Assembly: GCA_020627655.1 (NCBI GenBank)
Contig: JAHDGM010000007.1
Span: 1 to 64,000, forward strand
Reading direction: 5' to 3'
From: Hellea sp.
Lineage (GTDB): Bacteria > Pseudomonadota > Alphaproteobacteria > Caulobacterales > Maricaulaceae
DNA: 64,000 nt
The notes below the pieces were generated by a model. It made no database searches and was not told the origin of the DNA. It saw nothing but the letters and a program-made list of their open reading frames with translations. Both the position numbers and the translations under genes were made by a program. This document shows, piece after piece, positions 1-64,000 of this stretch. The first letter of the stretch is position 1; the number at the start of each line of letters is the position of its first letter.

Positions 1-355
1 AATCTCTCTCAAAAGTTTAAAGCAAAAACACTCTGCTAACGTCCGCAATGGGGATGTTTTTGATGTCCCTATTCCGATACATTATCCTTGCAACGCTCAG
101 AAACTCTAAAATTCGTGTAACTTTTTGCGTACAAACTGTGTAATTTTTTCGGGTTTTGAGGTGTGTTAAGTAATTGAAATAATTATTTTTATTTTTTCGT
201 CTTGACGCATCTCGGCCGCACCACTTATATTTTTAAGTTATTGTTTTTCGACTGCCTTTGGGCTGGTACTGTTTTTCCTAAATACTGAATGTATTTATCT
301 CGGTGCTTTATCATCGCCTCTTGTCTTTACGCCCTACAAGCCGCACATAGCCTGT
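1..355. other. Intergenic region upstream of lipB
   Basis: No protein-like reading frame or RNA gene was seen here. The stretch is AT-rich and carries one credible promoter on the + strand (listed separately). The leader between that promoter and the lipB ATG is about 120 bases, and no obvious Shine-Dalgarno sequence precedes the ATG. Confidence 0.5.
202..231 (+). promoter_or_regulatory. Candidate sigma-70-type promoter for lipB
   Basis: TTGACG at 202-207 and TATATT at 226-231 are separated by 18 bases, close to the sigma-70 consensus. Transcription would begin near 238 and run into lipB. This is a pattern match only. Confidence 0.4.
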
Positions 356-1030
356 ATGAGTACAAACTCTAAAATATATCATGACACCCCCGTTGAGTGG
401 CGAGTCTCGGCTGGTTTTGTGGATTACCCTATGGCTGTTGCCCAGATGGAGAGCCGCGCGCGAGCCATTGCCACTGGCGATGCGGGTGAGATGATATGGC
501 TTTTAGAGCATCCGCCGCTTTATAGCGCCGGGACGAGCGCGGATATTTCTGATCTGGTTGATCCTGACCGATTTGATGTGTTTGAGAGTGGCCGGGGCGG
601 ACAATATACTTATCACGGACCGGGGCAGCGCGTAGCCTATGTTATGCTGGACCTTCGCAAGCGCGGGCGAGACGTATCCGCCTTTGTCCGTCAATTAGAA
701 CAATGGATTATGGATACACTGGCCGAGTTTGATATTAGCGCCGAACGCCGCTGTGGCCGCGTCGGTGTTTGGGTTGCCCATGAAAATGGCCGGGAAGATA
801 AGATCGCCGCTATTGGCATAAGGCTCAAGAAATGGGTTAGTTTTCACGGCATATCGATTAATGTATCGCCTGACCTTTCTCATTTTGACGGGATTGTACC
901 GTGCGGGATTACCGAGCACGGCGTGACGAGTTTGGCCGCTTTGGGTCAGAATATAAAAATGGCGCAGCTTGACCACAAGCTCTGCCGGAATTTCGAAAAA
1001 TTATTCGGCCCGGTTAAATCTACAGATTAG
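356..1030 (+). CDS. lipB: Octanoyltransferase LipB
   Basis: LipB transfers the octanoyl group from octanoyl-ACP to lipoyl domains, the first step of protein lipoylation in the cytoplasm. The 224-residue protein has the family signature [11 protein letters not shown] at residues 81-91. The expected catalytic pair is visible: Lys149 in DKIAAIGIR and Cys183 in VPCGI. Length is normal for the family. The ATG at 356 gives a full-length N-terminus. It is transcribed alone, and its 3' end overlaps the convergent DUF805 gene by 11 bases. Identification rests on the motifs and is firm. Confidence 0.95.
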
Positions 1031-1508
1031 AAGCGTTATCACTCAGGCGGTTGTTGAGGGTGAATGCTATCAAGGCACCTACCACGAAAAAAGAAACCGC
1101 ATATGGCACGACCATGGCTTTTGTAATCACCTCATAAGCCCCTAGTAAAACCGGCATATCGGGATCGATAGGGTCTTGGGCCTGAACGGTTTCAACGGCT
1201 TCTAACAGTTCCGGGCCGGTCATGATTCCTAACAGGATATTTGCCAGAAGCCAGGATCCGATCATAAAGCCGAGTAATATTGGCAGAAACATCCAGCCAG
1301 TCATGCCTGCCGCGCGCAACCGTTTTATGAAAAGGCAGGCCCAACAATAAATGCTGGCCATCCCTAACAAAGCGACTGTGAAGCCAATACCGAGTCCCGC
1401 ATGCCAGGCGGGCCATAGAAAGAAATTGATGGCCAGTAAAATTGCGGCGCAGCGTTTAAAGTCTGATCTGGAAATATATCCCGAAGGTGAAAAGAACAGT
1501 GAACTCAT
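1020..1508 (-). CDS. DUF805 family membrane protein (paralogue 1)
   Basis: A 162-residue hydrophobic protein. It begins with the DUF805 hallmark: a short N-terminal stretch like '[14 protein letters not shown]', then transmembrane helices, then a loop like '[12 protein letters not shown]', corresponding to the family's R-L-H-D-x-G-x-S-G-W motif. About four membrane segments are expected. The family lies in the inner membrane and its biochemical role is unknown. It is the last of three related minus-strand genes (1604-2131 and 2197-2685 are upstream), so the cluster arose by tandem duplication and divergence. The usual His-Asp of the loop motif is replaced here by Arg-Ala, so this copy is the most diverged at that site. 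Confidence 0.8.
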
Positions 1509-1603
1509 ACAGCTTCATAGAGGATGTGGACGCCAAATAAAATAGCGCAGGCCATATGACCTGCGCTTAAAATTCAACCTAAAGCCCGAAGGCGTGTGGC
1601 GGC

Positions 1604-2131
1604 CTAGTGAACAGGACCATACTGGTTGTCATTTGGCTCCTGCTTGATCATCGAGTTGAACAAGAATGCAATCGCCAAGCTTAGGACGGCTGTGGAAATA
1701 GCATTTGGAATGGCCAGTTTCTTTGCGAGTCCTTCACTGGCGCCCATCATTGAAGACATCATAGCGCCGAAATCACCTGAAGCAGCTGCCTCTTCAGCGG
1801 CTTCATTCATTGCGGCAGCTGTTTCAGGATCCATGCCTGACATACCCATAGTCGAAACTAACATACCCACAATCATGCTTAAAATGACAAATGCGATGAT
1901 GGGCAATAGGCTCATCCAGCCGGATTTTCCGCTATCATGGTAACGTTTGATCCAAAGCACAATCCAGCACCAAAGCATAACGAGACCAATAATACTGCCG
2001 ATCATGGATAGCTGATAGCTAACCAATGGCAATAATGCTAAAATAAAGGCTATGCCGATAAGAACATATGCCCCGCGCATAAACTCGCTGGAATTAATCC
2101 GCCCATTTGGCGAAAATAAAAGATTCATCAT
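1604..2131 (-). CDS. DUF805 family membrane protein (paralogue 2)
   Basis: This copy carries the cleanest DUF805 motifs: 'LLFSPNGRINSSEF' near the N-terminus and 'IKRYHDSGKSGW' after the second helix. A Met/Ala/Glu-rich loop sits in the middle, then a final membrane helix and a polar tail. I place the start at the ATG at 2131 because GAGGGAG lies about 8 bases upstream; the TTG six codons earlier has no comparable site. Function is unknown. As the middle of three adjacent paralogues, it probably shares a transcript with them. Confidence 0.85.
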   Translation of the reverse strand: MMNLLFSPNGRINSSEFMRGAYVLIGIAFILALLPLVSYQLSMIGSIIGLVMLWCWIVLWIKRYHDSGKSGWMSLLPIIAFVILSMIVGMLVSTMGMSGMDPETAAAMNEAAEEAAASGDFGAMMSSMMGASEGLAKKLAIPNAISTAVLSLAIAFLFNSMIKQEPNDNQYGPVH

Positions 2132-2196
2132 GGTAATTTTCTCCCTCAAAATATGTGCGACAGTTTGGCAGGATCAATAATTAAATCAAGTCCTTT

Positions 2197-2685
2197 TCAG
2201 TCCGTACCGTTTTTACTTTGAGCGAGGCCTAACCATAAGGTTAGCGCCACTGGTACAAGGAGCATTGCGGGCCGAATAAGATGCATATTAGCCGCTTGGC
2301 GGGCCTGATAGGTCTCTATGATGATTTGTTGTTGCTGGGGATCGATGTCTTCTTTGCGGTCATATTGAGCAAACTCGCTGAAATATTCCGCTCCGCCAAA
2401 GGTCAGCATAAGAGCGATAATCATAAGAAATTGTAAGGCAATTGCCCCGGTAAATACCCAGCGGGAACGGCCCATATCGGTGAGTCTTTTACCATAAACG
2501 CAATAGATCATATAAATAATCAGGGGCAGGCCGATAATACTTATCCAAAAGCTCATCATGTTTACAGGACCAAGGGTTCGTAAAAGCTGGTTAAAGGCGC
2601 TTACAAATAGGGCAAGACTGACAAAACCTAGCCAGAATGTCTGGCGGTTGATAGCTCCTTTGGTTTTTAAAAATAACGCGTGCAT
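2197..2685 (-). CDS. DUF805 family membrane protein (paralogue 3)
   Basis: A 162-residue protein with an N-terminal 'LFLKTKGAINRQTFW' and a 'GKRLTDMGRSRW' loop, both recognisable DUF805 features, embedded in hydrophobic helices. It is the first gene of the three-gene cluster, just downstream of a strong terminator that ends the TerB-like gene, so its promoter should lie in the 2690-2750 interval. Function is unknown. Divergence between the three copies suggests an old duplication. Confidence 0.8.
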   Translation of the reverse strand: MHALFLKTKGAINRQTFWLGFVSLALFVSAFNQLLRTLGPVNMMSFWISIIGLPLIIYMIYCVYGKRLTDMGRSRWVFTGAIALQFLMIIALMLTFGGAEYFSEFAQYDRKEDIDPQQQQIIIETYQARQAANMHLIRPAMLLVPVALTLWLGLAQSKNGTD

Positions 2686-2692
2686 AACATCC

Positions 2693-2726
2693 CAAAATAA
2701 AAGGCGGTCTGTAAAGACCGCCTTTT
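2693..2726 (-). terminator. Rho-independent terminator after the TerB-like gene
   Basis: A perfect 10-bp stem (AAGGCGGTCT/AGACCGCCTT, 2701-2710 and 2715-2724) with loop GTAA. On the minus strand it is followed by a T-rich run. It sits 25 bases beyond the stop of the TerB-like gene. Confidence 0.85.
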
Positions 2727-2750
2727 AGAATTTCAATGATAGAGTTTAAA

Positions 2751-3722
2751 TCACGCCGCTTTAATCAGTGTGTTCAAAGATTCGTGAATATCAGGACACT
2801 CTTCTCTGATGAACCGTAAAAGCGCCTGCTCATTGGGGCTGATCTTACCGTCACGGTTAAGATGATCAATTAGCCATTTAGCTTCTATCATATCAACGGA
2901 TTCGGCGCGTAACATGGCACCTTCATCTACAAACATAGACTCTTTTACATCATCATCTTTAAAGCAAATTCTATACAGAGCTATAGGGTTCCACCACTGA
3001 ATTTTTTTCACTTCTTTTACATATTTGTCCCATTTGAATCCCTGAGTAGAGTGCAAATATTCGTGCGCCCGTTGGTAATCGGCGCGAGCAATCGGCATGG
3101 GCGCCCCCTGAGTCATAACGTGATTGGCGATAGCGCCGACAAATAATTTTTGCCAGCTTCCATGATTATCCTGCTCAGCAGTTGCTTCATCCAGTTCAAA
3201 CAAAAAGGCGGCTTCTTTACGGGAAACACCCAATCCGCTATGGCCGCCGCTGGCATAAAGAATGCGCTTGATCAGGTTTACGTGGTCTTCCGTAACGGAG
3301 AACCTCCCAGCTTTTGAACAGTTCACAATCTTCGCCCGGATTTTGTTCAGAGCATAAATTTCAAGAGCTTCAGGGCTGTCTTCGGCAAGGCGCAGAACAT
3401 TTAGTAATAATTCTTCTTCTGTTTGTTCTGACATGCGATCATCCGCATCAATTCTCTCCATTAGCCAGGTCGCGTGGATCGGGTCCACATAGCCGATGGG
3501 CAGAGTCTGCCTGATCAGAAAATCTGTAATGGCGCTGACGAAAAAGTCATTCCATCCTTCGGGCAGGTCAGAGATTTGCGTATCAACGGCGAATATCATA
3601 TCCGCTTCGGCTATCCCGATATGGCCGTCCTGGAAGATTTTCTTCCGCAGTTGTAAAAACTCATTCTTATCCAGCCGACTATCAGCCAGAATATTTGTTA
3701 ACATGGTCCTTGTAGATGCCAT
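2751..3722 (-). CDS. Protein with repeated TerB-like helical units
   Basis: A 323-residue soluble protein with no signal peptide. Several segments share a pattern of acidic/Gly loop, I/L, S/T, then E-x-x-x-L helix: ADSRLDKNEF near the start, DADDRMSEQTEEEL, a third at GRFSVTEDH, and RDGKISPNEQALL near the end. This resembles tandem TerB-type (tellurite-resistance-associated) metal-binding helical units. A separate single-domain TerB-like protein occurs at 11276-11680. The start was set at ATG 3722 because AGAGGG lies just upstream; a TTG 14 codons earlier is open but less convincing. The function is not known, and the TerB assignment is by pattern only. Confidence 0.6.
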   Translation of the reverse strand: MASTRTMLTNILADSRLDKNEFLQLRKKIFQDGHIGIAEADMIFAVDTQISDLPEGWNDFFVSAITDFLIRQTLPIGYVDPIHATWLMERIDADDRMSEQTEEELLLNVLRLAEDSPEALEIYALNKIRAKIVNCSKAGRFSVTEDHVNLIKRILYASGGHSGLGVSRKEAAFLFELDEATAEQDNHGSWQKLFVGAIANHVMTQGAPMPIARADYQRAHEYLHSTQGFKWDKYVKEVKKIQWWNPIALYRICFKDDDVKESMFVDEGAMLRAESVDMIEAKWLIDHLNRDGKISPNEQALLRFIREECPDIHESLNTLIKAA

Positions 3723-3782
3723 TTCAGCCCTCTTACCCTCACTTATATGGGCATGAAGTACCAAAATAAGGTTACAAAAGCG

Positions 3783-4193
3783 CTAATCACTTGCTTTCGT
3801 AATGACGTCTGATCCAGCTTCTAACGTGCGGTGAACCGGGCATTTATTGGCAATTTCTAGCATTCTGGCGCGTTGAGCCTCATCCAGGTCACCCTCAATG
3901 GAGATAATGCGCGTGAAAACATCCCGCTTAATGCCGTCACCATGAATTTCTTTGGCATGAGTAACATCGACCGATATTTTTCCTGCAGGCCATTTTTTAC
4001 GATCAGCATACATGCGGAGGGTGATGGATGTGCAGGCTCCAAGAGCCGCGCATAAATATTCATAAGGGGTTGGCCCAAGATCAGCGCTTCCCAGATCTAC
4101 GGGTTCATCAGCCAGTAAGAGATGCCGGGATGAACGGACTTCATTGGTATATTTGCCGCCGGGGCGTTCGGATACGGTAATGGTTTCATGCAT
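3783..4193 (-). CDS. OsmC family peroxiredoxin-like protein
   Basis: A 136-residue OsmC-fold protein. The two family cysteines are present: Cys54 in LGACTSITLRMYADRK and Cys118 in ANKCPVHRTLE. These are the catalytic pair that reduces organic hydroperoxides in OsmC/Ohr enzymes. Sequence around Cys54 resembles the YhfA-like/OsmC branch more than Ohr. The ATG directly follows the stop of the ATP12 gene (TGA-ATG), so it is probably translated from the same message as crcB, the pseudouridine synthase and atp12. Substrate cannot be inferred. Confidence 0.85.
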   Translation of the reverse strand: MHETITVSERPGGKYTNEVRSSRHLLLADEPVDLGSADLGPTPYEYLCAALGACTSITLRMYADRKKWPAGKISVDVTHAKEIHGDGIKRDVFTRIISIEGDLDEAQRARMLEIANKCPVHRTLEAGSDVITKASD

Positions 4194-4886
4194 TCAGGCC
4201 TCCAATAATTGACACAGAGATATAATCTCGGCTTCTAATGTTTTAGCAATTTCGGCGGCCTCTTCATCTTGGCCCCATTGCTCAATCTGATAAAGATTAT
4301 CAAGCCGAGAGAGCGCAAAGGCTTCTGTGCCGCTAAGCCGTTTTTTCATGACCGCCAATCCCAAAATAGATGATCCGAAAACCGCAATCAAATGAACAAA
4401 AAGTGTTAGGAATAAGTCATTTTGTGAACGGGCATAGTCTTCAATTACGGACAGGGATTTTTCGTCCTGATGAATGGCGATAATCGTGTCAGTTGTTTTA
4501 AGGTCTATGCCTTGTTTTGCAGCCCAGTCTAATATGGGATCCCATAGTTCAGCTTGACGCTCCTTAAGCTTGGCGGGTTCGCTGGCGCGGTAACATAATA
4601 GATCCGTCATAGCATATTGGCGGACTTCAAGGGCCAGTTTGTCACGATTAAGCGGAGTAAGCTCAATGGAGACATTGACCAGCCGCGTAACAGGCATGGT
4701 TTCAGGGCGAATTTGATCAGTCTGGGCGTCCCATTCTGTCGCGATGAGTTTGGCAGCGTTAGGGGATTTGACAATCAAATTCAGTTTACCCGGGGTTTTA
4801 AGCGCGCGCCCATCCAGCAAGACGCCATAGCCGTTTTTAACAGGGCCCGTGGAAACTGTTTCATAAAACCGTTTGGCGATTTTCAT
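4194..4886 (-). CDS. ATP12 family F1-ATPase assembly chaperone
   Basis: A 230-residue homologue of mitochondrial Atp12, the chaperone that holds the F1 alpha subunit before hexamer assembly. Alphaproteobacteria are the bacterial lineage known for it. Support comes from the N-terminal 'KRFYETVS' and 'GYGVLLDGRALKTPGK', the central 'ATEWDAQ', and the C-terminal 'LDNLYQIEQWGQDEEA', which matches the family's conserved Asp/Glu-containing signature. Its start overlaps the upstream pseudouridine synthase stop as ATGA, indicating translational coupling. Cytoplasmic. Confidence 0.92.
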   Translation of the reverse strand: MKIAKRFYETVSTGPVKNGYGVLLDGRALKTPGKLNLIVKSPNAAKLIATEWDAQTDQIRPETMPVTRLVNVSIELTPLNRDKLALEVRQYAMTDLLCYRASEPAKLKERQAELWDPILDWAAKQGIDLKTTDTIIAIHQDEKSLSVIEDYARSQNDLFLTLFVHLIAVFGSSILGLAVMKKRLSGTEAFALSRLDNLYQIEQWGQDEEAAEIAKTLEAEIISLCQLLEA

Positions 4887-5869
4887 TTAAGGTCTTCCCA
4901 GTCATCAATAGGAGCGTTCTGCTCAAACCCTAATTGTTCAAAAGCCGCCATCATATGAGGGGGTAAAGGGGCTTCAAAACTGATGTCCCCATTAGGTCCG
5001 GGGAGTGTCAGCTTTCGCGCATGAAGGTGGAGTTTGTTTTCCAGACCACCGGGTAGGGGCCGGTCGGTCATATATTTCGGATCTCCGGCAATAGGCGCGC
5101 CCAAAAGCTGCATGTGAAGCCTTAATTGATGGGTACGTCCGGTTAAGGGCTGCATGGCGACAAAGGCGGCTTTAACCCCAGCGGTTTGAACAGATTGATA
5201 AAGAGTTTTAGCGTGTTTGGCTCCATCTTCACCGTGACGGACTGCAACCATAATTTCTTTACCCATATGTTTATTGCCGAAGCGATTATCGAGCCGCCCC
5301 TTAGCCATATAGCCTTTTATTTCGCCGGCTTTAGGATGGGGAACGCCATTGGTAACGCCCCAATAAACTTTCTCAGCCCTGCGGCTTTGAAAAGCCCGCC
5401 CGGCCCAGGCTGCAGATTTGGCATTTCTGGCAATTAAAAGTACGCCGGAAGTGTCCCGGTCGAGCCGGTGTACGAGACGGCAGCCTTTACCAAGCGCCGG
5501 AAGCATGCCGTCAATATGTCTGGCGGTTTTTGTGCCGCCCTGAACCGCGAGGCCAAACGGTTTGTTCAAGGCAATCAGCTCGTCATCTTCATAGATTACC
5601 AGATTACGCATAAACCGAATATCGGTCTGACTTGGTCCTTTTTTTACTTTGGTCTCTGTGGGTTCTGGTAAAGGCGGTATGCGAATATCATCACCCGCTT
5701 CAATCCGGTCGCTGCCTTTGGAGCGTTTGCCGTTAATACGCATCTGTCCGGTTCGCAGGAGTTTCTCGATCCGGCCATGGGGGATGTGAGGAAAGCGGCG
5801 CTTGAACCAGCGGTCAAGTCGCTGACCTTCATCTTCCGAGGCGATAGTTATGATTTGTACGCGGGACAT
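4883..5869 (-). CDS. RluA/RluC family pseudouridine synthase
   Basis: A 328-residue enzyme converting uridine to pseudouridine in rRNA. An N-terminal S4 RNA-binding domain (about residues 15-75, 'RLDRWFKRRFP...LLRTGQMRINGKR') precedes the catalytic domain. The catalytic block is 'CRLVHRLDRDTSGVLLIARN', with HRLDRDTSG the family signature and its second Asp the nucleophile, plus 'GRTHQLRLHMQ'. RluC-like specificity is likely but not provable here. The ATG at 5869 overlaps the crcB stop as TAATG, with AAAGGTG upstream; this was preferred over an in-frame ATG nine codons earlier inside crcB. Confidence 0.92.
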   Translation of the reverse strand: MSRVQIITIASEDEGQRLDRWFKRRFPHIPHGRIEKLLRTGQMRINGKRSKGSDRIEAGDDIRIPPLPEPTETKVKKGPSQTDIRFMRNLVIYEDDELIALNKPFGLAVQGGTKTARHIDGMLPALGKGCRLVHRLDRDTSGVLLIARNAKSAAWAGRAFQSRRAEKVYWGVTNGVPHPKAGEIKGYMAKGRLDNRFGNKHMGKEIMVAVRHGEDGAKHAKTLYQSVQTAGVKAAFVAMQPLTGRTHQLRLHMQLLGAPIAGDPKYMTDRPLPGGLENKLHLHARKLTLPGPNGDISFEAPLPPHMMAAFEQLGFEQNAPIDDWEDLK

Positions 5870-6249
5870 TAAGCGAACACCTTTCTGGATATCCAAAGTC
5901 CTATCATCAATGCCAATATGGCCAAAATCACTGAACCGGCTACGTAAGCTGCGAAAGCTGCATGGGCCTTCCTTTCAAACAAGGTGATAGCATCAAGTGA
6001 AAAGGCTGAGAATGTTGTAAATCCGCCCAGAATTCCAGTAGCAAGAAAAAGTCTTAAGCTTTGACCGTCATTGATCTTCATGCTCATCCATCCAATCAAC
6101 AGACCCATCAGCAGACTGCCAAGGATATTGACCGACATGGTGCCATAAGGAAAACCTGAACCCATAGTCCGCCCGATGGCTATATCCATCATATACCGAC
6201 TTGCTGCTCCGATACCGCCCCCAAGGGCTACATATAAAACACTATTCAT
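5869..6249 (-). CDS. crcB: Fluoride exporter CrcB/Fluc
   Basis: A 126-residue, four-helix membrane protein. Family signatures are present: GGGIGAASRY near the start, FPYGTMSVNILGS (the conserved Asn), and GILGGFTTFSAFS, the Phe-containing pore motif. CrcB/Fluc dimers are fluoride channels that expel F- from the cytoplasm. It heads a coupled block (crcB, pseudouridine synthase, atp12, osmC) with gene overlaps of 1-4 bases. No fluoride riboswitch-like structure was recognised upstream. The start region faces the divergent dioxygenase gene. Confidence 0.93.
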   Translation of the reverse strand: MNSVLYVALGGGIGAASRYMMDIAIGRTMGSGFPYGTMSVNILGSLLMGLLIGWMSMKINDGQSLRLFLATGILGGFTTFSAFSLDAITLFERKAHAAFAAYVAGSVILAILALMIGLWISRKVFA

Positions 6250-6349
6250 GAAGCGGGCTTTTACGGGCGTCGGTTATGAGGAGCAAGTAAATTGGCCAGA
6301 TAGTTTGCTAGGGCTGGTCATCGGCTCTGTTATATGCCACATTTTGCAT

Positions 6350-7231
6350 ATGAGCCAAGATGTAGAAGCTGTAAGCTACATATCCGAAGATTTGCTGACA
6401 CCTTTTTTGGGAGGTCGCAGCCTGAAGGATGTTTGGAACGAATATCAGGCACAGGGATTCGTCGTTTTTGAAAACATCATGCCAGCCCATGAAATCAGCC
6501 GGGTCAGAGACGCGCTGTTTCCCTATCTCACCAAGACGGGCCGCAATGATTTTGAAGGTTTTAAATCCAATCGCGTTTATGCCCTTTTAGCTAAAGCCCC
6601 GGATGTGTTTTCTGATATGATTACTCACCCTTTATCGCTTTATTTTGCTGAAAGAGAATTAGGGCGATCATGCTTATTGTCGGCACTTTTGGCCATAAAT
6701 CTTCACCCCGGCGAAACGGTGCAGCCCTGGCATTGTGATGATCAGCAGATCATGATTCCACGCCCCCGGCCTACATTTGGCGTTAGCACGTTCTGGACTA
6801 TTGATCCCATGACCGCAGAAAACGGCGCAACCGAAATCATCCCCGGTTCCCATTTATGGGCGGATGATGGCAATCTAAACTTTAAACGGGATGCAGAGCT
6901 GTTTGATCCCAAAGAACGGGGTTTGGATTATGATCCTGTGCCGCACCCGGACGCGGTAAAAGCTATAATGCCAGCAGGCTCTCTGATGATTTTAAAGTCA
7001 TCAGTGTTTCACAGAGGCGGGGCCAATAAGAGTGGTAATCCGCGCCTGATTATCACGCCGCAATATTGCACAGGCTGGTCGCGTCAACTTGAAAATATGG
7101 CGATCACTGTACCGCGGGAAAAAGTAGCTAAGCTACCCAAACGTGTGCGTGAATTAATCGGCTATAATATCCATGACTTTTTCATGGGCTATGTGGACGG
7201 CGTTCATCCTGACAAGGCGCTTGGGCTATAA
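6350..7231 (+). CDS. Phytanoyl-CoA dioxygenase (PhyH) family protein
   Basis: A 293-residue Fe(II)/2-oxoglutarate-dependent oxygenase-like protein. The iron-binding facial triad is visible: His128 and Asp130 in PWHCDDQ, and His221 in SSVFHRGGANKSGNPR, with Arg232 as the likely 2-oxoglutarate anchor. 'NGATEIIPGSH' is a further family motif. The substrate is unknown; members hydroxylate phytanoyl-CoA or diverse small molecules. The frame is open upstream to 6176, overlapping crcB in antisense. I chose ATG 6350 because the preceding 58 residues look unlike the family, but no strong ribosome site decides it. Nine bases beyond its stop lies the region leading to the MDR gene, so the two may be cotranscribed. 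Confidence 0.82.
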   Translation: MSQDVEAVSYISEDLLTPFLGGRSLKDVWNEYQAQGFVVFENIMPAHEISRVRDALFPYLTKTGRNDFEGFKSNRVYALLAKAPDVFSDMITHPLSLYFAERELGRSCLLSALLAINLHPGETVQPWHCDDQQIMIPRPRPTFGVSTFWTIDPMTAENGATEIIPGSHLWADDGNLNFKRDAELFDPKERGLDYDPVPHPDAVKAIMPAGSLMILKSSVFHRGGANKSGNPRLIITPQYCTGWSRQLENMAITVPREKVAKLPKRVRELIGYNIHDFFMGYVDGVHPDKALGL

Positions 7232-7266
7232 ATTAAAAATTGAATTATAAAAATATAAGGAAAATT

Positions 7267-8397
7267 ATGTCGTTACCAAAAACTTATCTTCAAATGATGT
7301 CCACTGTCACAAGCGGTGGGGAGCTGCGTATGGAGCTTGTCGAAAAAGACATGCCTACGCCCAAAGCAGATCAGGTCATTATTAAAGTAGAAGCCACACC
7401 GATTAATCCATCCGATCACGGAGTTATGTTTGGCTGGTCTAATATGGCGGCGGCGAAATCATCGGGCTCGGGTAAAGATACGGTTTTAACTGCGCCTGTT
7501 CCGCCTCAGGGTATGGCGATTATGAAAGGCCGGATCGATAAGCCTCAAGCCGTAGGTAATGAAGGGGCAGGGACTGTCGTTGCTGCAGGTGATAGTGATT
7601 ATGCCCAAAGCCTCATGGGTAAGACAGTGGCGGCTATGGGGGGCGGTATGTACGGAGAATACCGCGCGGTTAATGCCATGATGGTTCTGCCCCTAAAAGA
7701 TGAACATACAGCCAGAGACGGCGCGTCAAGTTTTGTCAATCCGCTCACGGCCTTATCCTTTTTGGAAACCATGCGGATGGAGGGCCATAAAGCCATTGTC
7801 CACACTGCAGCTGCTTCTAATCTTGGTCAGATGCTAAACCGGATTTGTCAGGCTGACGGGGTTGATCTGATCAATATTGTGCGCCGTCAGGAACAGGTAG
7901 ATATTCTCAAAGGCCTTGGCGCGAAATATATCGTCAATAGCAGTGATGATGATTTCATGAAAAACCTTATCGACGCCGTACATGAAACCGGCTCGACCCT
8001 TGGCTTTGACGCTACGGGTGGTGGTAAGCTGGCCTCAGATATTTTAACAGCCATGGAACAGGCAGCGGCCCGGACACCGGGTGCTTATTCGATTTACGGC
8101 TCTGTCGATCATAAGCAGGTTTATCTTTATGGCGGTCTGGATACATCACCTACTCTGCTTACTCGGGGTTATGGCATGGCATGGGGTGTTGGCGGATGGC
8201 TGCTTCCGAATTTCCTTGCCAAGGCGGGCATGGAAGTGGCGATCCGGCTTAGAACCCGTGTGGCCAATGAATTGACCACCACATTTGCCAGCCATTACAC
8301 AGATGAAATAACACTGTCTGAAGCGCTTAATGCGGATGTGGTAGCACGCTATAATGCCAAGAAAACAGGCGAGAAATTTTTGATTGTACCGGGCTAG
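7267..8397 (+). CDS. Zinc-independent MDR oxidoreductase (quinone reductase / enoyl reductase-like)
   Basis: A 376-residue medium-chain dehydrogenase/reductase. The N-terminal GroES-like domain carries 'VEATPINPSDHGVMFG' and 'VGNEGAGTVVAAGDS'. The nucleotide-binding domain has 'VHTAAASNLGQMLNRIC' and 'GFDATGGG'. No zinc-ligand cysteine cluster is visible, pointing to the NADPH:quinone reductase/enoyl-reductase branch. The start ATG at 7267 has AAGGA six bases upstream. It follows the PhyH-like gene by 35 bases. The substrate cannot be inferred. Confidence 0.85.
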   Translation: MSLPKTYLQMMSTVTSGGELRMELVEKDMPTPKADQVIIKVEATPINPSDHGVMFGWSNMAAAKSSGSGKDTVLTAPVPPQGMAIMKGRIDKPQAVGNEGAGTVVAAGDSDYAQSLMGKTVAAMGGGMYGEYRAVNAMMVLPLKDEHTARDGASSFVNPLTALSFLETMRMEGHKAIVHTAAASNLGQMLNRICQADGVDLINIVRRQEQVDILKGLGAKYIVNSSDDDFMKNLIDAVHETGSTLGFDATGGGKLASDILTAMEQAAARTPGAYSIYGSVDHKQVYLYGGLDTSPTLLTRGYGMAWGVGGWLLPNFLAKAGMEVAIRLRTRVANELTTTFASHYTDEITLSEALNADVVARYNAKKTGEKFLIVPG

Positions 8398-8420
8398 GTT
8401 AGGCAACTGTTCAGGCAGGA

Positions 8421-9722
8421 TTATTTCTTTTCATCCCGTAATTCCGCCCACCGCTCGAGCCGCTCTTTAATAGCTGCTTCGCGGCCGTCGCCTTTAGGCA
8501 TATAAAATTGGCGGCGCTCCATGCCGTCCGGGAAATAGTTCTGCCCGGAAAAACCGTGTTCAGTGTCATGGTCATAATTATAACCCGCGCCGTAGCCGAT
8601 ATCTTTCATCAGCTTGGTAGGCGCGTTTAAAATATGGGCGGGCGGCATGAGCGATCCCGTCTCTTTGGCGGTGCGCATGGCGGATTTATAGGCGGTATAA
8701 ACGGCGTTGGATTTTGGGGCCGTAGCCATGTGAACAATGGAATGTGCAATAGCCAGCTCTCCTTCAGGGGAGCCCAGAAAACGGTAAGTGTTCATGGCTT
8801 CATTGGCGATCATGAGGGCCAGCGGATCAGCAAGGCCGATATCCTCACTGGCAAGCCTTATCATGCGCCGCGCAATATAGAGCGGGTCTTCGCCTCCGTC
8901 GAGCATGCGGCAAAACCAGTAAAGCGCAGCATCTGGATCAGAGCCGCGAATGGATTTATGCAAAGCCGAAATAAGATTATAATGACCTTCCTGCGATTTA
9001 TCATAAGCAGGCGCGCGCTTTTGCAAAACCGCTGCCACGCCCTTGGCATCTAATGGATTCTCTGGCGCAAGGGCGAAAATCTCTTCGGCCAGATTTAAAA
9101 GATAGCGGCCATCCCCGTCCGCAAACCCGATCAGGGCAGCTCTGCCATCATTTGTAACGGGCAGGGGGCTGCCAAGTTCTGTTTCTGCATTACCCAGCAT
9201 CTGCATCATGGCTTCATCTGATAGGCGCTTTAAGACAAAGACTTGAGAACGGGAGAGCAAGGCGCCGTTTAGTTCAAAGCTAGGGTTCTCTGTGGTGGCC
9301 CCGATGAGCGTCACAATGCCTTCTTCCACATAGGGCAGGAAGCCGTCTTGCTGCGCCCGGTTAAAGCGGTGGATTTCGTCTACAAATAAAAGCGTTCCGC
9401 GTCCGGTTGCTCTGCGGGCTTTGGCGGCTGCAAAAGCTTCACGCAAATCTTTAACCCCGGAAAACACGGCTGAAAGCTGTACAAATTCCATATCGGCATG
9501 GTCGGCGATGAGGCGCGCAATTGTGGTTTTACCTACGCCTGGCGGGCCCCATAAAATCATGGATGCGAGACGTCCACTGGTGAGCATGCGGCCAATCGGG
9601 CCATCAGATCCAATCAGGTGATCCTGACCTGCAACGTCTTCGAGTCGCTGCGGGCGCAAGCGATCGGCCAGCGGGCGCGGAGCATCGGCTTCAAGGCCTG
9701 CGGATTGAAATAGATCAGACAT
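8421..9722 (-). CDS. rarA: Replication-associated recombination ATPase RarA (MgsA)
   Basis: A 433-residue AAA+ ATPase related to clamp-loader subunits and to yeast Mgs1/WRNIP1; it acts at stalled replication forks. Walker A is GPPGVGKTT, Walker B FVDEIHRF, with sensor motif IGATTENPSFE. The C-terminal half holds the family-specific 'KSIRGSDPDAALYWFCRML' and 'SEDIGLADPLAL' blocks and ends in the MgsA tetramerisation region. The start is ATG 9722; a TTG one codon upstream is unnecessary. It follows the DegP-type gene by 48 bases on the same strand with no terminator between them, so readthrough is plausible. Confidence 0.95.
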   Translation of the reverse strand: MSDLFQSAGLEADAPRPLADRLRPQRLEDVAGQDHLIGSDGPIGRMLTSGRLASMILWGPPGVGKTTIARLIADHADMEFVQLSAVFSGVKDLREAFAAAKARRATGRGTLLFVDEIHRFNRAQQDGFLPYVEEGIVTLIGATTENPSFELNGALLSRSQVFVLKRLSDEAMMQMLGNAETELGSPLPVTNDGRAALIGFADGDGRYLLNLAEEIFALAPENPLDAKGVAAVLQKRAPAYDKSQEGHYNLISALHKSIRGSDPDAALYWFCRMLDGGEDPLYIARRMIRLASEDIGLADPLALMIANEAMNTYRFLGSPEGELAIAHSIVHMATAPKSNAVYTAYKSAMRTAKETGSLMPPAHILNAPTKLMKDIGYGAGYNYDHDTEHGFSGQNYFPDGMERRQFYMPKGDGREAAIKERLERWAELRDEKK

Positions 9723-9770
9723 CAAAGTTTACAGTGCTGACTCAATTTCAGCGAGTCAATGTGGCGATGT

Positions 9771-11198
9771 TTAATTTGCCCGGGGTAAATAACGGATAGG
9801 AACGTTATATATGCGGCCGTTGCGGTCAATCCGGACACTCCATTCCTCGGCGTTCTCTTCAGATTGAAGATGACGTTCCAGATTTCGGGTTGTGAAAATG
9901 TCTTTATCATTCACATCTACGATAAGGTCTCCGGGACGTAAGCGATTATAATTGGCCGCACTGCCACGCGCCACGGATAAAACCATCACACCTGTCAGAT
10001 AAGGATCAACACCGATTTCTTCGCCGAGCGCCGGAGACATATTCACAACGGTTGCCCCGTCCAGTGGATGGAAACCGTCCAGAAAACGTTCGTCGCGTGC
10101 AGGACTTTCCTTAGGAACATCTGCGGTGATAGAAATAGTCTGTTCGCGACCATCGCGCCATATACGAGCATTTGCCCGGCTTCCGCGCGCAAGTGTTGCA
10201 AGTTTGAAATTCAGACCGCTTTCGTCGTTAATATCTGTACCGGCTAAGGACAGGATTACGTCTCGTTCCCGCAGGCCGGCTTTTTGGGCAGGGCCGTCTG
10301 GGTAAATTTCTGAAATAATAGTGCCGCGGGCACGATCAAGTCCAAGCGTGGCCGCTAAGGCGCTATCAACCGCATTACTGCGCGCACCCAGCCATGGCCG
10401 GATGATTTTACCGTCTGTCAGCGTGCTATCCACTGCCCTGGCAACCAGTTCGGACGGGATGGCAAATCCTATTCCGTTAGAGCCGCCTGAGCGGGAGAAA
10501 ATCGCCGTATTAATGCCGATCAACTCGCTGTTTAAATTCACTAATGCGCCGCCGGAGTTTCCCGGATTAACGGCCGCGTCGGTTTGGATATAGGATGAAA
10601 AGTCCGATACATTGGTTCGGCCTTTGGCGGAGATAATGCCGCTGGTCACCGTTTGACCCACGCCAAAAGGGTTCCCTATGGCCAGAACAATATCGCCGAT
10701 TTCCAGATTACTGTTTGTTTCAATGTTCAGAAAAGGCAGGCGTTCTGTACCCGGATCAATTTTTAAAATAGCAAGATCCAGTTCTTCATCTTTAGTCAGC
10801 AGCTTGGCCTCAAATTCACGGCGGTCATTCAGTACAACTTTTAGCTCATCAGCGCCTTTGACCACATGTGCATTGGTTACGACTACGCCGTTTCCGCGAA
10901 CGATTACTCCAGAACCTAGGGAGTTTTGTGTGCGTTCCTGCGGCGCGCGGCGCATACCAAACATTTCTTCAAAGAAGTCCCTTGATGCCCGCGTACGCAC
11001 GGTGCGGCTGGTAAACACATTGACCACGGCAGGCGCAGTATCTTTAACCACCGGGGCGTAAGAGAGCTGAACCTGTGATTGGGACTGCGGCACCATGCGC
11101 ACAGATTCCGCGGCAAAAGGGTCTTCGGCATGTGCATCGGTGGATATACCGCCAAGTGCCAAGACTGAACCAAGCAGTGAAAGAGATAGTTTTTTCAT
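9771..11198 (-). CDS. degP: DegP/HtrA family periplasmic serine endoprotease
   Basis: A 475-residue secreted quality-control protease. A signal peptide (MKKLSLSLLGSVLALGG... cut after AHA at about residue 24) decides the start at 11198 over an ATG 14 codons upstream. The catalytic triad is His111 (VTNAHVV), Asp141 (ELDLAILKID) and Ser215 (NPGNSGGALV). Two PDZ domains follow, at roughly 285-375 and 395-465; the latter holds 'GSAANYNRLRPGDLIVDV'. This is the DegP/DegQ architecture. No upstream sigmaE-like promoter was identified. A small TerB-like gene lies 78 bases upstream and may share the transcript. Confidence 0.93.
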   Translation of the reverse strand: MKKLSLSLLGSVLALGGISTDAHAEDPFAAESVRMVPQSQSQVQLSYAPVVKDTAPAVVNVFTSRTVRTRASRDFFEEMFGMRRAPQERTQNSLGSGVIVRGNGVVVTNAHVVKGADELKVVLNDRREFEAKLLTKDEELDLAILKIDPGTERLPFLNIETNSNLEIGDIVLAIGNPFGVGQTVTSGIISAKGRTNVSDFSSYIQTDAAVNPGNSGGALVNLNSELIGINTAIFSRSGGSNGIGFAIPSELVARAVDSTLTDGKIIRPWLGARSNAVDSALAATLGLDRARGTIISEIYPDGPAQKAGLRERDVILSLAGTDINDESGLNFKLATLARGSRANARIWRDGREQTISITADVPKESPARDERFLDGFHPLDGATVVNMSPALGEEIGVDPYLTGVMVLSVARGSAANYNRLRPGDLIVDVNDKDIFTTRNLERHLQSEENAEEWSVRIDRNGRIYNVPIRYLPRAN

Positions 11199-11275
11199 GG
11201 GGCTTATGTAGGGCGTGCAGAGGGTTTCGCAAAGCCCCATGGACAGAAAATGTCTGAAATTTCATTATTCAAGGA

Positions 11276-11680
11276 TTATAATGCTTCGCCAGGCGATGTG
11301 TGTTGCCAATAGGCCTTTACAATAGACGTCATCAGCTTCTCCTCACGGTGTATAATGCCATCGGCGGCGCTAATGCTCTGCAGAGCTTCCACCACTTTTG
11401 GTTTGTCAGGATAATCGGCCAGTTTTAAAATCAGGCGGGTTAATATTATATCCCGGTCAGTATCAGAGTTACTTTCAGATAGGGTAGTTTTCTGGGCATA
11501 AAACCATTTCTGGACAACTTCCCGGGATAAAGGGTGACCTTGTTTATCCATTAGGCCAATAGTATTAGAGCACTCGGATAATGCGTCGATTTCTTCTGCG
11601 TAAATGTGACCATCAGCCAAAATCACAAAGCATAAGAGCTTTAGAATATTTTCTGTTTCTGTATCGATATTTAAGGCCAT
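11276..11680 (-). CDS. TerB-like single-domain protein
   Basis: A 134-residue soluble, helix-rich protein. It shows the TerB pattern twice: 'FVILADGHIYAEEIDAL' near the start and 'ISAADGIIHREEKLM' near the end. These acidic motifs bind divalent metal in characterised TerB proteins. No signal peptide is seen. Role unknown. It is the second TerB-like gene in the window and lies upstream of degP on the same strand. Confidence 0.65.
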   Translation of the reverse strand: MALNIDTETENILKLLCFVILADGHIYAEEIDALSECSNTIGLMDKQGHPLSREVVQKWFYAQKTTLSESNSDTDRDIILTRLILKLADYPDKPKVVEALQSISAADGIIHREEKLMTSIVKAYWQHTSPGEAL

Positions 11681-11791
11681 GCTCTGCCCTAATTCAAAAA
11701 AGTTGTGGAATCAAAAACTCCCTGCACCTATCAGCACTTTTTTTAAAATGAAGGCTTGAAAATTGGCTTGAAAACAGGCACATCCCCGCTC

Positions 11792-11882
11792 GGAGACGTG
11801 GCCGAGTGGTCGAAGGCGCTCCCCTGCTAAGGGAGTATACCTCAAAAGGGTATCGAGGGTTCGAATCCCTTCGTCTCCGCCA
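11792..11882 (+). tRNA. tRNA-Ser (anticodon GCT)
   Basis: A 91-base cloverleaf. The acceptor GGAGACG pairs with CGTCTCC, followed by G73 and an encoded CCA. The anticodon stem CTCCC/GGGAG carries loop CTGCTAA, giving anticodon GCT. The long variable arm typical of tRNA-Ser and the T-loop GGTTCGAAT are present. Confidence 0.97.
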
Positions 11883-11969
11883 GTTTACTGGTTTTACCTT
11901 CTTGAAATTAAATACTATTATGATCCTTCAACTTGAAGGTCTATGAAGATTTTCAGAATGTGGTTCTGA

Positions 11970-12158
11970 GATGTTCTTTTATCTTTTTTCAGAGGGGACG
12001 TCATCGCCGCGACGGTTCACGACTATATAAATATAGTAGCACGTACCAATCACGATAAACCAAAAGACAGAGGCCATAATTTAATCATCCTTGACCCCGA
12101 CCAGTCTGTATGGGTCATCCTTGATGAACATGATGTGACTGAGTTTGTACCTTATTGA
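11970..12158 (+). other. Startless protein-like frame, possible gene remnant
   Basis: An open frame of about 62 codons ends at TGA 12156-12158. From about 12000 it reads like real protein ('RGHNLIILDPDQSVWVIL', then 'DEHDVTEFVPY'). No ATG, GTG or TTG lies in frame before the coding-like part. It could be a decayed gene fragment, or chance. No homologue was recognised. Confidence 0.2.
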
Positions 12159-12161
12159 GAT

Positions 12162-12175
12162 TGACAGCGCTGTCA
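12162..12175. promoter_or_regulatory. Palindromic operator TGACAGCGCTGTCA upstream of glk
   Basis: A perfect 14-bp palindrome with a central GCGC, 61 bases before the glucokinase start. The same 14 bases occur upstream of pyruvate carboxylase at 42820-42833. The shape fits a LacI-family operator. A TTGACA hexamer at 12161-12166 overlaps the left half, so a bound protein could block a -35 element, although no good -10 follows at standard spacing. Confidence 0.65.
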
Positions 12176-12236
12176 TAATTTTGTTGCTCCCATGGCATTA
12201 AAGTCGTAAAAACGGTCATTATCTCGGGGATGAAAA

Positions 12237-13199
12237 ATGAAATATCCAATACTGACGGCTGATATAGGCGGTACTAATGCTCGCTTTGGCCTTGCCGCGC
12301 CTGGCGCGGATGCAGGCTGGGGGATTGAGCGTTTCGCCAAGTTTTCAGGCGATGACTATGCCCGCTTTGAGGATGTTTTAGCTGATTATCTGGGGCCTTT
12401 AAGTGGGCCGCGCCCCAGGAATGCTATTTTTTCCGTTGCCGGTCCTATTTCTGATGGAGAGGTCCAGCTTACGAACAGGGACTGGCATTTGTCATCGGCT
12501 CATCTTTGCGAAGTGTTTGGATTTGAGCGAGTTGAACTGGTCAATGATTTTGCGGCGATGACGCGTTCCGTTCCTGAGTTATCAGATGATGACTTTCTGG
12601 CAGTTAAACCTGGCAAGGCTGATAAGAATGCCCCAATTTTGGTTGCGGGTCCCGGCACAGGGTTCGGGGTTGGCTATTTGGTACCGATTAAACAAAGCTG
12701 GCATGTATTAACCACTGAGGGCGGACATCAGGCATATTCGCCGCAGACAGACCGCGAATTAGAGCTTTTGAAAATTCTTCAAAAATCCCATGATTTTGTC
12801 TCGCTGGAACTCGTAAGTTCCGGAAGCGGATTACCGCATGTACATGCGGCATTATGCGAGCGCCATGGCAGACCTTACAGTCCCTTATCTCCCGCCGTGA
12901 TTCGGGAGAAAGCTCATCAGGGCGATCAGATCAGCCTGGAAATTTGTGAAATTCGCGCAGCTACTGTCATGGGGGCTATTGGTGATATGGCCCTATCTGG
13001 CGGCGCGCGGGGCGGCGTGGTTCTAGCAGGCGGGGTGAGTGAGCGTATGATCGAATTTTTCAGAACTGATGCTGCTATGGCCCGGTTTATTAATCGTGGC
13101 CCCCGTAGCGATTATATGGCCGATATTCCAATCCGTCTTTTGACTCATCCTCATGCGGCTCTTATCGGCGGCGCGGCTCTGTTACGGGATATGAGCTAA
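12237..13199 (+). CDS. glk: Glucokinase
   Basis: A 320-residue ATP-dependent glucokinase of the E. coli Glk type, phosphorylating cytoplasmic glucose to glucose-6-phosphate. The phosphate-1 motif 'ADIGGTNARFGLA' is at residues 8-20. 'VELVNDFAAM' carries the catalytic Asp, 'VAGPGTGFGVG' is the phosphate-2 loop, and 'LTTEGGHQAY' is the sugar-binding Glu-Gly-Gly-His. GGGGA precedes the ATG. A palindromic operator shared with pyc lies upstream, implying sugar-dependent control. Its 3' end overlaps the convergent ada gene by 4 bases. Confidence 0.95.
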   Translation: MKYPILTADIGGTNARFGLAAPGADAGWGIERFAKFSGDDYARFEDVLADYLGPLSGPRPRNAIFSVAGPISDGEVQLTNRDWHLSSAHLCEVFGFERVELVNDFAAMTRSVPELSDDDFLAVKPGKADKNAPILVAGPGTGFGVGYLVPIKQSWHVLTTEGGHQAYSPQTDRELELLKILQKSHDFVSLELVSSGSGLPHVHAALCERHGRPYSPLSPAVIREKAHQGDQISLEICEIRAATVMGAIGDMALSGGARGGVVLAGGVSERMIEFFRTDAAMARFINRGPRSDYMADIPIRLLTHPHAALIGGAALLRDMS

Positions 13200-14233
13200 C
13201 TGTTAGTTTTTTCATGATCGAGCAGCCAGCTCTTTTTATCAAGACCGCCTGCGTAACCTCCGAGTCCCCCGCTTTTATTGATGACGCGGTGGCACGGAAT
13301 AATAATGGCTAAGCCATTTCGGGCATTTGAACTGGCGACTGCACGGACTGCTTTTTCATTGCCGATTCTTTCTGCAAGCTGCGCATATGATCGGGTCTGG
13401 CCGTAGGGGATGTCGATGAGGGCTTGCCAGACCTGTTTTTGAAACTCCGTTCCTGTTGTCACAATTGGCAGATCAAACTTTTGCAAATTGCCTTCAAAGT
13501 AAGCGCGAATTTGACTGGCGACCTTTTCAGTCACGCTGGTTCGGCCCGGCAGGATTGGACGTTTGTGACGCTTAGATAATTTATCAATCTGTCCATGCAG
13601 ATTTTTTCGAACCGTAAACTCAGTCAGGTAAACATGATTGTCATCACAGATTACCACCATCGGGCCGAGAGGCGTGTCTAGCCATTCGATTAGAAAGGGA
13701 TCAGCGCTCGAATTTTGAGGCGCGGTGCCAAAAGTTTTAGCAAAGGCGGTTCGAAATCCACTTGGGCTGTCAAATCCTGCATCTAACTGGGCATTTATCA
13801 CGCTGTTTCCTTTCTTCAGTGATTGCTTGGCCCGGGCGAGTCGTCTTTGCCGGGCATAGGCAGAAAACGTCATGCCAAATCGAGCCTTAAAGTGGCGGCG
13901 GGCTGTTGAGGGATCAATGCCATGATGGTTAAGATCCTTTTCGGACCAACGGCGTTCTGGATCACTCTCAACTAAATTGATAAGTTTGCGAATGAGCGGT
14001 CCTGCTTCGCCTGGCATGTTCAGTGGGTGGCAACGCCGACAGGGCCGAAAGCCTGCTTCAACGGCAGTCTGGGCTGTTGAAAAGAAAAGGCAATTTTCAG
14101 GTTTAGGCGTTCGGGCAGGGCATCCCGGCCTGCAAAATATGCCTGTACTGGTGACGCCCAAAAAAAACTGTCCCGAATAGCGCGTGTCGCGAGCGGCAAA
14201 AATCTTATATTTTTCCTGTTCCGTCAGTTCCAT
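13196..14233 (-). CDS. ada: Ada: methylphosphotriester/O6-methylguanine methyltransferase and activator
   Basis: A 345-residue bifunctional adaptive-response protein. The N-terminal zinc domain has the four cysteines 34, 38, 65 and 68 (IFCRPGCPAR and RPCRRCHP); Cys34 is the expected acceptor from methylphosphotriesters. An AraC-type HTH follows (about 85-175). The C-terminal O6-methylguanine-DNA methyltransferase has active-site Cys314 in IIPCHRVI. Length and order match E. coli Ada, so both repair and transcriptional self-activation are expected. No alkB or alkA is adjacent. Confidence 0.95.
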   Translation of the reverse strand: MELTEQEKYKIFAARDTRYSGQFFLGVTSTGIFCRPGCPARTPKPENCLFFSTAQTAVEAGFRPCRRCHPLNMPGEAGPLIRKLINLVESDPERRWSEKDLNHHGIDPSTARRHFKARFGMTFSAYARQRRLARAKQSLKKGNSVINAQLDAGFDSPSGFRTAFAKTFGTAPQNSSADPFLIEWLDTPLGPMVVICDDNHVYLTEFTVRKNLHGQIDKLSKRHKRPILPGRTSVTEKVASQIRAYFEGNLQKFDLPIVTTGTEFQKQVWQALIDIPYGQTRSYAQLAERIGNEKAVRAVASSNARNGLAIIIPCHRVINKSGGLGGYAGGLDKKSWLLDHEKTNS

Positions 14234-14335
14234 GATTCTGTGAATACCACATTCTATGAGGGATGCCGCCGAAAATCGGGCATTGTTATTGATGGCGATT
14301 TTGTTTAGGACAGCGCCTGAATTTCAGGATAAATC

Positions 14336-14965
14336 ATGACCATACATTTTCACAAAAATGACCTTCCATCCGGACTGGACTTTGGCAGTAGCGTTGCCGT
14401 TGATACGGAAACCCAGGGCCTCTCACTTGTAAGAGATAAATTATGCCTGGTGCAGCTCTCGGCCGGTGATGGCGATGCGCATATCGTGCAAATGAACCGG
14501 GACAGTTATGATGCGCCAAATCTGAAGGCGCTCATGCTTGACGGCGCTGTTACTAAAATCTTTCACTTTGCGCGGTTTGATGTGGCGGTTTTAAAACGGG
14601 ATTTAGGTGTTGATGTTACTCCGGTATTTTGCACGAAAATCGCTTCAGGTCTGGTGCGAACCTATACGGACCGCCATGGTCTAAAAGATATTTGCCGTGA
14701 ACTCATCAGTGTAGATTTATCAAAACAGCAACAAAGCTCAGATTGGGCCAGTGATGAGCTTTCTGAGGCTCAGTTAGCTTATGCAGCTTCAGATGTTTTA
14801 TATCTACATCAGCTCAAAACTGTTCTGACAGGCCGGTTATTGCGCGAAGGCCGTTATGAAATGGCAGAAGCGTGTTTCAAATTCCTGCCCGTCCGGGCTG
14901 AACTTGATCTAAAGGGGTGGGAAGATATTGATATTTTCTCTCACTCACTGCGGCGTCCATCTTAA
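14336..14965 (+). CDS. nrnC: NrnC-type oligoribonuclease (RNase D-like DEDDy exonuclease)
   Basis: A 209-residue single-domain 3'-5' exonuclease. The DEDDy residues are in 'AVDTETQGL', 'FHFARFDVA' and 'YAASDVLYLH'. There is no HRDC domain, which separates it from classic RNase D. The match to alphaproteobacterial NrnC is close across its length, including 'CTKIASGL', 'RTYTDRHGLKDIC' and 'SKQQQSSDWA'. NrnC degrades di- and oligoribonucleotides, including pGpG from c-di-GMP turnover, in lineages lacking Orn. It lies directly upstream of the lpt cluster. Confidence 0.92.
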   Translation: MTIHFHKNDLPSGLDFGSSVAVDTETQGLSLVRDKLCLVQLSAGDGDAHIVQMNRDSYDAPNLKALMLDGAVTKIFHFARFDVAVLKRDLGVDVTPVFCTKIASGLVRTYTDRHGLKDICRELISVDLSKQQQSSDWASDELSEAQLAYAASDVLYLHQLKTVLTGRLLREGRYEMAEACFKFLPVRAELDLKGWEDIDIFSHSLRRPS

Positions 14966-15050
14966 TTATAATTAGTGAAAACTGTGAATGTTACTATGTG
15001 TTCATTTGCCGTATTTCCCTATCGCTATTTAAGGCGGTTTCTCCTATAAA

Positions 15051-15701
15051 ATGCCCATGAATGCAGACACCTCACATGGGGCCAGCGAAGCCTTAGGGTT
15101 ATGGGAGCCGCGTCGCACCTTAACGCTAGAAGCTGCGCGTCGGCACTCCGGGCGCGTACGGCTAATGCGCCATGGCTTGATTGGGTTGGCTGTGTTGTTG
15201 GTTTTAACGTTGATTTGGGAATTTACGCGTCAGGGTACAAATGTATTTCCGCCTGATAATCCCAGTGAGTCCGTTAAAATGATAAATCCGCGTTATAGTG
15301 GCCGCACGCAGGACGGTCTGCCTTATTATTTGACCGCCAAAGAGGCTGTCCGCATGACTGCCGATGCTAATACGGTTGAGTTGATCAATCCTGTTCTGGA
15401 GTTTTTTAGAGAAGCAGGCGTTGATAAGTCTTTGGTCATTGCAGAGTCTGGGACATATGACGACGTGGAAAAAATATTAAACCTGCGAACATCCGTTGAC
15501 CTATCCACTGATGACGGCAATGAATGTAAAACCACTCATGCTCGGATTTTTGTGAAAACAAAAATAGTTGAAGGCGATGAAGCCATTAGCTGTATTGGCA
15601 ATTTTGGCTCGGTGAATGGCAATGCCTATGAAATTTTGGATAATTACAAAACCTTTGTATTTAAAAACGGCATGACCGGAATATTAGAGTCGGAAGAATG
15701 A
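15051..15701 (+). CDS. lptC: LPS export protein LptC
   Basis: A 216-residue bitopic inner-membrane protein: a basic cytoplasmic N-terminus of about 40 residues, one helix near residues 41-60 (HGLIGLAVLLVLTLIW), then a periplasmic beta-jellyroll segment. LptC passes LPS from LptB2FG to LptA. Recognition rests on the layout, the 'NPRYSGRTQDGLPYYLTAKEA' block typical of alphaproteobacterial LptC, and position before lptA and lptB. Its stop overlaps the next start by 4 bases (ATGA). Confidence 0.88.
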   Translation: MPMNADTSHGASEALGLWEPRRTLTLEAARRHSGRVRLMRHGLIGLAVLLVLTLIWEFTRQGTNVFPPDNPSESVKMINPRYSGRTQDGLPYYLTAKEAVRMTADANTVELINPVLEFFREAGVDKSLVIAESGTYDDVEKILNLRTSVDLSTDDGNECKTTHARIFVKTKIVEGDEAISCIGNFGSVNGNAYEILDNYKTFVFKNGMTGILESEE

Positions 15702-16198
15702 TCAGGTTTCTTCTAGGTATATTCAGCGTCTTTTGCTTGGCCATGCCCGTTGAGGCTCAGATAACATTTGGCGAAAGCGATGCACCTATACTGGTGGCCG
15801 CAGATAAGGCGACCTATAAAGGTAAAGTGACAATCCTAGAGACCAATGTGGATGTTCGTCAGGGGGATGCCCGTATCTTGGCTGACTATATGGAAATCTA
15901 CAGAGAATCATCCGGGGACGAAGCTGTAAAAGGTTTGTCGCTCGGGGCGGTAACACGTATTGTGGCGAAGGGTAACTTCAGCTACACAACGCCTGAAAAT
16001 GTTGTCACGGGGGATCAGGGAGTCTATGTGCGTCAGACAGGCCGTATTACGGTTACTGGCAATGTAACTGCCCGACAGCCCAGCGGATCGCGGTTAAGCG
16101 GGGAAAGGCTGGTCTATGATATTGCGAGTAAGCGCACGCGCTTTGGCGAAGATTGTTCGGGTGATGATTGCAGTAGAGTCAGTATAAGAATTGAGTAA
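15698..16198 (+). CDS. lptA: LptA/OstA-N domain periplasmic protein, copy 1
   Basis: A 166-residue secreted protein with a signal peptide (cut after VEA, about residue 20) and one OstA/LptA-N domain of beta-strands ('ADKATYKGKVTILETNVDV', 'ARILADYMEIY', 'VVTGDQGVYVRQTGRITVTGNV'). LptA forms the periplasmic LPS bridge between LptC and LptD. Its C-terminus holds a Cys-x4-Cys motif (DCSGDDCS). A second, related gene follows 10 bases later. Which copy is the main bridge subunit cannot be told. Confidence 0.85.
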   Translation: MIRFLLGIFSVFCLAMPVEAQITFGESDAPILVAADKATYKGKVTILETNVDVRQGDARILADYMEIYRESSGDEAVKGLSLGAVTRIVAKGNFSYTTPENVVTGDQGVYVRQTGRITVTGNVTARQPSGSRLSGERLVYDIASKRTRFGEDCSGDDCSRVSIRIE

Positions 16199-16208
16199 TG
16201 GAAAAGAA

Positions 16209-16745
16209 ATGACCCTTTTAAAAATGTCAAAATATCTCATGCTTAGTACAGGCTTTATGTTGATGGCGGTACCGGCTCAGGCACAGTTTGCAACAAATAA
16301 TAAAGCTCCAATTGATGCGACGGCTGATAATGTGGATTATCGCCAGGATGTGACGATCCTGTCTGGGCAGGTCGATGTTCGCCAGGATAATGTCCGTATT
16401 CTTTCTGACACTATGAAAATTTATTCCGGCAGTACTGGATCTGGAACGGCAGCATTTAATGATGTGCAGCGCATCGAAGCTATTGGCAATTTCTATTACA
16501 TTACGCCCGAGCAGGAAGTGCGCGGCACGCAGGGAGTTTATGAACAAAAGACGGATACTTTTACCGTGACAGGTGATGTGATCCTGTTGCAAGGCGAAGA
16601 TAATGTCGTAACGGGCGACACACTAGTTTATAACCTTACTAATAATCAGGCAAAAGTTATCGGAAGCTGTAAGGGCCGTAAATGCGGACGTAAGGGCCGA
16701 GTTAATATTTTGATCAAAAATACGGGCGCTGCCCAAACACAATAA
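16209..16745 (+). CDS. lptA: LptA/OstA-N domain periplasmic protein, copy 2
   Basis: A 178-residue paralogue of the upstream gene: signal peptide ending in VPAQAQ, then an OstA-N domain aligned throughout ('ATADNVDYRQDVTILSGQVDV', 'VRILSDTMKIY', 'EVRGTQGVYEQKTDTFTVTGDV'). It also ends with a Cys-x4-Cys pair (SCKGRKCG) but with a basic tail, where copy 1 is acidic. The ATG at 16209 with GGAAAAG upstream was chosen over a TTG six codons earlier. The two probably form a hetero-oligomeric or redundant periplasmic bridge (inference). lptB follows 9 bases after its stop. Confidence 0.85.
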   Translation: MTLLKMSKYLMLSTGFMLMAVPAQAQFATNNKAPIDATADNVDYRQDVTILSGQVDVRQDNVRILSDTMKIYSGSTGSGTAAFNDVQRIEAIGNFYYITPEQEVRGTQGVYEQKTDTFTVTGDVILLQGEDNVVTGDTLVYNLTNNQAKVIGSCKGRKCGRKGRVNILIKNTGAAQTQ

Positions 16746-16754
16746 GAGCCTTTT

Positions 16755-17519
16755 ATGGTCAATCCTGCCATGCCATCATCTGTCGCTATGTCTGTTCCTG
16801 ACAAAGGATTGGCGGCTAATAATATAGGAAAATCCTATCGTGGCCGTGAGGTCGTGCGAGATATCAGCCTGCATGTGCGCCGCGGCGAAGTTGTGGCGCT
16901 TATGGGTCCGAACGGTGCCGGCAAAACGACCAGTTTCTATATGATTATGGGGCTCATCGAGGCGGATCAGGGTTCCATATCACTCGATGGAGAGGATATA
17001 ACCAGTTTGCCCATGTATCAAAGGGCGCGCCTTGGTGTGGGATATCTGCCGCAAGAGCAATCTATTTTTCGGGGGTTGACGGTCGAAGAAAACATTAAAG
17101 CTGTTGTGCAACTTACCGAAAAGAATAGATCCAAGTGGAATGAAAATGTTGAAGCTTTGCTGGATGAGTTAAACATTGGACATATCAAGAAAAGCCCGGC
17201 TATGGCACTATCGGGCGGTGAACGCCGCCGCGTTGAAATTGCCAGAGCTCTGGCTTCACGGCCGAGCTTTATCTTGCTGGACGAACCTTTTACGGGAATT
17301 GATCCGATTGCAATCGCCGATATTTCAGAATTAATCATCTATTTGAAAAAACGCGGAATTGGCATTTTGATCACGGATCACCGCGTTCGCGAGACATTGG
17401 ATATTGTGGATCGCGCGTCTATCCTGTTTCAAGGGGAGGCCTTATTCGAAGGGACGCCGGATGAAATCCGCGCCAATAAAGATGTTCGCCGGGTGTATTT
17501 GGGCGAAAAATACGCATAA
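16755..17519 (+). CDS. lptB: LPS export ABC transporter ATPase LptB
   Basis: A 254-residue ABC ATPase that powers LPS extraction by LptB2FGC at the inner membrane. Walker A is MGPNGAGKTT, signature ALSGGERRRVEIA, Walker B FILLDEPFTGIDP, and the H-loop TDHRVRET. 'GYLPQEQSIFRGLTVEENI' is a strongly LptB-specific Q-loop region. It ends the nrnC-lptC-lptA-lptA-lptB run. lptF, lptG and lptD are not in the window. Confidence 0.95.
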   Translation: MVNPAMPSSVAMSVPDKGLAANNIGKSYRGREVVRDISLHVRRGEVVALMGPNGAGKTTSFYMIMGLIEADQGSISLDGEDITSLPMYQRARLGVGYLPQEQSIFRGLTVEENIKAVVQLTEKNRSKWNENVEALLDELNIGHIKKSPAMALSGGERRRVEIARALASRPSFILLDEPFTGIDPIAIADISELIIYLKKRGIGILITDHRVRETLDIVDRASILFQGEALFEGTPDEIRANKDVRRVYLGEKYA

Positions 17520-17521
17520 AA

Positions 17522-17546
17522 AAACCGGCCTTAACAAGACCGGTTT
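17522..17546 (-). terminator. Intrinsic terminator between lptB and mscL
   Basis: Stem AAACCGG/CCGGTTT (17522-17528, 17540-17546), extended inside by CTT/AAG. On the minus strand it is followed by a run of seven T, fitting mscL termination; it may also stop lptB transcripts. Confidence 0.75.
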
Positions 17547-17568
17547 CCTATATTCGATTATTCGAAAC

Positions 17569-17976
17569 TTACTTTTTAAGTAGATCCCGAATTTCGGCCA
17601 GTAGAACTTCATTCGCTGGTGGTGCTTCTGGCTCTTCTTCTTTAGCGGCCATAGCTTTATTCATGCCTTTAATGATCATGAACATAACAAATGCAACAAT
17701 CAGGAAGGAAATTAGAGCATTGATAAACATACCATAGCTAATTGCGACTTCCGGTGTTGCAACAGTGCCGTCGGCGTTCAATGTTGCTTCTTTCATAACG
17801 TGCTTAAGATTAGCCATATCAATGCCGCCCATAATCGGACTGATCATTGGCATGAAGACGTCATTGATAAATGACGATACAACTGTACCAAACGCACTAC
17901 CCATAACAAAGCCGACAGCCATGTCGACCAGATTGCCTTTCATGGCAAATTCTTTAAATTCTGACATCATTCCCAT
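17569..17976 (-). CDS. mscL: Large-conductance mechanosensitive channel MscL
   Basis: A 135-residue inner-membrane channel that opens on hypo-osmotic shock. The N-terminal amphipathic helix (MSEFKEFAMKGN) leads into the pore-lining TM1 'VDMAVGFVMGSAFGTVVSSF', whose Gly/Ala packing is diagnostic. A periplasmic loop, TM2 near residues 85-108 and a charged C-terminal bundle (ending in EIRDLLKK) complete the normal pattern. It stands alone on the minus strand. Confidence 0.95.
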   Translation of the reverse strand: MGMMSEFKEFAMKGNLVDMAVGFVMGSAFGTVVSSFINDVFMPMISPIMGGIDMANLKHVMKEATLNADGTVATPEVAISYGMFINALISFLIVAFVMFMIIKGMNKAMAAKEEEPEAPPANEVLLAEIRDLLKK

Positions 17977-18091
17977 AAGAAAACTCCCTTTGTCTTTATC
18001 TCCGCAAGCATGCGAAACATAGCGGCATTAGGGGTGTTATACTTAATAGGTGGTTAATACAAGCAGGCAGGGATCTAACTAATATAGATCA

Positions 18092-18382
18092 TTAGTGCTT
18101 CCGGCTGGCGTCGATTTGGGCTTTGAGCTCTTTACCAGCTCTAAAAAAGGGTACGTGTTTTTCACGAACCATAACGGGTTCTCCGGTCCGGGGATTCCTA
18201 CCTTTACGAGCTGCACGGTGACGTGTTGAAAATGCTCCAAAGCCTCGAAGTTCCACACGGGCCCCTTTTTCCAAGGTTTGTATAATGGATTGCAGGATTA
18301 CGGCGACGACCCGTTCCGCCTCGTCCCGGGTTAGATAAGGATTATCTTTGTGGATATTGTCGACAAGTTCAGAGCGTAACAT
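18092..18382 (-). CDS. ihfB: Integration host factor beta subunit
   Basis: A 96-residue HU/IHF-family DNA-bending protein. 'RVELRGFGAFSTRHRAARKGRNPRTGE' (in two blocks) is the DNA-binding arm, with the Pro of the arm tip present. The 'MLRSELVDNI' start is typical of IhfB. With IhfA, encoded elsewhere, it makes sharp bends in promoter and replication DNA. It follows rpsA on the same strand, as in many proteobacteria, but a strong terminator separates them. Confidence 0.92.
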   Translation of the reverse strand: MLRSELVDNIHKDNPYLTRDEAERVVAVILQSIIQTLEKGARVELRGFGAFSTRHRAARKGRNPRTGEPVMVREKHVPFFRAGKELKAQIDASRKH

Positions 18383-18440
18383 GGTTATATATAAATAATG
18401 TGGTCTGGCGCGTCGTCAATTGCTTTTTTAACAAGGCCAA

Positions 18441-18467
18441 AAAAAACGGCCCTTAAGGGGCCGTTTT
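18441..18467 (-). terminator. Rho-independent terminator of rpsA
   Basis: Stem AAAACGGCCC/GGGCCGTTTT (18443-18452, 18458-18467) with a 5-base loop, followed on the minus strand by eight T. It lies 25 bases after the rpsA stop. Confidence 0.9.
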
Positions 18468-18492
18468 CTTGAAATTTAAGAAAAATACAGGG

Positions 18493-20187
18493 CTATTCTT
18501 CGCCCTTCAAGGCTGCACCCAGGATATCGCCTAGTGATGCGCCGGCATCTGTTGAGCCATATTGCTGAACCGCTTCTTTTTCTTCAGCGATTTCCAAAGC
18601 CTTGATCGACAGGCTGTATTGACGCTTGGATTTGTCGACTTTGGTCAACATGGCATCAACCTTGTCTCCAACAGCGAAACGTTCTGGACGCTGATCCGCG
18701 CGCTCACGAGAGAGGTCAGACTTGCGGATAAACGCCGCGATTTCATTGTCGTCGCCAAAGGAGACGTCAATACCACCGCTTTGTACGGCTGTGACTGTAC
18801 ATGTGACAGTCGCACCGCGGCGCGCGCCGGCCGGTGCGGTATCTTTCGCCAATTGCTTGATGCCCAGGCTGATGCGCTCTTTAAGCGTATCAACTTCAAG
18901 GATCTTGGCTTCGACCTGATCACCTTTCTTATAGTCTTTAAGAGCGTCTTCGCCGGATTTGTCCCAAGACAGGTCAGACAGGTGAGCCATGCCGTCAATA
19001 TCACCATCCAGGCCGATAAACAGGCCGAACTCGGTGACAGAGCGAACTTCGCCTTTGATGATTGTGCCTGCTGGGTATTTGTCAGCAAAGCTATCCCAAG
19101 GATTGTCCTGAGTTTGTTTAATGCCCAGCGAGATGCGGCGCTTGTCTTCTTCAACTTCCAAAACTTCACAAAGGACTTCCTGAGATGTTGAAACGATCTT
19201 GCCTGGGTGTACATTCTTCTTGGTCCAGCTCATTTCTGTAACGTGGACAAGGCCTTCAACACCTTCTTCAAGCTCGATAAACGCACCGTAATCCGTGATA
19301 TTGGTAACGATACCTGAATGGCGGGAGCCTACAGTGTATTTAGCGGTTGCAGCGGCCCATGGATCTTCCTGCAGCTGCTTCATCCCGAGGCTGATGCGCT
19401 GAGTGTCAGGATTGATCTTGATGATCTTGACTTTAAGGGTGTCGCCCACAGACATAACTTGTGTCGGATGGGAAATACGACGCCAGGACATATCAGTTAC
19501 GTGCAACAGGCCATCAATACCGCCAAGGTCAACAAAAGCACCGTAATCGGTGATGTTTTTGACAATGCCTTCGCGTGTTTCACCTTCAGACAATTGTCCG
19601 ACAAGCTCAGCGCGTTGCTCCGCACGACTTTCTTCGAGGATGGCGCGACGTGAGACGACAATATTGCCGCGCGCACGATCCATTTTCAATATCATGAAAG
19701 GCTGTTCCTGGTTCATTAATGGCGCGATATCGCGAACGGGGCGGATATCAACTTGTGAACCAGGCAAGAAGGCGTTCAGACCGCCCAGATCAACGGTGAA
19801 GCCACCTTTGACACGGCCAACAATAGCGCCGGTAACGGGTTCTTCGGATTCATGGACTTTAGCCATTTTGATCCATGTTTCTTCGCGGCGGGCTTTATCG
19901 CGCGAGAGAATGGCATCACCCAGAGCATTTTCGATGCGTTCCAGGTATATATCGACACTGTCGCCGACTTTTACCTGCTCATCACTGCCAGGTGTGTAAA
20001 ATTCACGTAAAGGCACGCGGCCTTCGGTTTTCAGGCCCACATCAACCAATACAACATCTTTTTCGATGCCGGTTACGATGCCTTTGACAACGGAACCTTC
20101 GGTCATGGGGTTAACTTCGAGAGCGGCTTCCAGCATGGAAGCGAAATCGTCTACTGATGGATTGAGGGTGTCTTGAGCTGTGCTCAT
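18493..20187 (-). CDS. rpsA: 30S ribosomal protein S1
   Basis: A 564-residue protein with six S1 OB-fold RNA-binding repeats, each with a glycine-rich start such as 'GIVTGIEKDVVLVDVG', 'GIVKNITDYGAFVDLGG' and 'GEVRSVTEFGLFIGL'. S1 unfolds mRNA on the 30S subunit for initiation. ATG 20187 was chosen: GGAG lies 9 bases upstream and the N-terminus MSTAQDTLNPS matches the family better than the five extra codons. It is third in aroA-cmk-rpsA. An 85-base gap with a hairpin precedes it and may carry autoregulation. Confidence 0.96.
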   Translation of the reverse strand: MSTAQDTLNPSVDDFASMLEAALEVNPMTEGSVVKGIVTGIEKDVVLVDVGLKTEGRVPLREFYTPGSDEQVKVGDSVDIYLERIENALGDAILSRDKARREETWIKMAKVHESEEPVTGAIVGRVKGGFTVDLGGLNAFLPGSQVDIRPVRDIAPLMNQEQPFMILKMDRARGNIVVSRRAILEESRAEQRAELVGQLSEGETREGIVKNITDYGAFVDLGGIDGLLHVTDMSWRRISHPTQVMSVGDTLKVKIIKINPDTQRISLGMKQLQEDPWAAATAKYTVGSRHSGIVTNITDYGAFIELEEGVEGLVHVTEMSWTKKNVHPGKIVSTSQEVLCEVLEVEEDKRRISLGIKQTQDNPWDSFADKYPAGTIIKGEVRSVTEFGLFIGLDGDIDGMAHLSDLSWDKSGEDALKDYKKGDQVEAKILEVDTLKERISLGIKQLAKDTAPAGARRGATVTCTVTAVQSGGIDVSFGDDNEIAAFIRKSDLSRERADQRPERFAVGDKVDAMLTKVDKSKRQYSLSIKALEIAEEKEAVQQYGSTDAGASLGDILGAALKGEE

Positions 20188-20212
20188 GGGATAATACTCC
20201 AAAATATAGTTT

Positions 20213-20249
20213 CCGGCCGACAGGTTGTATCCTGCGGTCTAGCCCGGCC
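20213..20249 (-). promoter_or_regulatory. Hairpin in the rpsA leader
   Basis: Between cmk and rpsA the minus-strand RNA can fold with outer stem GGCCG/CGGCC (20245-20249 with 20215-20219) and inner stem CAGG/CCTG. It ends about 25 bases before the rpsA start. S1 is autoregulated through leader structure in E. coli; a like role here is inference. Confidence 0.35.
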
Positions 20250-20287
20250 TATCCAGGCTTAAAAATGTTCGATATATGGCTTTTGGC

Positions 20288-20926
20288 TTATGTTTTGGCG
20301 GATTTAACCGCTAAAACCGCGTCAATGATGGTCACTGCCGCGCCGAACGCGCGCTCTATAGACAAGTTAGTCGTATCAATCAAGTGTGCATCTGCGGCAG
20401 GTCGTAGCGGTGCAATCGGGCGATTAGCATCTCTGTGGTCCCGTTCTTTGAGCTGCTCCAGAACGGTTTTAAGGCTTATGTCTTCACCATAACCGATTAG
20501 CTCTGCATGACGACGTTGTGCGCGCTGCTTTGGGTCCGCATTTATATAGAGTTTTACATCAGCGTCAGGACAGATGACCGTGCCGATATCACGGCCATCC
20601 AAAACACCGCCTTTGGAGGCAAAATTCCGTTGAAATTCGAGCAAAGCTGCGCGCACTGGGGGATGGATGGCCACTTTTGAAGCGGCCGCGCCAACCGGCC
20701 CGCTTTTGAGCGCCACGTCATCCAACATAGCGGCAGAAATATTTTGAGCCGCTTCCGTGCAGGCTTTGGCGTCCGCCGGGTCTTGTTTCCGGTCCAAAAC
20801 CAGTTTGGCCACGGCCCGATACAATTTGCCAGTATCCAAATGAGGGAGATTATAATGTTCTGACAGCTTGCGGGCGAGCGTGCCTTTGCCACTGGCAAAA
20901 GTTCCATCTATGGCAATGACCGTCAT
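20288..20926 (-). CDS. cmk: Cytidylate kinase
   Basis: A 212-residue kinase phosphorylating CMP/dCMP to the diphosphates. The P-loop is IDGTFASGKGTLARKL. 'HLDTGKLYRAVA' is the NMP-binding segment, 'VLDGRDIGTVICPDADVKLYI' (two blocks) is the family's central signature, and 'KERDHRDANRPIAPLRPA' the C-terminal one. The start overlaps the aroA stop by 4 bases (ATGA). It lies between aroA and rpsA, the common proteobacterial order. Confidence 0.95.
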   Translation of the reverse strand: MTVIAIDGTFASGKGTLARKLSEHYNLPHLDTGKLYRAVAKLVLDRKQDPADAKACTEAAQNISAAMLDDVALKSGPVGAAASKVAIHPPVRAALLEFQRNFASKGGVLDGRDIGTVICPDADVKLYINADPKQRAQRRHAELIGYGEDISLKTVLEQLKERDHRDANRPIAPLRPAADAHLIDTTNLSIERAFGAAVTIIDAVLAVKSAKT

Positions 20927-22245
20927 GATGAAGACTGCATATCAGCGCCAATGGTTTTCATGATGTTAAAAAAGCTTGGGAAACTTGTTGCGATCATGGA
21001 CGCATCATCAATGCTAACGGGATTTTCCGCAGCCAGGCCTAAAATCAAAGCTGACATGGCAATGCGGTGATCATGATGGGTTTGCACAGTCTGGCCACCT
21101 GTGACAGGGCCGCCGCGAACACGCATCCCGTCAGACGTTTCAGTGATCTCGACACCATTTCGGCGCAGCATTTCCACAGTTGCCGAAATACGGTCACTTT
21201 CTTTGACCCGCAGCTCTTCAATACCTTCCATGATAGTTTCGCCTCTGGCATGAGCGGCGGCGACCGCTAAAACAGGATATTCGTCAATCATTGACGGTGC
21301 GCGTCCGGGGGGTACATGAACTCCACGCAAAGCAGAATGACGAACTTGCAGATCAGCAATAACCTCGCCGCCGGATTTACGGAAATTATCAGCGCGAATC
21401 TCGCCGCCCATTTCGGCCAGGGTTTCAAAAAGACCTACGCGGGTCGGGTTCATCATGACATTTTCAATGACCACATTAGATCCCGGTGTGATCAATGCTG
21501 CCACGACCATAAAGGCAGCCGAAGACGGATCACCAGGGATATTGATTTTAGTGGCCTTTAATCTAGCTGGACCTGTTATTGAGACGATCTGACCATCATC
21601 TTTGGGACGGCTGATAACCTCGACGCCAAAGGCTCTTAGCATATTTTCCGTATGATCACGTGACAGTTTTGTTTCGCGAACTGTCGTTGTACCTTCCGCG
21701 CGCAGGCCCGCCAAAAGGATGGCTGACTTGACCTGGGCTGATGCGTGGGGCGGGGTAAAGTCGATAGGGGTTAATTGTCCATTTGATGTGATGGTCGCCG
21801 GTAGTCTGTCCCCGGCTTCAGCGGTGGTCTCTACGCCCATTTCCCGCAAAGGGTTCAAAACGCGGCCCATGGGTCGGCTGCGCAGTGATTCATCGCCTGA
21901 AAATGTTGCAGTCAGATTATAGGCCGCAGCGGCGCCCATAATAAGACGTACGCCGGTTCCGGCATTGCCGCAATCAATAACGTCCTTGGGAGCCTTAAGA
22001 CCTGCCTCACCCACGCCCTTTATTGTCCAACTGCCATCAGTGTTTTCTTTAACCTTGGCACCGAGAGCTTTCATGGCGCTGATTGTGGCAAGAATATCAT
22101 CGCCACGTAAAAGTCCAGTGACATGGGTTTCGCCTGTCGCAAGTGCTCCAAAAATCACCGCGCGATGGGACATGGATTTATCCCCGGGGGCGGTGATCAT
22201 TCCGGCTAAAGGCCCGGACGGATAGGCTGTAACGGCATTGTTCAT
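20923..22245 (-). CDS. aroA: 3-phosphoshikimate 1-carboxyvinyltransferase (EPSP synthase)
   Basis: A 440-residue enzyme joining shikimate-3-phosphate and PEP in aromatic amino acid synthesis. 'APGDKSMSHRAVIFGALA' holds the substrate-binding Lys-Ser and Arg. 'DCGNAGTGVRLIMG' is the Asn-Ala-Gly-Thr signature. 'EYPVLAVAAAHARG' and 'RVKESDRI' are the further active-site blocks. It heads aroA-cmk-rpsA on the minus strand, with a 147-base gap to the divergent TIGR02300 gene providing the promoter. Confidence 0.96.
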   Translation of the reverse strand: MNNAVTAYPSGPLAGMITAPGDKSMSHRAVIFGALATGETHVTGLLRGDDILATISAMKALGAKVKENTDGSWTIKGVGEAGLKAPKDVIDCGNAGTGVRLIMGAAAAYNLTATFSGDESLRSRPMGRVLNPLREMGVETTAEAGDRLPATITSNGQLTPIDFTPPHASAQVKSAILLAGLRAEGTTTVRETKLSRDHTENMLRAFGVEVISRPKDDGQIVSITGPARLKATKINIPGDPSSAAFMVVAALITPGSNVVIENVMMNPTRVGLFETLAEMGGEIRADNFRKSGGEVIADLQVRHSALRGVHVPPGRAPSMIDEYPVLAVAAAHARGETIMEGIEELRVKESDRISATVEMLRRNGVEITETSDGMRVRGGPVTGGQTVQTHHDHRIAMSALILGLAAENPVSIDDASMIATSFPSFFNIMKTIGADMQSSS

Positions 22246-22392
22246 ATTAAGACGTAATAATTGTCGGTTGACTCTTGTTTTTCAATCGCTAAGACGCGGA
22301 GCGAAGAGACGTCGCTTAGCTGTATTGTCAGTCTATGACAAGGGTTTGTCGCCTGGGAATGCAGCAAAAGCTCAGAACGATAGGGATAAGTT

Positions 22393-22848
22393 ATGGCCAA
22401 GGTCGATCTAGGTGAAAAAAGGGTCTGCCCCGAATGTAGTGTCAAATTCTACGATTTGACTAAACGTCCGGCAGTTTGCCCGAAATGCAGCTTTAGTTTT
22501 GATCCTGAGGAACTTGAAACGCTCAATGCAGGGGTTGTACCCGTACCGCCGCTCAAGCCTGAGCCGGGCATGGATAATGGGGATAACGAAGACCTAGAGT
22601 CCGAGGAAGACGAAGAAGAGATGGATGAGGAAGAGGCTGAAACCCGTGAGCTTGAGCTGGACGGTGATGATGCTGCGATCATCTCTGGCGGCAGTGATGA
22701 TGATGACGACGGACGGACGCCTGACTTCAATACCTTCGACCCGGATGAGGACGAAGACCAGGATGCCGCGCTTGTAGATGATGACGATGAAGCCTTGCCA
22801 CCAACAGGTGATGAGGATGACGATGACGTTGAAGAAATTGAGATTTAA
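22393..22848 (+). CDS. TIGR02300 family acidic zinc-ribbon protein
   Basis: A 151-residue protein with an N-terminal four-cysteine zinc ribbon ('RVCPECSVKFYDL', 'AVCPKCSFSFDPEE') and a very long Asp/Glu-rich tail (residues about 70-151). This matches the TIGR02300 family, found in alphaproteobacteria and of unknown function. The zinc ribbon suggests binding to nucleic acid or protein, and the acidic tail a charged, disordered region. Divergent from aroA; followed by tRNA-Ala. Confidence 0.88.
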   Translation: MAKVDLGEKRVCPECSVKFYDLTKRPAVCPKCSFSFDPEELETLNAGVVPVPPLKPEPGMDNGDNEDLESEEDEEEMDEEEAETRELELDGDDAAIISGGSDDDDDGRTPDFNTFDPDEDEDQDAALVDDDDEALPPTGDEDDDDVEEIEI

Positions 22849-22961
22849 TCACCTCAATTTATGACTTGAATATCCGGCAGGGCCGAATTAGGTTCCGCCG
22901 ACTTTTGACGGGCGATCACCAGGCCTGTCACCCTTTGTTATCAAAAGGGCCGAAATGGAAA

Positions 22962-23037
22962 GGGGCCATAGCTCAGCTGGTAGAGCGCTTCGCTGGCAGC
23001 GAAGAGGTCAGGGGTTCGACTCCCCTTGGCTCCACCA
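22962..23037 (+). tRNA. tRNA-Ala (anticodon GGC)
   Basis: A 76-base cloverleaf: acceptor GGGGCCA/TGGCTCC, D-arm GCTCAGCTGGTAGAGC, anticodon stem CTTCG/CGAAG with loop CTGGCAG (anticodon GGC), T-arm AGGGGTTCGACTCCCCT, and encoded ACCA. Confidence 0.97.
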
Positions 23038-23098
23038 TTTATTTATTTTAACTTATTGAATAACCAGATAACATTGGTGCCAGAACGCAGTTGTGGAG

Positions 23099-23836
23099 TT
23101 AATGGCAAGCAGGGCATAAAGGATCTTTTGACAGAGCAACTGTCCGGCTTTCAGCGCGAAGCCCATCAAAAATCCACAAACGGCCCGTAAGTGTTTCGCC
23201 AGCGCCTGTAATGAGTTTTATGGTCTCTAAGGCCATCATAGACCCAACAACACCTGCAAGGGCGCCGACGACTCCGACCTCTGCACAGGTTTCTGCTCCG
23301 GGCGGGGTTTCGGGCACGAGGCATCGATAGCAGGGTGTTTCTAGTCCCGCGTCAAATACAGCAACCTGACCATCAAACCGACCAAGTGCGCCGGAGACGA
23401 GGGGTAGCTTCAATCTCAGAACGGCCTCATTTATAATAAACCGCGTTTCGAAGCTGTCAGTGCCGTCCAGAATAATGTCATGTCCGCTTAGCAAGCTCGA
23501 AGCATTTTGCGCGTCAAGACGCTCGCTTTTGGGTATTACTTTAATATCAGGATTTAGGTCTTTGAGTGTGTCGGCCATCACTATAGATTTATCCATACCT
23601 ACATCCGTGTGCACGAACTGAACCTGGCGCTGTAAATTAGATGCGTCTACGATATCATCATCGATCAATGTAATCTGTCCGCAACCGGCTGCCGCTAGAT
23701 ATAGACCTGCCGGGCCACCAAGGCCGCCCGCGCCTATTATGGCGACTTTTGCTGATAACAAAGCCTGTTGTCCTGGGCCGCCAATTTCTTTGAGAACAAT
23801 GTGGCGCGCATAGCGTTTAATATCATGGGGTGTCAT
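23099..23836 (-). CDS. ThiF/MoeB/HesA family E1-like adenylyltransferase
   Basis: A 245-residue enzyme that adenylates the C-terminal glycine of ThiS/MoaD-type sulfur carriers. 'RYARHIVLKEIGGPGQQ' is the classic N-terminus, 'VAIIGAGGLGGPAGLYLAAAG' (two blocks) the nucleotide-binding loop, and 'DASNLQRQVQF' the ATP-contacting Asn-Leu-x-Arg. Structural zinc cysteines are in CYRC and CPAC. There is no C-terminal rhodanese domain, unlike MoeZ/MOCS3. The partner (thiS or moaD) is not adjacent, so thiamine or molybdopterin use cannot be decided. Confidence 0.9.
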   Translation of the reverse strand: MTPHDIKRYARHIVLKEIGGPGQQALLSAKVAIIGAGGLGGPAGLYLAAAGCGQITLIDDDIVDASNLQRQVQFVHTDVGMDKSIVMADTLKDLNPDIKVIPKSERLDAQNASSLLSGHDIILDGTDSFETRFIINEAVLRLKLPLVSGALGRFDGQVAVFDAGLETPCYRCLVPETPPGAETCAEVGVVGALAGVVGSMMALETIKLITGAGETLTGRLWIFDGLRAESRTVALSKDPLCPACH

Positions 23837-24174
23837 TAGAGAAGAATAACCGTCTTTTGGGATTATGAAACAGCAATTTTATAATAAAATAAAACAGACA
23901 AACTTTCGCAACTTTCCTGTTAATCTTTATGAATTTTCGGTTTTAATCCTGATTAACCATAATGTCCGCAACTTGCTTCATTTCTTTACAGTTTGTTCGG
24001 TTTGGTTTCGGCTCCGTTAAAAATTTCAGGGGTCAGGGTTAATTTCAGGTAAGACAGGTAAACAAAACAAAAACATAAGTCACTGTTTTAATTGTATTTT
24101 TACGCTATTCTTAAGCGCGCATTTATGTATTTCCATTATATTGGATAGTCACGAATTAATCTTTGGTGACTGTT
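23837..24174. other. AT-rich promoter region of the giant surface-protein gene
   Basis: A 338-base divergent gap without a protein-like frame. A CtrA-like site (TTTA-N7-TTAAC, 23942-23957) differs by one base from the TTAA-N7-TTAAC consensus. Whether CtrA acts here is unproven. No certain -35/-10 pair could be chosen among the many AT-rich candidates. Confidence 0.35.
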
Positions 24175-27100
24175 ATGGGCGATATTTTTAATAACCAAAT
24201 TAACACTTCTGGTGAGAGTAAACGCAATCAATCTATTACACGATGGCTGCGCGCAACACTGGCCTTTATAATACCGGGGATGACATCGGTGATGTTGGGT
24301 ACGCAGGCTAATGCTTATGACTTTTGCGCCACTCAACCGGCCGGTGGGGATATCGCTTGGGATCTGGAAGATAACGGAAATAAAACCATTCCATTTTCGT
24401 TCACAGCAGGTGACGTTTGGACGAATGTTGAAAATGTTGGCAGCGCATCCATTCGCGGCAAACACCAGTACACAGGTGATATGGCGGCTGAACTTCGCAG
24501 CCCAAGCGGAACTAATGTTGTTCTGTTCCGTCTAGGGGATGGTCGATATGGGGAGGGTGCCTCAGGTTGTTTCAGAGCTGACTTTGATATTACATTTTCA
24601 GATACGCATTCAGGCCCGGATTTGTCTGTTTCCTCTGAGGGCACATATTGTACAGGCTCAAATAATAGAGGGTCTGAGGGTGTTTGGCCTCAGCCTTATC
24701 TACCCAATTTTCCGAATGTAGGAAGTTCGCCAGCCATTAACGGAACCGTTCGAACATATAACTCACAGGGTATGAGTTCTAACTTGCTTTCTAATTTTGT
24801 CGGCGATGATCCACTATCCGGTAGTTGGGGTTTATATGTCGAAGACGCTTATGCTCAGGATGTTGGCACCGTTGAAGAAGCTTGTTTGGACATGGACTTT
24901 GGTTCTGTGACCTATGATATCTGGGTTAGTTCGGATGCTAATTGTGCAGACCAACTGGATACAGCCACTTTTGACGAAGGCGATACCGTTAATGTGTGTT
25001 ACGTTGTTTCCAACGAAGCCACTCAAGATTTTAACCTTCAAAGTGAAACCAATGATCATGGACAAGCGCTAACCGAACTTAACGGGGCTTATTCTGCCAA
25101 GCTTGGCGGGAGTGCGACTGTTAAAACTGCTGTTCGAACATTCACGGCAGGTGATGGCACATTGCCTGTCGGCACTACCGAGTTAAGCGGTGATGTGACT
25201 GTTGAAGGTACGGATTCACATTTTTCCGCTGGCGAAACTCTCACGACTAATGAAAAAGTTACGATTACAGTTCGTAAGTCTAGTCTTGCCATTGATAAAG
25301 CCGCTCCGAGCAATGCAGATGAAGACGGGTCATCATCTGTTACTTTGGGCGATACACTCACTTATGTTATTACGGTGACTAATGATGGTCAGGTTGGTCA
25401 GCCGGATGTTGTCATTACGGATCCTAAACTAACGCCAGATACTCAAAATTGTGGCAGTCTTGCTAACGGGCAAAGCTGTACGCTAACCGGGACATATACA
25501 GTCACTCAGGCGGATGTGGATGCTGGGCAGATTTTGAATACGGCGAGTGTAGTTTCCAGTAAAATTACGACCCCTTTAGAAGATACTGAGACCACGCCTG
25601 TGGCTCAGACAGATAGTCTGGCTATTGATAAGCCGGCTCCAGCCAATGCCGATGGCGACAGCTCCGGTGATGTGTCTGTTGGAGATGTTCTGACTTATAC
25701 CATCACAGCGACCAATGACGGGACAACGACACTCAATAACGTTGTTGTGTCTGATCCATTGACGACACCAAGCTCTACGACCTGTACAACATTAGCACCG
25801 GGTGCGACCTGTGTTCTGACCGGGACATATACGGTCACTCAGGCTGACGTTGATGCTGGTTCTATTGTGAACACGGCGTCTGTTGAATCGACTGAGATTA
25901 CAACGCCTGTCACCGAAGGGGAGACCACGCCTGTGGCTCAGACAGATAGTCTGGCTATTGATAAGCCGGCTCCAGCCAATGCCGATGGCGACAGCTCCGG
26001 TGATGTGTCTGTTGGAGATGTTCTGACTTATACCATCACAGCGACCAATGACGGGACAACGACACAGAGCAATGTCACGGTGACAGACTCTATGATCAGT
26101 CCTAATACGCGTGTTTGCACGAGTCTGGCTCCTGGCGCAACTTGCAGCTTGACAGGTACTTACACCGTAACTCAGGCAGACGTGGACGCGGGTTCCATTG
26201 TCAATACAGCAGGCGTAACATCCGATGATATCACTACGGCGGTTGAAGACGTAGAGACAACACCTGTGGCTCAGACGGATAGTCTGGCCATCGATAAGCC
26301 GGCTCCTGCTAATGCCGATGGCGACAGCTCCGGTGATGTGTCTGTTGGTGATGTTCTGACTTATACCATTACGGCAACCAATGACGGGACAACGACACAG
26401 AGCAATGTTGTTGTATCCGATCCAATGATTTCACCAAGCTCTACGACCTGTACAACATTAGCACCGGGTGCGACCTGTGTTCTGACGGGTACGTATACGG
26501 TCACTCAGGCTGATGTGGATGCCGGTTCTATTACTAATACAGCAGGTGTGACGTCTGATGATATCACAACAGCTGTGGAAGATGGCAATGTTCAGACTAT
26601 TGTTGCTTCTCCGGAACTATCTATGACGAAAACAGCAGTAGAAACAAATTTTACCGCTGTTGGCGATACGATCAGCTATAATTATGAGGTTACTAATACA
26701 GGAAACGTCTCCATTACAGGCCTTAGTGTCACTGATGACAAAATCGCGACTGTCACTTGTCCGGTAACAAGTCTGGCACCAGGTGCCAGCACAACATGTA
26801 CAGCGACATATACGGTGACGCAGGCTGATCTAGATGCCGGTAGTGTGACAAATAACGCCGATGCTGACGCGACTCCTTCTGGGGGAACTTTAACACCGGC
26901 TGAAGCCAGTGAGACCGTGAACGGTACGCAATCCCCAGCGCTGAGTGTTGAAAAAACGTCAGTCGATACAACATTTGCTGCAGTCGGCGATTTACTGGAA
27001 TACGAATATAAAGTCACCAATACAGGTAACGTCACTGTAACCGATCCGATTTCTGTAAATGATGACAAAATTCCGGCTCCGGCTGTTGTCAGCTGTCCGG

Positions 27101-30100
27101 CCTTACCAATGGGTGGTCTGGCTCCGAATGAGTTTATCACATGTACAGCCAGTTATAGCGTGACACAGACTGATATTGATGCCGGTAGCGTTACCAATGT
27201 GGCCACAGCAACAGATGGCACAACTACATCACCTTCAGATAGTGTAACAGTTGATGCAACGCAGACACCGGAATTGACAATGGTAAAATCCGCCATTGAA
27301 ACCAGTTATACGGCTGTTGGTGACATTCTAAATTATGAGTATTCCGTTGAAAATACAGGGAACGTTGCCATTTCTGATATCGCTGTAACTGATGACCGTA
27401 TTGACACAGTCAGCTGCCTGGTCACCGGAGTAGGCAATGGCGATGCCAATCTGGATCCGGGCGAAACTGTTGTCTGTACGGCCAATTATACGGTGACGCA
27501 GGCTGACTTGGATGCGGGTTCTGTCACAAATAATGCGTCTGTCACAGGTACGCCAACGGGCGGCAGTTTAACAGATGCAACGGCTCAGGAAACAGTCAAT
27601 GCTGATCAACAACCTGCTTTGACAATGGCGAAGGCCTCCCTCGAAACCAGCTATGCGGCTGTGGGTGATGTTCTGAATTATGAATATACTGTCGAGAATA
27701 CAGGTAATGTGTATGTGTCCAATATTTCAGTGACGGACGACAAGATCGATTCTGTCACTTGTGATGTATCGGCGGTTGGTAATAACGACCCTAATCTTGA
27801 TCCAGGTGAAATCGTTGTCTGTACAGCCAGCTACACGGTAACTCAGGCCGACATAGACGCGGGTTCAGTTACCAATAATGCTTCTGTGACCGGTGACCCT
27901 TCCGGCGGAACTCTAACCGATGCCACAGCTCAGGAAACTGTTGATGCGACGCAAAACCCAGCCATGGAAGTTGTCAAAACAGCCACAGATGTTCAGTTCG
28001 AGCTTCCGGGTGATGTGACGACTTATGATTACGTTGTTACCAATACGGGTAATACAACGATTACTGATCCGATCAGTGTGAATGATAACCTGATTACATC
28101 AGTTTCCTGTCCGGCTCTTCCAGCTGGTGGCCTCGCTCCGAATGCCAGCCTGACCTGTACAGCCAGCTATACGGTTACGCAGGCTGACCTTGATGCTGGA
28201 TCTGTAACCAATCTGGCCAGCGCTACAGATGGTACGACCACGTCTCCGCAAACTTCAGAAACTATTCCAGCAGATCAAAGCCCGGCATTATCAATTGCCA
28301 AGGCAGCTTTGTTCACTGAGTTTACGACAGCAGGCGAAGTGGTTGAATATGAATATACAGTCACCAATACGGGTAACCTGACTTTGACAGGCGGCGTAAA
28401 CGTCGTCGATGATAAAATCGGAACAATTAGCTGCGTAACCGGGAATTTTATACCCGGTGCCGTTGAAACCTGTCGTGCCAGTTATACAATTACTCAGGCA
28501 GATATTGATGCCGGTTCCGTAACCAATCAGGCTTATGGCCAGAACGGATCACTGGTATCGGCTCCGGTTGACGTAACGGTTAATGCCAATCAGACACCAT
28601 CTGTTGATTTTGTGAAGCGCGCCACAACATCTTCCTTTACACAAGCTGGTGATGTTCTGTCTTATGAATTTGATGTTACCAATTCGGGCAATGTGACCCT
28701 GATTGGACTCAGCTTATCGGATGATTTGACATCTGTATCCTGCCCGCAAACATCCTTGGCACCTTCTGCGTCTATGATGTGTACGGCCAGTTACACAGTC
28801 ACACAGGCTGATGTGGATGCCGGTGAAGTTGTCAATAATGCAAGTATTACAGCTGTGCCGCCGAGCGGGACATCGATTACAGAAACATCAACAGCTACTG
28901 TTGATAGTTCTGCTACGTCGTCCCTGAGCTTTGCCAAGCGGGCTTTAGATACGAGCTTTGCTACGGCAGGTGACGTTCTTGATTATGCTTTTGACGTAGA
29001 AAACACGGGTACGATAACTCTGTCAGCTATTGCTATTTCAGATGATCTCGCGACAGTTTCATGTCCGTTTACAACTCTGGCTCCAGCGCAAACTATGGTT
29101 TGTAATGCGAGTTATACGGTTACCCAAGCTGATATAGATGCTGGCTCCGTCACTAATAATGCTTCTATAGCTTCAGAATTACCTGATGGATCAGTTGGTC
29201 CAGACAGCACTGACAGCGCAGTCGTCAATGCGGCTCTTATGCCTGAGCTCACCGTTGACAAGGTTGCCCTGGGTGCAAGCTATGCATCAGTCGGTGATGT
29301 ATTGTCCTATACTTACGCTGTTACGAATACAGGCAATGTGACTGTTTCAGCCATTAATGTGACGGATGATCTTATTCCGGCGCTGTCATGCCCTGCGACC
29401 ACTCTGTCACCAAACGCTTCTATGACCTGTACAGGAGATTATACTGTCACGCAGGCTGATATTGATGCCGGTTCTGTGACAAACACAGCCACAGCAACAG
29501 GTACGCCAAGTGGCGGTACTCTGGCGCCGGCTACTGACATGGAAACTGTTAATGCGGATCAGATGCCTTCTTTGGCTACGGTCAAGACAGCCATGACAGC
29601 AGATTATGATGCCGTCGGTGATGTTGTTTCATATGAATATGAAGTGACCAATACAGGTAATGTGACGATCACAGACGCTATCACGGTTTCTGATGATAAG
29701 ATTGCATCAGTCAACTGTCCGGCTCTGCCAAGCGGTGGTTTGGCACCGAACGCTGCAATTACTTGTACAGCTACATATGTTGTGACTCAGGCCGATATAG
29801 ATGCGGGTTCTGTGACGAATACAGCTTCTGCAACTGACGGGACTACGACATCGCCAGATGTCAGCGAAACGGTCAATGCAGTTCAGACACCATCTCTGGC
29901 CATGACAAAAACTGCCAGCCCGCAAACCTATGCGGCTGTGGGTGACGTCGTCAGTTATGATTATGTTGTTACGAATACAGGCAATGTGACCTTTACAGAT
30001 GCAGTGTCTGTATCAGATGATAAAATTTCATCTGTAACGTGTCCGGCGCTGCCAGCTGGAGGCTTAGCCCCCAATGCCAGCCTGACCTGTACGGCTACCT

Positions 30101-33100
30101 ACACAGTGACACAGGCTGATCTGGACGCGGGTTCTGTGACAAACTTGGCGAGTGCCTCAAGCGGTGCCACAAGTTCACCTGACGTCTCCGAAACGGTTAC
30201 AGCTGATCAGATGCCATCTCTGAGTGTTGATAAAACAGCCGTTAATACATCATACGCTGCCACAGGCGATGTGCTGGATTATAATTACCTCGTCACTAAT
30301 ACAGGTAATGTGACCATTACAGATGCTATTACGGTATCGGATGATTTAATCGCCAGTGTGAGTTGTCCAGCGCTTCCGGCTACGGGTTTGGCCCCTAATG
30401 CTACGCTGACTTGTACTGCCAGTTATACTGTGACACAGGCAGATATTGACGCAGGTTCAGTGACCAATATTGCCAGCGCCAGTGATGGTAATGTGACATC
30501 GCCAACGGATAGCGCGACGGTTAATGCAGACCAGATGCCATCCCTAACTATGGTCAAAACGGCTCTAACCACAGCATATGCTTCGCCGGGCGATGTTCTT
30601 TCCTATGAATATGAAGTGACCAATACGGGTAATGTCACCATGACAGGAGTCGTGACAGTCAGTGATGACCTTATTGATACGGTTGCCTGTCCGGCTCTGC
30701 CATTTGCAGGTTTGGCGCCTAATGCTTCCATTACATGTACGGCGACATATGTGGCGACGCAGGCCGACATTGATACCGGGTCTGTAACTAATATCGCCAG
30801 TGCTTCAAATGGTTCAACTCTATCACCAACCGATAGCGCGACCGTAAATGCGACTCAGGCACCGGCTTTGACTGTTGTTAAAGATGCCGATGCATTCACA
30901 TTCGCTATGCCGGGTGATGTCATCAATTACACATATGAAGTCATCAATGCTGGTAATACAACCATTACCAATGCAATCAGTGTCGCAGATGATAAAACCA
31001 CAGTAGCTTGTCCGGCGCTTCCGGCGGGCGGTCTGGCACCCATGGCCAGCCTGACCTGTACGGCCAGTTATGCTGTCACACAGGCAGATATTGATGCCGG
31101 TGAGGTGACCAATCTAGCCAGCGCAACTGATGGTTTGATAACCTCTCCGCAAGTATCCGAGACAGTTATCGCGACTCAGGATCCATCCATGTCAGTTGTG
31201 AAAACAGCCACAAGTGTAAACTTTGTATTGCCTGGTGATGTGACAACTTATGAATATGTCATCACCAATAATGGTAATGTAACAATCACGGACCCTGTGA
31301 CGATTACAGATAACCGGATTGCGTCGGTATCTTGCCCGGCTCTGCCAGCTGGTGGTCTCGCGCCTAATGCGGCTATGACCTGTACAGCAACTTATACAGC
31401 TACGCAGGATGATCTGGATCAAGGCTCTGTGACCAATATTGCTACGGCTAGTGATGGAACAACCACTTCCGATCCGGTTTCTGAAACAATTCCGGCTAGT
31501 CAGGCTCCAGCATTGACAATCCGCAAGTCATCGACAGATACGACTTATGCTGCAGTTGGTGAGGTTCTAAGCTATACTTACGAAGTTGAGAACACTGGTA
31601 ACGTCACACTTACAGGCGACATCAGTGTCGTTGATGACAAAATCGGTACCTTTGTCTGCTTTAGCGGGAATCTCGTACCAGGTGGCGTGGAAAGCTGTGT
31701 TGAAACCTATACGGTCACGCAGGCTGACATTGATAATGGCGAAGTTACCAATAATGCCTATGGTGATCACCCTCGCGCAACTTCTGCGCCGGTTGCTGTG
31801 ACCATACCGGCTGACCAAATGCCTGAGCTCTCCTTGCTCAAAGAAGCTTTGACAGCTGATTTTGATATGGCCGGCGAAACACTGGATTACCGTTATACTG
31901 TGACGAATACAGGTAACACGACAATCATCTATCCAATTGATGTTGACGATAACCGTATTCCCAATGTGACTTGTCCGGCACTCCCTGCTGGTGGTCTGCT
32001 TCCAGGTGCCAATATGGTATGTACAGGTTCTGATACTGTCACCCAGGCCGATGTAGACTCAGGTAGTGTCACCAATACGGCAACAGCAACAGATGGACAG
32101 ACCACGTCCAGCCCACCGCAAACAGCGACTGTCAATGCAGTTCAGACTCCATCTATGGGTGTTCAGAAACTCGCAGGAGATAGTGCTTATGCGGCTGTCG
32201 GAGATGAACTCGACTACACCTATATTGTGACCAATACGGGTAATGTGACATTGACCGATGCGATCAGCGTTACTGATAGCCGTATCGACAATGTCAGCTG
32301 TCCGGCTCTTCCAGCTGGAGGTTTGCTGCCAGGTGCTACAATCACTTGTACAGCTACCGACACGGTGACACAGGCCGATCTCGACGCAGGGTCTGTTATG
32401 AATACGGCTTCTGCAACAGATGGAACAACTACATCCGGAACCGTTGATGTCACAGTTGAAGCAACGCAGGAACCAGCTCTTGAAATGACCAAGACGGCTC
32501 GTGAAGCTGATTTTGATGCCGCTGGTGACACAGTCACTTATGACTATGTTGTGACCAATACGGGTAATGTGACGCTTACAAATGCAATCACAGTATCTGA
32601 TGATAAAATTGCGTCAGTTTCTTGTCCGGCACTTCCTGTTGGTGGTTTGGCCCCAACAGCCTCTCTAACCTGTTCAGCGACTTATACAGTGACGCAGGCC
32701 GATATGGATGCTGGCTCAGTGACAAATCTGGCCTCTGCAAGCGATGGCTCAACCACGTCACCACAGGTATCAGAGACTGTTGATGCTGTTCAAAGTTCTG
32801 GATTGGCTATGACCAAAACAGCGGTTGAAACAAGCTACGCCGCTGTTGGCGAAACCCTGACCTATAATTATCTTGTGACCAATACAGGTAATGTATCCAT
32901 CACTAGTGACATCACAGTAACGGATGACCGGATTGCCACTGTAACATGTCCGGCTCTTCCAGCTGGCGGCCTCGCCCCAAGTGCTTCGATTACCTGTACA
33001 GCAACGGATACTGTTTCCCAGGCTGACATAGATGCCGGTTCTGTTACCAATACAGCGGCAGCAAGTGATGGAACGACAATATCTCCATCTGTAAGCGAAA

Positions 33101-36100
33101 CTGTCACTGCAGATCAAAATGTCGGTTTCACAGTTGATAAACAAGCCGTGTCCAATGACTTCTCCGCTGTTGGCGATGTGCTGTCATATGCTTATATTCT
33201 GGAAAATACCGGTAATGTGAGCCTGACTGAAACAGCTACAATTGCAGATGATAAGATCGGAACTATTACATGTCCGGCTATGCCAAGCGGTGGCTTGGTT
33301 CCGGGTGCGACTTTAACCTGTGAGGCTGATTATACAGTTACGCAGGCTGATCTGGACACAGGTTCGGTAACTAATATTGCTTCGGCGACTATTGGAACGG
33401 AAACTTCGGCTAATGATACGGTCACAATTGAGGGTACTCAGGCGCCAGAGCTGACTATCGCCAAGTCTTCGAATGCATCTCCGTTTACGGCCGTCGGTGA
33501 AATTGTGTCTTATGAATATGTTGTAAGCAATAGTGGTAATGTGACCATTACGGCCCCTGTAACAGTGTCTGATGATAAGATCGCCACGGTCAACTGTCCG
33601 GCCCTGCCGAGCGGTGGGTTGGCGCCGATGGCCTCCATCACCTGTAGTGCTGATTACGCTGTCACGCAGGCAGATCTGGATAATGGTTCAGTGACAAATA
33701 TCGCGAGCGCCTCTGATGGCACTACAGTTTCAGAGACTGATAGCGTAACCGTTGATGCAGCGCAGCAAAGTGGTCTGTCCATTGCCAAGTCATCTTTGAC
33801 CACGAGCTTTAACATGCCGGGTGACATTGTTTCTTATGAATATGTTGTCACCAATACAGGTAATGTGACGTTGACCGATGCGATCAGTGTTGCTGATGAT
33901 AAAATTTCTGATGTCACCTGTCCGGCTCTGCCAAGCGGCGGATTGGCTCCGCAGGCTACTCTGACTTGTTCGGCAGATTATACTGTAACGCAGTCAGATA
34001 TTGATAATGGCTCAGTGACTAATATTGCGACTGCAAGTGCAGGAAACACCACATCACCGGCTGATGAAGTAACTGTAGAAGCCAGCCGTGAACCTGAATT
34101 GAGTGTTACGAAATCTGTGACTGAAACTGTTCAGGTGGGTGGCCCGATCTATGACGTAACCTATGAAATTGCCATGGAGAACACAGGTAATGTCACACTC
34201 ACGGATCTACAGCTTCAGGATGACCTGGCGACAGCGCTATCCCCGGCAACTATCTATGACGTCCCGACTGTGCAAGCCTCCGGGTTTAATAGCGGAAGTG
34301 CCAATACAGCCTATGATGGGGCCTCAAATCTTGATTTGTTAGCCAATAATCCAATGCTTATGGTCGGAGAGTCCGGTCTGGTAACATTGCAGGTTCGGGT
34401 TGATACAACCAATGGCGGCCCTGCAAATGCTAATACCGCGATCGGTAACGCACCTGTTCTGTCATCGCCTGTTCCATCGAATGATCCGATGGTAACGCCG
34501 GATAATAGTAGTGATGTCAATCCGACGCCGCTTGTGATCAATGACCTGGATGGCGATGGTGTGAACGACCTCCTTGAAAGCGCATCTGAAGATCGTGATG
34601 GTGATGGTATTCCAGACCAAGAAGACTATGATCCTACAGGTTATTTCTACTGTGAAGAAAACGGCCGGATTCTGACAGGTGGCGGTATATCTGTCTCCGG
34701 TCCAGCTGGCTCAAATTCTGCGCTCGGAACTGCCAATAACATTACAATCGTTCAAGACGGTTCTAATGGTTACTACCAGTTCTATGTGACGGCTCCTGGT
34801 CGTTATACATTGAGCCCGACTTATCCTGATACTGGTGCACCAAGCACGCGTCGTCCGGTTCAAAATGTAGCCCTGGATGTGACGAGTATGCTTCCAAGTA
34901 ATCCAGGTATACTGGGATCATCAGAATTTGGTGATACAGGCGAATTGGCGGACTTCTCTGCTGAAACCAACACACCTTTCTACTTCACATTTGATATAGA
35001 AGCCGGAGATCCATCTATTCTGATGAATAATATTCCGCTTCAGCATTGTGGTAGTTCAGAGCTCAGCTTGTCCAAGACTGTTGCTGCTGATCCTGTAACG
35101 CAGGACAATGGTCAGCAATTGGTTAGCTATAACTTCACGGTGACAAATACGGGCGAAACCCGCGTAGACGATATTCAGATCATAGATGATCTAGGGTCAG
35201 TTTACGGTCCTGCTAATATTACAATCGGAACGAACTCCATAATAGATGAGCCGATTAATTATGCGGGCGGTCTAAATGAAGGGTTTGACGGTGTGACTGA
35301 CATTGAGGTCTTAAACGGTCTGGGTGAGCTGGAAGCAGGAAAAAGTCTGACTGTCAATGTTCAGGCTTTGGTAACTCCGGAAACAGCCAGTACCTTTATC
35401 AATAAAGCGACTGTGCAGGGCGGTGATCCACTTGATGGATCAATTGTTCTGGCGGACGATACTGCCTCTATTCAGCTCGTACCAGCAGCCAAAGTCAGTG
35501 ATCTGGTTGTGCGTAAAGTGGCCCGTCCACGCACCGTACAGATAGGTGATCCGATCCTCTACACGATTGAGGTTATGAATACGGGTCTGGGTACAGTTAC
35601 GGATATCGACATCGTTGATAATATTCCTGCCGGGTTTGCCTATATTCCAAACAGTGCAACTGTGTCAGATGGTACTGATAGTGTGAAGCTGGAACCTGAA
35701 ATGGTCACAGCGGGTCAACTCAGCTGGGGTATTGCCAATATGAATGCCTCTCCGCTGGATTATCTGGCATCTGGTGAAACTGTGAGTGTTAACCTGCGTC
35801 TACTTGCCGGGCCAAATGTAGACTTTGGTCAGCATGAGAATCAGGCTTGGGCGCAAAACAACGATACGGGTGAGCGCTCAGCCATTGCTACGGCAAGCGT
35901 TGATTATATCCCTGAGCCGACATTCGATTGTACGCCAGTGTTGGGCCGCGTTTATGATGACGTGAACCATAATGGTTATCCCGATGATGGTGAGCCAGGC
36001 CTACCCGGTGTGCGTCTGGTAACAGTCAATGGTGACATCATCACAACAGATGGTCACGGGCGTTACCACATACCGTGCGCCATGATTGCGGATAGTGAAA

Positions 36101-39100
36101 ACGGATCGAACTTCCTGCTCAAAGCAGATGTTCGTACCCTGCCGCTTGGATTTGCAACCACAACAGAGAATCCACGTGTGGTTCGGGCTACGCGCGGTAA
36201 GTTCGTGAAATTGAACTTTGGTGCAGCTTTCCGTCCTAAACTTCGCATTGACCTGTTTGAACAGGATTATGATCGTGGTTTAATGACTGCAGAAGCAGCC
36301 AGCCGTATCAGAACGGTTATGAACAGTAACTCTGATGCCGAGCGGGCTCTGGTTATTTATCACGCCAGTGATGATCAATCCGTGGATCAGGCTCAGGCTA
36401 ATCTGACACTGGCCATGAAGGTTATTGAAGAGTTAGCTCCTAAAGCGCTGCAAGATGTGGCTCTAGAAGCAAGCTGGGGCGATGCTGAAATCTTTGTCGA
36501 TGAGCGTGACCGCCAGCCGGTTCAATATGACCAATCCTCTGTTGAGGGCAAAGACGGTGAGCGTGTGACGTTCAAGTCTAACGGCAAAGGCGGCTTGGAT
36601 AAATCTGAGACATATGATTATGCCTTTGATGTGAAGGGCGCTATGCGTGGCCAGAAAGGTTCCAAACCTCTGACTGGTGATGAACGTGAGCGGTCTATTT
36701 CACTGGCCGGTCGTCAGGATCGCTACGCTGATGAAACAGCCCGTCCAGGCCGTCTGCAGCGCTGGGTAGGCTGGGCAGACAGCACATCATCCTATGCCGA
36801 AGGTCCGGAACTTGAAACAACTGTTGATGCGCTTGATCCTGTTAAACGCCTCAATGCTCAGGCCGATATCGTTGCCACAGAACAGGGACGCATGATCATG
36901 GCCGAGGCCTATCACAACTATGCGGCCTTTACGGACCGTCTGGAAGTCCGTGTCTTTGATGCAGATCGCTCAGTACGCGGTACGCCTCTGGCGGTTCTAG
37001 CGGTGACAAATGGCAAGGCCTCGGGCGCGCTGGGTGAGGATTGGCCAGAAGAGCTGTCTTATGTCCTTAGGGCTTATGGTTCTGATGGTGACTTTGACGA
37101 AACAGCGCTTAAGTCACTTCACAATGGCGATGCTGAGTATGACCTGTCTATGGAAGACTGGGCACAGCAGGCTTATACAGCCTTTGGTCAAAACACTTTG
37201 GTTAAAAACAACGTGACGACAAGAGGTGGGGCGGTTCGGGTCTATGGTCGCAATATTGCGGGTGGCACAGCTCTAGTAATGGGGCAAACAGTCCGCGTTG
37301 ACGAAAGTGGCCGCTTTGTATCCGAGCAGATCCTGCCAAAAGGTGAGCAGCAAGTTGCTGTTGAGCTGGCTGGTGTTAATGGTACAACGCACCGTATGGT
37401 GCGCATGGTTGAGGTTAAGGACCGTGACACATTCTACGTGGCTCAGATTGAAGCCACAGTGGGTGAGCGTCCAAGTTCTGATGATACCTTTACGGAAGGC
37501 CGTGTCGCATTTTATGTGCGCTCACGTCTGAACGATCGTTGGGCCTTCACGGCTACAGCCGATACTGGTGAAGCTGAAATCGGTGATTTGTTAAATGGTC
37601 TTGATGATAAGGATGTATCGCAACTTCTGCGTCGTCTTGATCCTGACAAATATTACCCTGTCTATGGTGATGACAGCACGATTGAGCAGGATGCTCCAAC
37701 ATCAGGCCGTATCTACGCTCGTCTGGAACGCGATGATGACTACCTATTATGGGGTAATTATCAGACTAACTTCTCAGATACTGAATATGGTCGCATCCAG
37801 CGCACGCTCTATGGCGCTAAGCTGCACTGGGATGAAAACAATGCCACTAAGTTTGGTGATGCACGGACAGAAGTAACCGCATTCCTGGCTGAGGGTGGAA
37901 CCCGCCAGGGCCGCGATGAACTTCAAGGTACGGGTGGTAGTATCTATTATCTCCGTCATGGTGACGTTTCGATCGGTTCTGAAATTGTTCGGGTTGAAAC
38001 ACGCGATGTGGTCTCAGGTCTGGTTATCGAAAGTCGCCGTATGAGTTATGGCACGGATTATGATATGGACTTCATCCAGGGCCGTATCCTTCTGAACCGT
38101 CCATTGTCCAGTACGGCAAATGATGGCCGTTTGTTCAGAGATGGATCACAGTCTGGTCACGAAACCGTTCTGGTAGTTGACTATGAGTTCAGCCTGCTTG
38201 GAGCTGGCGATGACTCCAGCATCTATGGTGCGCGTGCCAGCCGTTGGTTCAATGACTTGGTCAAAGTTGGCGTGACTTATAATCACGGCGATGATGGCGG
38301 TGTTGAAAGCGACCTCTATGAAGCTGATCTGACATTACAGCTCGCAGCCGGGACTTATATTAAAGGTGAGATTGCACAAACTGAGGGCGCAGGTGTTGAA
38401 ACCTATCGTTCTGATGATGGCGGCTTTACCTATGCCCGTCGTGACCGCGGTGGTCTGGCTAATGATGCCAAGGCTATGGCCTATGCTATCGAAGCTGCAA
38501 CAGATCTATCTGATTACTTTGATGCCGATGGTCGTGTTTACGCTTACTGGCGCAAACGTGAAGCCGGATTTGCCGGTTATGCGGAAAACACCAATCAGAG
38601 TGTTGAGCAATATGGCGGCGGAATGCGCTTGGATGTCTTTGAAGACTTTAGCCTGAATGCTCGCGCCGATATCTTTGAGGATCAGACTGTTGGAACCAAT
38701 AGCTTTGCCGAGGCGAGTGCGGAATATGCACTTAATGACAATGTGAAGCTTTCCGGTGGTGTGTCATATAATGATAATGGCACAACATCAGGTACTTCTA
38801 TCGGTGGTCGTGCAGAGTATGCCTTCAATAATGACGCTCATGTCTATGTCTTCGGTCAAGCAGGTCTGGAAGGTGATAATGCACGCACAACTGACCGCGC
38901 CGGTGTCGGTGGTGAACTTCGTATCGGTAAACGCCTCTTAGCTGGAGGTGAAGTTTCCGGCGGTGAAGATGGCCTAGGTGCCAGACTCTCTGCACGTGTT
39001 CAGAGCGAGGACGGAGACGAATATTATGCCGCCTATGATTTGCCATTGCAGTCACAGGTTGCCAGTAATATGGGAACTTTCAATCTGGGTGCCCGCCGCC

Positions 39101-40008
39101 GTTTCTCTGATGCTCTGTCAGTTTACGGTGAAGAGCGTATGCAATTCAATGAGCGCGGTCTGAACGGCGTTACCCATGCCTATGGTGTGGAATACAAGCC
39201 AGGTAAGTGGAATCTGAACCTCTCGGGTGAGCTCGGCCGCGTCAATGATCTTGACCGCGAAGCGATCTCCGCTGGAGTTGGATTCAAAGATGATCATATG
39301 CAGGCGGGTATTACCTCCGAATTCCGTCAGGATAAAAATGTCCTGACCGGGGAGGACCGCCGCACATGGCTCCTGCGCTCGACAGCTCTCTATCAGATGA
39401 GTGATGAGTTGCGTCTGCAAGGTAAGTTCAACATGGTCAAATCCGACCTAAGCGAAGGAACATCGGCTCTCGACTTTAACGAAGCTGAGTTTACGGAAGC
39501 GTCCATTGCAGCGGCCTATCGTCCGGTCTGGGATGATCGTTTCAACTTGCTGGCCAAAGCGGTCTATCTCTATGATCTGTCGCCGTCGTCACAGCGTTTT
39601 GGCGGAGAGTCTGTCAATTATCGTCAGAAGAGTACAATTTACTCTGTAGATGGTAGTTATGATATTCACCCGCGCTGGACACTTGGGGCAAAGTACGGCC
39701 ATCGTAGCGGTGAAGTCACGGATAGCCGCGAGAGCGATGATTTCTATAAGTCATCGGCTGATCTTGGTGTGATCCGCCTCGATTACCACCTAACCCATCG
39801 TTGGGATGCGACGCTTGAAGGTCGTTACCTTAGCATTGGTGACGGCACGGTTGAACGCACTGGCGGTCTGGCGGCTCTGTACCGTCACATCAATGACAAC
39901 GCCAAAATCGGCGTTGGCCTGACTTATGGCGGGATTGAACAGGAATATTTGCTCGCCCGCGATGATGAAGACATTGGCTGGCTGGTTAATGTTGTCGGTA
40001 AATTCTAA
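24175..40008 (+). CDS. Giant repeat-rich surface protein with C-terminal outer-membrane barrel-like region
   Basis: A protein of about 5,277 residues. The order is: an extended signal peptide (hydrophobic core LRATLAFIIPGM, cut after QANA); a proprotein-convertase P-domain-like module (about 50-245; 'YTGDMAAELRSPSG', 'GSWGLYVEDA'); about 27 tandem Ig-like DUF11/DUF7507-type repeats (369-3306), plus one degenerate copy. Next come a thrombospondin-3-like calcium-binding stretch (about 3456-3490), two further DUF11-like domains, an SdrD-B-like module (about 3922; 'LGRVYDDVNHNGYPDDGEPG'), and about 860 residues of alternating beta-strands ending in ...VVGKF, a typical outer-membrane barrel C-terminus. 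I infer surface anchoring by its own barrel and an adhesive or stalk role. ATG 24175 is preferred over TTG 24163 because GGTGA precedes it. A strong terminator follows. Confidence 0.85.
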   Translation: MGDIFNNQINTSGESKRNQSITRWLRATLAFIIPGMTSVMLGTQANAYDFCATQPAGGDIAWDLEDNGNKTIPFSFTAGDVWTNVENVGSASIRGKHQYTGDMAAELRSPSGTNVVLFRLGDGRYGEGASGCFRADFDITFSDTHSGPDLSVSSEGTYCTGSNNRGSEGVWPQPYLPNFPNVGSSPAINGTVRTYNSQGMSSNLLSNFVGDDPLSGSWGLYVEDAYAQDVGTVEEACLDMDFGSVTYDIWVSSDANCADQLDTATFDEGDTVNVCYVVSNEATQDFNLQSETNDHGQALTELNGAYSAKLGGSATVKTAVRTFTAGDGTLPVGTTELSGDVTVEGTDSHFSAGETLTTNEKVTITVRKSSLAIDKAAPSNADEDGSSSVTLGDTLTYVITVTNDGQVGQPDVVITDPKLTPDTQNCGSLANGQSCTLTGTYTVTQADVDAGQILNTASVVSSKITTPLEDTETTPVAQTDSLAIDKPAPANADGDSSGDVSVGDVLTYTITATNDGTTTLNNVVVSDPLTTPSSTTCTTLAPGATCVLTGTYTVTQADVDAGSIVNTASVESTEITTPVTEGETTPVAQTDSLAIDKPAPANADGDSSGDVSVGDVLTYTITATNDGTTTQSNVTVTDSMISPNTRVCTSLAPGATCSLTGTYTVTQADVDAGSIVNTAGVTSDDITTAVEDVETTPVAQTDSLAIDKPAPANADGDSSGDVSVGDVLTYTITATNDGTTTQSNVVVSDPMISPSSTTCTTLAPGATCVLTGTYTVTQADVDAGSITNTAGVTSDDITTAVEDGNVQTIVASPELSMTKTAVETNFTAVGDTISYNYEVTNTGNVSITGLSVTDDKIATVTCPVTSLAPGASTTCTATYTVTQADLDAGSVTNNADADATPSGGTLTPAEASETVNGTQSPALSVEKTSVDTTFAAVGDLLEYEYKVTNTGNVTVTDPISVNDDKIPAPAVVSCPALPMGGLAPNEFITCTASYSVTQTDIDAGSVTNVATATDGTTTSPSDSVTVDATQTPELTMVKSAIETSYTAVGDILNYEYSVENTGNVAISDIAVTDDRIDTVSCLVTGVGNGDANLDPGETVVCTANYTVTQADLDAGSVTNNASVTGTPTGGSLTDATAQETVNADQQPALTMAKASLETSYAAVGDVLNYEYTVENTGNVYVSNISVTDDKIDSVTCDVSAVGNNDPNLDPGEIVVCTASYTVTQADIDAGSVTNNASVTGDPSGGTLTDATAQETVDATQNPAMEVVKTATDVQFELPGDVTTYDYVVTNTGNTTITDPISVNDNLITSVSCPALPAGGLAPNASLTCTASYTVTQADLDAGSVTNLASATDGTTTSPQTSETIPADQSPALSIAKAALFTEFTTAGEVVEYEYTVTNTGNLTLTGGVNVVDDKIGTISCVTGNFIPGAVETCRASYTITQADIDAGSVTNQAYGQNGSLVSAPVDVTVNANQTPSVDFVKRATTSSFTQAGDVLSYEFDVTNSGNVTLIGLSLSDDLTSVSCPQTSLAPSASMMCTASYTVTQADVDAGEVVNNASITAVPPSGTSITETSTATVDSSATSSLSFAKRALDTSFATAGDVLDYAFDVENTGTITLSAIAISDDLATVSCPFTTLAPAQTMVCNASYTVTQADIDAGSVTNNASIASELPDGSVGPDSTDSAVVNAALMPELTVDKVALGASYASVGDVLSYTYAVTNTGNVTVSAINVTDDLIPALSCPATTLSPNASMTCTGDYTVTQADIDAGSVTNTATATGTPSGGTLAPATDMETVNADQMPSLATVKTAMTADYDAVGDVVSYEYEVTNTGNVTITDAITVSDDKIASVNCPALPSGGLAPNAAITCTATYVVTQADIDAGSVTNTASATDGTTTSPDVSETVNAVQTPSLAMTKTASPQTYAAVGDVVSYDYVVTNTGNVTFTDAVSVSDDKISSVTCPALPAGGLAPNASLTCTATYTVTQADLDAGSVTNLASASSGATSSPDVSETVTADQMPSLSVDKTAVNTSYAATGDVLDYNYLVTNTGNVTITDAITVSDDLIASVSCPALPATGLAPNATLTCTASYTVTQADIDAGSVTNIASASDGNVTSPTDSATVNADQMPSLTMVKTALTTAYASPGDVLSYEYEVTNTGNVTMTGVVTVSDDLIDTVACPALPFAGLAPNASITCTATYVATQADIDTGSVTNIASASNGSTLSPTDSATVNATQAPALTVVKDADAFTFAMPGDVINYTYEVINAGNTTITNAISVADDKTTVACPALPAGGLAPMASLTCTASYAVTQADIDAGEVTNLASATDGLITSPQVSETVIATQDPSMSVVKTATSVNFVLPGDVTTYEYVITNNGNVTITDPVTITDNRIASVSCPALPAGGLAPNAAMTCTATYTATQDDLDQGSVTNIATASDGTTTSDPVSETIPASQAPALTIRKSSTDTTYAAVGEVLSYTYEVENTGNVTLTGDISVVDDKIGTFVCFSGNLVPGGVESCVETYTVTQADIDNGEVTNNAYGDHPRATSAPVAVTIPADQMPELSLLKEALTADFDMAGETLDYRYTVTNTGNTTIIYPIDVDDNRIPNVTCPALPAGGLLPGANMVCTGSDTVTQADVDSGSVTNTATATDGQTTSSPPQTATVNAVQTPSMGVQKLAGDSAYAAVGDELDYTYIVTNTGNVTLTDAISVTDSRIDNVSCPALPAGGLLPGATITCTATDTVTQADLDAGSVMNTASATDGTTTSGTVDVTVEATQEPALEMTKTAREADFDAAGDTVTYDYVVTNTGNVTLTNAITVSDDKIASVSCPALPVGGLAPTASLTCSATYTVTQADMDAGSVTNLASASDGSTTSPQVSETVDAVQSSGLAMTKTAVETSYAAVGETLTYNYLVTNTGNVSITSDITVTDDRIATVTCPALPAGGLAPSASITCTATDTVSQADIDAGSVTNTAAASDGTTISPSVSETVTADQNVGFTVDKQAVSNDFSAVGDVLSYAYILENTGNVSLTETATIADDKIGTITCPAMPSGGLVPGATLTCEADYTVTQADLDTGSVTNIASATIGTETSANDTVTIEGTQAPELTIAKSSNASPFTAVGEIVSYEYVVSNSGNVTITAPVTVSDDKIATVNCPALPSGGLAPMASITCSADYAVTQADLDNGSVTNIASASDGTTVSETDSVTVDAAQQSGLSIAKSSLTTSFNMPGDIVSYEYVVTNTGNVTLTDAISVADDKISDVTCPALPSGGLAPQATLTCSADYTVTQSDIDNGSVTNIATASAGNTTSPADEVTVEASREPELSVTKSVTETVQVGGPIYDVTYEIAMENTGNVTLTDLQLQDDLATALSPATIYDVPTVQASGFNSGSANTAYDGASNLDLLANNPMLMVGESGLVTLQVRVDTTNGGPANANTAIGNAPVLSSPVPSNDPMVTPDNSSDVNPTPLVINDLDGDGVNDLLESASEDRDGDGIPDQEDYDPTGYFYCEENGRILTGGGISVSGPAGSNSALGTANNITIVQDGSNGYYQFYVTAPGRYTLSPTYPDTGAPSTRRPVQNVALDVTSMLPSNPGILGSSEFGDTGELADFSAETNTPFYFTFDIEAGDPSILMNNIPLQHCGSSELSLSKTVAADPVTQDNGQQLVSYNFTVTNTGETRVDDIQIIDDLGSVYGPANITIGTNSIIDEPINYAGGLNEGFDGVTDIEVLNGLGELEAGKSLTVNVQALVTPETASTFINKATVQGGDPLDGSIVLADDTASIQLVPAAKVSDLVVRKVARPRTVQIGDPILYTIEVMNTGLGTVTDIDIVDNIPAGFAYIPNSATVSDGTDSVKLEPEMVTAGQLSWGIANMNASPLDYLASGETVSVNLRLLAGPNVDFGQHENQAWAQNNDTGERSAIATASVDYIPEPTFDCTPVLGRVYDDVNHNGYPDDGEPGLPGVRLVTVNGDIITTDGHGRYHIPCAMIADSENGSNFLLKADVRTLPLGFATTTENPRVVRATRGKFVKLNFGAAFRPKLRIDLFEQDYDRGLMTAEAASRIRTVMNSNSDAERALVIYHASDDQSVDQAQANLTLAMKVIEELAPKALQDVALEASWGDAEIFVDERDRQPVQYDQSSVEGKDGERVTFKSNGKGGLDKSETYDYAFDVKGAMRGQKGSKPLTGDERERSISLAGRQDRYADETARPGRLQRWVGWADSTSSYAEGPELETTVDALDPVKRLNAQADIVATEQGRMIMAEAYHNYAAFTDRLEVRVFDADRSVRGTPLAVLAVTNGKASGALGEDWPEELSYVLRAYGSDGDFDETALKSLHNGDAEYDLSMEDWAQQAYTAFGQNTLVKNNVTTRGGAVRVYGRNIAGGTALVMGQTVRVDESGRFVSEQILPKGEQQVAVELAGVNGTTHRMVRMVEVKDRDTFYVAQIEATVGERPSSDDTFTEGRVAFYVRSRLNDRWAFTATADTGEAEIGDLLNGLDDKDVSQLLRRLDPDKYYPVYGDDSTIEQDAPTSGRIYARLERDDDYLLWGNYQTNFSDTEYGRIQRTLYGAKLHWDENNATKFGDARTEVTAFLAEGGTRQGRDELQGTGGSIYYLRHGDVSIGSEIVRVETRDVVSGLVIESRRMSYGTDYDMDFIQGRILLNRPLSSTANDGRLFRDGSQSGHETVLVVDYEFSLLGAGDDSSIYGARASRWFNDLVKVGVTYNHGDDGGVESDLYEADLTLQLAAGTYIKGEIAQTEGAGVETYRSDDGGFTYARRDRGGLANDAKAMAYAIEAATDLSDYFDADGRVYAYWRKREAGFAGYAENTNQSVEQYGGGMRLDVFEDFSLNARADIFEDQTVGTNSFAEASAEYALNDNVKLSGGVSYNDNGTTSGTSIGGRAEYAFNNDAHVYVFGQAGLEGDNARTTDRAGVGGELRIGKRLLAGGEVSGGEDGLGARLSARVQSEDGDEYYAAYDLPLQSQVASNMGTFNLGARRRFSDALSVYGEERMQFNERGLNGVTHAYGVEYKPGKWNLNLSGELGRVNDLDREAISAGVGFKDDHMQAGITSEFRQDKNVLTGEDRRTWLLRSTALYQMSDELRLQGKFNMVKSDLSEGTSALDFNEAEFTEASIAAAYRPVWDDRFNLLAKAVYLYDLSPSSQRFGGESVNYRQKSTIYSVDGSYDIHPRWTLGAKYGHRSGEVTDSRESDDFYKSSADLGVIRLDYHLTHRWDATLEGRYLSIGDGTVERTGGLAALYRHINDNAKIGVGLTYGGIEQEYLLARDDEDIGWLVNVVGKF
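25279..34092 (+). repeat. Tandem array of about 27 coding Ig-like repeats
   Basis: Four repeats of 111 residues (333 bp) come first, beginning like 'SLAIDKPAPANADGDSSGD'. About 23 repeats of roughly 90-110 residues follow, beginning like 'P-x-L-x-x-x-K-T-A' and holding 'VTNTGNV' and 'TYTVTQADxDAGSVTN'. Almost every unit has two cysteines about 8-16 residues apart around 'SLAPGA' or 'LPAGGLAPNA', consistent with one disulfide per domain. A final degenerate copy starts at 34093. Confidence 0.9.
25588..26065 (+). repeat. 145-bp exact direct repeat inside the giant gene
   Basis: Bases 25588-25732 and 25921-26065 read identically, spaced by exactly 333 bp. The third unit (from about 26254) is close but not identical. 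This marks recent duplication or gene conversion among the first four repeats, and is a site prone to length change or assembly collapse. Confidence 0.88.
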
Positions 40009-40054
40009 AACTCGGCATAGACTTACTCCCGTCTAACATTGCAAAACAAATGCC

Positions 40055-40088
40055 AAGAGCCCCGGATTTTCCGGGGCTCTTCTTTTTT
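40055..40088 (+). terminator. Strong rho-independent terminator of the giant gene
   Basis: Perfect 12-bp stem AAGAGCCCCGGA/TCCGGGGCTCTT (40055-40066, 40070-40081) with a 3-base loop, followed by CTTTTTT. It starts 47 bases after the stop. Confidence 0.95.
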
Positions 40089-40135
40089 GGGACGCTTCAT
40101 GGTTAATGGCATCTTAATTGCTCAGTTCCGTCATT

Positions 40136-41800
40136 ATGATGGAACCGGGTGCAAAATTAATAAGAACAGCTGCGTTGATGATGATCACGGCCTTGGGGGC
40201 TTGCGGGGGTGGTGGCTCGTCCTCAACGCCTGCGCCAACAAGTTCTGTAACACCGGCCACGACCAGCCAGTCCGCCACTCATGTAAAACTGAGCGGCGCA
40301 GTTACTTATGATCATGTTCCGCATAAGGCCCAAGGATACGGGCTTGATTATAATGCAATTGTGAAAAGCCCTGCGCGCGGTGTTGTCGTGGCGCTTCTGG
40401 ATGACAAAGATAATGTCATTCAAACAACCTCCACTAATGCACAGGGACGTTATAGTTTTGATGTTGGTTTAAACACATCGGTCAAAGTTCAAGTTCAGGC
40501 AAAATTACTCGCAAGTGATAAACAGGCGTGGGATGTTTCGACGACAGATAACACACTCGATAATGCCCTTTACGCGATGGAGGGAAGTTTAAAATCATCT
40601 GGCAGCCAGAGCAGTCAAACCCGTGATCTTCATGCAGGCTCAGGGTGGAATAACGGCGCTTATACTGGAGACCGTGTTGCGGCGCCATTTGCAATTCTTG
40701 ATCCTATCTATGAAGCGATCACTTCCGTGACAGCCATTGATCCGGACGCGGTTATGCCGAAACTTGAAATTCGTTGGAGCGCGGATAATGCGCCTGTAAT
40801 CGGTGATAAATCCAAAGGGCAGATTGGGACATCCGGTTTTCATAAGGATGACAATGTCATTTATCTGCTAGGTGCAGAGGGACGTGATACGGATGAATAC
40901 GATCCACATGTGATTATTCACGAGTGGGGACATTATTTTGAGCATAATTTGGCCAGAATGGATTCCCTTGGTGGCTTACACAGTCTGGGCGATAAGCTTG
41001 ATCCGCGTGTGGCTTTTAGCGAAGGTTTCGGTAATGCGCTATCTGCAATCATTACGGGTGATCCCGAATATAAGGACAGTTCCGGGGAGGGGCAGGACGG
41101 CGGATTTGTCATCGATTTCGAAGACATGTCCCCCGTCCGCGCCGGCTGGTTCAATGAAGGTTCTGTGGCGGCTATAATATATGATGTCCATGATGATAAT
41201 TCAGATGGGTCTGATCATATGTCGCTGGGTTTTGCGCCGATTTACCAAGCGCTTACGGATGACACATTCAAAAACAGCAGCGTGTTTACAACCATATACA
41301 CATTTTCAGAGAGTCTCTTGAAGCAGTCATCGGTCAATAACGCAGATTACGAAATGTTGTTATCCGGTCAGAAGATTGCGTCTAGTGATGGAAAAGGAGC
41401 CGGGGAAAACAATAGCGGATCTATTGCTTCAGCGCTACCTGTGTACAAAGAGGTTCGTTTAGGTGAAGATCCTGTCCAAATTTGTTCAGTTGATGATGCC
41501 GGGAATTATAACAAGCTTGGGAACCGCGAATTTGTCTTACTGGATTTGGAAACAGACGGAAATTATATGATTTCTGTTAAGCGTAAATCCGGTGAAGAGC
41601 AGCGCGATCCGGATTTCAATATCTGGAAGGGTGCCGAGTTGGTTCAGGAGGTTTCGTCTTCGCTAAGGGATGAAGAAATCTTCCGTGGTTCTTTGCGCGC
41701 AGGAAATTACGTGATTGAAGCTTATGATTTTTATAATATCAATGGCGGCTCAACTAAGCGCGGTGACGCCTGTTATGCGTTAACTGTCTTAAAAGAGTAG
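40136..41800 (+). CDS. Zinc-metallopeptidase-like lipoprotein
   Basis: A 554-residue predicted lipoprotein. The signal peptide ends in a lipobox (LGAC, Cys23) followed by a flexible Gly/Ser/Thr-rich linker. Residues about 50-115 look like a carboxypeptidase-regulatory/CNA-B-type beta fold ('ARGVVVALLDDKDNVIQ'). A gluzincin-type zinc site is at 262-266 (HEWGH), with Glu296 in 'AFSEGFGN' as the likely third ligand. A C-terminal beta-rich domain resembles peptidase pre-peptidase C modules. The peptidase family and substrate are unknown. It follows the giant gene after its terminator and could act on surface proteins (inference). The ATG at 40136 or the next codon gives the signal peptide; no clear ribosome site separates them. 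Confidence 0.75.
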   Translation: MMEPGAKLIRTAALMMITALGACGGGGSSSTPAPTSSVTPATTSQSATHVKLSGAVTYDHVPHKAQGYGLDYNAIVKSPARGVVVALLDDKDNVIQTTSTNAQGRYSFDVGLNTSVKVQVQAKLLASDKQAWDVSTTDNTLDNALYAMEGSLKSSGSQSSQTRDLHAGSGWNNGAYTGDRVAAPFAILDPIYEAITSVTAIDPDAVMPKLEIRWSADNAPVIGDKSKGQIGTSGFHKDDNVIYLLGAEGRDTDEYDPHVIIHEWGHYFEHNLARMDSLGGLHSLGDKLDPRVAFSEGFGNALSAIITGDPEYKDSSGEGQDGGFVIDFEDMSPVRAGWFNEGSVAAIIYDVHDDNSDGSDHMSLGFAPIYQALTDDTFKNSSVFTTIYTFSESLLKQSSVNNADYEMLLSGQKIASSDGKGAGENNSGSIASALPVYKEVRLGEDPVQICSVDDAGNYNKLGNREFVLLDLETDGNYMISVKRKSGEEQRDPDFNIWKGAELVQEVSSSLRDEEIFRGSLRAGNYVIEAYDFYNINGGSTKRGDACYALTVLKE

Positions 41801-41920
41801 GGGCCTATTGAGCCATATTTGCTTGGGTCGCTGCGCGAGCTTTCTTCTGATTGTTTATAATTTAGTCAATCAAATGTTTAGTAGACTTGACGTCATTTAG
41901 GGGGTCATCTTTAATAGAGC

Positions 41921-42712
41921 ATGGCAATGAAGATGCGTATTTCAAGTTTAGTGCTAACAATCACGGTAGGTTGGATCCAAATTGCTTCTGCCGAAGTTCC
42001 AACAGCCGATAATTGGCTTAGCCAATCTTATGAAATTTGCGAGCCGGATCCCAGTGATAATCAAAAACTAAAACCCGTAATATTTACGCCACAGTATGAA
42101 ACAAAAACTGTCATCCCGGAAGAATGCCGTACGCCTGAAAATCCTGAGCCTGTATTAATTCCACTCGGTGATCGCGGCGCGACGATAGTATACAAAACAG
42201 TTCCAAGAGTTTGTGCAATGCGGACTGAACGTTACGTAAAGCAACAATTTATTGGATTTCAAAATTTCAATGATCAGTTGACGGATCAGTATGGCCGACT
42301 GATTTCGAATAAAAATCCACTGAAACCGTATTCTGTGAATATGCCAGAATTACAAGATATAGTTTTGGAGGAGATTGAAAGTCCTAATGATTACCAGAGT
42401 CGATCTTTGCCGAAAAACCCGGAGACTTGCACTTACTTCGAAGTGCCTCAACGATATAAGCGTTTCAGGCAAAAACTTCGAACTCATGTTATGAAGACGG
42501 GTTATTATACATGTGCAGCAGAAGGTGGATTCGAACTGAGCGCCCCGCCGACGCAAATTATCACGCGTTATAAGACGAAAGTAATCGAACCAGCTAGATT
42601 ATATCTTTGGAACGATAAAGAGGAGCAAATTGTCGGAACGAGGACCGCGCTTGCAGACTATTTCAATGAAATGAATGTTTCGGGGCAGTGCATTTGGCAA
42701 TATGCGAAATAA
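41921..42712 (+). CDS. Secreted protein of unknown function
   Basis: A 263-residue protein with a signal peptide (MRISSLVLTITVGWIQIASA, cleavage before EVP). The mature part is rich in Pro, Thr and Tyr and holds at least six well-spaced cysteines (for example in YEICEP, PEECRT, RVCAM, ETCTY, YYTCAA and GQCIW), suggesting three disulfides in the periplasm or outside. No domain was recognised. There are three closely spaced ATGs, and the true start could be any of them. It stands alone between the metallopeptidase and pyruvate carboxylase genes. Confidence 0.65.
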   Translation: MAMKMRISSLVLTITVGWIQIASAEVPTADNWLSQSYEICEPDPSDNQKLKPVIFTPQYETKTVIPEECRTPENPEPVLIPLGDRGATIVYKTVPRVCAMRTERYVKQQFIGFQNFNDQLTDQYGRLISNKNPLKPYSVNMPELQDIVLEEIESPNDYQSRSLPKNPETCTYFEVPQRYKRFRQKLRTHVMKTGYYTCAAEGGFELSAPPTQIITRYKTKVIEPARLYLWNDKEEQIVGTRTALADYFNEMNVSGQCIWQYAK

Positions 42713-42817
42713 TCTAAAAATCTGTAATCTAGCTGTCCAAATAATTTAATATCAAAACTAAAACGGTGCGGATGTGAAAACCTATGTTACATCTTGCAGG
42801 GTTGCAAAGTTTAATGG

Positions 42818-42835
42818 TATGACAGCGCTGTCATA
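42818..42835. promoter_or_regulatory. 18-bp palindromic operator upstream of pyc
   Basis: TATGACAGCGCTGTCATA is a perfect 18-bp palindrome, 36 bases before the pyc start. Its 14-bp core is identical to the site upstream of glk at 12162-12175, and both continue with TAAT to the right. The pattern fits a LacI-type dimer operator. No such regulator gene is in the window. Confidence 0.7.
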
Positions 42836-42871
42836 ATGCGATATTATGAACATGAAATATGGTAGGCTAGA

Positions 42872-45800
42872 ATGACTGAGTTTTCAAAAATATTGATTGC
42901 GAACCGTGGTGAAATCGCCATCCGGATTATGAGAGCGGCCAATGAACTCGGTAAAAAAACCGTCGCGATCTATGCTGAAGAAGACAAGCTTGGACTGCAT
43001 CGTTACAAAGCCGATGAAGCCTATTTAATCGGGCAGGGTTTAGGGCCTGTAAAAGCCTATCTTTCCATTGATGAAATTATCCGCATTGCCAAACAAAGCG
43101 GCGCCGATGCGATCCACCCCGGTTATGGACTATTGTCCGAAAATCCAGATTTCGTAGATGCGTGCCACGCCGCAGGCATTGCGTTCATCGGTCCGCGGGC
43201 GGAATCTATGCGTCTATTGGGGGATAAAGCCTCGGCCCGTAACGTGGCGGTTAAGGCGGGTGTTCCGGTTATTCCGGCCACAGATGTACTTGGCGACGAT
43301 ATCACCGCCATTAAAGATCAAGCCGCCGAAATTGGATATCCCCTTATGCTTAAGGCCAGTTGGGGCGGCGGCGGGCGCGGCATGCGGCCCATTTACAGTG
43401 AAGACGAGCTTGAAGCTAAAATCCGTGAAGGTCGCCGCGAAGCCGAAGCCGCTTTTGGCAATGGCGAAGGTTTCCTTGAAAAGATGATCACCCGGGCGCG
43501 TCACGTTGAAGTACAAATTCTAGGTGATAAAGCCGGAAATATTTATCATCTGTGGGAACGGGATTGCTCGGTTCAGCGCCGCAATCAGAAGGTTGTTGAG
43601 CGCGCGCCAGCACCTTATTTGTCCGAGAGGCAGCGCACTGAGCTTTGTGAGCTCGCAGTTAAACTTACCCGTTATGTGGGCTATGAATGTGCCTGCACAG
43701 TTGAGTTTCTCATGGATATGGAGACAGATGATTTCTATTTCATCGAGGTCAATCCCCGGGTTCAGGTTGAACATACGGTTACAGAAGAAGTCACAGGTAT
43801 CGATATTGTTCGGGCCCAGATTTTACTTGCCGAAGGCAAGACTTTGGCAGAGGCAACAGGTGCGAATTCACAAGATGATGTGATCTTAAATGGTCATGCT
43901 TTACAGTGCCGGGTAACAACTGAAGATCCTACCAATAACTTCATTCCTGATTATGGCCGCATCACAGCCTATAGATCAGCCAACGGCATGGGCATTCGAC
44001 TGGACGGCGGAACGGCTTATGCAGGCGCTGTGATTACGCGCTATTATGATAGTCTTTTGGTAAAAGTCACAGCGTGGGCTCCAACTGCTGAGATGGCCAT
44101 TGCCCGTATGGATAGATCATTACGAGAATTCCGTATTCGGGGCGTGAACACCAATATTCCTTTCGTTGAAAATCTTCTAAAACATCCCAAATTTTTAGAT
44201 AATAGCTATACGACTAAGTTCATCGATAATACGGCCGAGTTGTTCAAGTTTCCGCGCCGGAAAAACCGGGCTAACAAGCTGTTGACTTATATCGCCGATA
44301 TATCGGTCAATGGCCACGGACAGACCAAAGGGGCATCGCGGCCCGCTACTGCCAAGCTGCATATTGAACCTCCGGCCTTGCAGGTAGAAACGCCGCCGCG
44401 CGGCCTGAAAAATCTACTGGATGAAAAAGGCGCGCAGGCCGTGTCTGATTACCTGCGAGATCAAAAGCGCGTTATGATCACGGATACGACTATGCGGGAC
44501 GGGCATCAGTCTTTGCTGGCGACGCGGATGCGCTCTATTGATATGATGAATATAGCGCAGACCTATAGCCATAACCTGCCTGAACTGTTTTCGATGGAAT
44601 GTTGGGGCGGAGCCACATTTGATGTCGCCTATCGGTTCTTGCAAGAAGATCCATGGGATCGTCTGCGCGTACTTCGCGCGCGCATGCCCAACCTGTTGAC
44701 GCAAATGCTGCTGCGATCTTCAAATGCTGTCGGTTATACGAATTATCCTGACAATGTTGTGGTAAACTTTATCGAGCGTGCGGCTCAAAACGGTGTCGAT
44801 GTGTTCCGTGTTTTTGATAGCCTTAACTGGACTGTCAATATGCGTCTTGCCATTGAAACCGTGATCAAGTCCGAAAAAATATGCGAAGGGACAATTTGTT
44901 ATACGGGCGATATTTTAAACCCTGACCGCTCAAAATATGACTTGAATTATTTTGTGAATATGGGGCGGGAACTCAAGGATATGGGCGTTCATATTCTGGG
45001 TCTCAAAGATATGGCAGGTCTGTTGAAACCTGCCGCAGCGCGCTTATTGGTTAAGGCCTTAAAAGATGAGACGGGCCTTCCGGTACATTTCCATACCCAC
45101 GATACAAGCGGTATTGCTGCGTCCACAGTTCTGGCCGCCTGTGAGGCCGGGGCAGATGCGGTAGACGCCGCTATGGATGCATTTTCCGGCGGGACGTCAC
45201 AGCCTTGTTTGGGATCTATTGTTGAGGCTCTACGTCATACGGAGCGGGATACAGGTCTTGATATCAACGCTATTCGCCATATTTCCGGCTATTGGCAACA
45301 GGTTCGTAAAGGGTATAGCGCCTTTGAAATTGGTGTCAGTTCACCGGCCTCCGAAGTCTATCTTCATGAAATGCCGGGCGGACAGTTTACGAATTTGCGT
45401 GCGCAGGCCGATAGTCTGGGACTTGCAGATCGCTGGGCTGAAGTCGCCCAAAGATATTCAGATGCGAATTTGATGTTTGGAGATATTGTCAAAGTTACGC
45501 CATCGTCCAAGGTTGTTGGCGATATGGCCCTGATGATGGTGACGCAGAATTTAACCCGTCAACAGGTTGAAGACCCGGATCATGATATTTCTTTTCCGGC
45601 GTCTGTAATAGATATGATGCGGGGACAATTGGGACAGCCGCCGGGCGGCTGGCCTGCGGGGCTTCAGCAAAAAGTGCTAAAAGGTGAAAAGCCTTATACG
45701 GTTCGTCCGGGCGAAAAACTAAAACCCGTAGACCTCGCTAAGACCCGCAATGATCTTACGGCTGAGCTTAACGGTTATGCGGTGAGCGACGAAGATCTGT

Positions 45801-46315
45801 CAGCCCACACAATCTATCCCAAAGTGTTTCTGGATTATATGGGACGTCGCCGAACTTACGGCCCGGTCTGGTCTCTGCCAACACCCGTTTTCTTTTGGGG
45901 CATGAATATCGGCGAAGAAATTTCCGTTGAAATAGATCCCGGAAAAACTCTGGAAATTCGATTGGTTGCTATTGGCAGTGTTCGCGAAGATGGCAATGTC
46001 AAAGTTTTCTTCGAGCTTAACGGGCAGCCCCGCACGATCATCGTTCCTGATCGCTCGGTCCAAAATCTTGCGCCTAAACGGCGCAAAAAAGAAGCGGGTA
46101 ATAAACAACAGATTGGCGCGCCTATGCCTGGCTCGATTTCAACAATCGCTGTGCAAGAAGGGGACGAAGTCAAAGCTGGCGATGTGTTGCTGACCATTGA
46201 AGCCATGAAAATGGAGACGGCCATTCACGCAGAAACGGGCGGCGTGATTAAAGCTGTCCTAGTGGCTCCAGGGGATCAAATTGACGCCAAAGACCTGTTA
46301 GTTGAAATTAAGTGA
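42872..46315 (+). CDS. pyc: Pyruvate carboxylase
   Basis: A 1,147-residue single-chain anaplerotic enzyme making oxaloacetate from pyruvate and bicarbonate. The N-terminal biotin carboxylase (1 to about 450) begins 'ILIANRGEIAIRIMRA' and has the ATP-grasp glycine loop 'SWGGGGRGMR'. The carboxyltransferase (about 530-800) begins 'ITDTTMRDGHQSLLATRMR' with the metal ligands around 'HFHTHDTSG'. The PYC tetramerisation region precedes the biotinyl domain, with Lys1113 in EAMKMET. Full length, with no missing domain. The upstream palindrome shared with glk suggests coordination with sugar use. Confidence 0.97.
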   Translation: MTEFSKILIANRGEIAIRIMRAANELGKKTVAIYAEEDKLGLHRYKADEAYLIGQGLGPVKAYLSIDEIIRIAKQSGADAIHPGYGLLSENPDFVDACHAAGIAFIGPRAESMRLLGDKASARNVAVKAGVPVIPATDVLGDDITAIKDQAAEIGYPLMLKASWGGGGRGMRPIYSEDELEAKIREGRREAEAAFGNGEGFLEKMITRARHVEVQILGDKAGNIYHLWERDCSVQRRNQKVVERAPAPYLSERQRTELCELAVKLTRYVGYECACTVEFLMDMETDDFYFIEVNPRVQVEHTVTEEVTGIDIVRAQILLAEGKTLAEATGANSQDDVILNGHALQCRVTTEDPTNNFIPDYGRITAYRSANGMGIRLDGGTAYAGAVITRYYDSLLVKVTAWAPTAEMAIARMDRSLREFRIRGVNTNIPFVENLLKHPKFLDNSYTTKFIDNTAELFKFPRRKNRANKLLTYIADISVNGHGQTKGASRPATAKLHIEPPALQVETPPRGLKNLLDEKGAQAVSDYLRDQKRVMITDTTMRDGHQSLLATRMRSIDMMNIAQTYSHNLPELFSMECWGGATFDVAYRFLQEDPWDRLRVLRARMPNLLTQMLLRSSNAVGYTNYPDNVVVNFIERAAQNGVDVFRVFDSLNWTVNMRLAIETVIKSEKICEGTICYTGDILNPDRSKYDLNYFVNMGRELKDMGVHILGLKDMAGLLKPAAARLLVKALKDETGLPVHFHTHDTSGIAASTVLAACEAGADAVDAAMDAFSGGTSQPCLGSIVEALRHTERDTGLDINAIRHISGYWQQVRKGYSAFEIGVSSPASEVYLHEMPGGQFTNLRAQADSLGLADRWAEVAQRYSDANLMFGDIVKVTPSSKVVGDMALMMVTQNLTRQQVEDPDHDISFPASVIDMMRGQLGQPPGGWPAGLQQKVLKGEKPYTVRPGEKLKPVDLAKTRNDLTAELNGYAVSDEDLSAHTIYPKVFLDYMGRRRTYGPVWSLPTPVFFWGMNIGEEISVEIDPGKTLEIRLVAIGSVREDGNVKVFFELNGQPRTIIVPDRSVQNLAPKRRKKEAGNKQQIGAPMPGSISTIAVQEGDEVKAGDVLLTIEAMKMETAIHAETGGVIKAVLVAPGDQIDAKDLLVEIK

Positions 46316-46322
46316 CTAAAAC

Positions 46323-46344
46323 ATCCCGAAAACAAGTCCGGGAT
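46323..46344 (-). terminator. Weak hairpin between pyc and the Gln/Gly-rich gene
   Basis: ATCCCG/CGGGAT (46323-46328, 46339-46344) in the 33-base gap between convergent genes. Only a short T run follows on the minus strand, so terminator function is uncertain. Confidence 0.35.
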
Positions 46345-46348
46345 AAGA

Positions 46349-47944
46349 TTAATTCCCGCCCTGACGGCGCTTAATGTAATCAGAGGCGCTTGTGCTGGTT
46401 CCAGTACCCGTCGAAGATGTCGTGCCGGGTGACGTTGTTGTTGCTGTTTGATCCAGAGGGCTAGGCCTGCTTTGCTGAGTTTGAGCCTGCTGCGTCTGAT
46501 TTTGCTGAGATTGCGCAGATTGGGCAGCTTCCGCAGCGCGTTGTGCCGCTTCGGCGGCTTGTTCTGCGGCGGCTTCAGCAGCTTGAGCAGCTGCCTCGGC
46601 GCTCGCTGTATCACTGGCCTCCGCTGATTGCTGTGCGGCGGCCTGTGCCTGCTGAGCTGCCTGCGCAGCATCAGCGGCAGCGTTGATGGCTTGCGTGCTA
46701 CCGGATTGAATAGCCTGGTCTGCTGCTTGATTAGCCGATTGAGCCGCTTGTTGGGCTGCGGCCTGAGCTGCCTGTTGAGAGGCTTGCTGTGGCGTTGGCT
46801 GTCCTTGTTGTCCTGACTGTGGCCCGGCTTGTTGCGCTGATTGACTTTGGGACTGACCTTGTGATTGGCCTTGGCTTTGTTGTCCTTGCTGTCCGGTCTG
46901 TTGGCCTGCCTGTTGAGCCTGCCCTTGTTGGCCGGATGACTGACTGCCGCCCATCATTGACCCCGGCATCTGACCAGACTGCCCTTGCTGAGTTCCGCTC
47001 TGCTGGCCTTGTCCAGACTGGCCCTGTTGCTGGCTCTGACCTTGGGTACTTTGTCCTTGAGTACCCTGTCCTTGTGAGCCTTGTCCAGAAGGGGCGCCCC
47101 CACCTAGGCTCTTAATACCGTTCATGATCTCAGCGATAGAGCCCGCTGAACCTCCGCGTGTTCCGCTTGGAGAGCCGCTTTGACCAGCTTGTCCTTGCTG
47201 TTGTCCTGCCTGTTGACCACTTTGTTGTCCTTGACCCTGTTGGGCTGAACCGTTTTGGCCATTAGCGCTCCCACCAGCGCCCATTGGCCCGGTCGGTGAT
47301 CCTGTTGGAGAGTTACCCTGACCGCCCGGGGTCTGCCCTTGACCATTGCCGCCGCCAAATTGACCGCTTTTGATAGCTGCCATGATCTGGGCGGCTGTAG
47401 CTGTAGAGCCGCCGCGCATGGTTGAGCTGCGTTGCCCGCCGCTGTTTTGGCCTGAAACGGCTACTTTATTGGGACCTTGCTGTCCTTGACCCTGCTGTCC
47501 GCTGGAACCGTTACCCTTAAGGTCGGTCATAATGACTTCCCAGGCGTCTTTTTCCTGTTTTGCCAGATCAGGATCTGATTTGGCAGCTTCAGACAATTCG
47601 TAAACTTTGCTGGGCTCTTGCCCGGGCGGTGTTTCCGCGATGGCCTTGGCGCGTTCTTTCATCATGTGACGACGGGATTCCTGCGGTAGGCTGTCAACGG
47701 GGCTGACCGGGCCTTGATTAATGCTCCAGCCGCCGCTGCGCGGGCCGAAAATCTTGTCGGCAATCTCATTGACGCTGGTCGTATCTTTTTTCTTACGCGA
47801 GTTTCTCCAATCCTCCTCTGACTGGTCAGTCTGAGTGGTATTAGGGTTAGTGGTCGTCGTATTATCCTGCGCGATAGCATTGCCGGCTAAAAGCGCGGAT
47901 GAGGACACGGAAAAAGCTAAAATAAGCGCAAATTTCTTCATCAT
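46349..47944 (-). CDS. Secreted low-complexity Gln/Gly/Ala-rich protein
   Basis: A protein of about 531 residues with a signal peptide (MMKKFALILAFSVSSSALLAGNAIA). A charged, ordered-looking N-terminal region of about 150 residues follows ('DWRNSRKKKDTTSVNEIADKIFGP'). Then come about 250 residues dominated by Q, G and S, in which two short ordered motifs recur ('AQIMAAIKSG', 'AEIMNGIKSLGGG'). An Ala/Gln/Glu-rich segment of coiled-coil type and a Thr/Ser-rich tail end it. No domain recognised. It may be a flexible envelope or matrix protein. The start uses the double ATG at 47944/47941. Confidence 0.7.
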   Translation of the reverse strand: MMKKFALILAFSVSSSALLAGNAIAQDNTTTTNPNTTQTDQSEEDWRNSRKKKDTTSVNEIADKIFGPRSGGWSINQGPVSPVDSLPQESRRHMMKERAKAIAETPPGQEPSKVYELSEAAKSDPDLAKQEKDAWEVIMTDLKGNGSSGQQGQGQQGPNKVAVSGQNSGGQRSSTMRGGSTATAAQIMAAIKSGQFGGGNGQGQTPGGQGNSPTGSPTGPMGAGGSANGQNGSAQQGQGQQSGQQAGQQQGQAGQSGSPSGTRGGSAGSIAEIMNGIKSLGGGAPSGQGSQGQGTQGQSTQGQSQQQGQSGQGQQSGTQQGQSGQMPGSMMGGSQSSGQQGQAQQAGQQTGQQGQQSQGQSQGQSQSQSAQQAGPQSGQQGQPTPQQASQQAAQAAAQQAAQSANQAADQAIQSGSTQAINAAADAAQAAQQAQAAAQQSAEASDTASAEAAAQAAEAAAEQAAEAAQRAAEAAQSAQSQQNQTQQAQTQQSRPSPLDQTATTTSPGTTSSTGTGTSTSASDYIKRRQGGN

Positions 47945-48089
47945 GGCGTTTCTATAGCACATTTTCCCTGAGCGGGACATGAATGTCAGTTATACCGCAG
48001 ATGAACAGAGTTTTTATTCAATAGAGTTATTAATTACGGTATAAATAAAGACCACCACCTAGGTTCCTAGGCAGTTAAAAGGCACCAAC

Positions 48090-48743
48090 ATGACCAAAAT
48101 CGTAACACGTTCTGTAAGATATGGGATTGCATTCCTGAGCATAGGGGTGCTCTGCAATTGTTCGTCTTTAGACTATGATCCATTGACTACAATAGTTAAA
48201 GACAACCAAATCATTGCGGAAGGTGTCATTGATGACACGACCCCGCAAGTTTTAGGAAGCGCGATTGATCAGAATAACCAAGTCAGAACCTTGGTCCTAT
48301 ATAATGTGCCCGGTTCTGCTGATGATCCTTCCAATTTGCAGATTGCCCGTAAAGTTCGCGCGTCTGGATTAGCAACCTATATTCCAGCTAATGGTATGAT
48401 TGCATCCGGAGGGACGGATTTATTCTTAGCCGGAGTAACACGTAAAATCGAGAAAGGTGCTTGCATAGGTGTCCATAGCTGGGCCGGAGGGAGCCTTTTC
48501 AAGACAATAGAAGGATCTGAACTCCCCAGGGATCACCCTGAACATGAAAAATACCTCGACTACTACAAAGAAATGAACGTCAATCCAGAATTTTACTGGT
48601 ATACCCTTAATGCCGCCAGTGCGGATAATATCCACTGGATGGCAGAGAGCGAAATCAAGAAATATAATATAGGGGAAATTATCAATGGTGGAACGGATGA
48701 TGACATGAAATCCGTTTCAAATTGTGAAATGCGGTTTCCATAG
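48090..48743 (+). CDS. ClpP/crotonase-fold-like secreted protein
   Basis: A 217-residue exported protein with a hydrophobic N-terminus (YGIAFLSIGVLCNCSS), possibly a lipoprotein, though the lipobox is imperfect. The core resembles the COG3904-type periplasmic ClpP-like family: 'VRTLVLYNVPGSADDPSNL' then 'IARKVRASGLATYI', a Ser in 'MIASGGTDLFLAG' where the family usually has its nucleophile, and 'GACIGVHSWAGG' where a catalytic His is expected. Activity is unproven, and the usual Cys-x-Ser-x-Cys around the serine is missing. AAAGG precedes the ATG. Confidence 0.6.
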   Translation: MTKIVTRSVRYGIAFLSIGVLCNCSSLDYDPLTTIVKDNQIIAEGVIDDTTPQVLGSAIDQNNQVRTLVLYNVPGSADDPSNLQIARKVRASGLATYIPANGMIASGGTDLFLAGVTRKIEKGACIGVHSWAGGSLFKTIEGSELPRDHPEHEKYLDYYKEMNVNPEFYWYTLNAASADNIHWMAESEIKKYNIGEIINGGTDDDMKSVSNCEMRFP

Positions 48744-48840
48744 ATTGAAGCATTTAACAAGACTTGAGTTAGAGGGCTTGAGTTTCCGCTATAAATACGC
48801 TTTCATCCGCGGATTAATGCGGAAATATTGGGACAAATAA

Positions 48841-50802
48841 GTGATTGAGCCGACATCAACAGCGGCGGCTGCCGCCGCGAGTAAGGCCTTTGATACCGCG
48901 CGGGCGTTTTGGGAAAGGCTGGGGCCGTCAACCAAGGCGAAAGTCTGGACCAAGCTTGAGAAGAATTTCACCAATTTTTCCGACTATCTTGAGAACACTT
49001 ATGAGCGGGCCTCTACGGTTCAACTTATTTGTTCACGCTCGGTGAATACAAATATCGAGGATATATATGTACCGACTTTCTTCGTTAAAAAAGATGGAAC
49101 GGATAAGCCCATTTCCGACAATGATCTTATCAGCGATATTCGAGACGGAAAACGCGTAGTTGTTCGTGGTAATGGTGGCTCGGGTAAAACTCTGTTTATG
49201 AAACGTCTTTGGCTTGATGTTTTCAATGAACCCAAAGGCAAAATTCCAGTGATGATTGAACTGCGCAAGTTTAATCAGTTTTCTGACATTGATATAGCGA
49301 CTTTGGTACGTAATGCGATTTCGACCTCCAAAAGCATATCCGATGACCTGTTTAAGGAACTGGCCTCGGACGGAACCTTCTTTTTGGTATTTGACGGGTT
49401 TGATGAAGTCGCGGTTGAACGCCGGGACGAAGTCGAAGCGCAAATTCTGGAATTTGAACGCCTCTATAAAAACTGCAATGTGGTCGTCAGCAGCCGCGCC
49501 AATGAAAACTTTGTCGGCTGGCAGGTTTTTCATACTTATGATGTGGTCCCGTTTAAGCGACAGCAGACTTTGGAATTAATTGAAAAAGTCCCGCTGGATG
49601 AGGGGCTTTTGAAACGATTTAAAGCACTGATCACGCCAAAGTTTTTCAATAAATATTCAGAGTTTTTGTCATCACCGCTGCTGGCGCTCATGATGTTGGT
49701 CACCTTTAAACGTAAAGGCGATATCTCGGATATTTCGGATAATATTATCGAGTTTTACGATAATGCTTTTCACGCGCTCTATTCAGAGCATGATGCCATC
49801 AAAGAACAGTTTAAGCGCCCGCATTGTCTGAAGATCAATGACTTTCGCCTGGTGTTTTCCACTTTTTGTCTGTTCAGCTATTACAAAGAGCAGTTTGAAT
49901 TTAGGGAGGCAGAACTTCACGAATTTATTCGCCGCTCCATAGAGCATGTGAATCTGACTAAAGATCCGGATGACAAGATTGATTGCACGGTTGAGGAATT
50001 TCTGCACGAGGTTCTGGATTCTGTGAATCTCATGCGCAAAGACGGCATGCTCTATCTGTTTATTCATAGATCGTTTCAGGAATATTTCGCGGCCTATTGG
50101 ATCATTTATGTGGATTCAAAACGTACGGAAAAACTGCTCAAGGAACTCTGCAAACGGCCGCAAGACAGTGTGTTAAATCTGGGCTACCAGATGAATAAAA
50201 ACAAAGTGGATCAAAACTATGTTTTGCCATTTTATGATCGGTTGATTGATGAAGGTCTGCTGCATAAGACCAAGACGGCAAATACCGGACGCTGGCAATA
50301 TATAGAGAGCTATGCGTTTGAACCTATCTGGCAATTGATCAAATATAAGGATGCAGACAAAGATCAAACTTTGCCGAAGATTACGACCGGATGGAATAAT
50401 GGTGAAGTTGGCGTTTATTACACCAATATGGACAGCCTCGTTTTCAAAAAAGCGCTAAGGCGCGAGTTTTTTCCAACTGTTGGAAAGGCCATGAAACGCG
50501 CGCGGCCCAGCTGGCTCATAAAGGACTTTTATAAGGAAAAGAACTTTACGCCGCTGAGCCTGCGAGCAGAAATCAAAACGGGTCAAATCGCTCTTAAACT
50601 TATTCGTGAAAACAGTGACGCCGAAGATATCACGGTAAAATATTTACACGAAAATCCGAAATTCAAAGCCAAACTTGAAGCCGCCCTCGATGATATTGAA
50701 GCCATGCTCCATGACTTCAATAAAAAGGTCAATCACCACATCTCGACTATTCGTCAAGGCCATGACGAATCCGAAAAGAACCTGGATGATATGTTTTTTT
50801 GA
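48841..50802 (+). CDS. NACHT-family STAND NTPase (bNACHT-like, possible anti-phage)
   Basis: A 653-residue protein. A short helical N-terminal domain (about 1-60) precedes a NACHT module: Walker A GNGGSGKT at 110-117, Walker B FLVFDGFDE at 181-189, and sensor SSRAN at 217-221. Helical and winged-helix-like parts follow, with the typical NACHT block 'LFIHRSFQEYFAAYWI' near 415. The C-terminal 200 residues show no recognised repeats. Bacterial NACHT proteins of this layout (bNACHT) are known anti-phage sensors. Membership of that group is by architecture only. GTG start at 48841 with GGGAC upstream. It lies in an accessory-looking, AT-richer stretch. Confidence 0.82.
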   Translation: MIEPTSTAAAAAASKAFDTARAFWERLGPSTKAKVWTKLEKNFTNFSDYLENTYERASTVQLICSRSVNTNIEDIYVPTFFVKKDGTDKPISDNDLISDIRDGKRVVVRGNGGSGKTLFMKRLWLDVFNEPKGKIPVMIELRKFNQFSDIDIATLVRNAISTSKSISDDLFKELASDGTFFLVFDGFDEVAVERRDEVEAQILEFERLYKNCNVVVSSRANENFVGWQVFHTYDVVPFKRQQTLELIEKVPLDEGLLKRFKALITPKFFNKYSEFLSSPLLALMMLVTFKRKGDISDISDNIIEFYDNAFHALYSEHDAIKEQFKRPHCLKINDFRLVFSTFCLFSYYKEQFEFREAELHEFIRRSIEHVNLTKDPDDKIDCTVEEFLHEVLDSVNLMRKDGMLYLFIHRSFQEYFAAYWIIYVDSKRTEKLLKELCKRPQDSVLNLGYQMNKNKVDQNYVLPFYDRLIDEGLLHKTKTANTGRWQYIESYAFEPIWQLIKYKDADKDQTLPKITTGWNNGEVGVYYTNMDSLVFKKALRREFFPTVGKAMKRARPSWLIKDFYKEKNFTPLSLRAEIKTGQIALKLIRENSDAEDITVKYLHENPKFKAKLEAALDDIEAMLHDFNKKVNHHISTIRQGHDESEKNLDDMFF

Positions 50803-50857
50803 GAGGGTATATAGGCAGAGTCAATAAATGTATTACATGTGAGATGGTCTTGTGATA

Positions 50858-50887
50858 GTAAGCCCGCTAAATACTTAGCGGGCTTAC
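50858..50887. terminator. Perfect 13-bp inverted repeat between convergent genes
   Basis: GTAAGCCCGCTAA, loop ATAC, TTAGCGGGCTTAC. It sits between the NACHT gene and the convergent ribbon-helix-helix gene. No T run follows on either strand, so it may be a bidirectional terminator of weak type or a protein-binding site. Confidence 0.5.
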
Positions 50888-50889
50888 AA

Positions 50890-51225
50890 CTAGGCTACAG
50901 CTTGCCCGTTCTCAAGAATATCCAAAGAAGTGTTAGCTGGAGGCTCATCTTTATTTACAAAGATTGACATAGGTGGTTCCTTGCCAGATTTATCGACAAC
51001 CACAACGTCATTACCCTGAACTACTTCGGCTACGACCCCTTCATACAGAGCTATCGCTTGAATAATCATCTCATGCAGGCTTCCAGCTTGAGTAATATCG
51101 ACGATAGCATTGAGGCGATCTAGGCGATCTGTATCTAATCTAATGCTAACGGTCTTGCGTTCAGGTTTTCGTGTCGCGCGCCATACGCTTTTTGCAAGTG
51201 GGTTTTCGGTATTGTATTCTAGCAT
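50890..51225 (-). CDS. Ribbon-helix-helix domain protein
   Basis: A 111-residue protein. The region 'RKTVSIRLDTDRLDRLNAIV' followed by 'GSLHEMIIQAIALYEGVV' is a typical ribbon-helix-helix fold, found in small DNA-binding repressors and antitoxins. A C-terminal tail of about 45 residues is acidic and Val-rich and of unknown role. The start at 51225 is decided by AGAAGGAG a few bases upstream; the frame is open further but only into low-quality sequence. No toxin partner is evident on its strand. Confidence 0.7.
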   Translation of the reverse strand: MLEYNTENPLAKSVWRATRKPERKTVSIRLDTDRLDRLNAIVDITQAGSLHEMIIQAIALYEGVVAEVVQGNDVVVVDKSGKEPPMSIFVNKDEPPANTSLDILENGQAVA

Positions 51226-51548
51226 TAGCTCTCTCCTTCTAAAACTTCTAGATATACAGCGACTATAGTAAGAGCCAAATTTGTGCTCATTCTTTTTCTT
51301 AAAAACATAATTAAGCTCCATGTTTATATTTTAGTTTTCGCTCGTATATAAGATTAATATCTTAATACAAGTATAAAACACTGTCAAACTACGCAAAATT
51401 AATGCAACTTACTGGTATATATTAGAGATATTTATTGAACATATTTGAATTAAAATAATTCTAAAAAATAGAATTGAAATATTAATGCGTACTCTATATA
51501 TAGGTGCTGTTTGCCAATGTAAACGACTTTAGAAGAAGGGAGGAGCCG
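51226..51548. other. AT-rich divergent promoter region
   Basis: A 323-base gap, very AT-rich, between the ribbon-helix-helix gene (minus) and a cluster of small ORFs (plus). It carries a good plus-strand promoter (51474-51502) and a strong ribosome-binding purine run at 51533-51545. No RNA gene was recognised. Confidence 0.5.
51474..51502 (+). promoter_or_regulatory. Candidate promoter of the small-ORF cluster
   Basis: TTGAAA (51474-51479), a 17-base spacer, then TATATA (51497-51502). Transcription would start about 40 bases before the GTG at 51549. Confidence 0.5.
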
Positions 51549-51683
51549 GTGAGCCTACTAAATTTACCACAGCCATTTAATATAACCCAAAAATATGATC
51601 GCGTACTTGATGCGGGTAGAGAGCCTTTCGAGTTTAGTCGTCTTACTATGGGAGGCCCTTCAGATGTCCCAAAAATCAGTTAA
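51549..51683 (+). CDS. Small ORF 1, 44 residues, unknown
   Basis: The frame starts at GTG with a very strong upstream purine run (GAAGGGAGGAG) and a promoter about 50 bases earlier. The peptide begins MSLLNLPQPFNITQKYDRV and is soluble. No family recognised. It overlaps the next ORF by 20 bases. Support comes from the translation signals only. Confidence 0.4.
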   Translation: MSLLNLPQPFNITQKYDRVLDAGREPFEFSRLTMGGPSDVPKIS

Positions 51684-51783
51684 TGCTGTTCTTAACATAA
51701 CCATGAACCAAGAAGCTTTGGAACGATGGAGTATGATAGTAAAAGAAAACCCCAGATGTTTGACGGATGTAAAGTCACTATAA
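51664..51783 (+). CDS. Small ORF 2, 39 residues, unknown
   Basis: The ATG at 51664 has GGGAGG about 8 bases upstream. The peptide begins MSQKSVNAVLNITMNQEA and is predicted soluble and helical. It overlaps ORF 1 upstream and ORF 3 downstream in other frames, so the three could be translationally coupled. Function unknown. Confidence 0.4.
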   Translation: MSQKSVNAVLNITMNQEALERWSMIVKENPRCLTDVKSL

Positions 51784-51950
51784 GCTTTAAAGAGCAATAT
51801 GCAGCGGGCCCTAAAATTAGTGAGTCAAAGGTAGTGAGATTTTCAAAATACGCTGCAGATAAAATTTGGGCGCCGTTGTTAGTTAAATATATACCCTGGA
51901 TATTGGTAGGTGTTTTAGCTCTAGCAGGCGATAAAATTTCGCTTGTTTAA
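51726..51950 (+). CDS. Small ORF 3, up to 74 residues with one membrane helix
   Basis: ATG 51726 or, more modestly, ATG 51756 starts a peptide whose C-terminal half is a membrane helix (APLLVKYIPWILVGVLALAG) with a short polar end. Overlapping ORF 2 by frame, it closes the cluster just before the convergent gene ending at 51955. A small membrane protein fits a holin-like or toxin role but nothing proves it. Confidence 0.4.
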   Translation: MEYDSKRKPQMFDGCKVTISFKEQYAAGPKISESKVVRFSKYAADKIWAPLLVKYIPWILVGVLALAGDKISLV

Positions 51951-51954
51951 CTAG

Positions 51955-53568
51955 CTACTTCCGCACCACCCGAAACCCGGTAAAGTCATTACTGTCGCCG
52001 CGGCGCTGCATGAGGCGGGCAGAGTAGCGCAGGTCAGCCGGGCCCGAAAACCAGGAGCCGCCGCGCACTGAGCGCTGATTACACGATCCGCGTAGATCCG
52101 GTTCGCCATTTGTCGGTGCGTCCTTTAGGTTCAGCGTATTACAATCCAGCGTCCATTCGGCCACATTTCCGATCATGTCTTTCACGCCGGATTTATTGCC
52201 GGACAGGCTGCCCGTTGGCAGGGTGCGGTCAGAGGCCAGATCATTACATTCGCTGTTAGCCCAGGCAAGACCGCTTTCTGAACCTGCGCCATTGGCAAAG
52301 GCGCAAAGCGCTTTTTTGGACCCGCCCGCATAAAGACCTGTATCGCCGCTCCGCGCTGCATATTCCCACTGCGCTTCTGATGGCAGGCTGTAATTTTTTC
52401 CGGTTTTAGACGACAGCCAAGCCGTATATTTCTGGGCGTCATCCCAGCTGACATTAATCACCGGGCGTTTGCCGCGGCCCCAGCCGTTATCATTACTGAT
52501 GGCTGGGCAGGCTCCTGCTGATACGCAGGCATCCCACTGAGCAAATGTGACTTCGGTAACACCAATGGAAAAGGGCGCGCCGATAATGACCGGGCGCTGC
52601 GGCTTTTCATTAGGACGAGCTCCGTCTTCGGATTCGCCCGCGCCGAGATTGGCGTTTCCGCCCGCCAGCGTCACCATAAGCGGACAGACATCACAATCGC
52701 GAAAGGTCTTGCCCGGTGACGGTTTTAAATCTTCCAGAGCGGCTTTGGCCAGAGGCGCATATTTACTGCTCGGATAGCTGGATAGAAAAGTCTCATAGCC
52801 GGAGACCGTATTATTGGTTTTAGCGGACTGCCAGGCGGCTTCTTCGATGGCGCTGGCTTCGGCGGCTGCGGCATCGGCCTTCATGCGGTTAATCCGCTCC
52901 TGAGCTGTCGGCGCGTTTTTACCCGATGGATGCTTGCCCAGATAATCTTCATAGGATTGGATGCTGTTGGCGGTTTCCGCCGTTTTCCAGTCGCGAGCTT
53001 CCATAGCCGCGCGCTCAGCCGCGTCACGTTTTTGCGCTTCAATGGCAGCTTTCATCTGGTCAATACGTTCCTGAGCTTTGGCCGCGTGTAGACCTTCGGA
53101 CCAGTTTTCAAGATAATCTTCGTAACCCGCTATGGTGTTACGCTTCTCCGCAGTTTCCCAGGCTTTATTGTCATATTTATTGATCTCTTCCTGAGCTTTG
53201 TCTTTGAAGCGGCCATTGGGGAAGGCTTCGAGATATTCACGGTAACCTTCGAGCGTGTCTTTTTCGAGGGCGGCAATCCAAGCCTTTTCATCTTCGGATT
53301 TTGGCGGGGCTTGCTCTTCGCCCTTATCGGTTTGTTCAGCACGCGGCAGTTCAAATGTGCCTTGCGGCAATTCATCATTCACGACAACTTTGGAGAGGAG
53401 CCAGATTGCTGCTATGGCGACCAGGGCCAAAAGCAAGAGACCCAATGTCCATTTTAAAATAGGGGCCCGTTCAGCGCCGGGGGCATAAGCACCGCCGGCG
53501 GGTCCGGATGATCCATTATCACCGCCATCATTGACGGGTTGCCAATCGTTTTTATTGTCAGTGCTCAC
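51955..53568 (-). CDS. Membrane-anchored FGE/SUMF1-like protein
   Basis: A 537-residue protein: disordered cytoplasmic N-terminus, one helix near 37-59 (PILKWTLGLLLLALVAIAAI), then four 35-45-residue helical repeats ('AWIAALEKDTLEGYREYL', 'AWETAEKRNTIAGYEDYL', 'DWKTAETANSIQSYEDYL', 'AWQSAKTNNTVSGYETFL'). A C-terminal sulfatase-modifying/FGE-like domain (about 320-537; 'SIGVTEVTFAQWDAC', 'NVSWDDAQKYTAWLS', 'GNVAEWTLD', 'VRGGSW') ends it. The cysteines that follow GGS in active FGE are absent (GGSWFSGPADLRYSARL), so it is probably a binding rather than oxidising domain. Last gene of the six-gene motor-like operon. Confidence 0.82.
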   Translation of the reverse strand: MSTDNKNDWQPVNDGGDNGSSGPAGGAYAPGAERAPILKWTLGLLLLALVAIAAIWLLSKVVVNDELPQGTFELPRAEQTDKGEEQAPPKSEDEKAWIAALEKDTLEGYREYLEAFPNGRFKDKAQEEINKYDNKAWETAEKRNTIAGYEDYLENWSEGLHAAKAQERIDQMKAAIEAQKRDAAERAAMEARDWKTAETANSIQSYEDYLGKHPSGKNAPTAQERINRMKADAAAAEASAIEEAAWQSAKTNNTVSGYETFLSSYPSSKYAPLAKAALEDLKPSPGKTFRDCDVCPLMVTLAGGNANLGAGESEDGARPNEKPQRPVIIGAPFSIGVTEVTFAQWDACVSAGACPAISNDNGWGRGKRPVINVSWDDAQKYTAWLSSKTGKNYSLPSEAQWEYAARSGDTGLYAGGSKKALCAFANGAGSESGLAWANSECNDLASDRTLPTGSLSGNKSGVKDMIGNVAEWTLDCNTLNLKDAPTNGEPDLRGSCNQRSVRGGSWFSGPADLRYSARLMQRRGDSNDFTGFRVVRK

Positions 53569-53570
53569 AA

Positions 53571-54332
53571 TTATTTCTCGTCTTCAAGGCGCAGGATGAG
53601 ATTATCAAGACAATATTGTCCGGCCTCGTTCAGTGCGCGCTCTTCTTTGGATTGAATGATGGATTGTATCAGGACCAAAATGGCCGACATGATCAGGGCC
53701 ACAAGCGTGGTTGTAAAGGCCACGCCGAGGCGGCTGGTGACCTGATAGAGAAAATCTTCTGATTCCGCATTGGCCGGAACGCCTGCATATTGCAGGGCAA
53801 ACATGATGCCCATTACAGTCCCGATAAATCCAAGAGAAGGGATCAGCCAGGTCAGATATCTCAGCATAGAATAGCGCAGGTCGATCTCATGCATGTAAAG
53901 CTCTAGCGATGAGTTCAAGACAGAAATGGCCTGATCAGACTTTCCAGAGACTTTAAACTGATCCAGTGTGCGCTGAATCATGCGCGGCAGAAAGGCTTCC
54001 TTACCATATTTGCGGCTGGCAATGCCCTCGCGGATTTTATCAATCGTGGTGATATCAAGCTTGCGTCCATCTGTTGGCAGATAACCGCGCTTGAGTTGAT
54101 TTTCTTCATCTGTGGCGGAGCTCCAGCGCAGGAATAATTCGCCAAAACCGAGGAACAAAGCCACCCACATAATGTTCTGAATAGTGAAAGGCCAGAACGA
54201 GGCATCCGCATCCAGCAGGATTTCCCGCAAGGTCTCGCCCATGGTCACGCGCAAAATGCCGATAAAGACAACCGCCGCGATAAAGGCGACCATGTAGACG
54301 AATAAGCGCCGAACAAATCTTGCTTGTTTCAT
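53571..54332 (-). CDS. MotA/TolQ/ExbB-family proton-channel protein
   Basis: A 253-residue inner-membrane protein with helices near 11-30, 52-70, 160-182 and 203-227. 'WLIPSLGFIGTVMGIMFAL' and 'GVAFTTTLVALIMSAI' are the two family helices that form the proton path; a large cytoplasmic loop lies between. Such proteins pair with a one-helix partner (ExbD, TolR, MotB) to turn proton flow into motion. Here the partner genes are the two VWA genes immediately upstream. ATG 54332 has GAGGA upstream and was chosen over a GTG seven codons earlier. No tonB, tolA or flagellar genes are nearby. Confidence 0.9.
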   Translation of the reverse strand: MKQARFVRRLFVYMVAFIAAVVFIGILRVTMGETLREILLDADASFWPFTIQNIMWVALFLGFGELFLRWSSATDEENQLKRGYLPTDGRKLDITTIDKIREGIASRKYGKEAFLPRMIQRTLDQFKVSGKSDQAISVLNSSLELYMHEIDLRYSMLRYLTWLIPSLGFIGTVMGIMFALQYAGVPANAESEDFLYQVTSRLGVAFTTTLVALIMSAILVLIQSIIQSKEERALNEAGQYCLDNLILRLEDEK

Positions 54333-54345
54333 TTTCTGTTCCTCA

Positions 54346-55332
54346 TTAATCACAGACCCCGGATTGTCCCGAAGCTAAAGCCATAAACTGACCATTATTG
54401 GACCGGGACAGGTCTTCCATAAACTCAACTGTGCCGCGATAGTCAAAGTAATTTCCGACAACAACGGTATGTATTTCTTTGCGCCCGCCATTCATACGGG
54501 TGATTTCTCGCACTAACCGGTCCGGTGACAGGCCGTTATTTGCGCTCGGATTGGGCAGGCCGTCACTGACCAGAAATATAGCCTGACCCGGCCCGTTTAT
54601 CATTTTCTGGAACGCATCCAACATAGAGGCGGACCCGCCAAATTGGCGGCTAAGGCTTTTTGAAAATGAAATGGCCTGTGAGCGACTGCTTGAATTTATC
54701 CGTCTGAGACCGGATGTGGGCCAACTGCGAACGCGCGGTCCGCTATCCGTCTGCTGAAAACCAACAACTTGGACAGCGTGATTATCCTGCAGGCTTTCAA
54801 TAATGCGTTCAATAGCCCGGTTAATAGAGGCTTCGTGTCCGCCCATACATTTATTCATATCAACGGCGACAACAATGTCGTCCTTTTTGGTTTTCATACC
54901 CAGGAAGCGAAATGAAACCAATTCTTTAGCCGGAGTAGGTGCCGGTTCAGGATCAGGAATTGGTTCTGGCGGCTCAGGTTCAGGTATGGCCGAAGCGGCT
55001 CGGGCTTTAGCCTGTTTTTCCAAAAGGGCTGCTTCGGCCGCGCGTAATTTGGCCAGCAGTTTATCGGCTTCAGATTTGATATCTGAGACATTAGCTGCAG
55101 CGGCGTCCCGTTTTTTCTGCAGAGCTTTTTTCTGCTCCACCGTTTTAACGGCGCTTTCCTGAGCAGCGCGTGCAAGGTTAGCAATGGCGTTATCCGGGGT
55201 ACGTTCCTGAATTTCCTTTTGGTAGAAAGGCATGAGGACAATCGTCAATAGCGCAAAGGCACCCATGGCAGCCGCAAATAAGTCAATCGACGACAGAGAG
55301 AATATTTCGATATCGCGGGCGCGTTTTTTCAT
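54346..55332 (-). CDS. Membrane-anchored VWA protein with degenerate MIDAS
   Basis: A 328-residue protein. The N-terminal helix (about 15-36, IDLFAAAMGAFALLTIVLM) carries an Asp near its start, as in ExbD/TolR. A coiled coil follows (about 45-112), then a Pro-rich spacer of P-E/D-P repeats (117-134), then a von Willebrand factor A domain (about 139-328). The metal site that reads D-x-S-x-S in active VWA domains is D158-x-N160-x-C162 here, so metal binding is probably lost or altered. It overlaps the intact VWA gene by 4 bases and precedes the ExbB-like gene by 13. Confidence 0.85.
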   Translation of the reverse strand: MKKRARDIEIFSLSSIDLFAAAMGAFALLTIVLMPFYQKEIQERTPDNAIANLARAAQESAVKTVEQKKALQKKRDAAAANVSDIKSEADKLLAKLRAAEAALLEKQAKARAASAIPEPEPPEPIPDPEPAPTPAKELVSFRFLGMKTKKDDIVVAVDMNKCMGGHEASINRAIERIIESLQDNHAVQVVGFQQTDSGPRVRSWPTSGLRRINSSSRSQAISFSKSLSRQFGGSASMLDAFQKMINGPGQAIFLVSDGLPNPSANNGLSPDRLVREITRMNGGRKEIHTVVVGNYFDYRGTVEFMEDLSRSNNGQFMALASGQSGVCD

Positions 55333-56279
55333 CGTGCACGCCCCACAAAGTCACCTTTATTATTCCGCGCCATTTCCTGTAAAAACACAGTCAGGATTTT
55401 GTCCTTGGTATAATCACCGATTGCCACAGTATGTATTTCCGCGCGGCCTCGATTACGCCGGGTCACATTGGTCACAATAGAGCGGGGACTGCCATCATCC
55501 GGCGCGCCGTCACTGATCAGGATAATTGCCTGAGGGTTCAGGTTCAGAGTCTTGAGCATGGCACTTTGGGTTGGCGTGCCGCCGCCAAATTTACGGGGCA
55601 GGCGGTTTACAAAATCCCGCGCGCCAGCAATCATACTCCTTGTCGCTGCGGCTTGGCGTCCGCTGGCGGGATAAGTGCTGTATGAAGGTCCCCCGCGATA
55701 GCCGATAATTACAAAGCGGTTGTCCGGCTGCATCTGATTGAGAATTTCGTTTAAGGCATCTACGACCTTGTCTCTATGGGCCTGCATAGAGCCGGACATA
55801 TCCACGACTATGGCAATATCTTTTTTATTGGTTCCGAGACCCAGAATGGAAAACTCCACCCCGCGATTAACGCTGCGGGGCGGTTCCGGTATGGGGTCTG
55901 GCACAGGATCAGGTGTGGGTTCAGGATCCGGCAGGGGCTGCGGATCTGGGATCACAATTTCGGTGGTGTGTTTGAGCACTTCTTGAAGCTTATGCTCAAT
56001 TTCAGACATGTTCTCTTCTGTGGATTTATACTGCTTATCCATCAGGCGGATTTCGGCGCGTAAAGCCCGAATTTGCGACATGTCCGTTTGCTGGGTCGAA
56101 GCGGCTTCCCGGCGCTTCTTCACCATTTCCTCAAGTTCTTCCATGGAAACATCAGTGCCGCCCTTATTATAATAGGGAAACAGCACTAAAACGATCATGA
56201 TAAAGGCCGCGAGGGCCGCCGCAAACAGGTCGAGTGCCGACATGGAAAAAACAGATATTGTACGCCGTCGGGATCGCAT
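55329..56279 (-). CDS. Membrane-anchored VWA protein with intact MIDAS
   Basis: A 316-residue paralogue of the gene just downstream. It has an N-terminal helix with Asp17 (SALDLFAAALAAFIMIVLVL), a coiled coil (about 44-105), a Pro-rich spacer (111-134) and a VWA domain (about 141-316). The MIDAS is complete: D160-x-S162-x-S164 in VVDMSGSM, Thr235 in GGGTPTQS and Asp257 in LISDGAPD. So it can bind a divalent metal and a ligand with an acidic group. With the ExbB-like channel it would face the periplasm. Gene order and overlap suggest equal expression with the degenerate partner. Confidence 0.88.
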   Translation of the reverse strand: MRSRRRTISVFSMSALDLFAAALAAFIMIVLVLFPYYNKGGTDVSMEELEEMVKKRREAASTQQTDMSQIRALRAEIRLMDKQYKSTEENMSEIEHKLQEVLKHTTEIVIPDPQPLPDPEPTPDPVPDPIPEPPRSVNRGVEFSILGLGTNKKDIAIVVDMSGSMQAHRDKVVDALNEILNQMQPDNRFVIIGYRGGPSYSTYPASGRQAAATRSMIAGARDFVNRLPRKFGGGTPTQSAMLKTLNLNPQAIILISDGAPDDGSPRSIVTNVTRRNRGRAEIHTVAIGDYTKDKILTVFLQEMARNNKGDFVGRAR

Positions 56280-56311
56280 AAGACGTCGTTAAACCATCCA
56301 GTCCGTTTTGA

Positions 56312-57169
56312 CTACCGTCCGCCGAGAATGCGCGACAAAGTCCTAAGCATGGTTTGCTTGCGCTTTTTTTTGGCTTCGCTGTTCAGATCATCAGTGATCT
56401 GAATGGAACTGACCAGAGTTTCCTGATCCATTTCATTATTGATCACATCATTTGAACGTGCCAGCCTGCCATCCAAATCAGTCAGGAATATGGCTTCGAT
56501 GGAATCGAGTTCATTTTCAAAACTGGCAAACTCAATCTCGTCCCGTGTTGTCACCAGGCTATCGGCGTAGGCCTGTACGCTCGGTCCAAAAATTTCGTGA
56601 TCCTGCGCGTTCACGCGAAAGAGCGTATCCGACAAAATCTGGCGCATAAATAATGCGTCTTCAGCAATGACGATGTTAAACTCTGACTCGGTCAATGAGC
56701 TATCATAGGCCTCAAGACTCTCTATCTGACCGGTGAGATAGCTTTCACAGTCCATGGCAAAGTCGATCAGATAACCCATATTCCCGATTGTGATTTCAGG
56801 GGCCGCTTGGCGGAACACGGGGTTGGCAATATTTTCGATAACCTCGGTGACCGGTGTTTCGGCCGTGACAAAACTATCGCCAAAATAATCCAGAGATGAT
56901 TTTAACATGGGTGTGATGTCGCGGCTGAGTTCTTGAGTCAGTTTGAAGAACTGATAGCGCGGCACATGCCCATTATCCGGAAAGCCGGACATAATGGTAA
57001 TGCATTTTTCCTGTTGCGGCGCGGCGGCAATCGGAACATCATTTCCAACATTCTGAGCTTCCTGCGTTATTGTTTCCGCAGCCGTGTTTTCTACAGCCTG
57101 AGTCTCCTGTGCAAAAGCAGTGGTAGTGCCAAGCAGTAACAGCGTTATGAGACTTGTTTTACGGATCAT
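56312..57169 (-). CDS. Periplasmic helical protein of the VWA-motor operon
   Basis: A 285-residue secreted protein with a signal peptide (MIRKTSLITLLLLGTTTAFA, cut before Q). The mature protein is acidic and mostly helical, ends in a basic tail (AKKKRKQTMLRTLSRILGGR), and has two cysteines (near residues 56 and 141). No domain was recognised. It lies 3 bases after the MORN-like lipoprotein gene and 32 bases before the first VWA gene, so it is very probably part of the same assembly. Its molecular role is unknown. Confidence 0.72.
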   Translation of the reverse strand: MIRKTSLITLLLLGTTTAFAQETQAVENTAAETITQEAQNVGNDVPIAAAPQQEKCITIMSGFPDNGHVPRYQFFKLTQELSRDITPMLKSSLDYFGDSFVTAETPVTEVIENIANPVFRQAAPEITIGNMGYLIDFAMDCESYLTGQIESLEAYDSSLTESEFNIVIAEDALFMRQILSDTLFRVNAQDHEIFGPSVQAYADSLVTTRDEIEFASFENELDSIEAIFLTDLDGRLARSNDVINNEMDQETLVSSIQITDDLNSEAKKKRKQTMLRTLSRILGGR

Positions 57170-57172
57170 GTC

Positions 57173-59140
57173 TTAGGCTCCGCTGCGGGTATTAAATGGT
57201 GACATGACTGCAGCTGCATTTGATGCGCCGCCAGTGTCTTTACCGGCACTGTAATTACGAAGTTTGTCAGATTGCCCCGCCTTTGAGACGCGCATGACGC
57301 CATCGGCCTTGCCGCCAGAGAAGTTACCTTCCAGCGCGTAAGAACCAGAGGGTTCATGAATGATCATATAGCCTGGACCATTAGCCATGCCGCCGGACGC
57401 GTAACCATAATATTCAACGGACTTGCCGCTTGCATTTTTAATGACGCCGACACCGTTGCCATTGGCAACACCGCCTTCGCAAACGCCCATCCAGGTGCCT
57501 TGGCTGCCACCTTCATGGTTATAGGCACAGCGCGTGGCGATCGTTTCAAGTGACCGCTGACGATCATTGTAAAGCGTTTTGAGTTTATCTTTCAAATCTT
57601 CGAACCGAATGGCCGTGATGGTTTCGTTTGAATCGATCAGATCGATCTGAACATTAGTCTGCTGCTCAAGGGCAGGGACAATGGATGTCAGATAGTTTTG
57701 TCCAATAGCTTTGGATTCGTTTTTATAGGCAAAAGCTTGAGTACCTGCATAAATGGATGCGTTTACCAGCACATCGGTTAAAATACGTTGTCCGTAATTT
57801 GGTCGGTTGACAATACGGCACCGGCCATAGCGGTCACATTGACGCTCGCTTTGTCCGTTACTGCCTTGGGAAATCGCAACGCCGCTGGCGACCGCACCTA
57901 AAATGGCCAGAGCAGCAGCTTGATTTTGCTTTCGGGCCAGAGCGCGGCGCTTTTCCAAAATGTTGTGTTCAGCTTTTAACATGTCGCGAACCTGCGCGCC
58001 CATTTCACCGTTATGAACACCGTCAAACAATCGTAGAGACTGAACAGAGAGGTACTTTTTCTCAGCGTCTAAAAGACGGATCGCGGAATTATACCGGGCC
58101 AGATAATCGGCATCATTAGAGCCGACAAATGTCAGTGCGGCCAGAGACGGGTCATAAGAGGCAATAGCGGTTGCGCGCTTACCCATAGCTGTTTTTTCAG
58201 ATGCTGTATCATTGATAATATCAATGATACGATTGGCAAAGCCTTTGGAAAAGACAGGCTGCAAAGGATCAACAGCGCCTTTCTGGCCTTTATTCAGGGC
58301 GGTGATTTTGGAGCCGTCCATTTTAATTTTTTCCATTGGCGATATTTGAACTACATTTTCAGGCGCATTCATGGAAAGTTGATGAGACGCGGCTGAACGG
58401 GTTACGTCTTTAGAAATGTAAGAGATGAAATCCAGCTCTGGGACATCCGTATCAAAGCTTCCGGATTGCAGCTCAGTCAATGAGGCTTGAGCCGCTTTAT
58501 ACCCGCCGCCTACAGCATGATCTTTTAAAGGTTTACTGGATAGCAAAACGCCATGTGTCGGCACGGCGGCGCGGTGATCCGTTCTGACAGTTACCATAGG
58601 CGAGATCAGGTCTCCGAATGTCAGGGGATTTTTATCCATCATTTTCTTGGGATCAGGATAAGAATAAGTGGCAAAGTCAACGGTTACCACGCTGGGAAGG
58701 CTTTCTGCCTGGGTAATCGGTTCAGATGTTAACTGACCGTCCGGGCCTAACTTAATTTCGTGCGGTGACAGCAAGACGGAATGTTCAGGCAGGCGGGCTG
58801 CGAGTTCTTTATACAGAGAAAGCGCGAAGTAATTGGATTTGACGACCGAGCTGTCGACAATGTTCTGAGCTTCTGTACTATTGGCTGTTGAAGCTGAAAT
58901 CCGGCCGCCAATAGGAGAGGCCATATAGGCTTCTCTGAACTTATCGCGGGCTTTGCTGTCAACAACGGCCGGATATCGTACCACTGCCATGAGGCTGCCG
59001 GCAGGTGCCTGTGTCTTTAAAGATTGGGTTTGTGTCTTGGTCATTAAGACCGATTGCTTGGAACCTGTGGCCGTGGATGCACATGCCGTTGTCAAAAGTG
59101 TTGTGGCTAATAGCGCCGTGGTTGAAAGCCGTTTATTCAC
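57173..59140 (-). CDS. Lipoprotein with MORN-like C-terminus
   Basis: A 655-residue lipoprotein: signal peptide with lipobox ending LTTAC (Cys20). The long middle region has no recognised domain, but it holds a short hydrophobic stretch (AAALAILGAVASGVAI, about 425-440). The C-terminal part has MORN-like repeats ('GVANGNGVGVIKNASG', 'GGMANGPGYMIIHEPSG', 'GNFSGGKADGVMRV'). A Cys-rich spot 'QCDRYGRCRIV' is close to the helix. First gene of the six-gene operon; its promoter must lie in the 178-base divergent gap before the histidine operon. Probably outer- or inner-membrane anchored in the periplasm. Confidence 0.75.
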   Translation of the reverse strand: MNKRLSTTALLATTLLTTACASTATGSKQSVLMTKTQTQSLKTQAPAGSLMAVVRYPAVVDSKARDKFREAYMASPIGGRISASTANSTEAQNIVDSSVVKSNYFALSLYKELAARLPEHSVLLSPHEIKLGPDGQLTSEPITQAESLPSVVTVDFATYSYPDPKKMMDKNPLTFGDLISPMVTVRTDHRAAVPTHGVLLSSKPLKDHAVGGGYKAAQASLTELQSGSFDTDVPELDFISYISKDVTRSAASHQLSMNAPENVVQISPMEKIKMDGSKITALNKGQKGAVDPLQPVFSKGFANRIIDIINDTASEKTAMGKRATAIASYDPSLAALTFVGSNDADYLARYNSAIRLLDAEKKYLSVQSLRLFDGVHNGEMGAQVRDMLKAEHNILEKRRALARKQNQAAALAILGAVASGVAISQGSNGQSERQCDRYGRCRIVNRPNYGQRILTDVLVNASIYAGTQAFAYKNESKAIGQNYLTSIVPALEQQTNVQIDLIDSNETITAIRFEDLKDKLKTLYNDRQRSLETIATRCAYNHEGGSQGTWMGVCEGGVANGNGVGVIKNASGKSVEYYGYASGGMANGPGYMIIHEPSGSYALEGNFSGGKADGVMRVSKAGQSDKLRNYSAGKDTGGASNAAAVMSPFNTRSGA

Positions 59141-59239
59141 AAATTGCCCCTTTTTTAGGAAATCTACCCGTTTTCAATAGCTAATAAAATATGAACAGGG
59201 GCTGATAATTCATGTCCATTGAATTACAAAAAATTCACA

Positions 59240-59268
59240 TTGACTCTCGTGGAATAGTCGTTCATATG
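59240..59268 (+). promoter_or_regulatory. Weak candidate promoter of the histidine operon
   Basis: TTGACT at 59240-59245 is a good -35, but CATATG 17 bases later is a poor -10. It lies 50-80 bases before the YerC/HisR-like start. No histidine-rich leader peptide or attenuator hairpin was found, so control is more likely by a DNA-binding protein. Confidence 0.3.
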
Positions 59269-59318
59269 CGGCTTTGTATTAACACGATAACACATTATGA
59301 CGCAAAACAACACTTGAT

Positions 59319-59594
59319 ATGAACGGTCTTACCGAGGCTCTGATACGTCTGGAAACGCCGGAAGAAATGCGCCGTTTCCTGGTGGATCTGTGCACGCCTG
59401 CGGAGCTGAGAGCTTTGTCAGAACGGTGGCAAGTGGCGCGCCTTTTGGCAGAAACAGATATGTCTTATCGGGATATTTCGGCTGAAACAGGCGTCTCTAC
59501 AACTACGATCGGGCGTGTGGCTCGTTTTTTAAAGGATGAGCCTCATCAGGGTTATCGCATCGTCCTAGATCGTATTAAAACTCAGGATCATTAA
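59319..59594 (+). CDS. YerC/YecD family TrpR-related regulator (HisR-like)
   Basis: A 91-residue protein with a TrpR-type helix-turn-helix ('DMSYRDISAETGVSTTTIGR'). The N-terminal half 'CTPAELRALSERWQVARLL' matches the YerC/YecD branch. Relatives are TrpR-fold proteins, and some occur at the head of histidine operons, where a histidine-sensing role has been proposed (recalled, not checked). It lies one base before hisG, so autoregulation and repression of the operon are likely. TrpR itself is not implied. Confidence 0.85.
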   Translation: MNGLTEALIRLETPEEMRRFLVDLCTPAELRALSERWQVARLLAETDMSYRDISAETGVSTTTIGRVARFLKDEPHQGYRIVLDRIKTQDH

Positions 59595-59595
59595 A

Positions 59596-60483
59596 ATGAC
59601 AGACCAAAGATTAAGGATCGCCCTTCAGAAAAAAGGGCGGCTCGCGGATGACAGTTATGCGCTCCTCAAAAAATGCGGCCTGCGCTTTGCTATACGGGGT
59701 GGCGGTTTGCTGGCACGGGTGAAAAACATGCCCATTGATCTGTTACTTGTTCGTGATGACGATATCCCGTCTTTTGTGGCTAATAATGCCGCAGATATTG
59801 GAATTGTGGGTGAGAATGTTCTGGTCGAAGAGCAGCTTTCTGCCAAGGATGGCCTGGACGCAGTGATAACTATGCGGCTTGGCTTTTCACGTTGTAAACT
59901 GTGTTTGGCCGCGTCGGAAACTGGCCCGATACAAAAAACATCTGACCTGGAAGGGACGCGAATTGCCACGACTTATCCCGGTGTCCTTGGTCAATTTTTA
60001 AAAGAGCAAGGCATTAATGCCAAGTCAGTTGAAATGAAAGGCGCTGTTGAGCTTGCTCCCTCCATCGGTATCGCCGAGTCCATTTGCGACCTGGTTTCAT
60101 CAGGCGCTACGCTGGAAGCCAATGGCCTGATCGCTTTTGAGACTATTTTAAATTCTGAGGCCGTGCTGATAAATTCGGGCCGAGAATTATCTCCAGAGAA
60201 ACAAGTGATTTACGATAAGCTCACACGGAGAATAGACGGGGTCATTAAATCAACCGAAACCAAATATATCATGATGAATGCACCTAAGGACAAAGTAGAC
60301 GCGATCACGGCGCTTTTACCCGGCGCTGATGCACCTACCATTATGCCGCTGGCTGGCAATGATGATTTGGTCGCTTTGCAGGCTGTCTGTACCGAGAATA
60401 TTTTCTGGGAGACATTGGAAACGCTCAAAGGTCTCGGGGCTAGAGCTATCCTAGTGCTGCCAATAGAAAAGATGATGGCCTAG
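59596..60483 (+). CDS. hisG: ATP phosphoribosyltransferase, long form
   Basis: A 295-residue enzyme for the first histidine step (ATP + PRPP). It opens 'RLRIALQKKGRLADDSYAL', with 'DLVSSGATLEANGL' as the PRPP-binding segment. At 295 residues it is the long form, with a C-terminal ACT-like regulatory domain (about 225-295) for histidine feedback. That is unlike the short HisG plus HisZ pair common in alphaproteobacteria such as Caulobacter. No hisZ is in this window. Followed 4 bases later by hisD. Confidence 0.93.
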   Translation: MTDQRLRIALQKKGRLADDSYALLKKCGLRFAIRGGGLLARVKNMPIDLLLVRDDDIPSFVANNAADIGIVGENVLVEEQLSAKDGLDAVITMRLGFSRCKLCLAASETGPIQKTSDLEGTRIATTYPGVLGQFLKEQGINAKSVEMKGAVELAPSIGIAESICDLVSSGATLEANGLIAFETILNSEAVLINSGRELSPEKQVIYDKLTRRIDGVIKSTETKYIMMNAPKDKVDAITALLPGADAPTIMPLAGNDDLVALQAVCTENIFWETLETLKGLGARAILVLPIEKMMA

Positions 60484-60487
60484 CCGG

Positions 60488-61786
60488 ATGAAAACCTATT
60501 TTTGGGATAAGCTTTCAGACATTGAGAAGCGCGAAATTTTATCGCGTCCAGACGGGCTGAATGACGGCAAATTGCTAAGTGCTGTCGCAGGTATCATGGA
60601 TGATGTGAAAAAGCGCGGTGATATGGCTGTTCTGGAATATACCCAAAGTTTTGATGCACCAACCATCCAGACCCTATCTGTGCCGATTTCTGAATGGAAG
60701 GCTGCTTGGAACGCTCTGCCGCGTGAGCAACAAAATGCGCTTGAAATCGCCAGAGACAACGTCAAAACTTTTCACGCCGCCCAGCGCCCAACTTCTATTG
60801 AAACAGAAACCATGCCGGGCGTGATGTGCCGCCGTGAACCCAGAGCTCTTAAAACGGTTGGGCTTTATGTACCGGGCGGAACAGCGCCTTTAGTTTCAAC
60901 CACAATAATGCTCGCTGTGCCTGCGAAAGTTGCCGGCTGTCAAAATCGTGTCATGGTGACGCCTCCGGGTAAGGATGGTAAAATTAATCCAGCTATATTG
61001 GCGGCGGCTTATCTCTGCGATGTGACGGCAGTATTTGCTTGCGGGGGCGCGCAGGCCATTGCGGCGCTGACTTATGGCACTGAGACAATCGCAAAATGTG
61101 ATAAGATCTTTGGTCCGGGGAATGCTTATGTAGCGACTGCAAAATCACGAGCTGCGCAAATTCCCGGCGGACCGGCTATTGATCTGCCGGCAGGTCCATC
61201 AGAGGCCATGGTGATAGCAGATGCCACGTCCAACCCGGTCTTTGTAGCCTCTGATCTATTGTCACAAGCTGAGCATGATAAATTGGCTCAGGTTATTTGT
61301 GTCGTAAGTGATGAAGATGTGGCGGCGGCTGTGAGCGCTGAAGTTAATCGCCAATTGGAGACCTTGCCGCGAGCTGACATTGCCCGCGCCGCTATGGCAA
61401 GCAGCCGGATGATTATTACCGATGATTTTCAACAGACTTGCGATATCGTCGAGGCTTACGCCCCCGAGCATGTTATACTGCAAAACAAAGGTGCCGAGCT
61501 TTTGGCAGAAACTATCGTCAATGCGGGTTCTGTCTTTATTGGCCCTTGGACGCCGGAAAGCGTTGGTGATTATGCCAGCGGTACCAACCATACATTGCCG
61601 ACTTATGGCGCGGCGAGGAATTATAGCGGCGTGACGCTAGAGAGTTATTATAAATATGTGTCTTTCCAGCAATTAACTGCCGCAGGCTTAAAAGCGCTCG
61701 GCCCAACAGTTGAAACCCTGGCAGAAATGGAAGGTTTGGATGCCCATAAGCGGGCAGTTTCTTTCCGATTGGAGGCTCTGAAATGA
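60488..61786 (+). CDS. hisD: Histidinol dehydrogenase
   Basis: A 432-residue zinc enzyme oxidising histidinol to histidine in two NAD-dependent steps. Signatures: 'VGLYVPGGTAPLVSTTIML', 'IFGPGNAYVATAK', 'LLSQAEHD' (zinc and base residues), 'EAYAPEHV' and 'GDYASGTNHTLPT'. Full length. It is translationally coupled to hisCB by an ATGA overlap at 61783-61786. Confidence 0.96.
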   Translation: MKTYFWDKLSDIEKREILSRPDGLNDGKLLSAVAGIMDDVKKRGDMAVLEYTQSFDAPTIQTLSVPISEWKAAWNALPREQQNALEIARDNVKTFHAAQRPTSIETETMPGVMCRREPRALKTVGLYVPGGTAPLVSTTIMLAVPAKVAGCQNRVMVTPPGKDGKINPAILAAAYLCDVTAVFACGGAQAIAALTYGTETIAKCDKIFGPGNAYVATAKSRAAQIPGGPAIDLPAGPSEAMVIADATSNPVFVASDLLSQAEHDKLAQVICVVSDEDVAAAVSAEVNRQLETLPRADIARAAMASSRMIITDDFQQTCDIVEAYAPEHVILQNKGAELLAETIVNAGSVFIGPWTPESVGDYASGTNHTLPTYGAARNYSGVTLESYYKYVSFQQLTAAGLKALGPTVETLAEMEGLDAHKRAVSFRLEALK

Positions 61787-63450
61787 GTAATGTCATGCGT
61801 GATGATGCGGTATGGGCGAATGGAATCGCGCGCCCTGTCATAGCCGGATTTAAAGCTTATAGCGCACGAGGTGCTTCGACGGATGCACTGCATTTGGATG
61901 CTAATGAAAGTCCGTGGGCTCCCCCGCCAGCCGGGCCTAATGAAGCTGCTTATAATCGCTATCCAGCTCAGCAGCCTCCGGTATTAATGAAGCGCCTTTC
62001 AGGTCTTTACGGCGTAGCGTCTGAGATGATCATGTTGGGACGCGGTGCGGATGAAGCCATTGATGTTTTGCTACGTACATTTTGTGAAGCGGGTGAGGAC
62101 AATATTTTGATCTGTCCGCCCAGTTTCGGTTACTTTGATATTGCGGCGCAGATACAAGGTGCAGGCATAGTAAAAGTTCCGCTGGATCAAAATTATGACG
62201 TTGATCAGCGGGCTGTCAAAAAAGCTCTAATGGATAATGACATCAAAGTGGTGATGTTGTGCTCGCCGAATAACCCAACCGGGAATTCAATTGATCGGGC
62301 TTTTGTAAAGTCCCTCTGCATCGATAACCCGGATACGCTTATCTTGGTTGACGAAGCATATGTTGAGTTTTCTAAAAAATCGAGTTTGTCGAACATAATC
62401 GGCGAATATCGAAATTTGGTCATAACCCGGACGCTCTCCAAAGCTTATGGTCTAGCAGGCGTTCGGGCAGGAGTAGCTCTGGCTAATCCCGCGATTATCA
62501 ATTTGATGCTTAAAGTTCTGCCGCCATATCCTGTGCCGCGCCCAGTGGAACAGGCGGTAATGAAAGCTCTCGCGCCATCTGCTATGGCCGTGCATGATAC
62601 ACGCTTGGATATCTGGAAGGCAGAGCGGACGCGCCTTTTAAAAACTTTGCCTAAAAGTGATCTGATCGAAAAAATTTATCCGTCCGATGCTAATTTTATT
62701 TTACTCAAAGCCAAAGACGAAAAAGCACTCCTTGCAGCGCTGTCACGGTTTAATATAAGAATACGGGATTTTCGCTCAAAAATTCCCGGTCACTTCCGCA
62801 TTTCTGTTGGAACGCCCGAAGAAAACGATCTATTATTTAGCGCGCTCGGTATTACGCGAGAACAGGTCAAAAATGAACGCATAGCAGAGGCGTTTCGGAC
62901 GACTAAAGAAACGGATATCTCTGTTCGGGTCAATCTGGATGATCCTTCAAATGTAGCCATTGAAACTGGCCTGGGATTTTTCGATCACATGCTGGAGCAA
63001 ATCGCAAAACATGGCGGTATGGGGGTGACGCTAAAATGCGCCGGAGACCTGCACATAGATAGTCACCACAGCGTAGAGGATACGGCGCTGGCGTTTGGCG
63101 CTGCGCTTAAACAGGCGCTGGGCAATAAAGCCGGGATAGGCCGCTATGGTTTTGTCATGCCTATGGATGAGACACAGGCCAGAGTCGCTATTGATTTATC
63201 GGGGCGTCCGGCCTTTGTATTTAATGGGGATTTCCCGTCGCAAAATGTAGGAGAATTTGCAGCCGAGATGTGCCCGCATTTTTTTCTGAGCCTCTCACAA
63301 GCGCTTGGTGCTTCGATTCAGATTGATGTGAAAGGGGATAATACCCATCACATGATTGAAGCCTGTTTCAAAGGCGTTGGCCGCGCGCTTCGCCCGGCAA
63401 TTTCGCGGGGGCCGACCATGGATATTCCATCCACTAAAGGCGTGATATAG
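61783..63450 (+). CDS. hisCB: Fused histidinol-phosphate aminotransferase and imidazoleglycerol-phosphate dehydratase (HisC-HisB)
   Basis: One 555-residue frame holds two complete enzymes. Residues 1 to about 357 are HisC, the PLP aminotransferase: 'LDANESPW' near 39, 'CSPNNPTGN', 'LVDEAYVEF', and Lys220 in 'RTLSKAYGLAGVRAG' as PLP lysine. About eight linker residues follow. Residues 366-555 are HisB (IGP dehydratase): 'TKETDISV', 'GLGFFDHML', 'DSHHSVEDTAL', 'RPAFVF', 'THHMIEACFK' and 'PSTKG', with the metal-binding histidines present. Both active sites look intact. The fusion fits the common hisGDCBH order with a lost stop. It differs from E. coli hisB, whose fused partner is a phosphatase. 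The next gene starts 1 base before its end. Confidence 0.95.
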   Translation: MSNVMRDDAVWANGIARPVIAGFKAYSARGASTDALHLDANESPWAPPPAGPNEAAYNRYPAQQPPVLMKRLSGLYGVASEMIMLGRGADEAIDVLLRTFCEAGEDNILICPPSFGYFDIAAQIQGAGIVKVPLDQNYDVDQRAVKKALMDNDIKVVMLCSPNNPTGNSIDRAFVKSLCIDNPDTLILVDEAYVEFSKKSSLSNIIGEYRNLVITRTLSKAYGLAGVRAGVALANPAIINLMLKVLPPYPVPRPVEQAVMKALAPSAMAVHDTRLDIWKAERTRLLKTLPKSDLIEKIYPSDANFILLKAKDEKALLAALSRFNIRIRDFRSKIPGHFRISVGTPEENDLLFSALGITREQVKNERIAEAFRTTKETDISVRVNLDDPSNVAIETGLGFFDHMLEQIAKHGGMGVTLKCAGDLHIDSHHSVEDTALAFGAALKQALGNKAGIGRYGFVMPMDETQARVAIDLSGRPAFVFNGDFPSQNVGEFAAEMCPHFFLSLSQALGASIQIDVKGDNTHHMIEACFKGVGRALRPAISRGPTMDIPSTKGVI

Positions 63451-64000
63451 TGAATCTGGTCATTATTGATACGGGCTGCGCTAATCTATCAAGCGTCAAT
63501 TTTGCTTTCGAACGCCTGGGTGTTGCACCTGTGATCTCTGACGATTTCACAATTATCAACAAGGCGGACAAATTAGTGCTGCCAGGCGTGGGCGCTGCGC
63601 CTTATGCGATGAATAACATCAAGTCCAAAAACCTCGAAGATATTATCCGCGCTGCGAAACAGCCTTTATTGGGGATATGTCTGGGCATGCAGCTTTTATT
63701 TGATAGCCTGGAAGAAGGCGGCGAAACTATACAAGGACTCGGGCTAATCCCAGGTCATGTAGGGGCACTTGATACGCGGGATTTGCCGTCACCTCATATG
63801 GGATGGAACCAGCTGCATCCTTTATCTGATTTTGCCTTGGTGAATAACATCAATTCGGGTGACCATGCTTATTTCGTTCACTCTTATGGAGCTCCGCTGA
63901 GCGAATATACAGTGGCGGCGTGTCATTATGGTAATCCGTTTACAGCCATTGTTCGCAAAGACAATGTGATGGGATGCCAGTTTCACCCGGAGCGCAGCAG
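63450..64000 (+). CDS. hisH: Imidazole glycerol phosphate synthase glutaminase subunit HisH (partial)
   Basis: Starts at GTG 63450, sharing one base with the hisCB stop. The first 183 residues are visible and the gene is cut by the window end. 'VLPGVGA' and 'LLGICLGMQLL' hold the glutaminase oxyanion loop and nucleophile Cys77, and 'QFHPE' near the end holds the catalytic His-Glu. HisH frees ammonia from glutamine for HisF. hisA, hisF and hisE are expected just outside. Confidence 0.93.
   Translation, partial: MNLVIIDTGCANLSSVNFAFERLGVAPVISDDFTIINKADKLVLPGVGAAPYAMNNIKSKNLEDIIRAAKQPLLGICLGMQLLFDSLEEGGETIQGLGLIPGHVGALDTRDLPSPHMGWNQLHPLSDFALVNNINSGDHAYFVHSYGAPLSEYTVAACHYGNPFTAIVRKDNVMGCQFHPERS

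Follow-up and report, generated by a model that had tools for sequence, protein, structure and literature searches.

A giant Ig-repeat protein fused to a predicted outer-membrane barrel in Hellea sp., the one-lineage form of a widespread two-gene system

Described systems and the Hellea locus

In type Vb secretion (TpsA/TpsB), a large Sec-exported passenger is encoded next to its dedicated outer-membrane barrel, and in type Vd (PlpD, FplA) passenger and barrel are joined in one chain in a two-partner-like concept, with a 16-stranded Omp85 barrel, one POTRA and a lipase passenger (PMC6555100). Type Va autotransporters carry a signal peptide, an N-terminal passenger and a C-terminal barrel ending in Phe. 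Type Ve proteins (intimin/invasin) hold an Ig-repeat stalk by a barrel with a periplasmic anchoring module near it, and the giant RTX/type I adhesins (LapA, SiiE) are Ig-type fibres retained at the surface by an outer-membrane barrel. In a survey of fibrillar adhesins, the YadA anchor, Autotransporter and LapG plus RTX were the commonest proteobacterial anchors, and no anchor of the kind described below is among those listed (PMC8286594).

Here, we analysed a window of 64,000 nucleotides from Hellea sp., in which the gene at 24175-40008 (forward strand) encodes a giant passenger fused with a predicted barrel in a single open frame, an arrangement that is kept in the family. The frame is uninterrupted from its ATG start over 5,277 codons, with an in-frame TTG at 24163. 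With 27 stalk repeats on one chain and a predicted barrel anchor, its product has the build of a fibrillar adhesin. The gene is the fused, one-lineage form of a widespread two-partner-like system rather than a stand-alone autotransporter, because in most relatives the barrel is a separate secreted protein encoded behind a giant stalk gene.

The system resembles type Vb in its large Sec-exported passenger and dedicated outer-membrane barrel, encoded by neighbouring genes in 29 of 32 split relatives, but the passenger consists of Ig repeats instead of a beta-helix, a conserved module occupies its C-terminus and its gene always comes first. The POTRA_2 and ShlB domains of type Vb had no Pfam match in 12 members or in the window, and the N-terminal TPS (haemagglutination activity) domain is absent, the N-terminus of the window's chain being a P-domain followed by DUF11/DUF7507. 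With type Vd it shares the combination of passenger and barrel in one chain; however, barrel family, periplasmic modules and passenger all differ, and Pfam scans found neither an Omp85 barrel with POTRA nor a lipase passenger. The fused and split forms relate to each other as types Vd and Vb do according to their description (PMC6555100). The likeness to type Va (signal peptide, N-terminal passenger, C-terminal barrel with Phe end) is confined to the fused members, but the barrel region comprises approximately 600-860 aa, where type Va has a 12-stranded domain, and is usually a separate protein; the 12-stranded type Va translocator (Pfam Autotransporter, PF03797) had no match in the C-terminal part. 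As in type Ve, an Ig-repeat stalk is barrel-anchored with a periplasmic anchoring module near the barrel, but the order is reversed and the barrel differs: the N-terminal IAT_beta barrel had no match, the barrel-like part being C-terminal, and the Ig domains at the junction resemble intimin D00-D0 at the general Ig level only. Type I adhesins depend on a C-terminal secretion signal and an ABC exporter, whereas here a Sec-type signal peptide stands at the N-terminus and the barrel at the other end, and no RTX/HemolysinCabind match was found in the C-terminal region. For the very large, 36-stranded SprA barrel of type IX, NCBIfam and PDB sequence searches gave no match, and the weak structural model does not fix the strand number. 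Judged by sequence, the system lies outside types Va, Vb, Vd, Ve and type I.

The first-pass annotation had proposed a different, perhaps autotransporter-like display route in a single polypeptide. Stalk and anchor are indeed combined in one chain, but this single-chain form is a derived minority, the split two-gene form is commoner in relatives, and none of the Autotransporter, IAT_beta, POTRA or ShlB models matches.

Anatomy of the chain

The chain starts with a signal peptide and a P-domain, followed by 27 Ig-like repeats and a calcium-type motif. One DUF11 domain, an SdrD-like domain and a degenerate OmpA-like module come next; a charged linker leads from there to two Ig domains and the barrel-like C-terminus, which is free of cysteine and has a terminal Phe. 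This anatomy bears out the earlier claim that export signal, stalk and barrel-like anchor reside in a single chain. The Sec-type signal peptide (residues 1-48, 24175-24318) has a long N-region and a hydrophobic stretch, LAFIIPGMTSVM, preceding the ANA/YD site; its core reaches 1.82 on the Kyte-Doolittle scale. It is followed by an N-terminal tip resembling the proprotein-convertase P-domain (residues 49-245, 24319-24909, boundaries approximate), which matches PF01483 with 31.2 bits at a cut-off of 21. Tips differ among relatives, with the P-domain in the window and a CshA_NR2 adhesin domain or SpaA-type domains elsewhere. One split-pair passenger (L099:8729-10528) carries an N-terminal CshA_NR2 domain (126 bits) plus a GEVED domain.

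The stalk at 25276-34080 is built of Ig-like DUF7507/DUF11 repeats of approximately 108 aa each, which match these Pfam families at very high scores. The "about 27" repeats of the first-pass annotation turned out to be exactly 27, counted as TQxDxD-type motifs spaced 103-115 aa apart. Nearly all of them contain a cysteine pair, with 8-19 residues between the partners. The calcium-binding-type motif DLDGDGVND...DRDGDGIPD is likewise present (34543-34641).

The end of the passenger begins with a DUF11 domain at 35500-35865 (PF01345, best stretch 1166-1287 of the window segment 32005-36204), ahead of the terminal SdrD-like domain (35887-36279), in which two cysteines are invariant and which is supported by alignment with relatives and by co-occurrence with the barrel. 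The Pfam match to SdrD_B is weak, at 18.5 bits under the cut-off, yet the domain is clearly conserved in the alignment of relatives and marks the passenger C-terminus in split relatives. Next comes a degenerate OmpA-like module (36241-36477), recognised by its beta-alpha-beta-alpha-beta pattern in the junction model (pLDDT approximately 55-73). This degenerate copy has no Pfam match, and a canonical OmpA Pfam domain occupies the equivalent place in split relatives. Canonical OmpA domains stand at the passenger end in L092 and L099 and, as one or three copies, at the start of the barrel protein in L082, L083 and L090. The barrel proteins of L083 and L090 have three of them in tandem N-terminal to the barrel.

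Passenger and barrel protein are joined after the OmpA-like module and before the first Ig domain of the latter. At the site expected for the barrel's signal peptide, a charged and probably disordered linker is found (36484-36849, pLDDT approximately 20-30), in which no signal peptide is left (top hydrophobicity -0.18). Two Ig-like domains follow (36850-37416), the N-terminal part of the barrel protein, which are common to split barrel proteins. Structure prediction of the junction, as suggested at first pass, gave these Ig domains at pLDDT 60-87, but Foldseek returned only generic Ig matches for the junction model and the OmpA-like fold was unconfirmed.

The remaining C-terminal part falls into no sequence family of Pfam, NCBIfam or PDB. 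Its most conserved core (37414-38154; motifs YGDDST, WGN, GTGGS and DYD.D..QGR) is common to paralogues of approximately 1,700 aa and is possibly a plug or gate. The predicted outer-membrane beta-barrel, which lacks cysteine, occupies 38155-40005 (start approximate), as deduced from the model, its fold matches and hydrophobic alternation. It ends with the strand GWLVNVVGKF (39976-40005), whose terminal Phe is of the BAM beta-signal type and which is kept in nearly all family members; across the family this strand is conserved, mostly with Phe or Tyr at its end. Averaged over 45 sequences, hydrophobic alternation showed 32 strong peaks, mostly in the last approximately 620 residues, compared to 15.2 +/- 3.1 in shuffled columns, none of 300 shuffles reaching 32. 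An earlier strand-peak count had given no difference from shuffles; the present count is a better-defined version with higher thresholds. The AlphaFold2 model of the C-terminal part is of low confidence (mean pLDDT 47, long central hairpins at 60-83) and was built on an alignment of only 7 close relatives. Both structure predictions are poor because the alignments were limited to close relatives. Nearly all fold matches of this weak model are outer-membrane barrels, among them the Deinococcus S-layer complex, LptD, FimD ushers, porins and TonB-dependent transporters, with TM-scores to PDB barrels of only approximately 0.2. Moreover, family members show weak Pfam matches to OMP_b-brl, Opacity and KdgM, several unrelated outer-membrane barrel families. 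A PDB search with the single C-terminal sequence found nothing at E<=1, and the profile search yielded one weak barrel match (3dwo, E 0.022). Scans of viral contigs found no relative. Alternation, last strand and fold matches all favour the barrel with terminal Phe proposed at first pass, and the C-terminal part is very probably an outer-membrane barrel. Approximately 600 of its approximately 860 aa look like a many-stranded barrel, the fold and size of which we infer.

The fold alignments also bear on the idea of a TonB-dependent nutrient receptor, with the giant protein as its accessory capture arm. Public annotation names family barrels as TonB-dependent receptor in several records, otherwise as OmpA family or hypothetical, and in Phyllobacterium sp. 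628 (L046:10225-12526) the split pair is followed by genes for a siderophore-interacting protein, ExbB, ExbD and a TonB-family protein. TonB-dependent transporters, whose fold is a 22-stranded barrel, are among the top alignments (Z approximately 14), but the weak model aligns alike to many barrels, with porins, ushers and others scoring equally. Furthermore, neither a plug nor a TonB_dep_Rec Pfam match was found in the window copy or the 12 members scanned, and the other annotated loci showed no TonB genes. Hence, we regard a nutrient receptor as highly improbable.

Gene pairing, co-occurrence and fusion

The homologue search found the same C-terminal part with other passengers, a check that the first-pass annotation had suggested. 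The separate-gene relatives span alpha-, beta- and gammaproteobacteria and are plasmid-borne in Phyllobacterium, Sinorhizobium, Eleftheria, Croceibacterium and Sulfitobacter. The split barrel genes comprise approximately 1,100-1,750 codons and lie directly behind a giant DUF11/SdrD passenger gene on the same strand in 29 of the 32 loci examined, the passenger genes having up to approximately 6,500 codons and the same SdrD-like domain near their end. In these 29 loci, the distance from passenger stop to barrel start ranges from -4 to +107 bp, with start codons picked by a heuristic, and both proteins carry separate signal peptides. The three unpaired exceptions are partly accounted for: G509 has a passenger with the terminal domain approximately 10 kb from the barrel gene, and in G117 and G222 such passengers are located on other contigs. 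The same unlinked pattern was seen in G733, outside the 32 loci, with the passenger on another contig. We found no description of the passenger-barrel pairing in the open-access literature.

Some neighbours of the pairs deserve mention. In the annotated Eleftheria locus (L048:1-4145), genes for FecR-domain and CHASE2-domain proteins are situated upstream of the passenger gene, and in L109:189-4653 two long frames are similarly placed, which by eye are perhaps a FecR-like protein and a cyclic-di-GMP enzyme. These upstream genes suggest control by envelope signals.

The link between passenger and barrel also holds at the genome level. In a draw of 385 genomes from the class, the full-length barrel was found in 8, the terminal domain of the passenger in 9 and both in 8; in a draw of 398 genomes from the phylum, the numbers were 22, 24 and 22. 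Of the two remaining genomes in the phylum draw, one has a fragment of the barrel located at a contig edge and the other a short fused paralogue. The Fisher p values of approximately 8e-16 (class) and 4e-34 (phylum) are too small, since they ignore shared ancestry; the barrel-bearing genomes are distributed over many families. The rule that barrel and terminal domain go together is almost exceptionless.

In the window's family (Robiginitomaculaceae, judged by named relatives in the tree), passenger and barrel form one gene of approximately 4,900-7,060 codons. Ten fused sequences make up one supported clade (100/99), with the fused L089 and L028 falling outside; the placement of L028, on a long branch, is uncertain. 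Genome G293 contains a fused gene and a split pair together. The window gene is a fusion of two genes with loss of the internal signal peptide. Gene pairing, reciprocal co-occurrence and natural fusion are solid. An ordinary partnerless multi-domain surface protein was considered as well and was ruled out by pairing and co-occurrence, and a fusion made by the assembly was ruled out by the same fusion in several further family genomes, including the isolate Hellea balneolensis.

In addition, there is a set of paralogues of approximately 1,700-2,200 codons that combine DUF11, SdrD-like domain, conserved core and barrel in one chain. One of them occurs in the same genome as the window gene (G000:C30 about 27757-32877, L029:3757-8877); it has approximately 1,700 aa with SpaA-like, DUF11, SdrD-like, Ig and barrel modules and the core motifs YGDRS, FGDF, DGTSG and DYTLDY, and lacks the giant stalk. 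Genes resembling it were found in approximately one third of the sampled family genomes.

Other genes in the window were also inspected. The next gene downstream (40118-41800, forward strand) encodes a probable lipoprotein (lipobox LGAC) that carries a metallopeptidase-type motif (HEWGH), matches SdrD_B weakly and is a candidate for the processing of the giant protein. Its role as a release protease was considered and set aside, a homologue near the fused gene being found at the loci of only two relatives (L021, on the opposite strand, and L018). At 48841-50802 (forward strand), a NACHT-domain protein is encoded (PF05729, 31.4 bits), which has a sub-threshold match to the NCBIfam anti-phage model DS8 and no PADLOC match.

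A proposed display route and its meaning

OmpA domains bind peptidoglycan. Because such domains are found at the passenger-barrel junction, the junction is most simply periplasmic, and with the repeats preceding and the barrel following it, the repeats would cross the membrane beside or through the barrel. Our main reading, to which we assign a probability of roughly 0.6, is a two-partner-like display in which a dedicated large barrel carries and holds the giant adhesin via its C-terminal module, made self-contained here by fusion. The Sec pathway would take the chain into the periplasm, where the BAM machinery would insert the C-terminal part of approximately 860 aa via its C-terminal strand. 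Through or alongside the barrel, the N-terminal P-domain and the stalk of 27 disulfide-pinned Ig repeats would then reach the outside, and the SdrD-like and OmpA-like modules together with the two Ig domains would remain periplasmic and hold the fibre. In split relatives, the barrel probably recognises the passenger by its SdrD-like/OmpA-like end, which would serve for docking and retention. Topology, surface location, adhesion, export through the barrel and its recognition of the terminal module are what we infer in this proposal.

The same peptidoglycan-binding OmpA domains, present at the passenger end or the barrel start in several relatives and threefold in tandem in L083 and L090, could instead speak for a periplasmic tether, in which the repeat chain stays inside and the OmpA-like modules tie the outer membrane to the cell wall. 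However, 27 to 40 Ig domains would, from the known size of an Ig domain, extend to the order of 100 nm, far beyond the periplasm; the variable N-terminal tips, including the CshA adhesin domain, suit an exposed end, and the OmpA module is confined to the junction. A tether is very unlikely on these grounds.

Alternatively, the barrel could be an anchor only, with the passenger leaving through a BAM-barrel hybrid pore and the barrel then plugging the pore and holding the chain; split barrels would be docking receptors for passengers that take another way out. The order of passenger and C-terminal barrel with terminal Phe is that of type Va, and cysteine pairs only 8-19 residues apart are compatible with type V passengers, which allow small-loop disulfides (PMC8151025). 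But passenger and barrel are separate chains in 29 of 32 split loci, where the hairpin of a hybrid barrel therefore cannot act in cis. Moreover, the window chain contains 64 cysteines in total, whereas T5SS proteins generally have few, close together if any, the chlamydial Pmps being unusual with up to 18 (PMC8151025). Such an anchor-only role is unlikely in our view. Nevertheless, transport by the barrel is unsupported by homology, because searches of Pfam, NCBIfam and PDB revealed no sequence relation to any known translocator, and the link between passengers and barrels could be purely structural, which we counted against the barrel as carrier.

Returning to display by a dedicated barrel, a large barrel might possibly admit folded or partly folded Ig domains, by analogy to ushers. 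A bolder version, which we hold only tentatively and consider less probable than its opposite, is an undescribed secretion type of the Pseudomonadota, in which a huge barrel exports disulfide-bonded, possibly folded Ig fibres with the help of a periplasmic C-terminal recognition module and which gave rise to several independent self-exporting fusions.

Gram-negative genomes commonly encode giant repeat proteins that have a Sec signal but no known exporter, and the neighbouring barrels are annotated as TonB-dependent receptors or as OmpA proteins. Through the natural fusion, barrel and passenger are linked, which offers hundreds of orphan giant DUF11/SdrD proteins a partner that can be tested. 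If it is true that the barrel exports, this would be a new outer-membrane route for cysteine-rich Ig fibres, a cargo mostly avoided by the known type V systems. The pairing suggests that giant proteins are widely displayed on the cell surface by a two-part route that has so far gone undescribed.

Follow-up and report, generated by a model that had tools for sequence, protein, structure and literature searches.

An envelope gene cassette of Robiginitomaculaceae predicted to encode a proton-driven motor with two unequal VWA arms

The gene set that we describe here, carried by a window of 64,000 nucleotides from the marine bacterium Hellea sp. (the whole stretch of DNA that was analysed), most likely encodes an inner-membrane proton-driven motor that would turn two unequal arms towards the outer membrane, as judged from the sequence. 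The best explanation, and one that we hold to be probable, is a trans-envelope motor powered by the proton-motive force (PMF), with an unequal axle made of the VWA proteins C and D and with a kinase-less F protein. To our knowledge, PMF-driven trans-envelope motors are few (Ton, Tol, Mot, Gld, Zor, Agl).

Results

Gene order and conservation

The six open reading frames A to F are all found on the minus strand between positions 51955 and 59140, in the order lipoprotein, periplasmic protein, VWA1, VWA2, ExbB-like protein and FGE-like protein (Table 1), as originally predicted. The gaps of 2-32 nt and overlaps of 4 nt first proposed are correct for most junctions (A-B 3 nt, B-C 32 nt, E-F 2 nt, and an overlap of 4 nt between C and D); the D-E junction is an 8-nt overlap if E begins at its GTG, and a gap of 13 nt if it begins at the ATG that the relatives use. 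The survey of other genomes called for by the original prediction established that the genes co-occur: the same order recurs in about 30 other Robiginitomaculaceae loci (Hellea, Litorimonas, Algimonas, Robiginitomaculum) with variable flanks, so that the set is not due to chance. With A alone as the query, A adjoins B in 30 of 30 loci and C in 29 of 30, the sole exception being a locus ended early by a contig end, and no extra gene lies between C and E in the relatives. No ExbD, TolR or MotB gene was found in the operon when these family profiles were compared with the six genes.

The number of genes has to be raised, as a seventh, G, belongs to the cassette. About 20 relatives have a G homologue that follows F in the same orientation, in most cases at a distance of up to 70 nt, and the conserved part of G is the N-terminal 150-200 residues. 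In this genome, G is separated from F by about 4 kb containing a NACHT gene; this insertion is absent from the relatives' loci and is not part of the cassette.

Table 1. Positions of the cassette genes and of selected features in the window
Feature	Position	Strand	Description
A	57173..59140	-	Predicted outer-membrane lipoprotein; alpha/beta domain at the N-terminus, then long helices and a MORN-repeat domain
B	56312..57169	-	Secreted periplasmic all-helical protein, 88-residue C-terminal helix
C (VWA1)	55329..56279	-	Trans-pore helix (Asp17) at the N-terminus, followed by a coiled coil, a Pro-rich spacer and a VWA domain with intact metal site
C trans-pore helix	56166..56249	-	Residues 11-38, Asp17
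C MIDAS motif DMSGS	55788..55802	-	Residues 160-164
D (VWA2)	54346..55332	-	C-like architecture, Asp17, degenerate metal site (DMNKC, GGSASM), C-terminal Cys (GVCD)
D broken MIDAS motif DMNKC	54847..54861	-	Residues 158-162
E	53571..54353	-	Channel subunit of the MotA/TolQ/ExbB family with four hydrophobic segments; the ATG at 54332 is the likely start
F	51955..53568	-	Anchored in the inner membrane by residues 45-63; BamD-like repeats and a periplasmic domain of the FGE fold; kinase half absent
F-G insertion	48090..51321		Lipoprotein-like ORF, NACHT ATPase, small DNA-binding-like ORF
G	46349..47980	-	Seventh cassette gene; secreted Gln/Gly/Ala-rich protein; likely start 47944

The channel subunit and the two arms

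The assignment of E to the MotA/TolQ/ExbB homologues is confirmed by Pfam MotA_ExbB (PF01618; E-value 5e-12, 46-48 bits for a cut-off of 22.9); a sequence search against solved structures gave no match for E. The conservation of Thr179 (80/80), Thr215 (79/80) and Thr216 (80/80) among the E proteins agrees with a putative ring of threonines in the pore.

Both C and D display the predicted succession of an Asp-bearing N-terminal helix, a coiled coil, a Pro-rich spacer and a VWA domain. The Asp of the trans-pore helix is present in all 115 family members that have a residue at that position, a Ser three residues before it in 115/115 and a Phe in 118/118, while the SHLS motif is absent from both helices when these are read by eye. 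The VWA domain is clear in C (Pfam VWA_3, 2e-12) and weak in D (6e-6, slightly below the cut-off). The C proteins of the Robiginitomaculaceae carry DMSGS and GGGTPT in 32 cases out of 32; the D proteins carry D[ML][NS][KR]C and GGSASM, and never DxSxS. In each pair scored in this family, the metal site of VWA1 is thus perfect and that of VWA2 destroyed. The two proteins are about 30% identical, their genes are always adjacent, and D has two invariant cysteines. The loss of the MIDAS in D may reflect a different mode of ligand binding. We also report that the arms of this motor class carry exchangeable tips; for DUF2135 as a non-VWA tip, the matches are sub-threshold only.

The envelope proteins A, B and F

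The prediction of a MORN-like lipoprotein is borne out for A, whose sequence reads as a signal peptide followed by a lipobox (Cys 20, Ala at +2) with a Cys that is invariant in 31 homologues. The C-terminus has a MORN fold that Pfam does not see: residues 532-649 of the AlphaFold2 model match MORN4 (Z 10.9), and a profile comparison gives 6jle (E-value 2.5e-4). The N-terminal domain has no Pfam or profile match, and the results of the fold search are dominated by the MORN domain. The AlphaFold2 model of B is helical and confident (pLDDT 85), and the fold search gave no meaningful PDB match for it.

The FGE-like character of F is sound as far as the fold is concerned (Pfam FGE-sulfatase, 1e-44) and does not extend to the catalytic cysteines. 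In a formylglycine-generating enzyme, the RGGSW...C...C region holds the pair of active-site cysteines; in F, the RGGSWFSG segment is invariant in six orthologues and contains no Cys, and we rejected F as an active enzyme of this kind since the catalytic pair is missing. F possesses eight invariant cysteines elsewhere, an internal transmembrane segment and no lipobox. It matches the NCBIfam GldK model (TIGR03525) at 3.6e-19, with 69 bits for a cut-off of 350, and PorK chains at about 5e-16, PvdO being a closer FGE-fold match.

A kinase, phosphatase and FHA link in other lineages

Among 46 loci outside the family, an FHA gene lies near E in 44, a Ser/Thr kinase gene in 38 and a PP2C phosphatase gene in 37; in 42 of them the FHA gene is on the same strand within 300 nt of E, with a median gap of 2 nt. 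At one such locus (L096), the three domains are named by Pfam. None of these genes stands beside E in the 34 loci of the Robiginitomaculaceae, and single-family searches of the host genome yielded neither FHA nor PP2C matches, and for Pkinase nothing above the cut-off, one match lying below it. The kinase of the outside loci is often fused to an FGE domain, and F therefore looks like the leftover of a sensor kinase. In the sister locus L082, the N-terminal half of the FGE protein matches the kinase profile (50 bits) and the HRD motif is missing. In a tree of E with the genome's own TolQ as outgroup, the outgroup branch reached 10 changes per column and rooting failed; consequently, the polarity of kinase gain or loss is not taken from this tree, and the proposed direction, a loss, is drawn from the L082 pseudokinase. 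Since the motor elsewhere lies beside FHA, PP2C and intact kinase genes, the ancestral machine was probably switched by threonine phosphorylation. A kinase-PP2C-FHA-ExbB-VWA cluster is not described in the literature that we searched, in which subscription journals were thinly covered; the link of the motor with a kinase and a phosphatase elsewhere, and its loss here, appear to be previously undescribed.

Discussion

The model that we propose is a trans-envelope, PMF-driven machine of the TolQ/ExbB/MotA superfamily. By homology, E would form a pentameric inner-membrane channel. The axle filling its pore would be a dimer of the C and D N-terminal helices, both of which carry the pore Asp, and protons flowing past Asp17 and the Thr ring would turn it. 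Together, the coiled coil and the Pro-rich spacer, some 19 nm long when estimated from their residues, would extend the VWA heads in the direction of the outer membrane. The intact metal site of C and its loss in D lead us to propose that the motor is an unequal heterodimer: the C head would probably grip a ligand through its site, the likeliest being lipoprotein A or a partner of A, and the D head would probably be a structural or regulatory partner. F would derive from a membrane-bound Ser/Thr sensor kinase that has lost its kinase half and has retained its periplasmic FGE-fold domain for docking or sensing. The Robiginitomaculaceae would have lost the phospho-switch and gained A, B and G, and the output would be a force exerted on the outer membrane. 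The invariant Thr and Asp residues, the lack of an ExbD/TolR gene and the strict co-occurrence argue for the predicted proton-driven motor of the 5:2 type with VWA-ended partners; the accompanying idea that VWA domains are loaded across the periplasm has no support, and force transmission through tethered VWA tips fits better.

The statement that no such system had been described is not correct. A 2025 study (PMC12204202) predicted a pentamer of a TolQ-like protein that has two helix-VWA proteins, bearing the pore Asp, as its dimeric partner, and an AF3 prediction for the same family placed the Asp pair inside a Thr ring. Its query genus was Idiomarina, and the system closest to ours is its second vWA family, the TPH-vWA/TolQ-like family (Idiomarina loihiensis); our ExbB-like profile recovers members from Idiomarina (L115, L120) and Pseudidiomarina. 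Our cassette shares with these motors a TolQ-like gene adjoining a gene for a membrane-tethered vWA protein, the paired helix-VWA genes forming a heterologous pair, the pore Asp, the conserved Thr in the TolQ-like protein, and the lack of SHLS and of tolR, exbD and motB. It differs by four extra envelope genes (A, B, F and G), by one VWA with a destroyed MIDAS, and by the lack of kinase, PP2C and FHA genes. The text of that study mentions no kinase, phosphatase, FHA domain or MIDAS, and it gives no phenotype for the family that it treats first.

With ExbBD-TonB and TolQRA, the machine would share the superfamily, the logic of a PMF-driven 5:2 motor and a periplasm-spanning arm; here, however, the arm is part of the axle protein, the SHLS helix of TonB/TolA is missing, C and D end in a VWA instead of the ExbD/TolR periplasmic domain (no ExbD match), and E has four hydrophobic segments. 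Distant relatives of the locus join VWA, PP2C and kinase genes as the TerY-P triad does, but they have an ExbB-like motor, and their arms, helix-VWA proteins of the membrane, match no PADLOC model; the locus of the window has neither kinase nor PP2C.

ZorAB of Zorya, proposed as the nearest known logic, also pairs a protein of the MotA family with an axle protein of its own that has a binding domain at its end; it turns out to be a distant relative. That the motor might sense an envelope disturbance and trigger an anti-phage effector is, in our opinion, quite improbable. E does match ZorA models weakly (4.7e-5 at best), C and D have a ZorB match of about 0.01 over the helix and the coiled coil only, the cassette is patchy in the family (37 of 137 genomes) and a NACHT gene is inserted beside F. 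However, the long ZorA tail is lacking and the operon has, as had been noted, no OmpA-type gene and no effector (ZorC/D or ZorE), almost every listed genome of the genus to which the window belongs has the cassette, and the relatives are free of the NACHT insertion. At 1e-5, the VWA arms of the window and of the relatives match no PADLOC model, the kinase matches in the relatives being generic, and relatives of E occur in no phage record or viral contig and in three plasmid records only. After these searches, a defence system was rejected. Another reading, unlikely although it deserves some weight, is that the motor powers a surface, gliding or secretion apparatus like GldKLMN of Bacteroidota, moving the FGE-fold protein and the outer-membrane lipoprotein, with G as exported or moved cargo. 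As in GldKLMN/PorKLMN of type 9 secretion, the genes of a PMF motor would here be linked to one for a protein of the FGE fold: F matches GldK and PorK, and GldK is a component that moves and bears force in a PMF-driven machine (PMC12635249). The outer-membrane lipoprotein and the Gln/Gly-rich secreted protein encoded by the cassette, and the invariant cysteines of F and D, agree with this. On the other hand, F is anchored in the inner membrane and is not a lipoprotein, PvdO is closer, the cassette has no GldL/M/N-like gene, and FGE-fold domains are common adaptors.

The tight linkage of kinase, PP2C and FHA genes outside the Robiginitomaculaceae could also mean that E and the VWA proteins form a ligand-sensing channel and not a motor, the VWA ligand gating ions and the kinase and FHA proteins providing the read-out elsewhere. 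We find this rather improbable, since all 34 loci of the family lack the signalling genes and keep the motor and the arms, and since the motor residues are invariant. That the neighbours are fortuitous and have no joint function is hardly credible: the Robiginitomaculaceae are related and part of their synteny must be inherited, but the order is kept despite differing flanks, A never occurs without B, and E is linked to helix proteins across several phyla.

A wider reading of the PMF-driven motor, for which we see about equal reasons to believe and to doubt, is that it represents a widespread class of proton-driven envelope motors controlled by Ser/Thr phosphorylation and fitted with swappable tips on a conserved axle. 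Its control parts would be a kinase in the membrane, in many cases bearing an FGE-fold sensor in the periplasm, a PP2C phosphatase and FHA proteins encoded beside the channel gene; the Robiginitomaculaceae would have lost the entire phospho-switch and would have an unequal VWA pair, of which one member binds metal and the other does not, with an outer-membrane lipoprotein and a secreted protein of their own.

In conclusion, our observations add to the motor core the asymmetry of the VWA1 and VWA2 metal sites, the kinase/PP2C/FHA link with F as a putative sensor-kinase remnant, and the exchangeable arm tips. A motor family that was predicted only in 2025 is tied, in most of the outside lineages sampled, to a kinase-phosphatase-FHA module, which suggests a way in which such a motor could be switched on and off. 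The Robiginitomaculaceae form would be a natural deletion of this switch, and its pair of intact and broken metal sites makes the presence of two different axle proteins in a 5:2 motor directly testable.

Results

All six ORFs of the original prediction, A (lipoprotein), B (periplasmic protein), C and D (VWA proteins), E (ExbB-like) and F (FGE-like), are found on the minus strand with spacing near zero. Pfam supports the VWA domain of C, the MotA/TolQ/ExbB family of E and the FGE-sulfatase fold of F, places the VWA match of D just below its cut-off and gives no family for A or B. A predicted model confirms the MORN part of A, matching MORN4 over residues 532-649 (Z 10.9 over 108 residues; Foldseek probability 1.00), and so does a profile search, which likewise hits MORN4 (E 2.5e-4). 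B is an all-helical periplasmic protein with a confident predicted model, to which a fold search assigned no known fold.

Relatives of E were collected from named genomes with an ExbB-like profile whose seed sequences came mostly from Robiginitomaculaceae; of 149 loci the best 80 were kept, and proportions for E-like loci describe this sample only. Thirty-four of the 80 belong to Robiginitomaculaceae or close relatives (Hellea, Litorimonas, Algimonas, Robiginitomaculum), and about 30 of these 34 share the order A-B-C-D-E-F, as far as contig ends permit, while the outer flanks vary (trpR-hisG-hisD in several Hellea loci, other genes elsewhere). With A alone as query, an independent search gave matches in 37 of 137 family genomes; in the loci examined, B adjoins A in 30/30 and C in 29/30. 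The six genes thus co-occur, and because their order outlasts changes in the flanks and A is accompanied by B and C, they make up one functional unit, which is common in the genus of the window and patchily distributed across the family. Two full-length copies of A lie on different contigs in the family genomes G801 (C18, C14) and G788 (C2, C12), which suggests a second cassette.

A seventh gene, G, encodes a secreted Gln/Gly/Ala-rich protein conserved over its N-terminal 150-200 residues, and a homologue lies downstream of F, on the same strand, in about 20 relatives, usually after 16-70 nt. In the window this gap is about 4 kb and holds a lipoprotein-like ORF, a NACHT ATPase and a small DNA-binding-like ORF; at that place the relatives have none of these three. 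Since two other Hellea loci carry different insertions here, the site is an insertion-prone spot. The NACHT ATPase partially matches an anti-phage NCBIfam model, far below cut-off, and a Pfam search with the small ORF gave no family above cut-off. Elsewhere in the window, HisC (histidinol-phosphate aminotransferase) and HisB (imidazoleglycerol-phosphate dehydratase) appear to be fused in a single ORF, which belongs to a his cluster with a TrpR-like gene at its head.

Coordinates of features in the window and, where a locus is named, in relatives
Feature	Position	Strand	Remark
G	46349-47980	-	seventh cassette gene
NACHT-domain ATPase	48841-50802	+	between F and G; not at that place in relatives
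Small ORF with ribbon-helix-helix-like segment (KTVSIRLDTDRLDRLNAIV)	50890-51321	-	beside NACHT gene
F	51955-53568	-	eight invariant cysteines
D	54346-55332	-	one invariant cysteine in the broken metal site and a second at the C-terminus
HisC-HisB fusion ORF (apparent)	61783-63450	+	read from sequence only
F-G insertion, Hellea locus	L049:10228-12907		differs from the window's
F-G insertion, Hellea locus	L057:12002-12421		differs from the window's
ExbB-like gene, then helix-coiled-coil protein with non-VWA tip	L020:8094-10202		genome of the same order

In E, Thr179 and Thr216 are present in 80/80 and Thr215 in 79/80 proteins (best 80 of 149 loci), and the window's copy has four hydrophobic segments. 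The VWA proteins share a strongly conserved N-terminal helix (consensus RxIxIFSMSALDLFASALGAFILLxxLFPYY), in which the Asp is present in 115/115, and the operon encodes no ExbD, TolR or MotB. By arithmetic from residue count, C would span roughly 19 nm with its coiled coil (residues about 43-107) and Pro-rich stretch (about 108-137) and so come close to the outer membrane. Further ExbB/TolQ-type genes lie on contigs C71 and C51 of the host genome, so that the E motor is an additional one.

All 32 Robiginitomaculaceae C proteins scored have an intact metal site, reading DMSGS with GGGTPT. The D proteins read D[ML][NS][KR]C with GGSASM at these positions; pattern scoring never found DxSxS in them, two D rows being scored at the wrong place, and D of L082, a sister locus, likewise has a degenerate site. 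Such conserved pairing of an active with a dead site suggests that the axle is a heterodimer, one head of which grips a ligand. In L096, L100, L113, L116, L020 and a Rhizobium plasmid locus the helix and coiled coil are kept and no VWA domain is recognisable, with sub-threshold DUF2135 matches in two relatives with a non-VWA tip; as read from these proteins, the axle is conserved and the tip exchanged.

Outside Robiginitomaculaceae, the E gene sits in a phospho-signalling operon. Among these 46 loci (best 80 of 149), FHA proteins occur in 44, a kinase in 38 (counting the L082 pseudokinase) and PP2C in 37; 86/88 FHA copies share the strand of E, an FHA gene lies less than 300 nt from E in 42 (median gap 2 nt), and all three families are present in 24/31 loci of at least 12 kb. 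The Robiginitomaculaceae loci of the same sample contain none of the three (0/34), and in the host genome searches gave no FHA or PP2C_2 match and a Pkinase match only below the curated cut-off. By Pfam, the full L096 locus reads FHA, MotA_ExbB, FHA, PP2C, kinase fused to FGE-sulfatase and trypsin-FHA, and the Rhizobium plasmid locus has the same signalling set. Because of such kinase-FGE fusions, F reads as the transmembrane and FGE part minus the kinase. In the E tree, which has long branches and is unrooted, L082 falls with Robiginitomaculaceae; the F of L082 (808 residues) matches the kinase profile in its N-terminal half (50 bits) and has HGTFGPGS where active members have HRDIKPGN. This degenerate half supports a stepwise loss of the kinase, within the limits of an unrooted tree.

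Discussion

The cassette is, from its sequence, real and well conserved, and its function is predicted. The observations concern gene content and order, motif conservation and loss, and a genome devoid of signalling matches above cut-off; the best-supported reading is probably a PMF-driven 5:2-type motor, in which E would form a complex with C and D and rotate an unequal VWA-headed axle, whose head would bind a ligand and whose output would act on the outer membrane, probably via A. A Zorya-like defence role is unsupported by PADLOC and by distribution. GldK, an FGE-fold protein, belongs to a moving track driven by PMF (PMC12635249), and because F matches PorK/GldK by profile a comparison of the two is attractive, although F is not a lipoprotein and has PvdO as its nearest solved relative. 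The invariant cysteines of D and F may also form a disulfide between these proteins, as in GldK-SprF.

The claim that no described system has this set does not stand for the motor-arm core, which has already been predicted (PMC12204202, Mol Biol Evol 2025): TM-tethered vWA proteins with the pore Asp, most of them occurring as heterologous pairs, are tightly linked to tolQ-like genes without tolR/exbD, and an AF3 model puts the Asp pair in the Thr ring. The ExbB-like profile also picks up the query group of that study, with Idiomarina (L115) and Pseudidiomarina (L120), and by every feature testable the window locus is a member of this family. The active/dead metal-site pairing goes unmentioned in PMC12204202; new relative to it is a testable link of the motor to phospho-control.
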